DNA from: Candidatus Gottesmanbacteria bacterium RIFCSPHIGHO2_02_FULL_40_13
Lineage (GTDB): Bacteria; Patescibacteriota; Microgenomatia; 2-02-FULL-39-11
Direction of reading: 5' to 3'
Assembly (NCBI GenBank): GCA_001779235.1
Contig: MFJN01000022.1
Span: forward strand, 8,186-43,023
DNA length: 34,838 nt
Positions 1-34,838 of the stretch are shown piece after piece. The position numbers and the translations under genes are program-made. The notes beneath the pieces were generated by a model. That model had not been told where the DNA came from. It was given only the letters and a program-made list of their open reading frames with translations, and did not search any database. The stretch's first letter is position 1; every line of letters starts with the position of its first letter.

Positions 1-1483
1 GTTTTAGCTTATCGTTTATCACTTTGAAATTAAAAAGCGGCCATCCTGTCCCTCCCGGAGCACAAGCCAGTTTCATGCCTTCGCGGACAAGTTCAATACT
101 GGCCGGCTTTAATCCCATATCTTTGCAGATGGCGCTGTCCGCTGCGCCTGTCAGATGAGGCTTACACAACCTGCCGTTGCCGGCAATAAGATTAGTCCAG
201 GAGTTGACATTGAGGGGTGTCACCAGTAAATCCCCCTGCCCGATCGACACATGATAAGTATTGCCCAAAAACCAGCTGCTCCCGCGTACCTTTTGTGCCC
301 ACTGAGGATCCGGCATGATGCCGACCTCTTCACCATTGATATCAATACCGAGAGTATTTCCGATACCCAGCTTTCTGCTAAAATCAGCTAATTTTTCGAT
401 TCCAATCGCTTCTCCGGCTTTATAGAAAAAAATATCGTTTGACCTCTGCAAAGCTTTAATAATGTCCACCATCCCATCCTTTTTTCCGTACTGCAGAAAA
501 TACCAGTTGCCGAAGGAAAAATTACCGACTTTTAGTATGCCGGTGTCTTCAAAAACTGTCCCGGGGGTGATGATATTATGTTCAAGTCCCGCCAGAGCTA
601 CCACAATCTTAAAAGTGGACCCGGGAGCATAAAGGCCGGCAATCGACCGGTTGAAAAGCGGCTGATCTTCCTGTACAAGAATCTGTTCCACCCCCTCACC
701 CCGAATAAAACTGTTGGGGTCAAATGAAGGTGAGGAATAAAGCGTGAGAATTTCACCGGTTGCAGGAATTGCAGCAATCACCGCCCCTTTCTTGCCTGTA
801 AGTTCCTGGGCCGCAATTTGCTGAAGTTTGGCGTCGAGGGTCAGTTTCAGATTGTTTCCGGCACTCGGCTCAAACCTGCCGAGAACCCTGACGATTTGGC
901 CAAGAGCGTCCACTTCATACACCTCTCTGCCGTCTTTACCGCGAAGTAATGTGTCATAACTTTGTTCTATCCCTATTTTCCCGACCAAATCAGCAGCCGC
1001 GTACTTATACTTCGCACTCAGATTCACAATTTCCTCCTCATTAATCTCGCCAATATAGCCTAAAACATGAGCGAAAGCCTGGCCAAACGGATATCCCCTC
1101 GTCAGGCTCTCACGCATCTGTCCGGAGGCGCTGGCAGGTTTTTCTTCAAAAAATTGCTTACCGCGCTCATCCGTAAAAAGGGGAATATTTCGGACTAAGA
1201 CATTGTTATTCCGGTCATAAATGATTCCCCTGGCGGCCGTAATTTTCACCTCCCTCAGTCTGTTTTCAGCCGCCAATTGTCTGTATCTTGGGCCTTCGAG
1301 AATTGTCAGTGTAAAAAGTTTGGCTGCAAGAAGCCCCATCCCGAAAATAAGTAAGATCAGGAAAAAAAATATCCTGTCAGGGGAAGAATTTTCATCATCA
1401 TGTGAAAAAGTAATAAATTTTTTTCTTCTTTTTTCCGCTGTTATGCCTTCGGCAAAAATTTCATTCAATAAATTTTCAGGCAT
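1..1483 (-). CDS. mrdA: Penicillin-binding protein 2 (cell-elongation transpeptidase), C-terminus off the window
   Basis: Peptidoglycan D,D-transpeptidase that crosslinks wall during elongation, working with MreB/C/D and RodA. I translated the minus strand from the ATG at 1483-1481; 494 codons are visible before the left edge. A short cytoplasmic tail and one membrane segment (about residues 38-60) precede the PBP dimerisation region. The transpeptidase domain carries the catalytic STFK motif (S289 to K292) inside SIAGLYAPGSTFK and the second motif S348-N-D. A typical PBP2 stretch (EGMKLACAPGGTG) lies just before the edge; the KTG motif should lie beyond it. It starts 3 bp after the mreD stop, so it is the last visible gene of the mre operon. 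The family identification is firm; only completeness is unknown. Confidence 0.93.
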   Translation of the reverse strand, partial: MPENLLNEIFAEGITAEKRRKKFITFSHDDENSSPDRIFFFLILLIFGMGLLAAKLFTLTILEGPRYRQLAAENRLREVKITAARGIIYDRNNNVLVRNIPLFTDERGKQFFEEKPASASGQMRESLTRGYPFGQAFAHVLGYIGEINEEEIVNLSAKYKYAAADLVGKIGIEQSYDTLLRGKDGREVYEVDALGQIVRVLGRFEPSAGNNLKLTLDAKLQQIAAQELTGKKGAVIAAIPATGEILTLYSSPSFDPNSFIRGEGVEQILVQEDQPLFNRSIAGLYAPGSTFKIVVALAGLEHNIITPGTVFEDTGILKVGNFSFGNWYFLQYGKKDGMVDIIKALQRSNDIFFYKAGEAIGIEKLADFSRKLGIGNTLGIDINGEEVGIMPDPQWAQKVRGSSWFLGNTYHVSIGQGDLLVTPLNVNSWTNLIAGNGRLCKPHLTGAADSAICKDMGLKPASIELVREGMKLACAPGGTGWPLFNFKVINDKLK

Positions 1484-1486
1484 GTT

Positions 1487-1915
1487 TTACAATGATAATC
1501 TTTTATCGGTTAGGCTTACGGGGAAAAATCGTTCCATGTATATAAATATGCCAAGTATGGACAAAATCGCAGTTATGATATATCCGGTAGAAAAAATTTT
1601 GTAAAAAAATAAAGAATAAATCAGGCAGGCTGCAAATAGCAGAATCAGCCGGTACAAAGCCCTTCCCGCATGCATTTTTTGCCGGAACAAAGACAAAAAA
1701 ACCAGAAGGAGCAAAAAAATCAAGCTATCCGTACCAAACACCCGGAATGAAAAGAGGTCAAGAAGCAAACCCTCTGTAAAGACAATGACCGAGGCTTCTT
1801 TTTGATTCAGATGAAGTGAGACCATAAAAGCAAAAATTAGAGACAGAGGCAACGGGTAAAGCGCGGATTCGATAAGAAGGCTAAGGAAAATAAAGATAAA
1901 TAAAAAATATTTCAT
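1487..1915 (-). CDS. mreD: Rod shape-determining protein MreD
   Basis: Small polytopic membrane protein of the elongasome. The 142 residues are almost entirely hydrophobic, giving about five membrane segments, with few conserved polar residues, as is normal for MreD. The pattern LLLDLFSFRVFGTDSL in the middle fits the family. Its ATG overlaps the mreC stop as ATGA (1912-1915), so the two are translationally coupled, and mrdA begins 3 bp after its stop. Sequence alone is weakly diagnostic for this family; position between mreC and mrdA makes the call secure. Confidence 0.85.
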   Translation of the reverse strand: MKYFLFIFIFLSLLIESALYPLPLSLIFAFMVSLHLNQKEASVIVFTEGLLLDLFSFRVFGTDSLIFLLLLVFLSLFRQKMHAGRALYRLILLFAACLIYSLFFYKIFSTGYIITAILSILGIFIYMERFFPVSLTDKRLSL

Positions 1916-2682
1916 AAAGTTGAAATGACAAAAACAGTTTTTAGATTCTGCAAATTTATTACCGGCTCAATTTTTGCCCGTTTGTAGGGATCTGTATCGT
2001 TGACGGTAATGTGGACGATTTTCCCAAGTATCAGGTTGGGCGGCAGATTCTCTTCTCCTGTCGTTACGACCTGATCATTTAAAAAAAGAGAGTCTTTCTG
2101 TAAAACTCTTTCGAATATTATCGTCTGAGACGATTGACCGGTGACACGGCCAACAACTCCACGCGATGTTTTGGCAGGCAAGCTCATGTCCGGATCATTT
2201 AAAAGCATGACCCGGCTTCGAAGAAGAGTGACTGACACAACTTTGCCGATCAGATTGGCACCATCCACCACGGTCATCCCCGGTTTAACCCCGGCATTTT
2301 CTCCAACAGAAATTTCCATATAACGGGAAATACCCACTACTAACGCCGGTATATAATGAAAATCGGCAGGCAAAGGAGCATCCAATTGTTTACGAACCGA
2401 GTTATTTTCTTCCTGCAAAAGCTGAATCTGTAAAGATAGGTCGTTGTTTTCTTTAATTAGCCTTTGTTCATTTTGGGCCAGGGAATTAAATTTGGAATAT
2501 TGCCACAAAATCGCGGTAAAATTGGAAAGCGCCATTTTGGCATTATATACCTCCTGTTTGACAGGAATAATCACACTTTCCAGAGGATTTTTAACAACAT
2601 TTAAAAGGTGAAAAAAATCAAGAAAGAGAAGTAGAATCGAGAGAATAATCAGTAAAGATGTGTATTTATCTGTCTTAACCAT
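1912..2682 (-). CDS. mreC: Rod shape-determining protein MreC
   Basis: Bitopic elongasome scaffold linking MreB to periplasmic or extracellular PBPs. The 256 residues show an N-terminal membrane anchor (about 10-30), a coiled coil (about 60-100, rich in Q, N, E and L) and two beta-rich domains containing the MreC core pattern GVKPGMTVVDGANLIGKV and the following LLNDPDMSLPAK. An SD (GGAGG, plus-strand complement near 2693-2697) lies 10 nt before the ATG and 20 bp separate it from mreB. It overlaps mreD by 4 bp. Confidence 0.92.
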   Translation of the reverse strand: MVKTDKYTSLLIILSILLLFLDFFHLLNVVKNPLESVIIPVKQEVYNAKMALSNFTAILWQYSKFNSLAQNEQRLIKENNDLSLQIQLLQEENNSVRKQLDAPLPADFHYIPALVVGISRYMEISVGENAGVKPGMTVVDGANLIGKVVSVTLLRSRVMLLNDPDMSLPAKTSRGVVGRVTGQSSQTIIFERVLQKDSLFLNDQVVTTGEENLPPNLILGKIVHITVNDTDPYKRAKIEPVINLQNLKTVFVISTL

Positions 2683-2702
2683 GGAAATTTATCCTCCAGA
2701 TT

Positions 2703-3752
2703 TCATTTCAACCCGCCGGTAACTTTGACTTTATGAAGAAGTTTCACGTCTTGAAGCAGTGCCGCAGCGCCGCGGACGACACAGGTCAAAGGATCCTCTG
2801 CAATCCAGACAGGCATCTTGGTAGACACGGCGATCAGCTTATCAATACCTGATAAAAGCGCACCACCTCCGGCCAAAGTTATCCCCTGTTCCAGTACGTC
2901 GCCAACCAGTTCCGGCGGAATCTGCTCCACTGTCTCGTCGATCGCATCAGTTATCATACTTATGACCGGTGCAATCGCCTCACGGATTTCACTGGAAGTT
3001 AATTTGACTGACATGGGCAGTCCCGATTCCAGATTTCTTCCCCGGACTACAAAATGTTTTTCATTCCCTACAGGATAAGCTGAACCGATCGCGATTTTAG
3101 CTTTTTCCGCGGACGGCTGGCCCATTAATAATGAATGTTTGGTCCGGCCGTGATTGATAATCGCCTGATCAATCTCGTCTCCGGCGATTCTGATCGAGCG
3201 GTTGATGACAATTCCCCCGAGGGATATGACCGCAATCTCCGTCGTTCCCCCTCCTATATCCACGATCATATTACCGCGGGCATCATCAATCGGAAGTTTA
3301 GCCCCGATTGCCGCCGCCATCGGCTCTTCGATAAGATATGCCTCACGCGCTCCTGCACTGAGCGCTGCATCCTGTACCGCTCTCCTTTCCACTTCCGTCA
3401 CCCCCGAGGGAATACCCAAAACCACCCGCGGGCGGGGAATTTTAGGAATAAAAGACTTGGGATTTTCATGTACCTGATTGATGTAAAAACGAAGCATGGC
3501 CTCGGTCGCATCAAAATCAGCGATCACTCCGTCTTTCAGCGGCCGGAAAGCCTCAATCTGTATCGGAGTTTTGCCGACCATCCGTTGGGCTTCAGTTCCG
3601 ACAGCCAGTATTTTTTTGGTTTTTCTGTGGCGAGCTACCACCGAAGGTTCGCGGATAGCGATCCCCTTGCCTTTGACAAAAACCAGCGTGTTCGCTGTAC
3701 CAAGGTCTATTGCCAAATCATGTGAAAATAATCCAAAGAAAAAATCCAGCAT
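2703..3752 (-). CDS. mreB: Actin-like rod shape-determining ATPase MreB
   Basis: Actin-fold ATPase that forms membrane-bound filaments orienting wall synthesis. The 349-residue length is standard. Visible signatures are the phosphate-1 loop DLGTANTLVFVKGKG, the family-typical VLGIPSGVTEVERRAV, and the nucleotide-binding segments IVDIGGGTTEIAVISLGG and ITLAGGGALLSGID. First gene of the mreB-mreC-mreD-mrdA operon. No clear SD precedes the ATG, although the next gene, mreC, has one. A promoter candidate lies about 30 nt upstream. The start at 3752 gives the usual MreB N-terminus. Confidence 0.97.
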   Translation of the reverse strand: MLDFFFGLFSHDLAIDLGTANTLVFVKGKGIAIREPSVVARHRKTKKILAVGTEAQRMVGKTPIQIEAFRPLKDGVIADFDATEAMLRFYINQVHENPKSFIPKIPRPRVVLGIPSGVTEVERRAVQDAALSAGAREAYLIEEPMAAAIGAKLPIDDARGNMIVDIGGGTTEIAVISLGGIVINRSIRIAGDEIDQAIINHGRTKHSLLMGQPSAEKAKIAIGSAYPVGNEKHFVVRGRNLESGLPMSVKLTSSEIREAIAPVISMITDAIDETVEQIPPELVGDVLEQGITLAGGGALLSGIDKLIAVSTKMPVWIAEDPLTCVVRGAAALLQDVKLLHKVKVTGGLK

Positions 3753-3783
3753 ATAAATTAATTGCAGTTAATTAAGTGTCACT

Positions 3784-3792
3784 ATTCTAGCA
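3784..3792 (-). promoter_or_regulatory. Candidate extended -10 promoter for the mreB operon
   Basis: Read on the minus strand the bases are TGCTAGAAT, an extended -10 (TGnTAGAAT), ending 31 nt before the mreB ATG. The -35 seventeen bases further up is poor (TTTTAG), so recognition would depend on the TG extension. It is the best minus-strand candidate in the mreB/flavoprotein intergenic region. Confidence 0.45.
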
Positions 3793-3831
3793 GAGTAGGT
3801 AAGATTCTAAAATAGTAACATTTAATGATGT

Positions 3832-3862
3832 TTTACATCTATTACCATATTTCTGGTATAAT
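3832..3862 (+). promoter_or_regulatory. Promoter for the flavoprotein gene at 3991, with hairpin leader
   Basis: A perfect extended -10, TGGTATAAT, occupies 3854-3862, with a TTTACA -35 candidate at 3832-3837 (19-bp spacer). The transcript would have a roughly 120-nt leader. That leader holds a hairpin: AGCCCTATTA (3881-3890) pairs with TAATAGGCT (3895-3903) with one bulged C and a 4-nt loop. No U-run follows, so it is not an obvious terminator. Confidence 0.6.
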
Positions 3863-3990
3863 CCCCTCTTAAAGGATAAGAGCCCTATTATGTTTAATAG
3901 GCTGACTTTTGCGCAAATACATCTTCCCCGCTTCGTTTCTTATTTATATCCCATTAAACCAAAAATAAACGTTGGTCATGAGGTCGAATT

Positions 3991-5367
3991 ATGGGTTTAG
4001 AAGCACAACAACCTACTGCAATCATACCGCTCACGAGTATTGCTAGTGAGGTCCCCCGACGGCCGGAAGCCCGCGAGGTCATCCAATTTGACGGAGTGGT
4101 TGTCGTGGGCGCTCGAATCGCCGGATCTATAGCTGCATATAACTTAGCAAGACACAATATACCCGTACTTTGTCTGGATAGCCAAGATGTCCGAATAGAA
4201 ACTTCTCCCTCATGTACCGGTTGCGGAGGGTTGGTCCAAAATAAAACAATGGAATTATTGGAAACTATCGGAATAAGTTTAGAAAGTGTTACCCGTCAAG
4301 TAATGGATGGGTATACCGTTCATTTACCCCATGGCGGCATACTGAAAGTCAGTACTCCGGGGATGTTGGCACTGGACCGCGGTTTTGGACCGGCAAAAGG
4401 AGACAAACGTCTGGGACTGGATGCGTTTCTTTTACAGACTGCAATTAAAGCCGGAGTTCGATTTGAAGTTGATCCGGTAGAAAAGATCGATTTGGGTCAA
4501 AATGGAAGAGCCATCGTCACGACGAAAAACCACATATATTCTGCCAATTTTGTTATGGGTGCTTTCGGCCATAGTTCCATTCAGGAAAAGATTAGTGTAC
4601 CGGAAGGATATAAACTCGATAGTGCTAAAACACAGAAATCTGCTGTGTATGAATTTGCTATAGATCCTGATTTTTACGAAAAAAATTATGACAGTAAGGT
4701 GCGTGTCGTTGTCGTTCCCATGCATCGGAAAGATCAAAACGCCTTGTTCGTAGCCTTCGTACCGAAGGGTAATAATCGTGTTTCTATGATCGTATTGGGG
4801 AAAAAAGATGTTACTCCCAATGATATTATTAATTTAATGGCGTCCAAATATGTCACTGGTTTATTACCTGAAGATATGTTGGGAGAAGATCAACGATGGA
4901 AAAAACCGGTAGATAAGGGCGGATGCAATCAATGCGCATGTACAAAAAATACTATCACTACCAGGACACCCGAACATTTTGCAGTACTTATCGATGGAGG
5001 TATAGTCAATATTGGTGACTCAGCCGTGACACGTCTGTATAAGGATGGTATCGGAGCTGCAGCCTTTAACGCAATACGTGCAACAAATGCATATATCAAT
5101 AAAACATTACCAGAGTACGTTCAAGAAGCTAAATCTCTCTTTCCCCCAGATGATCATATTTGGGCACGGATTTTGATGGAATTAAATGATTTGGCGGTCC
5201 GTTTCCCTTGGTCTGAACGACGTCTGATATATCTGCATAATGGTAATACTCTAATCTCACCACTTGTAAGAGAACACGCACGGAAGATGCTCATTGGAGA
5301 AGATTCTTATCAAAACATATTATCCGGATTTGTCCATCATGCTCTTGAGTTAGCTTTTCACCACTAA
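3991..5367 (+). CDS. FAD-dependent oxidoreductase, geranylgeranyl-reductase-like
   Basis: Flavoprotein of the p-hydroxybenzoate-hydroxylase/geranylgeranyl reductase superfamily, 458 aa; members often saturate isoprenoid chains, but the substrate here is unknown. After a roughly 34-residue N-terminal extension comes a Rossmann strand and dinucleotide loop, VVVVGARIAGS (residues 36-46), where the usual GxGPAG is altered to GARIAG. A CTGCGG motif (C75, C78) sits at the place where this family often has CxGG. A second cysteine group, C312-x2-C315-x-C317, precedes the FAD-binding GD motif (G342-D343, in NIGDSAVTRLYKDGIG). SD GAGG at 3980-3983 lies 7 nt before the ATG and supports this start. It is monocistronic and divergent from mreB. 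A redox or metal role for the cysteines is conjecture. Confidence 0.75.
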   Translation: MGLEAQQPTAIIPLTSIASEVPRRPEAREVIQFDGVVVVGARIAGSIAAYNLARHNIPVLCLDSQDVRIETSPSCTGCGGLVQNKTMELLETIGISLESVTRQVMDGYTVHLPHGGILKVSTPGMLALDRGFGPAKGDKRLGLDAFLLQTAIKAGVRFEVDPVEKIDLGQNGRAIVTTKNHIYSANFVMGAFGHSSIQEKISVPEGYKLDSAKTQKSAVYEFAIDPDFYEKNYDSKVRVVVVPMHRKDQNALFVAFVPKGNNRVSMIVLGKKDVTPNDIINLMASKYVTGLLPEDMLGEDQRWKKPVDKGGCNQCACTKNTITTRTPEHFAVLIDGGIVNIGDSAVTRLYKDGIGAAAFNAIRATNAYINKTLPEYVQEAKSLFPPDDHIWARILMELNDLAVRFPWSERRLIYLHNGNTLISPLVREHARKMLIGEDSYQNILSGFVHHALELAFHH

Positions 5368-5494
5368 TACTAATAGGTATTTTCTAATTGGAAAATAGTT
5401 GTCTCAAAAATCTCGTGGGGAAGAAAGACGAGGTCCGTTTCACGTTTGTCATTGTCATTGTCCTTTGAAACTTTTTCCCGCCCTTTCACTCAAC

Positions 5495-5532
5495 CTTCCG
5501 CTCCGGGAGCGGAAGACTATTGACGATCAAGG
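5495..5532. repeat. Left REP-like inverted repeat of the RAYT element
   Basis: A perfect 9-bp hairpin (CTTCCGCTC 5495-5503, loop CGG, GAGCGGAAG 5507-5515) is followed by ACGATCAAGG (5523-5532). The same two parts recur in mirror image downstream of the transposase gene: CCTCGATCGT at 6249-6258, then a hairpin at 6266-6284. The CCTyGATCGT block matches in 9 of 10 positions, and the hairpin core TTCCGyTCC...GAGCGGAA is shared. Confidence 0.75.
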
Positions 5533-5547
5533 AAGATTGTGTATAAT
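5520..5547 (+). promoter_or_regulatory. Promoter of the RAYT gene, overlapping the left repeat
   Basis: TTGACG at 5520-5525, a 16-bp spacer, and a consensus TATAAT at 5542-5547. The start codon is 8 nt past the -10, so the transcript should begin only about 1-2 nt before the ATG. The -35 overlaps the ACGATC block of the left inverted repeat, so protein binding to the repeat could repress the gene (inference). Confidence 0.65.
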
Positions 5548-5555
5548 AATTCATA

Positions 5556-6227
5556 ATGCCGAAAAGATATATTCTTTTAATCAAGAATGAAATCTATCAT
5601 ATCTATAATCGCGGTGTTGCTAAACAGCCAATTTTTTTAGATAAAAGGGATTATGAAAAGTTCATTTTAACCCTCACCTACTATCGATATGCCAAACTCC
5701 CTTTAAAGTTATCCCGCTTTCTGCAACTAGCCCATAAGGATAGAGATAACATAATGACGAAGCTAAACAATGAAAATAAAAAATTAGTTGAAGTGCTATG
5801 TTACACCCTCATGCCAAATCACTTTCATCTAATCCTCAAACAATTAGAAGATGACGGTATCTCAAAATATATGAGATTAATCCTTAACAGCTGGACACAT
5901 CATTTTAATAAAAGACATGTAAGAGTTGGCTCACTTTTTCAGGGAGTATTTAAAGCTGTCAGAATCGAAGACGATGAACAGTTAATACATTTATCCAGAT
6001 ATATCCATATAAATCCGGTTGTTTCATATTTAGTAAAGGAAAATGATTTATTATTTTATCCATGGTCTTCAATAAACGATTATCAAAAAGGAAATTCTGT
6101 TCTCGTAGAAATATCCACTATATTAGGACACTTTTCCTCATTCGAAAAATATAAAAAATTCTTATTCGATCAAATTGATTATGCAAAAGAAATCAACAGA
6201 ATTAAACACTTGAGATTGGAAACTTAA
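5556..6227 (+). CDS. REP-associated tyrosine transposase (RAYT, Y1 HUH nuclease)
   Basis: Single-strand DNA nuclease of the IS200/TnpA_REP group, 223 aa. The HUH metal motif is MPNHFHLIL (H89, H91) and the catalytic tyrosine is Y149 in LSRYIHINPV; GSLFQGVFKAVRI between them is typical of RAYTs. RAYTs cut and join REP hairpins and are usually single-copy domesticated relatives of IS200. The gene sits exactly between two inverted REP-like hairpins (5495-5532 and 6249-6284), which I take as its substrates. The start at 5556 agrees with a promoter only about 10 nt upstream. The protein appears complete. Confidence 0.9.
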   Translation: MPKRYILLIKNEIYHIYNRGVAKQPIFLDKRDYEKFILTLTYYRYAKLPLKLSRFLQLAHKDRDNIMTKLNNENKKLVEVLCYTLMPNHFHLILKQLEDDGISKYMRLILNSWTHHFNKRHVRVGSLFQGVFKAVRIEDDEQLIHLSRYIHINPVVSYLVKENDLLFYPWSSINDYQKGNSVLVEISTILGHFSSFEKYKKFLFDQIDYAKEINRIKHLRLET

Positions 6228-6248
6228 GACCTGATAATTATAAATAAT

Positions 6249-6284
6249 CCTCGATCGTAGAGCTATTCCGTTCCGGGAGCGGAA
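6249..6284. repeat. Right REP-like inverted repeat of the RAYT element
   Basis: CCTCGATCGT (6249-6258) and a hairpin of TTCCGTTC (6266-6273), loop CGG and GAGCGGAA (6277-6284), with one G-T wobble. It is the mirror image of the left copy. A GTAG tetranucleotide lies at 6257-6260, just 5' of the hairpin; GTAG-type tetranucleotides mark REP elements in enterobacteria (family knowledge). Confidence 0.75.
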
Positions 6285-6293
6285 ATTTTAAAC

Positions 6294-6515
6294 TCAGTCG
6301 ATTCTCGCCGTTATTCCTTTATTTTGACCACCATCCGGATGAGCACTACATGCATAAACGACAATACCATGAACTACTCTTCCAGCTGCATACATTAGAG
6401 GAAGTGCTATTGCGGGAAGCGTTTGTACAATCTGTAAAACCATAGCCTCACAACTGGGATCAACGGCACAAGAAGCATCGATATGACCTGCAACAACATT
6501 TCCCTGAATGATCAT
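6294..6515 (-). CDS. Small protein of unknown function (second of a pair)
   Basis: 73 residues, not recognised. It has two cysteines near the N-terminus (CAVDPSC, residues 16-22), a hydrophobic stretch (about 26-44: VLQIVQTLPAIALPLMYAAG) and a C-terminal tail containing CSAHPDGGQNKG. It begins 21 bp after the stop of the neighbouring small gene, on the same strand, and no strong SD is visible. The upstream partner also contains an HPPDGG motif near its C-terminus, so the two may be diverged relatives or interact. It could be a membrane-associated peptide. Reality of the gene is likely but not certain. Confidence 0.5.
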   Translation of the reverse strand: MIIQGNVVAGHIDASCAVDPSCEAMVLQIVQTLPAIALPLMYAAGRVVHGIVVYACSAHPDGGQNKGITARID

Positions 6516-6536
6516 TCTTGCTGCGAATTTTGGGTC

Positions 6537-6785
6537 TTATTCTTTTGTCCTTACACCAGGTGCGTGGACTGATATCCATGTTCCTCCGTCTGGAGGATGA
6601 GCGAGAAACGGTTCGTTATCAGGATTAGCTGCCTGTTCATCAGTAGCTTTCATAAACGCATTTGATTCAAATTCAGGATACGCATCCATAGCTGCAACTG
6701 CAGCTGCAGAAATACCTCCTGATCCTCGGCTTGGCGGATCATCAGGTTTAAAATACCTTCTATTGAATTCTGTTTCTATTGACAT
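6537..6785 (-). CDS. Small acidic protein of unknown function (first of a pair)
   Basis: 82 residues, hydrophilic and acidic, not recognised; no membrane segment. An alanine-rich stretch (GISAAAVAAMDAYPE) is followed by LAHPPDGGTWISVHAPG near the end. A plausible minus-strand promoter stands upstream: TGGACA (complement 6842-6847), 16-bp spacer, TAAAAT with extended TG (complement 6820-6825), leaving a leader of about 28 nt. The next gene on this strand starts 21 bp downstream and shares the HPDGG-like motif. Function unknown. Confidence 0.5.
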   Translation of the reverse strand: MSIETEFNRRYFKPDDPPSRGSGGISAAAVAAMDAYPEFESNAFMKATDEQAANPDNEPFLAHPPDGGTWISVHAPGVRTKE

Positions 6786-6819
6786 AAAATCAACCAGTAT
6801 TTTTTAATGTTTAGTAAGT

Positions 6820-6847
6820 ATTTTATCAGAGTTTGGATATTTGTCCA
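6820..6847 (-). promoter_or_regulatory. Candidate promoter of the 6785/6515 small-gene pair
   Basis: On the minus strand: TGGACA, 16 bp, then TAAAAT preceded by TG one base away (TGATAAAAT). It is divergent from the promoter of the 6901 gene. Confidence 0.5.
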
Positions 6848-6862
6848 TAATCAATTTACATT

Positions 6863-6891
6863 TTACTTTCTTCCGGAATTTCGTGTAGAAT
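6863..6891 (+). promoter_or_regulatory. Promoter of the 6901 gene, implying a near-leaderless mRNA
   Basis: TTTACT at 6863-6868, 17-bp spacer, TAGAAT at 6886-6891. Only 9 nt separate the -10 from the ATG, so transcription should start within about 3 nt of the start codon. No SD is present. Confidence 0.5.
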
Positions 6892-6900
6892 CAGACATAC

Positions 6901-9144
6901 ATGACAAATAAGCTAATTAATATTTTTCAAAAAACGATTATTACTTCTTTTTTCCTCCTCTTTTTTCTCGTCCCTCTTTTTCTTACCCCCTTCAACTACG
7001 AGCTTTTCGAGTACAACAAGATGATGGCCGCTTACGGATTCACCGTAATTATTCTTGGGTCGTGGTTGATAAAAATGGTTATTAAGAAAGAAATAATATT
7101 CAGAAGAACTCCCCTTGATCTGCCTTTGCTACTTTTCCTACTCTCTCAAGTGATCTCTACTTACCTCTCTATCGACCGGCATGTCTCACTCTTCGGCTAT
7201 TACAGCAGGTTTAACGGCGGGCTTATCTCCACTTTCTGTTATTTAACTTTGTATTATGCTTTCGTTTCGAACTTCCCGAAGGATAAAATCATAAAACTTC
7301 TGCAGATCGGCCTGATTTCCGGACTTCTGGTCTCAATTTATGGAATTCTGGAACACTTCGGTATTGACAAAAATCTCTGGGTGCAGGACGTGCAAAACAG
7401 GGTTTTTTCTACGCTTGGCCAACCCAACTGGCTGGCGGCGTATTTGGCTGTTTTAATACCGATCTCTATTGGATTTGCAATAAAGTCCAAGTCCCAAGAT
7501 CAAATGTCAAATCAAATCCAAATGTCAAATGTAATAGCGGAGTCAGAAAAAACCGGTAATAATTCTTTTTTCATTGTTTCATTGTGGCATTGTTTCATTA
7601 TTATTTATTATATGACTCTTCTATTTACCAAATCCCGCTCGGGCTTTTTGGGATTTTGGATCAGCCTTTTCATCCTGTTTTTGATCTTCCTTTTCACCCA
7701 TTTGCATGCTATCGCTTATAAATGGGTGAAGACAGTTAAAAGTCTTTCGGGAATTATCCTTTTAATTATCGTTATTACTTTCTTCGTTGGAGCGCCTTTC
7801 AATGAGATAAACCGCTTCACATTACCTCAAATAACAAAGAACAAAGAACAAAGAACAGATATTAAAAAAGAAGAAAAGCCTGTCGGATCATCACTTCTTG
7901 AAGTCGGTATCACGGAATCCGGCACTATCAGAAAAATCGTCTGGAAAGGGGCAGTTGATATCTTCAAAAACTATCCCCTTTTCGGATCAGGGGTGGAAAC
8001 TTTTGCCTTCGCCTATTATAAATTCCGGCCCGTTGAACATAATATGACGAGCGAGTGGGATTTTCTCTACAACAAAGCGCACAATGAATACCTCAACTAC
8101 GCTGCCACCACCGGAGCATTTGGTCTGGGAAGTTATTTGCTAATTATTTTAATATTTATCGGGTGGAATCTCCAACAGCTCAAAAGTCAAAGCTCCCACC
8201 TTCACCAGGGCTTCGGCGGGCAGGCAAAACTCAAAACCACAATTCAAAACTCAAAGCTATTAATTATGAACCCTGACTTTGCACTTTACGCTTTACGCTT
8301 TGCACTCTTTTCCGGCTGGCTTTCTATCCTCATCACCAACTTTTTTGGTTTTTCAGTCGTGGTTATCCAGCTGTTTTTTTACCTTATCCCGGCAATTTCA
8401 TTCATTCTGATAAATGAATCAGAAAACAAACCCCAGGTAACAGACGACAATAAAATTTCATCATTTCAATATTTATTAATCGGGGCTATGTTATTTGTTA
8501 TTTGTTATCTGTTATTTGTAATCTTCAGGACTTGGACCGCCGACACTATTTTTGCCAAAGGCTATAGTGAATCGCAAAATCAGGATTACACCAAAGCTTA
8601 TAAAAATATCAGGCAGGCAATCATTCTCAACTCCGATGAGCCTCTTTACTATGATGAATTTGTCGTCCCGGCGGGCTATCTTTCACTTCTGATGGATGAA
8701 AATAATGATTCCACCCTTTCTTCGAAACTGCGGGACGAAGCAGTAATGGCCAGCAACGAGGCGATAAAAATATCCCCCAATAATGTCAACTTCTGGAAGA
8801 CCCGCACCCGTCTGTTTTTTATGCTGGGTCAAATTGACGAAAAATATTACGATGACGCAGTAGACTCTCTGGAAAGATCGAAGTTTTTATCCCCGACCGA
8901 TCCTAAAATCACCTACAATCTGGCGCTTCTCTATGATCGAAAAGGCAATACACCCCAGGCTATCAAAATGCTTGAAGAAACGATCAGATTAAAGCCTGAC
9001 TATAAAGACGCCTATCTTGCTCTGGGGCTTTTTTATGAAAAGGAAAAAAAGTTTGACCTTGCCCGCAAAGAGTATAATTTCATACTGGAACATCTTGATC
9101 CGGAAAATGCTGATGTTAAAAAAAGACTTGAGGAAATAAAATGA
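6901..9144 (+). CDS. O-antigen ligase/polymerase-like membrane protein with C-terminal TPR repeats
   Basis: 747 aa. About ten or more membrane segments span residues 12-540, followed by tetratricopeptide repeats (about 560-745). The Wzy/WaaL signature lies in the large loop: an Arg-containing IRKIVWKGAVDIFKNYPLFGSG segment and AHNEY (393-397). Such proteins join or polymerise undecaprenyl-linked glycans at the outer membrane-face side; in a CPR cell the likely target is a surface glycan or glycoprotein. The gene overlaps def by 4 bp (ATGA). Oddly, the coding sequence contains several tandem or filler tracts kept in frame: about 7482-7530, 7569-7600, 7833-7853, 8195-8226, 8277-8304 and 8491-8518. 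They fall in loops or membrane segments and make this version longer than usual. Confidence 0.85.
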   Translation: MTNKLINIFQKTIITSFFLLFFLVPLFLTPFNYELFEYNKMMAAYGFTVIILGSWLIKMVIKKEIIFRRTPLDLPLLLFLLSQVISTYLSIDRHVSLFGYYSRFNGGLISTFCYLTLYYAFVSNFPKDKIIKLLQIGLISGLLVSIYGILEHFGIDKNLWVQDVQNRVFSTLGQPNWLAAYLAVLIPISIGFAIKSKSQDQMSNQIQMSNVIAESEKTGNNSFFIVSLWHCFIIIYYMTLLFTKSRSGFLGFWISLFILFLIFLFTHLHAIAYKWVKTVKSLSGIILLIIVITFFVGAPFNEINRFTLPQITKNKEQRTDIKKEEKPVGSSLLEVGITESGTIRKIVWKGAVDIFKNYPLFGSGVETFAFAYYKFRPVEHNMTSEWDFLYNKAHNEYLNYAATTGAFGLGSYLLIILIFIGWNLQQLKSQSSHLHQGFGGQAKLKTTIQNSKLLIMNPDFALYALRFALFSGWLSILITNFFGFSVVVIQLFFYLIPAISFILINESENKPQVTDDNKISSFQYLLIGAMLFVICYLLFVIFRTWTADTIFAKGYSESQNQDYTKAYKNIRQAIILNSDEPLYYDEFVVPAGYLSLLMDENNDSTLSSKLRDEAVMASNEAIKISPNNVNFWKTRTRLFFMLGQIDEKYYDDAVDSLERSKFLSPTDPKITYNLALLYDRKGNTPQAIKMLEETIRLKPDYKDAYLALGLFYEKEKKFDLARKEYNFILEHLDPENADVKKRLEEIK
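7833..7853. repeat. Heptamer array (AACAAAG)3 inside the wzy-like gene
   Basis: Three exact copies of AACAAAG (21 bp, so frame-neutral). They encode a hydrophilic loop just before the conserved Wzy loop. Confidence 0.85.
8277..8304. repeat. Heptamer array, four CTTTrCr units, inside the wzy-like gene
   Basis: CTTTGCA, CTTTACG, CTTTACG and CTTTGCA in succession, translated as part of a hydrophobic segment (DFALYALRFALF). A GC-rich filler tract (CTTCACCAGGGCTTCGGCGG and adjoining bases, about 8200-8226) and CAAAACTC repeats precede it. Confidence 0.8.
8491..8518. repeat. Heptamer array, four TTATyTG units, inside the wzy-like gene
   Basis: TTATTTG, TTATTTG, TTATCTG and TTATTTG, translated within a membrane segment (LFVICYLLFVIF). 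Confidence 0.85.
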
Positions 9145-9701
9145 TCATCCAGACACCTGACCCTGTTCTCACAACTCCTGCCCGCAAAGTCTTGAAAATA
9201 GATACTAAAATTCTGGCTGTAGTTTCCGAAATGAAAAAAACACTCCTTTCGGCACGAAGTCCCAAAGGGGTAGGCTTGGCCGCGCCTCAAATCGGCATTC
9301 CCCTGCGAGTTTTTATCACCAGACCGCATGAAAAAGCTGATATTGATGTTTTTATCAATCCGGAGGTCATTTGGCAATCCCCGCATTTGGCGGAAATAGC
9401 ACGCCCTGAGGGCGGTATGAAATCTCTCAAAAAAGATAAAAAACTCGAGGGCTGCCTCTCCGTCCACAACGTCTGGGGATACCTCAAAAGGCCCAGCAGA
9501 GTGAAATTAAAATACATGGATATGAACGGCGTGGCACAAGAAAAAGAATTTACCGGTTTTATGGCGACCATCGTCCAGCATGAAACTGATCACCTCAACG
9601 GCATACTTTTTACCAGACGCGTGATGGAACAGCATGAAAAACTATACAGCATAGAAGAAGACGGGGAAGGCGGAGAAAAACTGGTGGAGATAGAAATATA
9701 A
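9141..9701 (+). CDS. def: Peptide deformylase
   Basis: Metalloenzyme removing the N-formyl group from nascent proteins. All three motifs are present: GVGLAAPQ (43-50), EGCLS (103-107) and QHETDH (H147, E148, H151), so the metal ligands Cys105, His147 and His151 are intact. 186 aa. Compared with the compact enzyme there is extra sequence between the second strand and EGCLS (about residues 81-101: PHLAEIARPEGGMKSLKKDK). ATGA overlap with the upstream membrane-protein gene indicates translational coupling. fmt, its pathway partner, is 424 bp downstream, separated by an inserted four-helix-bundle gene. Confidence 0.97.
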   Translation: MIIQTPDPVLTTPARKVLKIDTKILAVVSEMKKTLLSARSPKGVGLAAPQIGIPLRVFITRPHEKADIDVFINPEVIWQSPHLAEIARPEGGMKSLKKDKKLEGCLSVHNVWGYLKRPSRVKLKYMDMNGVAQEKEFTGFMATIVQHETDHLNGILFTRRVMEQHEKLYSIEEDGEGGEKLVEIEI

Positions 9702-9731
9702 GTAGAAAGTAGAAAGTAGCAGGTAGTAAGT
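9700..9731. repeat. Left heptamer array flanking the four-helix-bundle gene
   Basis: Period-7 units AGTAGAA, AGTAGAA, AGTAGCA, GGTAGTA and a partial AGT, beginning at the def stop and ending at the ATG of the next gene. It is the inverted counterpart of the array at 10101-10128. Confidence 0.85.
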
Positions 9732-10100
9732 ATGAACGAAAAAATTAGATCATTTACCGACTTAATATGTTGGCAAGAAGGACATAAGTTAGTACTTTTA
9801 ATTTACAATATAACTAAAAATTTTCCCGGAACAGAAATATATTCTTTAATTGACCAGATGAGAAGATGTGTAGTATCTGTCACGAGTAACATTGCAGAAG
9901 GATTCTCAAGAAAAACAAAGAAGGAAAAGGTGCAATTTTATTATATGTCTCTTGGTTCAGTTACTGAACTGCAGAATCAACTTTTAATTTCTAGAGATCT
10001 AAAATATCTTACAGATAATAAATTTCAATCTATCGCTCAACAAACAGTTTTTGTTCATAAATTAATCAATGGATTAATCAAAAGTATACAAAATTCATAA
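9732..10100 (+). CDS. Four-helix-bundle protein (S23/IVP family, Avd-like)
   Basis: 122-aa member of the four-helix-bundle family first known from 23S rRNA intervening sequences and related to the Avd protein of diversity-generating retroelements. Family hallmarks: F-x-DLICWQEGHKL at the start, FPGTEIYSLIDQMRR, SVTSNIAEGFSRKTKKE and SLGSVTELQNQL. Molecular function is unsettled; a nucleic-acid-binding role is often proposed. It lies between def and fmt, which are normally adjacent, and is bounded by inverted arrays of 7-bp units on both sides, which suggests insertion as a cassette (inference). The base composition is more AT-rich than def and fmt. No reverse transcriptase or variable repeat is visible nearby, so there is no DGR here. 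Confidence 0.88.
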   Translation: MNEKIRSFTDLICWQEGHKLVLLIYNITKNFPGTEIYSLIDQMRRCVVSVTSNIAEGFSRKTKKEKVQFYYMSLGSVTELQNQLLISRDLKYLTDNKFQSIAQQTVFVHKLINGLIKSIQNS

Positions 10101-10128
10101 TACTTACTACTTACTACATACTACATGC
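10101..10128. repeat. Right heptamer array flanking the four-helix-bundle gene
   Basis: TACTTAC, TACTTAC, TACATAC and TACATGC, starting immediately after the stop codon and containing the fmt ATG (10125). Inverted relative to 9700-9731. Confidence 0.88.
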
Positions 10129-11063
10129 TACACATAATTTTCTTCGGCTCATCGGATTACTGCTTACCGGTTTTGGAATCCTTAATAAAGAATTTCAATT
10201 TGACGGCCATCATCACTCGTCCTCTTTCTCCTCCCGAAAAGTTTGGCTTAATGCATAAAATCCCTGTCTTTACACCCCGGAGTGCTGGAGAAATTTCCGT
10301 GCTAATACCTGACCTGAAAAAATTTTCACCGGACCTTTCGGTTGTCGCCGACTATGGTATCATGATTCCGGATGATGTCATTTCCCTACCTCAACTAACA
10401 ACTCTCAACATCCATTTTTCCAGACTTCCCAAATACCGCGGACCGTCTCCGGTGCAGTACACCATTCTTAACGGCGAAACGAGCGCCTGGATCTCCGTCA
10501 TTAAACTGGTTAAGAAGCTTGATGCCGGAGATATTATTTATCAAAAAGAATTTCCATTATCCGGAGATGAAACCGCCGGAAGCCTATATAAAAAGTTATT
10601 CAATATTATATCAGAAGACCTTCCAAGCGTTCTGTCTGATTTCGCCCTAGGTAAAATCAAGCCAGTCAAGCAGGATGATAAACTTGCGACTTACACCCGC
10701 AAGATTACCAAAGAGGACGGGTTTGTGCCCTTTGATCTTTTATCTAATTTAATGAAAGGCATAAAACCCAACAAAGCAATACTTGATAATTGGCCCCTAA
10801 CAAAAATTCCTCCTTCCCCTTTTTCTTTACTACTTACTACTTACTACTTACTACAATCTCTGCGCGCCTTCTCCCCCTGGCCGGGAGTATGGACAACTAT
10901 TCAGATAACAAATAACAAAAAACAGATAACAAAAAGATTACTAATTTTAAAAGCTCATCTGGAAAATGATAAATTAGTTCTTGACGAAGTCCAACTCGAA
11001 GGAAAAAATCCGGTTTCTTTCAGGCAGTTTTGTGAAGGTTATCAGGATCTGTTTTCAATATAA
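10125..11063 (+). CDS. fmt: Methionyl-tRNA formyltransferase
   Basis: Transfers formyl from 10-formyl-THF to Met-tRNAi. 312 aa. The catalytic region contains N95 and H97 in NIHFSRLPKYRGPSP and LDAGD (132-136) with the third catalytic Asp; a C-terminal OB-like domain follows (SPWPGVWTTI...). Its start codon lies inside the heptamer array at 10101-10128, so the 5' end was probably reshaped by repeat insertion. Two further period-7 arrays lie within the coding region (10828-10854 and 10903-10930) and encode SLLLTTYYLL and IQITNNKKQITK, in the linker and the C-terminal domain. Adjacent def supports fmt over other formyltransferases. Confidence 0.92.
   Translation: MLHIIFFGSSDYCLPVLESLIKNFNLTAIITRPLSPPEKFGLMHKIPVFTPRSAGEISVLIPDLKKFSPDLSVVADYGIMIPDDVISLPQLTTLNIHFSRLPKYRGPSPVQYTILNGETSAWISVIKLVKKLDAGDIIYQKEFPLSGDETAGSLYKKLFNIISEDLPSVLSDFALGKIKPVKQDDKLATYTRKITKEDGFVPFDLLSNLMKGIKPNKAILDNWPLTKIPPSPFSLLLTTYYLLQSLRAFSPWPGVWTTIQITNNKKQITKRLLILKAHLENDKLVLDEVQLEGKNPVSFRQFCEGYQDLFSI
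10828..10854. repeat. Heptamer array (TACTTAC)3 inside fmt
   Basis: Three exact TACTTAC units at 10831-10851 plus partial units. The unit is the same as in the right flank of the four-helix-bundle gene 700 bp upstream. It adds a Thr/Tyr/Leu-rich stretch between the catalytic and C-terminal domains. Confidence 0.88.
10903..10930. repeat. Degenerate heptamer array inside fmt
   Basis: AGATAAC, AAATAAC, AAAAAAC and AGATAAC: four 7-bp units, the first and last identical. Translated as a polar loop in the C-terminal domain. Confidence 0.75.
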
Positions 11064-11080
11064 TTTACTAAGGACTCGTG

Positions 11081-11099
11081 CATCCCGCTAAGCGGGATG
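11081..11099. repeat. Palindrome CATCCCGCT-A-AGCGGGATG
   Basis: A perfect 9-bp inverted repeat 17 bp after the fmt stop. No U-run follows. The ATCCCGC...GCGGGAT core recurs at 33705-33722, so it looks like a repeat family rather than a dedicated fmt terminator. Confidence 0.7.
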
Positions 11100-11156
11100 G
11101 TTACGGCACTTTGTGCAGCGGTTATACTGTTCAAGTTAATAATGAACGCTGCCTAA

Positions 11157-11363
11157 TTACAATTCTACTCTAATAGGGGTTTCACAAATGGGGCAAGTAA
11201 AATCGAGAAAATTTTGTCCAATATCACCGTTTTCTCTTAATACCTGCAAATCCCATTGGGAAAAAGTCGTATTAACTCGATGGCCGTTTGGGCAGGTAAA
11301 AGTTACAAGTTCTTGAGATTGTATGGCTCTAGCATCTGGCGGTAACGGTTTCGGTTCAGTCAT
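11157..11363 (-). CDS. Small zinc-ribbon-like protein of unknown function
   Basis: 68 residues from the ATG at 11363. The open frame extends 11 codons further to a TTG at 11396, but the ATG form MTEPKPLPPDARAIQ looks more natural. Two knuckles, CPNGH and CPIC, spaced about 35 residues apart, suggest one bound zinc. Last of three small minus-strand genes (12044, 11708, 11363). Specific role unknown; it could bind nucleic acid or a protein partner. Confidence 0.6.
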   Translation of the reverse strand: MTEPKPLPPDARAIQSQELVTFTCPNGHRVNTTFSQWDLQVLRENGDIGQNFLDFTCPICETPIRVEL

Positions 11364-11402
11364 AATTCTGTTTTTAACCAAATAAAATATGGTCAAAATA
11401 AA

Positions 11403-11708
11403 TTATAATTCCGGCAGTTCGTTGAGAGAGAAAGTCAATATATTCATGTAAGTGTTATCCAGATAATCAATAAAATCCGGGTAGTCAATCTTTTGGGATA
11501 AAAGGGTGAGATACTCCGTCATAAGTTTTTCTGTAGTTGGAGCTTCATCAAGTCTTGACTTTTCGTCATCGGTGAGTTTACTGTAAAAGGCGTCAAGAAG
11601 CTTGCGGAGAAGCTGTCTCTCAAATTCTACTCCCAACCTGCTTTTTTCGAGATCATTGAAAGGAAGATGACTAAGCTTTTCTTTATACCTTGCCAAAAGT
11701 ACATGCAT
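11403..11708 (-). CDS. Small helical protein of unknown function
   Basis: 101 residues, predicted mostly alpha-helical and acidic at the C-terminus (LTFSLNELPEL), with many charged residues and no cysteines or membrane segment. It begins 3 bp after the stop of the gene at 11712-12044 and so is probably co-transcribed and coupled. I do not recognise a family. Confidence 0.6.
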   Translation of the reverse strand: MHVLLARYKEKLSHLPFNDLEKSRLGVEFERQLLRKLLDAFYSKLTDDEKSRLDEAPTTEKLMTEYLTLLSQKIDYPDFIDYLDNTYMNILTFSLNELPEL

Positions 11709-11711
11709 AAT

Positions 11712-12044
11712 TTATCCCTGTTTTTGCGGCAGAGGCGCTGTCTCAATCGAAGGGACGCGTCCTGTTAATTTTTGTACAGCAGCAAATGCCCCGGGCTTTT
11801 CTTTTTTAATCTTACCGTTATCTTTATTTAATTTTGCATCTATTTCTTCTATTTTTTCTTTAACCGGCGGAAGTTCTAAAACAGTTTGACTTTGCGTTTT
11901 CTGTTCACTATTGCCGAAAAAAAGTCCCGCCAGAAAGCCGAAGATTTTTTCTACCACCTTCAGGGGATTTTTTATTTCCGGCACTTTTAGAGCGGAAGAT
12001 TTTACTTCGCTACCGATTCCCTGTTCACTGTTTCCGTCTGCCAT
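11712..12044 (-). CDS. Small low-complexity protein of unknown function
   Basis: 110 residues. Mostly polar and probably disordered, with one amphipathic or short hydrophobic stretch (about 31-44: VEKIFGFLAGLFFG) that could sit on a membrane. First gene of a three-gene minus-strand unit. A promoter (TTGAAA, 17 bp, TATTTT) stands directly before it, putting +1 at or next to the ATG. Function unknown. Confidence 0.6.
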   Translation of the reverse strand: MADGNSEQGIGSEVKSSALKVPEIKNPLKVVEKIFGFLAGLFFGNSEQKTQSQTVLELPPVKEKIEEIDAKLNKDNGKIKKEKPGAFAAVQKLTGRVPSIETAPLPQKQG

Positions 12045-12050
12045 AATTTA

Positions 12051-12079
12051 AAAATAACAAAATCTAAACACACTTTCAA
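12051..12079 (-). promoter_or_regulatory. Promoter of the three-small-gene operon, leaderless geometry
   Basis: On the minus strand: TTGAAA (12079-12074), 17-bp spacer, TATTTT (12056-12051), six bases, then ATG at 12044. The predicted +1 coincides with the start codon. Confidence 0.55.
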
Positions 12080-12092
12080 CCACCATCTTTAC

Positions 12093-12121
12093 CCACCTTT
12101 AAGGGTGTCACCTTTAAAGGT
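12093..12121. repeat. 29-bp palindromic repeat, copy 1, at the MFS gene end
   Basis: Arms ACCTTTAAGGGTG and CACCTTTAAAGGT flank a single central base and pair over 13 bp with one G-T wobble. The sequence matches the copy at 19984-20012 in 28 of 29 positions, with only the central base (T versus A) differing. The TTTAA in the outer arm supplies the stop codon (TAA) of the minus-strand MFS gene. Confidence 0.9.
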
Positions 12122-13271
12122 AGAACTTAAGACCGATGATTAATATCGCAATCATCAAAACTACTCCGGACAAGGCAGGAGAAAAAGGGCTTACCTGCTG
12201 ATAAAGGTATCCTGAGGCAATTGGCCCGAAAATCCTGCCCATGGAGCCGAAACTCTGCAAAAATCCCAGGTTGCCGCCCTGTTCATGTTCGCTGGATTTC
12301 TCGGAAACGAGAGCCTGAATAATCGGGCCGAGGAAACTGTTGCCGATCATAAAAATTGACACGCCGATAAAAAACAATAAAACCGTACTTCCGACAGACA
12401 TAAACCCCAGTCCTGCGATACAAATGACGGTGCTGATGAGGTAAATTTTTTCCTCTTTCATATATTTCACAGCTTTGCCTATCCCAAATCCCTGAATGAG
12501 GGCAGATAAAATACCTCCAAAGGCAAAAACCACACTTATCCCGATTAAAGACAGCTTCAATACCTGCTCGCCAAAAAGGCTCATGATGGTAAAAACTCCC
12601 GACTGCGCCCAGAATAAAAGAAGATAAACTAAATACAGCAGATACAGATCGGATTTCAAACTGTCTTTGATGAAAATGCCGAAATTAAAGTGCTTTTTCT
12701 CATACTCCGCCTCTTTTTGGGATAAAGATTCCGACAGGAAAAACTGGGCCAGTAATATGCTGGTTAAAGTAATTAAAGATGCTCCCAAAAACGGCGCTGA
12801 AAAACTGACTTTGGAAAGCAACCCTCCCCACAATGGACCGATAATAAATCCCAGAGATATGCCGGCGCCAATTACGCCCATCCCGCCTGCCCTGTCTTTT
12901 TTGTCTGTAATATCGGCAATATAAGCCTGCGCGATCGATAAATTACCCCCGGATATCCCGTCAATAATACGGGCAATCATCAGCCAGAAAATCGAATGGG
13001 TTAGTCCCATGAGAAGAAATGAAAAAAAAGTCCCCCACAGCGAAAAAATTAGAAGCGGCTTACGGCCGTAGCGGTCAGAAAGTCTGCCCAGGATCGGCAT
13101 GAAAATCACCTGCATAAGCGAGAAAATCCCAATTAATATTCCTGATAAAAGCGGGCTGCCTCCATATTCCAGAGTAATGATGGGAAGGAGGGGGAAAACC
13201 ATTCCGTAGCCCAAAAAATTGATAAAAACGACCAGAAATATCAAAAACTTGGGGGATTTGATGAATTTCAT
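12114..13271 (-). CDS. Major facilitator superfamily drug/metabolite exporter (DHA1/TetA-like)
   Basis: 385 aa with 12 predicted membrane helices. Motif A is GRLSDRYGRKPLL in the loop between helices 2 and 3; the helix-4 pattern ARIIDGISGGNLSIAQAYIADIT and motif C in helix 5 (GAGISLGFIIGPLWGG) mark a proton-driven antiporter of the TetA/multidrug type. Substrate cannot be told. The last residues and stop codon are contributed by a 29-bp palindromic repeat. No SD is obvious before MKFIKSP. It stands alone, downstream of a toxin-antitoxin block. Confidence 0.88.
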   Translation of the reverse strand: MKFIKSPKFLIFLVVFINFLGYGMVFPLLPIITLEYGGSPLLSGILIGIFSLMQVIFMPILGRLSDRYGRKPLLIFSLWGTFFSFLLMGLTHSIFWLMIARIIDGISGGNLSIAQAYIADITDKKDRAGGMGVIGAGISLGFIIGPLWGGLLSKVSFSAPFLGASLITLTSILLAQFFLSESLSQKEAEYEKKHFNFGIFIKDSLKSDLYLLYLVYLLLFWAQSGVFTIMSLFGEQVLKLSLIGISVVFAFGGILSALIQGFGIGKAVKYMKEEKIYLISTVICIAGLGFMSVGSTVLLFFIGVSIFMIGNSFLGPIIQALVSEKSSEHEQGGNLGFLQSFGSMGRIFGPIASGYLYQQVSPFSPALSGVVLMIAILIIGLKFYL

Positions 13272-13340
13272 CAGAAGATAAATTATAACATTAAACTCAA
13301 GCCCGATGGATTATTAATCCAGTATCACTTATCACCAATA

Positions 13341-13364
13341 GTTCATTGATTTAAATCATTGAAC
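13341..13364. repeat. 24-bp near-perfect palindrome between the toxin and MFS genes
   Basis: GTTCATTGATTT and AAATCATTGAAC, symmetrical except for one base pair, followed on the plus strand by a T-rich run (TTTTATAGTTTTTAAT). It could be an operator for the MFS gene or a plus-direction terminator, although no plus-strand gene needs one. Confidence 0.45.
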
Positions 13365-13393
13365 TTTTATAGTTTTTAATATATAGACTTATC

Positions 13394-13789
13394 TTATAGT
13401 TTTGAATTAAAAAAGCGAAGCCTGGGGATGCCGGTAAAATGTTTTTTATTCCGGGTTGCCAGTTCAGCGTTGAGAAAAAGCGCAGTTGAGGCAACAATTA
13501 AATCACCTAAATCTGCACCAAGTGGATAACTTTTCTTCCGCAGAAGTGTTCCTAGTAATTCAGCGATCTCCCTATTAAGATCTTGAATTGAAAAAGTTGA
13601 AAGATATTTATTTGATTTCTGTGCTTCGTCAAAAGTCTCTAATTCTTGTGCTGTATTATACTCAGCTATAACAATAGTCGGAACTACTAGGAGATAATTT
13701 CTCTTCTCTTTAAGAAATTCATCAAGCCAGATGGCAAACCCGTGCACGTGATCTATGAGTATGTCTGTGTCTAGAATAATAGTCCTCAA
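13394..13789 (-). CDS. PIN-domain ribonuclease toxin (VapC-like), module 1
   Basis: 131 aa if it starts at the TTG at 13789-13787, which overlaps the antitoxin stop as TTGA with AGGA upstream. The frame is open further up to 13867, but that part overlaps the antitoxin and lacks PIN sequence. The acidic PIN residues are visible in IILDTDILID (first Asp pair), VIAEYN (Glu) and GADLGDLIVASTA (Asp), with the closing ATRNKKHF. Family activity is Mg2+-dependent cleavage of tRNA or rRNA. Paired with a Phd/YefM-type antitoxin rather than a VapB of the AbrB type. Confidence 0.85.
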   Translation of the reverse strand: MRTIILDTDILIDHVHGFAIWLDEFLKEKRNYLLVVPTIVIAEYNTAQELETFDEAQKSNKYLSTFSIQDLNREIAELLGTLLRKKSYPLGADLGDLIVASTALFLNAELATRNKKHFTGIPRLRFFNSKL

Positions 13790-14079
13790 TCTACAATTCC
13801 TTTCGAAAGTCTCTCCAAATACCTTTTTTCTTTTTTCTTCCAAGCGGGTGTTTCGATAACCGACCAATATTTTCTCTTTTTAGATTTTGCAAAGATTCTT
13901 CTCATATCTGCAATAATTTTGTCAATTTCTTCTGGAGTTTTATTCTTTTCCGCAGGAATCATTTTCGCCACCGGCACTCCGTCTTTCTCAATAATAAATT
14001 CTTTTCTCTCATATTTCGCCAGATCCAGAAGCTCAAAAAACCTGTTTCTGGCTTCAGTTGCTGAAAGTGTAGTGTTCAT
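13786..14079 (-). CDS. Phd/YefM-family antitoxin, module 1
   Basis: 97 aa from the ATG at 14079; the frame extends to 14106, but the promoter puts +1 at about 14082, so only the inner start would be transcribed. The N-terminal DNA-binding part is TTLSATEARNRFFELLDLAKYERKEFIIEKDGVPVAKMIP, typical of Phd/YefM. The C-terminal part is basic and helical and would neutralise the PIN toxin whose start overlaps its stop. Usually autoregulatory. Confidence 0.85.
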   Translation of the reverse strand: MNTTLSATEARNRFFELLDLAKYERKEFIIEKDGVPVAKMIPAEKNKTPEEIDKIIADMRRIFAKSKKRKYWSVIETPAWKKKEKRYLERLSKGIVD

Positions 14080-14088
14080 ACTGTACAT

Positions 14089-14117
14089 AGTGTACACTCC
14101 GTACACCCACCTGTCAA
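14089..14117 (-). promoter_or_regulatory. Promoter of toxin-antitoxin module 1 with TGTAC repeats
   Basis: On the minus strand: TTGACA (14117-14112), 17-bp spacer, TACACT (14094-14089), 9 nt, ATG at 14079. Three GTAC-centred repeats (GTGTAC, GTGTACAC and TGTACA between about 14083 and 14106) overlap the spacer and -10 and are good candidates for antitoxin binding. Confidence 0.6.
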
Positions 14118-14533
14118 GCAGGCAAAACGGAAAGACCCAGTTTTACAAAATCAGAATCCAGAGAAAGTATTGAGTCTATTTTGAAATTCTTTACCAGCAC
14201 TACAGTCGTTGCGTCGGTAAATGATAACTTATGCTCATGATATTTCTCCACAACTCCAAGCGCTTCCACTTCTATCTGCTCATCGACCCACAACTTTACA
14301 ATGGACCTGCCGGTGACTGACTGCGTGATAAAGTTGATAAATTTGGAAGTATAGTTCCATGAAGCATCATAAAGAAGCCTTGTGACTGTCTCGTCAAACA
14401 CATAGTTGGAAGTACAAATGACGCTTTTTTCTTCTATGGCTGAGTTGAACGCCTGAAATACGGCAGCGTGGTGCGCATCATCACGGGAAAAATACGCGAT
14501 CCAGGCGGAAGTATCCACAAAGACCTTGTGCAT
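14114..14533 (-). CDS. PIN-domain ribonuclease toxin (VapC-like), module 2
   Basis: 139 aa. KVFVDTSAWIAYF carries the first Asp, YVFDETVTRLL the central acidic residues, and LSFTDATTVVLVKNFKIDSILSLDSDF the C-terminal Asp cluster, all in the order expected for an active PIN nuclease. It starts 6 bp after the stop of its ribbon-helix-helix antitoxin gene and ends just before the promoter of module 1. Confidence 0.9.
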   Translation of the reverse strand: MHKVFVDTSAWIAYFSRDDAHHAAVFQAFNSAIEEKSVICTSNYVFDETVTRLLYDASWNYTSKFINFITQSVTGRSIVKLWVDEQIEVEALGVVEKYHEHKLSFTDATTVVLVKNFKIDSILSLDSDFVKLGLSVLPA

Positions 14534-14539
14534 AGAGTT

Positions 14540-14794
14540 TTAATCCCTCAAATAAATCTCATCAACGTTTTGAGACAAATTGGAGGGCAGCCCCTTGGCA
14601 AACCCGGCCATTTTAAGAAGCGGATTATTGCGGATGCGTTGCTTATTGGAAACGGCCATTATCTTCCTGTATTCCCTCATCACGCGGTCAATTACGTCCC
14701 GCAGGATTTGGGAACGGGAAATATCGATAAGCCTGGCCATCTCATCAGCGGTATCAACCGATTTCGGATCAAGGTATATCTGGTATCTGTTCAT
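14540..14794 (-). CDS. Ribbon-helix-helix antitoxin (CopG-like), module 2
   Basis: 84 aa. N-terminal RHH pattern: a short beta strand NRYQIYLDPKSV, then ADEMARLIDISRSQILRDVIDRVMREY. The C-terminal half (residues 50-84) is the likely toxin-binding tail. The operator and promoter abut the ATG, giving a leaderless mRNA. Confidence 0.85.
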   Translation of the reverse strand: MNRYQIYLDPKSVDTADEMARLIDISRSQILRDVIDRVMREYRKIMAVSNKQRIRNNPLLKMAGFAKGLPSNLSQNVDEIYLRD

Positions 14795-14829
14795 ATATAC
14801 ACCATATCACCTATGGTGTATATTGTCAA
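14795..14829 (-). promoter_or_regulatory. Operator/promoter of toxin-antitoxin module 2
   Basis: A perfect 12-bp inverted repeat, ATATACACCATA (14795-14806) and TATGGTGTATAT (14812-14823), with a 5-bp spacer, directly next to the ATG at 14794. The minus-strand promoter TTGACA (14829-14824), 17 bp, TATGGT (14806-14801) overlaps it completely. Binding of the RHH antitoxin would therefore block transcription. The predicted +1 is the start codon itself. Confidence 0.8.
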
Positions 14830-14923
14830 TATTTGCTTACTGTAAGTCCTATAGTATTTGACTTCCACTCAGCAAAAGAGCTTAGGTTTAATGTGTAAGT
14901 GCAACGATACAGAGTTTTACATA

Positions 14924-14959
14924 CCCCACATATCTTCGCTATAGCTTGAGTTTGTGGGG
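14924..14959 (+). other. Hairpin in a gene-poor stretch
   Basis: CCCCACA (14924-14930) pairs with TGTGGGG (14953-14959) around a 22-nt loop. It lies in the 280-bp stretch between divergent genes 14794 and 15075, where I see no further coding capacity. Could be a small structured RNA or a repeat remnant. Confidence 0.35.
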
Positions 14960-15056
14960 GCACCCTCTTCCCGGCGATTGAGGAAATATCGAGAGTTGCA
15001 GGTGTATACCCTCAAAGTGCAAATATGTCGAAAATGACTAAAACTAATCCGGATGT

Positions 15057-15062
15057 TATAAT
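15057..15062 (+). promoter_or_regulatory. Extended -10 promoter of the 15075 gene
   Basis: TGTTATAAT spans 15054-15062, a perfect extended -10. A weak -35 (ATGACT, 15034-15039) lies 17 bp up. The ATG is 12 nt downstream, so the leader is about 6 nt. Confidence 0.55.
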
Positions 15063-15074
15063 TTACAATTGATT

Positions 15075-15329
15075 ATGCATCAGAATTGGACAATTTATCA
15101 GAGAAAAATAATTCGGGGATTTGAACTTTATGAATTGCAGGTGGATCGTAGTGGCACGATTATGTGCCTGGAGGATGATGATCCGGAAAGTGAAGCCAAC
15201 TGCAGCGTCTGGATTAAGCCTCCAAAGGCTGTAGTCAATACAGAATCAAGTGTTGTTTTTGATATAACTCAAACAGCAATTCGAGAAAAATTTCCGGGGG
15301 TTACAAGCATCGAACGAATGTTACAATAA
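15075..15329 (+). CDS. Small protein of unknown function
   Basis: 84 aa from the ATG at 15075 (a TTG two codons earlier is possible). Hydrophilic, mixed alpha/beta: WTIYQRKIIRGFELYELQVDRSGTIMCLEDDD looks like two or three strands, and the C-terminus (TQTAIREKFPGVTSIERML) looks helical. No family recognised. It has its own promoter and sits between toxin-antitoxin modules 2 and 3. Confidence 0.55.
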   Translation: MHQNWTIYQRKIIRGFELYELQVDRSGTIMCLEDDDPESEANCSVWIKPPKAVVNTESSVVFDITQTAIREKFPGVTSIERMLQ

Positions 15330-15398
15330 GAAGTTTATCTGCAGATGGATACTCAGTACTGATAATTATCCCGGCAACTCCCCTCATCTATTAGACGC

Positions 15399-15427
15399 TT
15401 GACAACATATAACATACAACATATAAT
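15399..15427 (+). promoter_or_regulatory. Consensus promoter of toxin-antitoxin module 3, leaderless
   Basis: TTGACA (15399-15404), exactly 17 bp, TATAAT (15422-15427): a perfect sigma-70 promoter. The ATG at 15434 is where +1 should fall. AACATA units repeat across the spacer and -10 (about 15403-15427) and could be the operator. Confidence 0.85.
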
Positions 15428-15433
15428 TTATAC

Positions 15434-15658
15434 ATGATCAGAACTCAAGTTTATTTACCTGAAGATATCCACAGAGACCTCATGCTTCTGGCTAAAAAAG
15501 AAGGCACTAATTTTTCTACCCTTATTCGAGAAGGAGCCAGAACTATCATCAAAAAGAAAACCACCAGCAGGAAAAAAGATTTCGGCAAAGGCTTTTTTGG
15601 GGCTTTAAAGTATGGACCAAAAGACCTGTCTGTAAGAATTAATGATATATATAAATGA
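15434..15658 (+). CDS. Ribbon-helix-helix antitoxin, module 3
   Basis: 74 aa. The RHH fold is clear: IRTQVYLPEDIHRDLMLLAKKEGTNFSTLIREGARTIIKKK. A short C-terminal segment (FGKGFFGALKYGPKDLSVRINDIY) is the probable toxin-binding part. Its stop overlaps the toxin ATG (ATGA at 15655-15658). Confidence 0.88.
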   Translation: MIRTQVYLPEDIHRDLMLLAKKEGTNFSTLIREGARTIIKKKTTSRKKDFGKGFFGALKYGPKDLSVRINDIYK

Positions 15659-16050
15659 AGCTTCTAGTTGATTCTGATTGTTTAGTTGGGGCATTAAAAG
15701 AAGGTGATCCCCATCAAAAAGTCGCCACTAAACTTCTAAAATCTCATAATGAAAAGGGTGACACTCTGTATGTTTTGAATATTGTTTTACAGGAAACCGC
15801 TACGGTTTTAAGCCATAGAACTGGGATGATCGCAGTCCGTCTTTTCTTTCAATTGCTTCCCTCCCTTGATCTCTCAATTATCAAGCTTGATGATGAATTA
15901 GAAAAAAGCGCCTGGGACATATTTTTGCATCAGACTAAAAAGGGTACCTCATTCGTGGATTGTGCCAATTTGGCAGTATGCGATTTTTATAAAATTGATG
16001 GAATTTTATCTTTTGATGAATATTATAAGGACAAGTTAGTGACTAAGTAG
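15655..16050 (+). CDS. PIN-domain ribonuclease toxin (VapC-like), module 3
   Basis: 131 aa. KLLVDSDCLVGALK gives the N-terminal Asp, NIVLQETATVL the Glu, and TSFVDCANLAVCDFYKIDGILSFDEYY the C-terminal acidic residues, in PIN order. Translationally coupled to the RHH antitoxin. It ends 3 bp before the convergent bL28 gene, with no terminator visible between them. Confidence 0.88.
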   Translation: MKLLVDSDCLVGALKEGDPHQKVATKLLKSHNEKGDTLYVLNIVLQETATVLSHRTGMIAVRLFFQLLPSLDLSIIKLDDELEKSAWDIFLHQTKKGTSFVDCANLAVCDFYKIDGILSFDEYYKDKLVTK

Positions 16051-16053
16051 GAT

Positions 16054-16440
16054 TTACTCCTTCTTCCCCACAATATCTTCTATCCTGATTTTTTCTTTAA
16101 CTTTTTCCTGTTTTTCGTCGGCTTTTTTCACTACTTCCTCTACTTTCTCTACTTCCTCTACTTTTTCGATTTTTTTATGAACAGATTTTAGAGCGGGTTT
16201 TACTTTAATTTTTTCTTCTTCCTTTTTATAGGCAATCACTTTGTAGGGCCCAATTTTGAGGTCTTTATGCAAAGTCTTGATGCATTTGGAGCAAAATTTG
16301 ACGGTTTTTTTTTGCCCCTGATATAAAACTTTTAATTTTTGGAGGTTAGGAAGAAACAATCTTCTGGTCCTGTTTTTGGCATGGGAGACGTTGCTTCCGA
16401 TAATCCTCGCCTTGCCGCAATAATCGCAAATGTATGACAT
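16054..16440 (-). CDS. rpmB: Large-subunit ribosomal protein bL28 with a charged C-terminal extension
   Basis: The first about 70 residues are bL28: [20 protein letters not shown] at the start, then [11 protein letters not shown] and [11 protein letters not shown]. The paired C5-x2-C8 and C50-x2-C53 form a zinc site (the C+ type). The remaining about 55 residues are a Lys/Glu/Val-rich extension with repeats of KVEEVEK, giving 128 aa against the usual 60-80. The extension is probably surface-exposed and extended or coiled coil; its role is unknown. Confidence 0.92.
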
Positions 16441-16479
16441 AATTGGAATTTATAATGTGTTATACTATATCAGAATAAG

Positions 16480-16485
16480 TATAAT
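16480..16485 (+). promoter_or_regulatory. TATAAT -10 box directly before the site-2 protease gene
   Basis: Consensus TATAAT ends 8 nt before the ATG at 16494; the -35 is not clear. Divergent bL28 has a TATAAA (complement 16449-16454) 8 nt before its own ATG, so both genes of this 53-bp gap would make nearly leaderless mRNAs. Confidence 0.4.
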
Positions 16486-16493
16486 TTAACAAG

Positions 16494-17147
16494 ATGTTTT
16501 CGCTGCTTTCCCAAAATCCGGTTTCTTTTGTGATTATTGCTGTTTTGTTGATAGCAGCAATTTCTGTGCATGAATTTTCCCATGCCTTTTCGGCTGATCA
16601 TCTGGGGGATCCTACACCCCGGCTTGCCGGACGCCTCACTCTTGATCCGAGAGCACACCTTGATCCTATGGGCACACTGCTTCTCTTTTTTGTCGGCTTT
16701 GGCTGGGGCAAGCCAGTCCCCTTTGATCCATTTAATCTCAAGGATCCCAAAAGGGACTCTGCCCTTATTTCTTTTGCCGGACCCCTTTCCAACCTTCTCA
16801 TGGCAATTCTAGCAAGTGTCATCATCCGACTTACTAACTTTCTGCCTCTGCTTCTTGCGTCTTCCATCGCGACTCAAGTCTTAAGTCTTTTTGTCTATTT
16901 CAATGTCTTGCTGGCAATCTTCAATCTCCTCCCCGTCCACCCGCTTGACGGCTTCAAAGTGGTAGCTGGGCTTCTGCCTAAAAAATATTACTCCGACTGG
17001 CTGGCTCTGGAGCCTTACGGCATGTTTTTTCTGATTATGCTTATTTTCCCCTTTTTTGGAAGGTCTGCTGTATCCCAAATCATTTCTCCTGTGATTAGTT
17101 TCATACTTTCGATTTTACTGCCGGGAAGTCTTGGAGGAATGATATAA
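16494..17147 (+). CDS. Site-2 protease family membrane metalloprotease (M50)
   Basis: 217 aa, five or six membrane segments. The zinc motif HEFSH (26-30, HExxH) lies in the first segment, and NLLPVHPLDG (144-153) supplies the third ligand Asp152. The compact form without PDZ domain is like the YwhC/SpoIVFB-type minimal S2P group. Substrate unknown; these enzymes cut membrane-spanning segments, often of anti-sigma factors. Not evidently co-transcribed with anything: a repeat-filled gap of 173 bp separates it from the ATPase gene. Confidence 0.92.
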   Translation: MFSLLSQNPVSFVIIAVLLIAAISVHEFSHAFSADHLGDPTPRLAGRLTLDPRAHLDPMGTLLLFFVGFGWGKPVPFDPFNLKDPKRDSALISFAGPLSNLLMAILASVIIRLTNFLPLLLASSIATQVLSLFVYFNVLLAIFNLLPVHPLDGFKVVAGLLPKKYYSDWLALEPYGMFFLIMLIFPFFGRSAVSQIISPVISFILSILLPGSLGGMI

Positions 17148-17152
17148 ATAAA

Positions 17153-17180
17153 AATCCAAATTACAAAATCCAAATTACAA
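17153..17180. repeat. 14-bp direct repeat x2
   Basis: AATCCAAATTACAA twice in tandem (17153-17166 and 17167-17180), i.e. twice the 7-bp period seen elsewhere. It directly precedes the MITE-like element. Confidence 0.85.
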
Positions 17181-17185
17181 ACGAA

Positions 17186-17303
17186 TTTCGCAGTTGTCAT
17201 TGCGAGGACCCCGACGTTACGTCGGGGGACGTGGCAATCTGATGAAAGATTCCCACGCTCTCCCGACTGAGTCTGGATCGCTCGGAATGACAAAGGTGCG
17301 AAA
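17186..17303. mobile_element. MITE-like element with terminal inverted repeats
   Basis: 118 bp. Outer arms TTTCGCA (17186-17192) and TGCGAAA (17297-17303) and inner arms TTGTCATTGCGAG (17194-17206) and CTCGGAATGACAA (17281-17293; 11 of 13 paired) form long imperfect terminal repeats. Inside are a perfect hairpin CCCCGACG-TTA-CGTCGGGG and a second one, CGTGG...CCACG with AATCT/AGATT, so the unit can fold into a branched structure. Sequences with the CATTGCGAG...GTGGCAATCT pattern are widespread dispersed repeats in bacteria (general knowledge). No coding capacity. Confidence 0.75.
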
Positions 17304-17320
17304 CTCGAATTCCAAACTAA

Positions 17321-19993
17321 ATGTACCATCTAATTTCAGAAATTGAAGTTATCAGGCAATTTAAATCAGATCCTCATAAAGGACTTTCGACAGGTGAGGC
17401 TGAAAAAAGGCTTGCCGCATCAGGACCGAATTCATTACCGGTCGTCTCACCTGTTCCACTCTGGAAAAAATTTATCTCTCAATTTCAAAATCTTCTGGTC
17501 ATCATCCTTCTTGTCGCCACTCTGGTTTCCTTTCTATTGGGTGAAACTGTCGATGCCATAGCGATTGCAGCCATAGTTATCATCAATGCAGTCATCGGAT
17601 TTGTACAGGAGGTAAAAGCTGAAAAGACCCTTGACTCTTTAAAAAGTAAGGAGATTCACTACGCATTGGTTGTGCGAAACAGTGAAACTGCAGAAATTGA
17701 AGTGAAAAATATCGTCACGGGCGACATAGTCATCCTGGAGGAAGGCAGTAAAATCCCCGCGGATTGCCGTATTATCGAGTCATACTCTCTGCGGGTAGAT
17801 GAAAGCATACTGACCGGAGAATCTTTAGCTGCCGAGAAAAACCACCAGACACTTGATTCAAAGTCTTCAACTTTGGCCGACCGGACAAACATGCTATATA
17901 AAGATACTAAAGTTATGGCCGGCCGGGGCAAAGCCATCGTCGTTGCCACGGGCAAAAATACAGAGATTGGCAAAATCGCGGTATTCTTGGAAGAAAAAGA
18001 AACTGATAAAACGCCTCTGACGATAGAACTTGAAAAGGTCGGCAGGGTGCTTTCTTTGGTCGTAGGGGGAATTGCCGGTTTGATTTTTTCCATAAATATG
18101 CTGGCACGCGTTCCCCTCATCGACAGCCTGCTGGTTTCCATCTCTCTCGCTGTTGCCGCGATCCCTGAAGGCCTTCCCGCAATTGTTACGATTGTCCTGT
18201 CCCTTGGCGTCAAAAGACTGGCGGATAAAAAAACCATCGTCAAAAAACTTTTAGCGGTCGAAACATTAGGCGCAATCAGAATAATTGCCACCGATAAAAC
18301 CGGTACCATCACCCAAAATAAAATTAATGTAGTGCGTCTTCTGCTTCCGGATGAAAAACAGTTTACGGTGACAGGACAGGGATACCGGACTAGGGGGGAA
18401 TTCTATGATACAGCCAAAAAAATCATTAATCCCCTATCTCTGCCGAAACTCGAAACGCTCCTGACTATCGGTGTTTTAGCCAATAATTCCTCCCTGAAAA
18501 TTTCTGATGATGAGGAAACACAGGTTCTGGGTGACACCACCGAAGGATCGCTTCTTGTCACCGCCAAAAGAGCCGGGCTGAATCTTGAGAATATAAAAGA
18601 AGCCAGTCCCCGGCTTTATGAAGTACCGTTTTCCGCCGAACGGAAAATGATGAGTGTCATTGTCGATGTAGATCAAACGTCTGACCACATGCTTTATGCC
18701 AAAGGAGCCCCTGAGGTAATACTGAACCTTTGTAAAATAGCTCCGGATATCAGGAAAAAAATTCTTTTGCAAACCGAATCGATGGCTAAACAAGGTTTAA
18801 GAAGTCTGGCCTTTGCCGGCAGAAAAATTACTAAAACAGAAGTAGGACGGGCTCTTGAAAAAAATGAGGTTGACGAATCAGGCATGGAGTTTATGGGGCT
18901 TATGGGCATGCAGGATCCGCTCCGTCCTGAAGTTAAAGAAGCTTTAATCAAAGCGCGTTTTGCAGGTATCCGCACAATCATGGTCACCGGCGACCACAAA
19001 GATACAGCACGTTGTATAGCTCTTGAGGCAGGTATTATGGTTGAAAGTGATAAAGTTCTGACCGATGATGCGGTTGATAAAATGACTTTGCGTGAGTTGA
19101 CCCGTGAGATTAAAAACGGCACTTCGGTTTTTGCACGCATCTCTCCTATGGGCAAACTCAAAATCATCAAAGCGGTAAAAGCCATGCCTTTCACTCAGGT
19201 AGCTGTAACCGGAGACGGAGTGAATGATGCTCCGGCTTTGAAAGAGGGACACATTGGCGTCGCCATGGGTAAAACTGGCACCGACCTCACCCGTGAGGTG
19301 GCTGATATTGTCATTACGGATGACAATTATGCCACCATCATTGACGCAATCCGTGAAGGAAGGGTAATTTTTGCCAACCTTGTGAAATTTATCCGTTATC
19401 TAATCTCCTGCAATCTTTCTGAGGTTTTTGTTGTAGCGCTGGGTGTAATTTTTAGCACACCTTTTCCTCTAATTCCTATTCAACTTCTTTGGATCAATTT
19501 GATTACAGACGGCCTGCCTGCTCTGGCACTTGGCCTTGATCCGGCAGAGCTGGATATTATGAAAAGACCACCCCGTGATTTGACTACGGGAATACTTCAT
19601 AAAAAAAGATGGATTTATATGACGCTTGAGGGAGCCGTTATGGGGCTGTCTGTCTTTTTGCTGTTTATAATTATGCTGGGGCGTTCAAATTATGTTGTCG
19701 CCCAAACCATGGCTTTTACGGCGCTTAGTTTGTCGCAACTTGTTCATTCTTTAAATAACCGCAGCACGAGGACTTCTCTTTTTAAAATCGGGATATTCTC
19801 CAATCATTTTCTGATAGGTGCAATAATTATTTCAGCTTGCCTGCAATTTCTGGCCGTCACCACCCTCTTTGGCAACCGGATCTTCAAAACTACCGCCCTG
19901 AGCTGGCAGTTGTGGGGAATCATTATCGGTATTTCTTTACTGCCGCTTCTGGTCTCGGAAACCAAAAAACTCCTCCTCCACCGCCACCTTTAA
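17321..19993 (+). CDS. Calcium-type P-type ATPase (P2A)
   Basis: 890 aa, the full length for the family. Cation-ATPase N-terminal domain, actuator loop TGES (165-168), phosphorylation motif DKTGT (D325), nucleotide-binding domain with KGAPE, hinge TGDGVND (630-636), and ten membrane helices. The ion-site motif PEGL (282-285) in M4 and NLITDGLPALALG in M6 match SERCA/PMR1-like Ca2+ pumps rather than Na/K or heavy-metal pumps. It exports Ca2+ (or Mn2+). The last codons and the stop fall in the 29-bp palindromic repeat. It is convergent with the HD/TGS gene that ends at 20020. Confidence 0.93.
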   Translation: MYHLISEIEVIRQFKSDPHKGLSTGEAEKRLAASGPNSLPVVSPVPLWKKFISQFQNLLVIILLVATLVSFLLGETVDAIAIAAIVIINAVIGFVQEVKAEKTLDSLKSKEIHYALVVRNSETAEIEVKNIVTGDIVILEEGSKIPADCRIIESYSLRVDESILTGESLAAEKNHQTLDSKSSTLADRTNMLYKDTKVMAGRGKAIVVATGKNTEIGKIAVFLEEKETDKTPLTIELEKVGRVLSLVVGGIAGLIFSINMLARVPLIDSLLVSISLAVAAIPEGLPAIVTIVLSLGVKRLADKKTIVKKLLAVETLGAIRIIATDKTGTITQNKINVVRLLLPDEKQFTVTGQGYRTRGEFYDTAKKIINPLSLPKLETLLTIGVLANNSSLKISDDEETQVLGDTTEGSLLVTAKRAGLNLENIKEASPRLYEVPFSAERKMMSVIVDVDQTSDHMLYAKGAPEVILNLCKIAPDIRKKILLQTESMAKQGLRSLAFAGRKITKTEVGRALEKNEVDESGMEFMGLMGMQDPLRPEVKEALIKARFAGIRTIMVTGDHKDTARCIALEAGIMVESDKVLTDDAVDKMTLRELTREIKNGTSVFARISPMGKLKIIKAVKAMPFTQVAVTGDGVNDAPALKEGHIGVAMGKTGTDLTREVADIVITDDNYATIIDAIREGRVIFANLVKFIRYLISCNLSEVFVVALGVIFSTPFPLIPIQLLWINLITDGLPALALGLDPAELDIMKRPPRDLTTGILHKKRWIYMTLEGAVMGLSVFLLFIIMLGRSNYVVAQTMAFTALSLSQLVHSLNNRSTRTSLFKIGIFSNHFLIGAIIISACLQFLAVTTLFGNRIFKTTALSWQLWGIIIGISLLPLLVSETKKLLLHRHL

Positions 19994-20012
19994 GGGTGAC
20001 ACCTTTAAAGGT
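19984..20012. repeat. 29-bp palindromic repeat, copy 2, at the ATPase gene end
   Basis: 28 of 29 bases equal the copy at 12093-12121; only the central base differs. The TAA at 19991-19993 ends the ATPase gene. It folds as a 12-13 bp hairpin and could act as a weak bidirectional terminator between the convergent genes. Confidence 0.9.
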
Positions 20013-20019
20013 CGAGTTT

Positions 20020-22596
20020 TCAGCGTCTTTGGGGACCATGCCTGCTACCCTTATTCCGTCTTTTACGCTCTAGACGTTCAAATTTTCTACGCTGCTTTGC
20101 TATTTCTGCGGCTTTACGTGCTTCTTGTTTCATATCTGTCTCTTTTTCTCCATTACCTGATGAACCTCCAGCTGTCTTCCTTACACTTGATCTCCATTGT
20201 TTTATCAACCGGGAAAGATTAACAGATATTACTTCCCCTGGTACTAATAATCTATCTATCTCCTTATCTGTCAGATTCTGATCAAGAGTAAATCTTATAA
20301 ATACAGCTAGAGAAACTTTATGTTTTATATCGAAAAAATATCTGACCGGACCCCGTTCAAATTCATCTTCGGTTCTCTTAAACGGCAGATCTAAAGATAA
20401 ACACAGCTCTTTAAATCTTTTACGGTCCTCCTGATTGATTGTCCGGTAGGCAACATCCATGGCAACTGTATTTTTAGTATATTTATCGATCTCATCCGCT
20501 ATTACATCAAGGTCCACCTCGCGGACTTCGCCATATGCCACAGCCTGTAAAAAGTCAGAGATTCCGGCAAAATCCAACCCTTTTTGGACGTAATCCCGGA
20601 CAAAGTCCAAACTTACTGTTCTTGTATAAAGTAGTCTGTCATTAAACTTCATGGCCCCGATTTCCTCAATCTCTCCTTTCCATTGGGCATAAATTGGACT
20701 CTGGCGGAATTTGAGAACTTCCAGTTTCGCTTTCATTTGTTGGGTGATAACTGCCAGAAGTTTAGGATCCGAGGTGGCTTGAAGCCATATAGGAGTCACA
20801 ACCGAGTCGCTTTCGTCATCAATCGTGAACTTAATCCTGTCATTGTCTGTTAACGGCCTGTTTATTTGGTCTGCCGTGTACGAAAATCCATTTACGATGA
20901 AAGAATCAAGGTGTACCATATTCCCGCCTCTAATCCTGTATGCGTAATCTGCTACCGTCGCCCCAGCCGGTAAAGTCGTATATTCACCCGGTTTGATGCC
21001 GTAAACTCTAATCCCTCCCATATCTGTCACTAATGCATGTAAAATTTCTTCACTTCGTACAGTATCCGAAACATCGCCAATTCCGCCTATAGATTGCCTA
21101 TAAAATACGTTAATAAGATCATGATAATCTGCAGAAAGTCTCTGAAGTTTCCTTTTGGCCGGATCGAAATATTGACTTGTTTCCGCATCTGATAATCCGG
21201 CTTTGTAAAGGTACGCTAACCGGGCATTTTCTGTTTCATCAGCTGATTTACTCACTATTTTCACTTTTATTCTTTTCTTCAGTTGCGGATGGGTAAAAAT
21301 CACCTCTCTTGAACCAATTCCAACTGCTTTGGAATTAGGATTATATTCATCGCTAGTGACCCAACCTGATATTTGTAATTTATTTTTAATCTTTCTTTCA
21401 TACCATGTTAAATTATGCCCCTGGCCCAACCCGGCTACGGGGATAAAAACTTTGGCATAAAGATCATCAGAAGTAAACCTGCCTTTTTCCATCCTTCGTA
21501 ACCATGTTTGATATAACCCGTAAATACCCGGAAGTGTAATCTGGATAGAATCAGGAGTAAGATGTAAATTACCGTTCGCAAGGGCCCTCTCCAATTCCTG
21601 CCGTAAAGTATCTTTTTGCAATACTTTCTCTAAGGCATTTGTAATAACCTCATACCGCTCAAGATTTCCCTCGCTCAGATCCCCTGCAGAATCGGCAGCT
21701 TTCATCAATACGTCCGCGAAATAATTGAACCTTCTGGGATCTATCTCCTGAAACGCCAGATCTGACAGCTCGTTTCTGATGTCATCCTCGCCCGTAAGTT
21801 TGGCTAAATTTGAGGAAATTTCGAGTGTCGCCACCGCTTTCATCTGTCTTTTTCTGGGGCTTTGTTTCCCGGCAATTTCACGCATGTTGTCCAATCTGTC
21901 TGCCAGTTTGAGCAAGATAATTCTGGGGTCTGTATCTTCTCCGGTTTGAAATTGCCTGTAGATTTTCAGAAATGTTTGCCTGTCGTATTCTCTCTTTTCC
22001 AGATCTCTAATCTCTGCCTCAGTCATTCCAGCACGGTATCCGCGAAGTGTAGTCGGGTCAATTTGCAAATCCCACTCTGAATTCCTGCATCCAAGGACTA
22101 ACTTTTTGACAGTCGAACCAAACCTTTGTCCGATAAAGTCTGCGGATACCGGATGGCGGTATTTGGCCGAATCTTCCAGTACGTCATGAAGCAGCGCGGA
22201 GATAACCGTATCCGCATCAAGCTTCATTTGGGCGATAATATTTGCCACCCGAAGGCAATGATTGGAATATCTGTCTTTTGATTCTCTTTTTTGTTCCTGA
22301 TGGGCATAATGCATCAGAGAAAGAGCATCATTGACACGCATAAAATCCCCGGGGGTCAAATAATCCAAACTGTCTAAGAGATTTTCCTGGTTTAATTTTT
22401 CCCTGTCATCAAAATCAATATTTTTTTGTATTCCGTCATCGGTCAATGGGCTTTGAAAAAACACAGGAGAGTATACTTCGCCACTCTCGGGTATCAATTC
22501 GGGCACATTCCCCCCTGCGGGTCTGACCGCACCCATCAGACGGCTGTAAAGCATCGGGTCGGTTGCAAGTTGTGGCGTTAACTCAATTTTGGCCAT
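20020..22596 (-). CDS. RelA/SpoT-like protein A: HD hydrolase, degenerate synthetase, TGS
   Basis: 858 aa. The HD domain (about 85-260) has all metal ligands: H113 in YSNHCLRVANI, H137-D138 in LLHDVLED, and the downstream LLKLADRLDNMREI. In long RSH enzymes this domain hydrolyses (p)ppGpp. The region that should be the synthetase (about 340-520) retains IYGLYQTW, like the family's IYSIYxK, but I cannot find the substrate-binding or EIQIRT-type motifs, so synthesis is probably lost. A TGS domain follows (about 528-595; TLPAGATVADYAYRI and a later VNG). The C-terminal about 260 residues include a second region resembling the post-TGS helical part and a basic tail. It is 64 bp downstream of its paralogue with which it forms a probable operon. 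No SD is seen. Confidence 0.75.
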   Translation of the reverse strand: MAKIELTPQLATDPMLYSRLMGAVRPAGGNVPELIPESGEVYSPVFFQSPLTDDGIQKNIDFDDREKLNQENLLDSLDYLTPGDFMRVNDALSLMHYAHQEQKRESKDRYSNHCLRVANIIAQMKLDADTVISALLHDVLEDSAKYRHPVSADFIGQRFGSTVKKLVLGCRNSEWDLQIDPTTLRGYRAGMTEAEIRDLEKREYDRQTFLKIYRQFQTGEDTDPRIILLKLADRLDNMREIAGKQSPRKRQMKAVATLEISSNLAKLTGEDDIRNELSDLAFQEIDPRRFNYFADVLMKAADSAGDLSEGNLERYEVITNALEKVLQKDTLRQELERALANGNLHLTPDSIQITLPGIYGLYQTWLRRMEKGRFTSDDLYAKVFIPVAGLGQGHNLTWYERKIKNKLQISGWVTSDEYNPNSKAVGIGSREVIFTHPQLKKRIKVKIVSKSADETENARLAYLYKAGLSDAETSQYFDPAKRKLQRLSADYHDLINVFYRQSIGGIGDVSDTVRSEEILHALVTDMGGIRVYGIKPGEYTTLPAGATVADYAYRIRGGNMVHLDSFIVNGFSYTADQINRPLTDNDRIKFTIDDESDSVVTPIWLQATSDPKLLAVITQQMKAKLEVLKFRQSPIYAQWKGEIEEIGAMKFNDRLLYTRTVSLDFVRDYVQKGLDFAGISDFLQAVAYGEVREVDLDVIADEIDKYTKNTVAMDVAYRTINQEDRKRFKELCLSLDLPFKRTEDEFERGPVRYFFDIKHKVSLAVFIRFTLDQNLTDKEIDRLLVPGEVISVNLSRLIKQWRSSVRKTAGGSSGNGEKETDMKQEARKAAEIAKQRRKFERLERKRRNKGSRHGPQRR

Positions 22597-22608
22597 AAAA
22601 AAATAATC

Positions 22609-22623
22609 GAGACATACCGTCTC
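22609..22623 (-). other. Hairpin with T-run between the two HD/TGS genes
   Basis: On the minus strand GAGAC-GGTAT-GTCTC is followed by GATTATTTTTTT and then the ATG of the downstream gene. An overlapping alternative stem, ACCG-AAGAGA-CGGT, excludes it. This could attenuate read-through from the upstream gene. The stem is short, so evidence is modest. Confidence 0.35.
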
Positions 22624-22660
22624 TTCGGTCTAATCCTGAAATTGCTGAATATTACCACTT

Positions 22661-25087
22661 TTAGGGACTATATTCAAAAATCACCTTCTTCTTTCGAAAA
22701 ATACCCGTCAGATTGTTTTCATGAGGTCTAAAATTAAAAGTTGTAGAAACCAGCTTCTTTGAAAACTTTTCCATTAATTCTTGATGAATATTTTTTACCA
22801 AAACTCTTACCGCTACATAATCAACCTCCGCAGTAAACCCTTTAACCTGAGAAATGTCGAAAGCTATATGTATTATCGGGGAATCACCGGGGGTCACTCC
22901 AGCCATTCCTTCCGAATAACGAATGTCGATGTTATATTTTTCAGACAACAGATCCGTAATTGTACTCTCGATTCCCTGTTCATTATTTGTAAATTTAAAG
23001 TCAAGACTCACTACGTTTTCCAGCTGATAGGTTAACAACTTTTCTGCATACTGACTAACTTTCTCAGCATCCAGTTCGTCTAAGGCTATTTGAAACAATA
23101 ACTCATCCGGATCGACCACATCGAATACCTGCCTCAGATCAACTATTGGTTTCTGATCCATTAAAGACTCCAGTATTCTTTTAGCCTCGAAAATCAGACT
23201 TTCACGGGTCTTTTTCTGAGTTTCTGACTTTTTCGGGCCGGCAAGAATATCCCGGAAATGCCTCCGTATCTGCTCTTTAAATTCATCTCCGCTTGTTTTG
23301 AGACAGCGTATCCAGTAAGGTTGTATGGATGGACCTGATTCAAATACTAGACTAACCGTATCACCAACAGATAATACATAATCCGGCCCTACAGCATTAT
23401 CGTTTACTATAAAGAAAAGCGATCCCTGCCACAGCGGTACATTCTCTTCTTCGGTCTGATATGGAAACCGGTCGCACGCCAGGTCCAAAACAGTTGATCC
23501 TGCCTCGATCCACCAGGGTATTTTCTTATCACCATCTAAAAAATACAGCTCGAGCTTCCCCGGTAAGATAAAATCCAAAAATTTTCTGCCTAAATCTCCG
23601 CCGGCCAAACCTGTAACCTGTGTCACACGTTTTCTGATCATCTCCCACTTTTGTTGGCCTAATTTGTGCCGGGTATTGAGTTCATTATCAGGTGAATGTA
23701 TCTCTTCAGGCAGAATAGCCTTCAGCTGTTTATAATATAAATGAGTTATAGGAATTTGCATGAGTTTGCCTCTTCCCGGAGGATAGATATTTATTTTTAA
23801 TATAAGGGAGGGAGAGGTCTCTTCTTCAGGAAGAGCTTGCAGATGGAATTCCATTGATTGCAGTGTTTTTTCAGCCATTTTTCTCTTAACCTCTGGCAAA
23901 TCTAAACTTCCTATAGAGTCAAATTGACCCGAAAGAGCAAGTGTTATTCTATGCTGCCAGGCTTTTTTTACCCAAGCGTATTTTTCAAAGTTCTTCTGAT
24001 CCATCTTCGCTCCTTTCATCTCTATATCAACGCTTAAAAAGCAGTCCTCCGCGGATAAATCCTCCTTTTTATGAACCCTTTGATAAAGTGTATAAATATC
24101 CGGAATGATAATTTGTATTTTGTCTTCAGGGAGATTAAGTATCTCTGCAAGTTGTTTGCGTATACGATCTTCGATCTCCATTTCTTTAATTTCACGCGTA
24201 AAGGTATCAAGGATACTCTCTAATTTTTGGCTGTACACAGGATCAATAACTTTTAAGCTAAGCGTAGCAAGCGCCCTAGCCTCCTCAAAAAGCCCCAGGA
24301 AGCGTGCCAGCGGTACATAATATCGTAATGTTTCCGTAGCTTTTTCTTTTTGTTTTGCAGGCAGCATCTGACCAATAGTCTTCATATTATGTAAACGGTC
24401 ATAAATTTTAATGAGAGAAGCACGGGGATTTTTTTCCAAAGACTCAAACAAGACAGCCCGCGTCACATCATCAACCTCTTCCGGCCTGTCTCCTTTCCCG
24501 AATCTTACTTTAGACAATGATTCGACGGTCCGGGCGACATCCTTTGATAACATTTTTGAAAGATAATACCTGGTTACCGGATATCCGTTGACTGTGGAAT
24601 CCTCCAGAAGATCATGACACAAGGCTGCGGATATCGTTTCCCAATCGCACTGTAAATCTTTTCCTGCAAGAGGCAAGGCGACGTGTAACAGATGATTGGC
24701 GTATGGCGTTTGTCCATCCGCCCTTGTTTGTCCCCAATGTCCATAATGCATGAGGGCCATGGCAATATCTATCTTCTCAAGCTCCTTATAAGTCATGTAC
24801 TTACTGCATGAGTCATATAAACTACTCATCAGATCTTTGGTTTCTTTATCTTTCTCGGGAATCTCGGAAAATTTTACTTCTACAGGACTATAATTTCCCG
24901 GCCGGCTTAAATCAAATCCATAACTTAAAGCTGTGTCAAAATGTATGGTTTGCAACAAATCCGCGCTTTGAGGCTGTAAATTCTGGCTAAAACCCCTAAT
25001 TCCGACCAGATTGTTGTAAAGCTCTGCACTCCAGTTTTGCTGAGGTACATTGCGTGTCAGGTCGTGTAAATATTCGCGAAACGCCAT
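22661..25087 (-). CDS. RelA/SpoT-like protein B: HD hydrolase, degenerate synthetase, TGS
   Basis: 808 aa, paralogous in layout to the downstream protein. The HD domain (about 105-280) is intact: MHYGHWGQTRADGQTPYANHL, H158-D159 in LCHDLLEDS, and IKIYDRLHNMKTIG. The synthetase-like region keeps KIQIIIPDIYTLYQRVHKK but lacks recognisable catalytic motifs. A TGS-like domain lies about 510-590 (WWIEAGSTVLDLACDRFP then FIVNDNAVGPDYVLSVGDTV). The C-terminal 200 residues are unassigned. First gene of the minus-strand unit; a good promoter (TTGACC, 17 bp, TAAAAT) lies 36 nt upstream, divergent from the PRTase-Nudix gene. Hydrolysis of ppGpp or another nucleotide is the likely activity (inference from the HD domain). 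Confidence 0.75.
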   Translation of the reverse strand: MAFREYLHDLTRNVPQQNWSAELYNNLVGIRGFSQNLQPQSADLLQTIHFDTALSYGFDLSRPGNYSPVEVKFSEIPEKDKETKDLMSSLYDSCSKYMTYKELEKIDIAMALMHYGHWGQTRADGQTPYANHLLHVALPLAGKDLQCDWETISAALCHDLLEDSTVNGYPVTRYYLSKMLSKDVARTVESLSKVRFGKGDRPEEVDDVTRAVLFESLEKNPRASLIKIYDRLHNMKTIGQMLPAKQKEKATETLRYYVPLARFLGLFEEARALATLSLKVIDPVYSQKLESILDTFTREIKEMEIEDRIRKQLAEILNLPEDKIQIIIPDIYTLYQRVHKKEDLSAEDCFLSVDIEMKGAKMDQKNFEKYAWVKKAWQHRITLALSGQFDSIGSLDLPEVKRKMAEKTLQSMEFHLQALPEEETSPSLILKINIYPPGRGKLMQIPITHLYYKQLKAILPEEIHSPDNELNTRHKLGQQKWEMIRKRVTQVTGLAGGDLGRKFLDFILPGKLELYFLDGDKKIPWWIEAGSTVLDLACDRFPYQTEEENVPLWQGSLFFIVNDNAVGPDYVLSVGDTVSLVFESGPSIQPYWIRCLKTSGDEFKEQIRRHFRDILAGPKKSETQKKTRESLIFEAKRILESLMDQKPIVDLRQVFDVVDPDELLFQIALDELDAEKVSQYAEKLLTYQLENVVSLDFKFTNNEQGIESTITDLLSEKYNIDIRYSEGMAGVTPGDSPIIHIAFDISQVKGFTAEVDYVAVRVLVKNIHQELMEKFSKKLVSTTFNFRPHENNLTGIFRKKKVIFEYSP

Positions 25088-25122
25088 AATAGTGATGTTG
25101 ATATAAGAATACCAACCCAGCG

Positions 25123-25164
25123 ATTTTACTATGTTGTATGTGTGAGGTCAAACTATAGGTCAAA
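25123..25164. promoter_or_regulatory. Minus-strand promoter and AGGTCAAA direct repeats (divergent control region)
   Basis: For the HD/TGS gene at 25087: TTGACC (complement 25146-25151), 17 bp, TAAAAT (complement 25123-25128). The -35 lies within the first of two exact AGGTCAAA repeats (25145-25152 and 25157-25164), 12 bp apart. The second ends 7 bp before the -35 of the divergent gene. One regulator could therefore govern both directions. Confidence 0.6.
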
Positions 25165-25171
25165 ATCCCGC

Positions 25172-25200
25172 TTGACAGATTTACTCTGGTATCATAACAT
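25172..25200 (+). promoter_or_regulatory. Promoter of the PRTase-Nudix gene
   Basis: Perfect -35 TTGACA (25172-25177), 17-bp spacer, -10 TAACAT (25195-25200). +1 would be near 25207, leaving a leader of about 250 nt, far longer than the leaders elsewhere in the window. Confidence 0.6.
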
Positions 25201-25206
25201 TATAGG

Positions 25207-25458
25207 TCTGGTATGAGTAATAATTTTAACTATTTCGAAATGAAGCTCCACGGGTTTACACCCGTGGTATCTTCAAAGACTGCGGAGCAAAATCCGCCGA
25301 AGCAGAAGAGCATTCATCCCTGCCTTTACAAACAGGGTCTTCTGCGAAGGTGGATATATCACCTCCCTATTAATCGATCTTTTAACCTGCCGACCGGGAG
25401 GTAAGGTTATTTTATAAATTAACAAGCAGTTTTTACCTCCCCAAAGGGAGGTTTTATT
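25207..25458 (+). promoter_or_regulatory. Structured leader with two competing anti-SD/SD pairs (switch candidate)
   Basis: Elements in order: hairpin A (TGAAG 25241-25245 with CTTCA 25271-25275 enclosing CCACGGGT 25248-25255 with ACCCGTGG 25260-25267); hairpin B (GCAGAAGA 25302-25309 with TCTTCTGC 25338-25345 enclosing CCCTG 25318-25322 with CAGGG 25333-25337); ACCTCCC-1 (25361-25367); GGGAGGT-1 (25396-25402); ACCTCCC-2 (25435-25441); loop CAAA; GGGAGGT-2 (25446-25452). GGGAGGT-2 is the SD, 7 nt before the ATG at 25459. Pair 1-1 plus 2-2 hides the SD; pairing GGGAGGT-1 with ACCTCCC-2 frees it. This is the geometry of a translational riboswitch or similar sensor. No known aptamer class was recognised. 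Confidence 0.6.
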
Positions 25459-27921
25459 ATGCCAATAGCAGAAGAATTAAGAAGAACCAATTTTATTCAC
25501 TTTGCAGGACCAGGAATTTCAGGAAGAATATTTCCTGAAACTGATCCAGTTCACGCTTATTTTCTGGAACCAAATCCTGAGGTAAAAAATATCGCTCATA
25601 CATGGGTAAGGACTGTAAAGCTTATTTGTGGAGTCAAACGCCTTAATGAAGTATCAGCTATCTTCGGAGATACAGCCCGTACAAAAGGAATATCTCCTGA
25701 AGAAAGAGAGCAAAAGAAGAAAGAAATCGGCGACCGTTGTATAGAGGCCTTTGCCCAAAGACACCGCATTACTATTTCTGATATGGCAACTTCAAACAAC
25801 GATTATGGAATTACTTTATCTAATACCCGTAAAAATCAATTTGGGGAACCAGAGATAGACACGATGACTAAATTTGAGGTCGCAGAACTGATGACAGATT
25901 CAATCAGGTATGGACGTACTGTAAGAGATTATTTACAAAACCCTCACAGCGGAGTTCTTCGGGGTCTGTCAAATGTTTTACCGGCAGTTGTCAATGAACC
26001 TTTGGGTATTACCAAATTTGAGGATTTACTCCTTTTAATGTTTTCCCCTAAATGGGGTGAGCAAACCCGATTTGAGGCCCGTCAGATCTTAGGACTGTCT
26101 GATCTGGCTGCAGAAGTGCTTTTATATAAACGAAAATATGAAGGTTTGAAAGATAAAATATCTGACATCCTGGATCATCATGGAGTTTTTAACCCATCCG
26201 AACACGGGCCGTTAAAAGATCCGTATAATTTCTTGACTCTCCATAACCCTGAAACTTTTTATGTTGAAGGAGTAAAACCTCTTCAGCCGGGTGAAAAATA
26301 TGAACCACAACCTAATTTACTGTTTAACAGTTTGAGGGTAAGAACAGCAGTAGATGAGCATGGAGAGTATCTACTCCAACTGAATGACGAACCCAAAGGA
26401 ATCGTCCAGACAATGCTGAAAATGATTCGCCGCAATACCCTTGATCCTGCCGAAATTCGAGATAATTATCGTATGGCAGCCACTTTTGTCAACCGCGCGG
26501 ATATAGAAAGATTTTTGACAGGGATCAAAGAGGCAAGCAAAAAAGCAGGTAAACCGATCGTTATTGACGAACTGGAGTTTGAAAATACTCTTGAGGGAGA
26601 TAAATATGAGGCGGTAACGAACGGTAAAAGCGAGATATATGCCGGATCAAGCAAAAAGTATCAGGTAATGCGCCGTAAACTTTATTTTGCCGACAGGCCT
26701 GATCTGTTCTGGGAATTATCTTGCTATACCTTAGAGGCCTTCGTCAACTATAACGTGGCGGATAATACGGGAATTCTTGAATATCTGGTAAGAAGACTTA
26801 TTGAGCATAACCCTGAAAACGTGGATGCCGGAGTTTTTGAGTATCTGGTACCTCAGGATATCTATGGAATAGATGCTGCCGAATACTTAAGATCGCTTGT
26901 GCATGGAATAAGAACTTCCGTCAGGGAAAAAGCGTTCGTGCATAATGAACATATGACCAGACGTCTCAGACTGATGTCAGAAGGTGAAATCGCACAGGCT
27001 GTTAACCAGATTTCTGAACAAATTCAACCACACTCTTCAACTATTATTCCCGATTATCAGAAATGGCCGGATATAATTATAGCAATAGGAAAAAACACTA
27101 TGACAGCCTCCCAAGCTCTGGCTCGTCGCTTTAAGGCAGAGATGCTATTTTACCCTGGAAATGGCCACACTATCGCTGATTTTCTTCAGAAGAATGCTCA
27201 AGCCTTAGCCGGAAGAAGAGTTTTATTTCTGGATGATGTCGGTATTAATGCCAATACAGTTCGAACGATGTCAACTTATCTTCAAGAGATCGGCAATCCT
27301 CCCTCTAATATCGCCTTCTTAGCTCTGGAACAAGATTCGACCGCTTCCGCAATGAATCCTTATTATGGTTCTTTATTTACCAAAGGTGAATACATCTTTT
27401 TTCCTTCTCAACTTCATGAATACATAGAACATACTCAAAGCGTCTTTGGAATATGCTACAGATATCGAGAAGGACAACTCGAAGTGTTGCTGCAGGAAGA
27501 AGATAAAGAAGGTGTTATCAAAATCAAATTGCCCGGAGGCACGTGGAAAGGAGGTCCCCTTCAAGACACTACCCTGGGCGATGAATCGACCTTAGAAACA
27601 TTGCGCCGGGAAACTGATGAGGAATTAGGCTCTACTATGAGACGGAGACTATCGGAACGTCTGGACCAACGTTTCCCTGTCTCCCAAAATATTCTTCTGG
27701 ATCCGGATGGTCCTGATGTTACGTCAAATACACTTCACCTTCTAGCCTATTTTATCAATGGACACGACCTTGAGATAGATGATTGGCAAGCTCCGGAAAA
27801 TAGTAACGTGGAGTCATTAAAATGGGTAGCCGTTGATGAAGCAATTGATAAAGTCTTTAGAAAAGGATACAGAAATCTGCTTAGAACTGCAAAAGAGATA
27901 CTATCACCATCTACTTCTTAA
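25459..27921 (+). CDS. Large protein with C-terminal phosphoribosyltransferase-like and Nudix domains
   Basis: 820 aa. The PRTase-like domain is about 537-640: PDIIIAIGKNTMTASQALA, then the PRPP-loop-like VLFLDDVGINANTV (D592, D593), in which the usual TG is replaced by NA. The Nudix domain is about 661-815, with box residues E-x7-RETDEELG (717-724); the leading Gly of the box is not at its usual place. The N-terminal 530 residues match no family I know. One part (about 320-450; EIRDNYRMAATFVNRADIERFL, later SSKKYQVMRRKL and WELSCYTLEAFV) faintly recalls the RelA/SpoT nucleotidyltransferase fold, but I do not assert it. Strong SD GGGAGG 7 nt before the ATG fixes the start. It is divergent from two HD/TGS genes. 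A nucleotide hydrolase with a PRPP- or nucleotide-sensing domain is the best guess. Confidence 0.7.
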   Translation: MPIAEELRRTNFIHFAGPGISGRIFPETDPVHAYFLEPNPEVKNIAHTWVRTVKLICGVKRLNEVSAIFGDTARTKGISPEEREQKKKEIGDRCIEAFAQRHRITISDMATSNNDYGITLSNTRKNQFGEPEIDTMTKFEVAELMTDSIRYGRTVRDYLQNPHSGVLRGLSNVLPAVVNEPLGITKFEDLLLLMFSPKWGEQTRFEARQILGLSDLAAEVLLYKRKYEGLKDKISDILDHHGVFNPSEHGPLKDPYNFLTLHNPETFYVEGVKPLQPGEKYEPQPNLLFNSLRVRTAVDEHGEYLLQLNDEPKGIVQTMLKMIRRNTLDPAEIRDNYRMAATFVNRADIERFLTGIKEASKKAGKPIVIDELEFENTLEGDKYEAVTNGKSEIYAGSSKKYQVMRRKLYFADRPDLFWELSCYTLEAFVNYNVADNTGILEYLVRRLIEHNPENVDAGVFEYLVPQDIYGIDAAEYLRSLVHGIRTSVREKAFVHNEHMTRRLRLMSEGEIAQAVNQISEQIQPHSSTIIPDYQKWPDIIIAIGKNTMTASQALARRFKAEMLFYPGNGHTIADFLQKNAQALAGRRVLFLDDVGINANTVRTMSTYLQEIGNPPSNIAFLALEQDSTASAMNPYYGSLFTKGEYIFFPSQLHEYIEHTQSVFGICYRYREGQLEVLLQEEDKEGVIKIKLPGGTWKGGPLQDTTLGDESTLETLRRETDEELGSTMRRRLSERLDQRFPVSQNILLDPDGPDVTSNTLHLLAYFINGHDLEIDDWQAPENSNVESLKWVAVDEAIDKVFRKGYRNLLRTAKEILSPSTS

Positions 27922-27980
27922 TAATTCCCTTAATTCTCAGATCTGATCATATTTCAGACTTATAACTTTAACAGCCGAAA

Positions 27981-27996
27981 AAATCCGGTTGGATTT
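27981..27996 (+). other. Weak hairpin after the PRTase-Nudix gene
   Basis: AAATCC-GGTT-GGATTT, 60 nt after the stop codon. Only 6 bp of stem and no proper T-run, so a terminator is possible but unproven. Confidence 0.3.
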
Positions 27997-28108
27997 CCGT
28001 TGCAATATAAATCTAAGCATAAATCTCTATTCTAACAATATTACCTCACCTTTCACCTCATACCCATTTACCAGCGAAAGAATTTTATCTCGTAGGTGTA
28101 GAATATTG

Positions 28109-28270
28109 AAGCTCCCGACCTTACGGCTCGCCTCGCTGAAGCTATGGCGAAGCGGGTCGGGAAATCTGAATAATGCGCTTCGTCAGAGCGTAAACCTCGC
28201 CGAAGCGGAAAAATGTCTCTACTCCCGATTTAATCGGGATTCCGCGAAGGCGGGTTAAATCCTCTGACGG
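28109..28270. repeat. Composite palindrome-rich repeat tract in the 27922-28406 gap
   Basis: Within a 485-bp gene-free gap lie nested stems: TCCCGACC (28113-28120) with GGTCGGGA (28155-28162); CGCTTCG (28176-28182) with CGAAGCG (28201-28207); CGTCAGAG (28181-28188) with CTCTGACG (28262-28269); and TCCCGATT-T-AATCGGGA (28223-28239). The last, plus TT, is an exact 19-bp match to 33674-33692. The tract is GC-rich against AT-rich surroundings. Apart from a weak hairpin near 27981 and the 34-bp repeat at 28295, I see nothing else in the gap. Confidence 0.65.
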
Positions 28271-28294
28271 CACTAATCCAACATCCTAAATTAT

Positions 28295-28328
28295 CACACA
28301 TTTACACGCGATAGCATACAAATGTGTG
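28295..28328. repeat. 34-bp palindrome-ended repeat, copy 1
   Basis: CACACATTT at 28295-28303 and AAATGTGTG at 28320-28328 form perfect 9-bp ends around a core containing GCGATAGCATA. 31 of 34 positions match copy 2 at 29116-29149, in the same orientation. It lies 78 bp past the stop of the PaaX/Cas2-fold gene. Confidence 0.9.
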
Positions 28329-28406
28329 GAATGCTTAATTATCATTACCACATCAATACGAACCTAAAAAGAAAAAAATAATAAAAGTATTAGAGGAATA
28401 ATTTTA

Positions 28407-29087
28407 TTAAAACTCGAAGTGCGATTTGATATTTTCAGCGTTTTCAATTCTTTCTGCCACGATATAAGTCACGTTTATCCCCACCTGATAAATCTGGCGC
28501 AGGAATTCCACTTCATCAAAACAAGGAAATGGATGTACCCAGACGCTTTTTTGCAGAGGATAAAAATCCATAAGTTTCAGGTGCATACGAAATATATCCC
28601 GCATGTTTTTGTGTTTTTCGGGAATATCAAATATTACTATCCGCCATTTTTTATCCCAGGATTTTGGCTTTGCAATCTCCATTTCTGTAAGTTTATACCT
28701 CAAAGCCCGTACTCTACCTGCTTGTGTAATTCTGACTAAAGTTTGTCCATTTTCTTCAACTATTTTAACTAGTTTTTGTTTTTTTAGACGATCGATTGTT
28801 TGGCTAAAATAATTTTTGTTAAATTTCTTGCCGTAGGTAATAAATGGCGCCACCGCCATCGGTAAAGTAGGAATTGCAAACGACAAACCAATAACTGCGC
28901 CGCTTGCCAGTATTTTTAATAGCTCCTTGGTTTTTGGATTTAACAATTTTTTTTGTCTTAGTTGCCGGCTGAAAAATTCTTTATCGCGGGAGAATATCTT
29001 TTCAGTTTTTACCAGATCAACTTTCGAAAAATCTAATTTTATCTTATATTTACTGCTTTTTATCCTTTTATTCTTTCGATTCTTCAT
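28407..29087 (-). CDS. PaaX-like / Cas2-fold protein with a winged-helix segment and hydrophobic helix
   Basis: 226 aa. The C-terminal part (about 143-226) starts WDKKWRIVIFDIPEKHKNMRDIFRMHLK and continues with LQKSVWVHPFPC, the pattern of the Cas2-like ferredoxin domain in PaaX repressors (PaaX_M). Before it, KLVKIVEENGQTLVRITQAGRVRAL (about 107-131) fits a winged-helix beta hairpin. A hydrophobic stretch (about 57-82, LLKILASGAVIGLSFAIPTLP) could be a membrane anchor, and the N-terminus is very basic. No phenylacetate genes and no CRISPR array or cas1 occur nearby. The gene is bracketed by two copies of a 34-bp palindrome-ended repeat, one of which overlaps its promoter. A repressor or nuclease acting on that repeat is plausible (inference). 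Confidence 0.8.
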   Translation of the reverse strand: MKNRKNKRIKSSKYKIKLDFSKVDLVKTEKIFSRDKEFFSRQLRQKKLLNPKTKELLKILASGAVIGLSFAIPTLPMAVAPFITYGKKFNKNYFSQTIDRLKKQKLVKIVEENGQTLVRITQAGRVRALRYKLTEMEIAKPKSWDKKWRIVIFDIPEKHKNMRDIFRMHLKLMDFYPLQKSVWVHPFPCFDEVEFLRQIYQVGINVTYIVAERIENAENIKSHFEF

Positions 29088-29098
29088 CTTAGCATTTA

Positions 29099-29128
29099 AT
29101 TTTAAAACATATCTTCACACATTTGCAA
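29099..29128 (-). promoter_or_regulatory. Promoter of the PaaX/Cas2-fold gene, -35 within the 34-bp repeat
   Basis: On the minus strand: TTGCAA (29128-29123), 18-bp spacer, TAAAAT (29104-29099), 11 nt to the ATG at 29087. The -35 is inside repeat copy 2, so a protein on the repeat would block transcription. Confidence 0.45.
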
Positions 29129-29149
29129 GCGATAGCATATAAATGTGTG
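29116..29149. repeat. 34-bp palindrome-ended repeat, copy 2
   Basis: Same ends (CACACATTT 29116-29124, AAATGTGTG 29141-29149) and GCGATAGCATA core as copy 1, three differences. 28 bp upstream of the PaaX/Cas2-fold start codon. Copies start 821 bp apart and are directly repeated. Confidence 0.9.
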
Positions 29150-29278
29150 AAAAAGGGAGGCTGTCGTATACTAATATGATGAAAAACTTTGAATATTGTC
29201 TTAGTGGGATAGAAAATAATAATGGAGAGAAGACGGATCTTTATGGGTTATTTGGTATAAATTAAAAAATATAATCCC

Positions 29279-29968
29279 CTACTTGCACTTGACCGCATCG
29301 AGACTGTTAATCTGTCCATTGGCATCAATATCATACTTTTTTACACTTGCCCATTCTGACGCTGGCAACTTGTCGTTCTTACCTATATTGGCGGAAATTC
29401 CCGCACACAGATTTGAAGTTCCTGACGGCGAGACGCTGATTTTGGGCGCGGCTGATACCGTGGTAAAACGGGTCGGTGAAACGACTGCAGCAGTTGGCGA
29501 AAGGAAGGGGGTCGGAGTATCTATCGGCTTTACTATCTCAGTCTGCGGAACTATCGCTGTAGTCGTAAAACTCCACGGGACGCAACTTGCTCCGCATATT
29601 TGGCCTGATGCGTCGCACTTTTTATCCCCTATTTTAATGAGGTAATAATAAACAGTGTTGGGAGTGAGAAGTGACAAATTGACATTATGCGCTTTCCCGG
29701 GTTGTCCTTCGGGGGTAGAAAAAGTCAGATTGGTGGCCGTAATCCCGTATTCCACCATCCCCTGCGACATCTCATCCGTCACCCAGGAAATCATGGCATT
29801 GTTCGTTGTCACCTGATTGGCCCCGACTTCTTTTATCGAGCAGGACGAAGCTCTGGCAAAAAAAATGTTTGCCTGCCTGCCGAGAAAAATAGTAGTTCCC
29901 AAAGCTACCAGAAGAAATACAGTAATTCCTGCGGTTTTTATTTTTTTTTGAAAAGATGCCAGATTCAT
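29279..29968 (-). CDS. Surface protein: fibronectin-III-like domain and C-terminal dockerin-like repeat
   Basis: 229 aa. An N-terminal membrane anchor or signal (about 12-35), then an FN3-like domain of the type seen at the N-terminus of purple acid phosphatases (NNAMISWVTDEMSQGMVEYG, LTPNTVYYYLIKIGD), a Pro/Thr/Ser linker (about 145-185), and a terminal KYDIDANGQINSLDAVKCK. The last matches one half of a type-I dockerin (D-x-D-x-N-G-x-I-N-x-x-D), so only a single Ca2+-binding repeat is present. Last gene of the minus-strand cohesin/dockerin cluster. Its SD appears to be supplied by a heptamer array just upstream. Confidence 0.72.
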   Translation of the reverse strand: MNLASFQKKIKTAGITVFLLVALGTTIFLGRQANIFFARASSCSIKEVGANQVTTNNAMISWVTDEMSQGMVEYGITATNLTFSTPEGQPGKAHNVNLSLLTPNTVYYYLIKIGDKKCDASGQICGASCVPWSFTTTAIVPQTEIVKPIDTPTPFLSPTAAVVSPTRFTTVSAAPKISVSPSGTSNLCAGISANIGKNDKLPASEWASVKKYDIDANGQINSLDAVKCK

Positions 29969-29977
29969 ATTTTAAAA

Positions 29978-30030
29978 CCTATTGCCTATTGCCTATTGCC
30001 TATTGCCTATTGCCTATTGCCTATTGCCTA
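29978..30030. repeat. Heptamer array (CCTATTG)7.6 between surface-protein genes
   Basis: Seven exact CCTATTG units at 29978-30026 plus CCTA. Read on the minus strand the unit is CAATAGG; the last AATAGG lies 9 nt before the ATG of the FN3/dockerin gene and resembles an SD. Copy-number change would not alter the nearest SD but could alter mRNA folding. Confidence 0.95.
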
Positions 30031-30046
30031 ATACATTCTACCTCCC

Positions 30047-30841
30047 TCATACAATAAACAAAATACCCACGATAGTCAAGATCAGGCCGAGGCCTACTGC
30101 CGCCAGAGTGACTTTAGTCGACCCGACGTTGGGCAAAATACTGACTGTCGGAACAAGCGTATTAGTGGGAACCGGCGTACTGGTGGGTTTTTTGGTCGGA
30201 GTTGCCGAAGGAGTGGAGGTCGGAGCGGGTGTCAATGTAGCCGAAGGAGTGGAGGTCGGAGTCGTACCGCAGGCAGTGTCTGTACCGGTAATGGTGAAAG
30301 TCAAAGGCTTGTTGTCAGCACATTTTATGATATCGCTAAAATCCAGCGAGCGGTTGATGTTGGAATCAGCTCCGGTTGTTCCCACACAGTCAAAAGACAG
30401 AGTTGTATTTCCGGTAGATAAAGGCGTCATATCAAGAGTTGCCATGAGAGTATCAGTCGTCGAACTTTTTTCATGGGCTATACTCTCCTCCCAACTGCTG
30501 ATAAGAGCTTTATCGTTTGCTCCACCCAAGGGATTTGCGGAAAAATAAGTGTAGAAATCGCCTTTCACTGATTTATCAATATTGATTTTCACTTTGGTAG
30601 GATCGTATTTGATCAGGGCATCAGCCGAGACAGTTTTTTCGCCCGTGGTATTGATAAGGATTTTAGTCTGGAAGCTCTGACCGCAGGCGACCGTCGCACC
30701 GCCGTCTGAAAGCTGGAGTGTAAAATACTGAGCCAGAGCTTCAGATCTGGCAACAGTGAAAATAAATACCAGTGATAAAACTGCGCCGGTGAATATATTG
30801 CGCGTCCGTCTTTTGCATAAATTTATCCGGCATATCAGCAT
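30047..30841 (-). CDS. Cohesin-domain surface protein with C-terminal membrane anchor
   Basis: 264 aa. Signal peptide (about 15-38, ending near SEALA-QYF), then a cohesin-like beta sandwich (about 40-180; ALIKYDPTKVKINID and the later SLDFSDIIKC), a Pro/Thr/Ser linker with TPTSTPSAT-type repeats (about 190-232), and a C-terminal LPNVG followed by a hydrophobic stretch ending FIV. The end resembles a sortase signal (LPxTG) but lacks Thr at the fourth position and the basic tail, so a simple membrane anchor is as likely. It starts 1 bp after the upstream cohesin gene's stop. Confidence 0.78.
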   Translation of the reverse strand: MLICRINLCKRRTRNIFTGAVLSLVFIFTVARSEALAQYFTLQLSDGGATVACGQSFQTKILINTTGEKTVSADALIKYDPTKVKINIDKSVKGDFYTYFSANPLGGANDKALISSWEESIAHEKSSTTDTLMATLDMTPLSTGNTTLSFDCVGTTGADSNINRSLDFSDIIKCADNKPLTFTITGTDTACGTTPTSTPSATLTPAPTSTPSATPTKKPTSTPVPTNTLVPTVSILPNVGSTKVTLAAVGLGLILTIVGILFIV

Positions 30842-30842
30842 A

Positions 30843-31442
30843 TTAATTTCCGGAAATACTCACTGTCGCACCCGCCACCGTCCCGAGCAGGTTCCGGCTG
30901 GTTTTACTTTCAACCACTGTTGATAAGTTTGTCTTACCCTTCTCAAAATCAAAATCAAATTTGGCGCTGCCTTTCAAAAGAGCTTTTGCCTGAAGTGTGA
31001 AAAAAATAAAGTTATCGCCGGTCAGGTTGGCGTCTTTTGGCGAAAATCCTGTCACTTTCACGACTCCGATTACCTTATCTATTGTGATACGGGGATAATT
31101 GGTAAAAAACTCACCCGGCATGATGTCCGTCACTTCCACAAGGCGCGGGTCGTATCTGATGATCGTATCCGCGCCATCCAGTTTTTTATCGGGGGCCGTC
31201 ACCACCACAGCCAGACTGAAAATCTCGCCTGTTTTTTTCAAAAGATGAACAGGCTGGATAAATTGACCGGCGACCAGTTCAAACTGTACCTTACTGATTT
31301 CAGGCATGACTCCGGGATTTTTTACCATATTGGCAGTCAGCATCAACTGGCGCTCGCGGCGTATGAGAAAAATGCCCCCTATGAGAATTGCCAATATTAT
31401 TATCACCAGTATTATTTTTCTGTTCTCTGTATGATTTATCAT
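30843..31442 (-). CDS. Membrane-anchored cohesin-domain protein
   Basis: 199 aa. One N-terminal transmembrane helix (about 10-27) followed by a single cohesin-like domain (about 55-195): FSLAVVVTAPDKKLDGADTI, IRYDPRLVEVTDI, FFTNYPRITIDKVIG, then VTGFSPKDANLTGDNFIFFTLQAKAL. The substitution of a signal peptide by a long helix suggests it stays in the membrane and displays the cohesin outside, as a receptor for dockerin proteins encoded next to it. Tightly linked to the downstream cohesin gene. Confidence 0.78.
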   Translation of the reverse strand: MINHTENRKIILVIIILAILIGGIFLIRRERQLMLTANMVKNPGVMPEISKVQFELVAGQFIQPVHLLKKTGEIFSLAVVVTAPDKKLDGADTIIRYDPRLVEVTDIMPGEFFTNYPRITIDKVIGVVKVTGFSPKDANLTGDNFIFFTLQAKALLKGSAKFDFDFEKGKTNLSTVVESKTSRNLLGTVAGATVSISGN

Positions 31443-31459
31443 ATTTTAATAATTAAAAA

Positions 31460-33631
31460 TTAATTATCGTCATCCGGTTTGGTTGACAGCGTGCCTACCA
31501 CCTGAGCGATATCATTAGCGTTCACCACTCCGTCGTAGCTGACGTCAGCTATATTCAAACTATCGTCATCAGTATTGCCAAGCCTCGAATTGATCAGGGA
31601 AATATCGACGCTGTTTACCGTACAGTCCTGCTTATTGCTGTTGTTGGGGTCAGGCAGATCTCCCGGCTGCAGGGCATTACCCGTCCAGTCGTAATTCTGG
31701 TTCGCATTCTGCCCGCCGGAAAGAAGCGCGTGCTCTATCATCTCTGTCCCGCGGGTCTTTGGCGCTTTAAGATTCAGCGTGTAGTATTTGCCGGCAGACA
31801 TGCCTGTCAGAATGACCCATCCGTCTGCCACTGTCGCTACGGTTCCTCCCGAGGGAGAGGGCACGTTTATGCTGGTTACCGGAGTATAGACGCCGAAGCT
31901 GTCTGCTGTCATCGGCACATAAAGATCTACTCCCCCGGCGCCCGGCGATTCGCAGGTGGGTCCGGAGGCAGGATTGCTTAAAAATGCCAGATCGTCTATG
32001 GCGCGAAGCTTGAAGTACATATCAGGATGACCCTCGGCTCCGGAAAGTTTGGCAGTGTATTTGATTTGAGGTTCATTGCCTGTTCCCCCGGTTCCGATCG
32101 TCACCGTCACCGAATCTTTCGACCCGATGGGAATGATATAGGGATCCGATGCATACACATCGAAACGCGAACTCACTACGCTGTACAAGTCGGCATAATT
32201 GTATGGAGTCCAATTATACGGCAGAGCAACTGTAGAGGTTTGGGGAGATGTATTCCCAAATTCTTCTGACACAATATTTTCAGGCGGGTCAATCCTGTCT
32301 ATTCGCAGTGAATCAACAAGCACTTCTGACCCGTCATTGGCAAAAATGCGAAACGTATAATTCGATACGTCAGTCCCGTAAATTGTAAAGTTCTGACTTT
32401 CTAGTGGGTCAGAAAATCCACTCGTATTTGTTATATCTATAGAACCAATAAATTGATTGACAGGTATTGACAATGTTCCGTCTGACCCCGGACAATTACC
32501 TACCATACCGCATGCAACTGCAATTTGCACTACTCTTCCTCCTGTAAGAGAACTAAGTCTCGGAGCATACGCAATTGCTTTGATTTGGTAAGTACCTGGA
32601 CTAAGCCCTACTCCCGTTTCATAACGCATCCATGAGAAATTGCCGTCAGACTGGTACCTGTTGCGCGAGGAGGAATTCATAAACAAGACACTTCTTCCTG
32701 CAAAGTTGGGATTTACCACCCCCCAGACATATCCCCAATTTCCTTCTCCGGCTCCCCAGCCGTCAGGTTGGGCTTTCGAAAGTGGAGTCAGCTCTACCGT
32801 ATCAAACTGGTTATTGGCAAGAAGTTCATCTCCAAGAACACCATTTCCCTGTTTTTTCAAAGAAACAAAGTCGAAATCTGCCTCTGCGCCGCCGTTGGCA
32901 TATATTCTTGCTGAAACATCTGCTGCTGAAGAAATATTTAAGGTAACTTGTTTTGTCACATAATCGGCGGAAAGTGGAAATTCCAGAGCGTTTCCAATTA
33001 ATGTACCACCCTCGTCATAAAGACCGACTTTTACGCTCCCTGTGCTTGGAGAAACAAAAGTAAGAACACTGGCAGATAACACATAGTCCCCTGTTGTTCC
33101 TAAACTTTTTTCTTGACTATAATAAATTGGTGTGCTAAGAGGAGTAGAATTCATATACAACACCTGATTTTGCCGTGTCTCCACCTCACCGCCAACCGGC
33201 GCCGTCGGCCCCCCGGTTAGCGTTGGTATGGGTGTCAAAGTAGGTGTAGGTGTTAGTTCCTCCTCATCCTCTCCGAAGCATCCGCACTCATGATTATTAT
33301 CAGAATCCTGACAGACCCCGTTATTTCCACACGCTGTTTCTTTATTTTCCTTTACACAATCTTGATGCCCTGATGTACACCAACCACCGGGCCAGTCATC
33401 ACATGTGTAACATTCTTGTGTGCCAGTAATTTGAGGTGAACAATTTAAGGGCTTATCACATATTGTCGATTCAATACATTTATTAAATGGCTTATAATAA
33501 TAGCATTCTCCGTTAACCGTACAGTCAGTGCAACCAAATGCCTGTACGTCGTTGCTCTTTTGGAATAAAAACGGAAATACAAAAACCCCCCCAAATAGAA
33601 ATAAATAAACTAAAATCTTTTTAAAACTCAT
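31460..33631 (-). CDS. Large secreted protein: Cys-rich N-terminus, carbohydrate-binding-like domains, C-terminal dockerin
   Basis: 723 aa. Signal peptide (about 1-31), then about 90 residues with 14 cysteines (EGF-like spacing), a Thr/Pro linker, two beta-sandwich regions resembling carbohydrate-binding modules (about 155-265 and 265-445; GDELLANNQFDT and a GTYQIKAIAYAP strand), a further beta-rich region, and a dockerin at the end. In the dockerin, DCTVNSVDISLINSRLG and IADVSYDGVVNANDIAQVVGTL are the two Ca2+-binding repeats. No catalytic domain recognised, so it may bind glycans rather than cut them. The cluster's cohesins are obvious partners. Confidence 0.72.
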   Translation of the reverse strand: MSFKKILVYLFLFGGVFVFPFLFQKSNDVQAFGCTDCTVNGECYYYKPFNKCIESTICDKPLNCSPQITGTQECYTCDDWPGGWCTSGHQDCVKENKETACGNNGVCQDSDNNHECGCFGEDEEELTPTPTLTPIPTLTGGPTAPVGGEVETRQNQVLYMNSTPLSTPIYYSQEKSLGTTGDYVLSASVLTFVSPSTGSVKVGLYDEGGTLIGNALEFPLSADYVTKQVTLNISSAADVSARIYANGGAEADFDFVSLKKQGNGVLGDELLANNQFDTVELTPLSKAQPDGWGAGEGNWGYVWGVVNPNFAGRSVLFMNSSSRNRYQSDGNFSWMRYETGVGLSPGTYQIKAIAYAPRLSSLTGGRVVQIAVACGMVGNCPGSDGTLSIPVNQFIGSIDITNTSGFSDPLESQNFTIYGTDVSNYTFRIFANDGSEVLVDSLRIDRIDPPENIVSEEFGNTSPQTSTVALPYNWTPYNYADLYSVVSSRFDVYASDPYIIPIGSKDSVTVTIGTGGTGNEPQIKYTAKLSGAEGHPDMYFKLRAIDDLAFLSNPASGPTCESPGAGGVDLYVPMTADSFGVYTPVTSINVPSPSGGTVATVADGWVILTGMSAGKYYTLNLKAPKTRGTEMIEHALLSGGQNANQNYDWTGNALQPGDLPDPNNSNKQDCTVNSVDISLINSRLGNTDDDSLNIADVSYDGVVNANDIAQVVGTLSTKPDDDN

Positions 33632-33647
33632 AAATTTTTATTTTTTG

Positions 33648-33742
33648 TTATCTGTTATCTGTCCCGATGATGTTCCCGATTTAATCGGGATTACAGCATC
33701 GTGGATCCCGCTGAGGCGGGATTCTCTGTTCTCTGTTCCCTG
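33648..33742. repeat. Mixed repeat tract: heptamers and two palindromes
   Basis: GTTATCT x2 (33648-33661), the TCCCGATT-T-AATCGGGA palindrome within 33674-33692, ATCCCGC-TGAG-GCGGGAT (33705-33722), then TTCTCTG, TTCTCTG and TTCCCTG (33722-33742). It fills the 162-bp space between two surface-protein genes; no promoter stood out. Confidence 0.85.
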
Positions 33743-33793
33743 CCTATTTCCAGCATAGCAATAAATTTTCCTGTTGGCAATAATATATTTCTT

Positions 33794-34838
33794 TCATATG
33801 GATGCCTCTCCTCTCCTGCACATCTCAAAATCAACCAGGTCTACTTTGCCATCGTTATTAAAATCAGCATCTCCATTGCCTGTTCCGGCAAATACCGCTT
33901 TCCATATATCAAAACAGGTCGGGATAGTCGTGGGTGAGGGCGTCAGTGTCGCTGTAGGCACAGCTGTGATGGAAGGAGTGGGGGTTACTGAAGGAGTAGG
34001 AGTTTCAGTCGGATCCAGCTCTATAAAATCAGTAGGAATCGGAGTCGGGGTGATTAAATTTATCGTAAGATTATGTGCCGGCCTGTCGGTGAGGATGTTT
34101 TGCGTATTCAGATCATAGACAATACTATCCTGAAGAGCTGTAAACGTCAGTGAAGAAACATCAGTAATTTCTTTCACCTTAAATAGTATTGTTGCCAGTT
34201 CCCTGTCACCTGTCGCGCCTGTGCCCGGTGCATCAGTGATCAGCCCGACGCGGACCAGTTTGTTTTGGCTGTCTATCATATTAAGAGTATTCTCAGTGTC
34301 AAAGCCGGAATCAGGGGAAACAACGATATTATTTGCCGCCAGTTCAGAATCATCTGCTCCTGCAACCTGAAACTCCAGAGCAGAGCCGTCATAGTTCAGT
34401 TTAAAGTCCAGTGAGCTGACTGCTCTCCCGTTAGTATCAAGGCGAAGCTTCAGAGAGAGGTCTTCTCCCTTGGCATACGAAGTTTGTGCGGAAGAAAAAT
34501 AAAGCCTGGCTCCATTTACCATCCCGATTGCAAACTGTCCGTCGGTTGTGCTGTATGGCTTTCCTTCCACTTCTGTTGCAGGATCCCATAAGAAAGTGGC
34601 CTGTCCTGTTTGGTCTGGCTTTACCTTCAGCAGTACCTCGATAAGGTCTATTGGTTCAGATCCTCCAAATCCCACATTGGTTTTAGCACCTGTAACAATA
34701 ACTTTTGAACCTGCGATATTGGTTTCAAGACCGAGCAGAGAAGAATACTTTTTGGTAAAGTTAGCGGGTATATTATTGAGATCTTGAAACTCCACGCTTG
34801 CGGGAAGAGTGAAGCGGAATTCAAAGGCATTAAATGAG
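33794..34838 (-). CDS. Scaffoldin-like protein: cohesin domains, Pro/Thr linker and dockerin repeat (5' end off the window)
   Basis: The reading frame is open through the right edge: fourteen more sense codons precede the GTG at 34795, so this is a fragment without its real start. 347 residues visible. First a cohesin-like part (NVGFGGSEPIDLIEVLLKVK), then a second, clearer cohesin (RLYFSSAQTSYAKGEDLSL, SLDFKLNYDGSALEFQV, ELATILFKVKEI), a Thr/Pro linker (PTETPTPSVTPTPS), and a terminal DADFNNDGKVDLVDFEMCRRG, one dockerin half. Carrying both cohesin and dockerin elements, it can act as adaptor between the anchored cohesins and the dockerin proteins of the cluster. Confidence 0.75.
   Translation of the reverse strand, partial: SFNAFEFRFTLPASVEFQDLNNIPANFTKKYSSLLGLETNIAGSKVIVTGAKTNVGFGGSEPIDLIEVLLKVKPDQTGQATFLWDPATEVEGKPYSTTDGQFAIGMVNGARLYFSSAQTSYAKGEDLSLKLRLDTNGRAVSSLDFKLNYDGSALEFQVAGADDSELAANNIVVSPDSGFDTENTLNMIDSQNKLVRVGLITDAPGTGATGDRELATILFKVKEITDVSSLTFTALQDSIVYDLNTQNILTDRPAHNLTINLITPTPIPTDFIELDPTETPTPSVTPTPSITAVPTATLTPSPTTIPTCFDIWKAVFAGTGNGDADFNNDGKVDLVDFEMCRRGEASI

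Follow-up and report, generated by a model that had tools for sequence, protein, structure and literature searches.

The locus and its hydrolase genes

The locus examined here lies in a stretch of 34,838 nucleotides (hereafter, the window) from the genome of Candidatus Gottesmanbacteria bacterium RIFCSPHIGHO2_02_FULL_40_13, the 1.29 Mb assembly of which has a completeness of 86%. The three open reading frames reported in an earlier note on this DNA, of 858, 808 and 820 amino acids (P0001, P0002 and P0003, respectively), are all present (Table 1), and the observation made there holds up, but the leader RNA in the intergenic region shared by the divergent genes had been missed. The gene immediately downstream of P0003, encoded on the other strand, specifies a protein with a PaaX central Cas2-like domain (28407-29087). 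Beyond it, cohesin, dockerin and purple-acid-phosphatase-N-like genes are clustered (29279-34795), and similar genes adjoin the locus in relatives. Elsewhere in the host genome, a group I intron match (L124, 186-467, minus strand; 58 bits) exceeds the Rfam gathering score. A phage or plasmid origin of the locus was rejected: P0003 has no phage match, and the plasmid matches of P0002 are confined to the general RSH region.

Table 1. Features of the window, with positions counted from its first nucleotide
Feature	Position	Strand	Basis
Ribosomal protein L28 (rpmB), syntenic neighbour	16054..16440	-	Pfam 2.2e-18; synteny
M50 protease, syntenic neighbour	16494..17147	+	Pfam 3.2e-12; synteny
Ca-ATPase-like P-type ATPase, syntenic neighbour	17321..19993	+	Named from sequence; same neighbour in L011, L049-L051, L055, L056
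P0001, RSH paralogue	20020..22596	-	Pfam HD_4, TIGR00691, residue alignment
P0002, RSH paralogue	22661..25087	-	Pfam HD_4, TIGR00691, alignments
P0002 promoter-like site TTGACC-17-TAAAAT	25123..25151	-	10/12 consensus
P0003 promoter-like site TTGACA-17-TAACAT, 12 nt before leader ORF	25172..25200	+	Similar site in 9/9 leaders
Leader ORF, 63 codons, MSNNFNYF...WIYHLPINRSFNLPTGR, stop at end of segment 1'	25213..25404	+	ORF list
Attenuator segment 1 (ACCTCCC), inside leader ORF	25361..25367	+	By inspection
Attenuator segment 1' (GGGAGGT), complementary to segments 1 and 2 (antiterminator)	25396..25402	+	Complementarity, fold
Terminator hairpin 2:2', ACCTCCC-CAAA-GGGAGGT-TTT	25435..25455	+	Predicted -12.0 kcal/mol
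P0003, 820 aa	25459..27921	+	ORF call
Divergent RelA/SpoT synthetase-type domain, P0003 residues 286-478 (K313, K321, R324, D335, Y401, E419)	26314..26892	+	Profiles, fold search
PRTase-like domain, P0003 residues ~508-655, degenerate PRPP loop LDDVGINANTV	26980..27423	+	Foldseek 1vdm 1.3e-4
Nudix domain, P0003 residues 662-808, box E709-x7-R717-E718-x2-E721-E722-x-G724	27442..27882	+	Pfam, Foldseek

The HD hydrolase domains of the two paralogues are intact (residues 91-266 of P0001 and 111-266 of P0002, with Pfam HD_4 matches at 5.6e-22 and 7e-16, respectively), and the spoT_relA model TIGR00691 covers the first ~340 residues (2.4e-37 for P0001, 1.4e-34 for P0002). When the two proteins are aligned to canonical RSHs from their own class, neither lacks any of the hydrolase residues (H, HD, ED and DRLxN), and this alignment, together with the HD_4 matches, places the HD motifs at H137-D138 of P0001 and H158-D159 of P0002, as the earlier note had it. 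The claimed loss of synthetase motifs is equally apparent in the same alignment: R-x-K, NGYxSLH and E-x-Q-I-R-T are gone, and the position of the synthetase Glu is occupied by Lys in P0001 and P0002 alike. Neither protein classes as a long bifunctional RSH, since its chain does not retain the synthetase motifs intact. The TGS domains attributed to both fared unevenly: P0001 yields a weak, sub-threshold match (residues 529-587, Pfam 2.3e-3), and P0002 has no Pfam TGS match, although a TGS remnant is suggested there by an alignment. Judging from their motifs, P0001 and P0002 would hydrolyse alarmones, and their synthetase regions would be inactive. The two fall into different branches, P0002 with the proteins of G004, G005 and G008, and P0001 with that of G013; tandem hydrolase genes are found also in G014 and perhaps in G003, on two contigs. 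Elsewhere in the class, L059-L062 encode canonical-type RSHs with HH in place of HD, changed ED residues and intact synthetase motifs, a loss opposite to that in P0001 and P0002, and ILV-, Leu- or aromatic-rich leaders occur near these genes.

In the host family, the hydrolase gene is flanked by the genes for the P-type ATPase, the M50 protease and L28, with a divergent gene, hereafter the slot gene, on the other side. The gene-neighbourhood comparison proposed in the earlier note shows that this divergent pair is conserved across Ca. Gottesmanbacteria genera (G000, G003, G004, G005, G007, G008, G009 and G014), with considerable variety in the slot. The slot gene is P0003-like in G000, G004 and G005; in G003, its product has ~519 aa and the next gene encodes a P0003-like protein, and in G007, the product is a ~504 aa relative of that ~519 aa protein. 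The slot proteins of G008, G014 and G009 are deeply divergent (870-915 aa), with the synthetase-type domain described below detected at the motif level only (hmmsearch gave 0.06 and 0.27 for two of the three, and hhalign a P of 7.7e-4). In G002, a P0003 homologue and a hydrolase gene are neighbours but convergent, with a methyltransferase gene between them. A methyltransferase-like gene lies directly 3' of the P0003 homologue in both G005 (L011, 7116-8207) and G002 (L012, 6851-7930), that of G005 matching PADLOC mads_2 at 1.7e-8.

A synthetase-type domain in P0003

P0003 is poorly visible to routine searches. The Pfam scan found nothing above the cut-off N-terminal of the Nudix domain and no direct RelA_SpoT match; a PDB sequence search gave no match, and neither did the related-locus search with P0003 alone. 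A four-sequence alignment of the P0003 family retrieved three named Gottesmanbacteria loci and none in viral contigs, and Candidatus Gottesmanbacteria is the named source of the relatives that hold the closest P0003 homologues. Full-length relatives, with 31-47% identity, are encoded in G005, G002 and G004; elsewhere in the class, there are shorter proteins (~440-500 aa) related to the middle part of P0003.

It is this middle part that shows the connection to alarmone synthetases. The P0003 profile retrieves a protein of G158 at 2.7e-26, and this protein has a Pfam RelA_SpoT match (7.7e-6) that fell short of the cut-off by 0.4 bits in one scan and exceeded it in another; the G002 orthologue of P0003 gives a weak direct RelA_SpoT match (0.036). 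When 380 genomes of the phylum were scanned with a profile of the domain, known RSH and SAS proteins were recovered, and 12 of the 19 non-self loci fetched contain PF04607 matches. Homology of P0003 to RelA_SpoT is accordingly reached by profile, through an intermediate (L081) and by reverse retrieval. In hhalign comparison with ten canonical RSHs, K313, K321, D335, Y401 and E419 line up with the motif residues as expected (seven sequences, P = 0.058; 13 domains, P = 0.0012); K, R and D are invariant in 13/13 domains, and K and E are present in at least 90%. P0003 itself keeps the Asp, Glu, Tyr and Lys synthetase positions and departs from the motifs in two, with Glu for the R of R-x-K and Arg for the His of NGYxSLH, so that catalysis may be altered or lost.

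Evidence at the level of the fold points the same way more weakly. AlphaFold confidence is low for P0003 (pLDDT 57-60), and the full-length model, in which the synthetase region is poorly modelled, has no RSH proteins among the matches listed; the domain was therefore modelled alone (pLDDT 60). The best PDB matches of this domain-only model in Foldseek are Rel, RelA and SAS1, each weak, with E values of 0.03 or worse. The suspicion that the N-terminal 530 residues of the third protein conceal a synthetase is thus supported at the family level and more weakly at the fold level, for residues ~286-478. Given the observed homology and the weakly matched fold, P0003 may be a separate synthetase, namely, a divergent RSH-type nucleotidyltransferase with predicted activity. 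The TGS/ACT region was not detected in P0003, and therefore, activation on the ribosome in the manner of RelA is probably impossible for this protein.

P0003 bears out the nucleotide-handling folds foreseen for it, as seen in structure searches with both the full and the domain models. The Nudix domain is above the cut-off in Pfam (3.5e-6) and matches 1ktg in Foldseek (8.4e-6), although the first Glu of the Nudix box is not kept in two orthologues. The PRTase claim survives for the fold, through the Foldseek match to 1vdm and a weak NCBIfam HPRT match (0.013), but not for the PRPP-binding loop, which is degenerate across the P0003 orthologues. Both parts are absent from many relatives. Nudix hydrolases can degrade ppGpp (PMC3153485).

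The phyletic distribution adds context. PF04607 is found in 80 of 280 genomes of the class vs 2 of 15 in the host family, there as ~357 aa proteins; it was not found in the other 13 host-family genomes, nor in the host genome assembly, which is 86% complete. HD_4 is present in 11 of the 15. No HD_4 hydrolase was detected in G160, G212, G205 and G198, each of which encodes a short relative of the P0003 domain; the P0003-type domain can therefore exist without this hydrolase. Relatives of the P0003 domain that are orphans in Pfam (437-500 aa) are encoded in L014 (9419-10741), L015 (9304-10614), L016 (10070-11557) and L079 (1357-2856), in genomes with no HD_4 hydrolase detected; those of L015 and L016 adjoin aspS/recJ-like genes, and a similar terminator precedes the start of the L015 gene.

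The leader of P0003 and its relatives

The intergenic region contains, upstream of P0003, a promoter-like site, a leader open reading frame and a set of complementary segments, and the 3' arm of the terminator 2:2' contains the ribosome-binding site of P0003, GGGAGG. The alternative pairing 1':2 in the window has a predicted energy of -14.6 kcal/mol; in the stretch around 1:1', the free fold favours pairs other than the 25361-25367/25396-25402 complement. The pattern ACCTCCC-loop-GGGAGGT-TTTT-ATG lies directly before slot genes and occurs at 3 sites in the host genome, with 0 for the reversed-pattern control. There is no Rfam match in the window at curated thresholds. An inverted repeat (25248-25267) lies inside the long leader frame of the window, possibly as an in-frame insertion; a second copy was not found in the pieces of the host's own genome that were searched.

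The same anatomy recurs in relatives. A sigma-70-like promoter stands 7-12 nt before the leader ATG in 9/9 slot-gene leaders examined, and the stop codon of the leader frame falls just at the upstream GGAGG. The peptides are MRYHFTWLCLHFLFPIESGPGGLG (G008), MRYTNNFVCLHIWLPIASGSGGLG (G007), MLSRIHSICLLIVRNWHFAYMGGQW (G014), MKYRIMITCHHSLRVLIVDDKGGCR (G002), MSNKLYHSILPVFILIRGSQGGCS (G004), and, in G003, MHSRYYQTTLNFVILFWDKGGGCG and MNKQLHQIIFPVIILFWRSQGGCG, the second of which precedes a gene truncated where the contig stops; in G009, the peptide MKKLFTRIISTHLILILS, read by eye, accompanies a changed stem, CCTTCCCC/GGGGAAGG. These frames have 18-25 codons vs 63 in the window, with the same kind of end. 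A leader frame with its stop in a fixed interval was found in 7/7 relatives scanned, whereas shuffling a given leader yields such a frame in 2.6-5.6% of cases, in a test that ranged over 18-40 codons and thus leaves the 63-codon frame outside, and with per-leader probabilities that are not to be multiplied, some of the genomes being close relatives. In 8/8 leaders folded, three competing hairpins have comparable predicted energies (1:1', -16 to -28 kcal/mol; 1':2, -12 to -19; 2:2', -12 to -16). The leader frame ends at the alternative hairpins, and the predicted antiterminator and terminator, the latter with a T-run, are mutually exclusive, as in an attenuator. There is almost no covariation because the stem sequences barely vary, and the consensus fold is uninformative for the same reason and because segment 2 is wrongly aligned in part of the rows. 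The P0003 orthologue of G005 has no such leader; a similar hairpin precedes a 124-aa frame beyond its hydrolase gene.

The whole arrangement was found at 17 sites in the 15 host-family genomes, with 0 for the reversed-pattern control; 8 of the sites precede slot genes, and none precedes a hydrolase gene. The genes at the nine other sites, named by inspection of their sequences, are two for aspartokinase (leaders ...MVTTTGSP and ...IVTTTTTSTKEVS), two for DAHP synthase (...WYYFYF... and MNLTSTKFFYFYFTS), three for cysteine synthase (...CCCTS), one LmbE-like (...NCCCASF) and one phosphatase-like. Genes for Cys, Thr and Phe/Tyr biosynthesis in the host family are thus preceded by matching CCC, TTTTT or FFYFYF leader peptides, and therefore, these bacteria apparently use the attenuator system to sense amino acids. 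Amino-acid biosynthesis genes in L125, L126, L130, L133-L136, L139 and L141 are preceded by trp-type attenuators whose peptides are rich in Cys, Thr or Phe/Tyr; such attenuators are apparently undescribed for Gottesmanbacteria in the literature searched. The slot-gene peptides have a composition of their own, with His in 8/8 (4.1-fold enriched), Cys enriched 6.7-fold and Trp 3.5-fold, also rich in Ile and Leu and poor in Glu, Asp and Ala, with no run of a single residue. This mixed composition would fit a sensor of several amino acids.

Proposed alarmone control at the locus

Four known systems come closest to the locus. It shares HD_4 hydrolase and RelA_SpoT-type synthetase domains, and the TGS trace of P0001, with the long RSHs (Rel, RelA, SpoT), but here, hydrolase and synthetase reside in separate divergent genes, the hydrolase paralogues have a decayed synthetase region, and the synthetase domain of P0003 lies below Pfam detection and is fused to PRTase-like and Nudix domains. 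As in the small alarmone synthetases (RelP, RelQ, SAS1) and toxSAS, the short relatives of P0003 keep a motif of the R-x-K-S-x-E-S type, and the structure search matches SAS1, whereas P0003 has 820 residues and is chromosomal, syntenic and equipped with an attenuator. The Thermus Nudix ppGpp pyrophosphatase has the Nudix domain in common with P0003, where it is fused to a synthetase-like domain. With the trp-, phe- and thr-type attenuators, the leader shares a peptide, three mutually exclusive hairpins and a terminator before the gene; it differs in preceding an alarmone synthetase-like gene, in its mixed-residue peptide, and in having the ribosome-binding site in the terminator arm.

In our assessment, the locus is fairly probably a split stringent-response module in which the synthetase is induced by general amino-acid starvation via ribosome-mediated attenuation, P0003 being the putative catalyst. 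The pairing of synthetase and hydrolase, along with the fast evolution of the slot proteins, would also suit a toxSAS-like toxin and antidote, in which the toxicity would come from the P0003 domain, through synthesis of a harmful alarmone or pyrophosphorylation of tRNA, and would be counteracted by the HD proteins, in a defence or toxin-antitoxin module; toxSAS modules use such a domain (PMC11782079), and the PRTase-like part of P0003 has a weak PADLOC match to ShosT (0.011). We regard this as unlikely in the light of the fixed syntenic place by rpmB and the ATPase gene in many genera, which are not mobile surroundings, the lack of a phage match for P0003, and an attenuator of the type common to amino-acid biosynthesis genes.

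A similarly low probability attaches to P0003 and the paralogues being non-catalytic regulators, that is, nucleotide-binding remnants that sense alarmones made elsewhere. The R to E and H to R changes in the synthetase motifs and the degenerate PRPP loop speak for such decay, but the Asp and Glu positions are kept even in very diverged members, the HD motifs are complete, and no other synthetase was found in the 86% complete host genome. As for the signal, mixed leader peptides with no run of one residue are also what would be expected if the leader responds to translational stalling of any kind, for instance, under ribosome-binding antibiotics, rather than to amino-acid shortage, and antibiotic-sensing leaders of this type have been described (PMC9226507, PMC4191407). 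The same architecture in the host family, however, takes the form of amino-acid attenuators with cognate codons, and His and Cys are enriched in the slot-gene peptides, so we consider this explanation improbable as well.

Under the split module that we favour, the anatomy of the attenuator is as observed, and its switching would follow the trp-type model. When the tRNAs for His, Cys, Trp, Ile, Leu and similar residues are charged, the ribosome would read through the leader frame and cover segments 1 and 1', whereupon 2:2' would form, ending transcription and hiding the ribosome-binding site. A shortage of any of these amino acids would stall the ribosome over segment 1, leaving 1' to pair with 2, and the P0003 synthetase would be made. 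The alarm would then be cleared by the hydrolase; more speculatively, the Nudix domain may act on the product by trimming it, and the PRTase-like domain may be a nucleotide-binding sensor. We see about an even chance that Ca. Gottesmanbacteria sense starvation in this manner, by a mixed-residue leader peptide and not by RelA on the ribosome, with stalling turning on a stand-alone synthetase and separate hydrolases opposing it.

The literature searched, largely without subscription papers, describes no alarmone synthetase gene under ribosome-mediated attenuation; the link between attenuation and (p)ppGpp in prior work is limited to the response of amino-acid operons in a strain devoid of (p)ppGpp (PMC6892785). 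If the proposed scheme is true, an RNA attenuator can take over from an allosteric, ribosome-bound enzyme in connecting amino-acid shortage to the alarmone. The scheme would also explain the missing synthetase in most genomes of the host family, where standard profiles would miss an enzyme of this kind.
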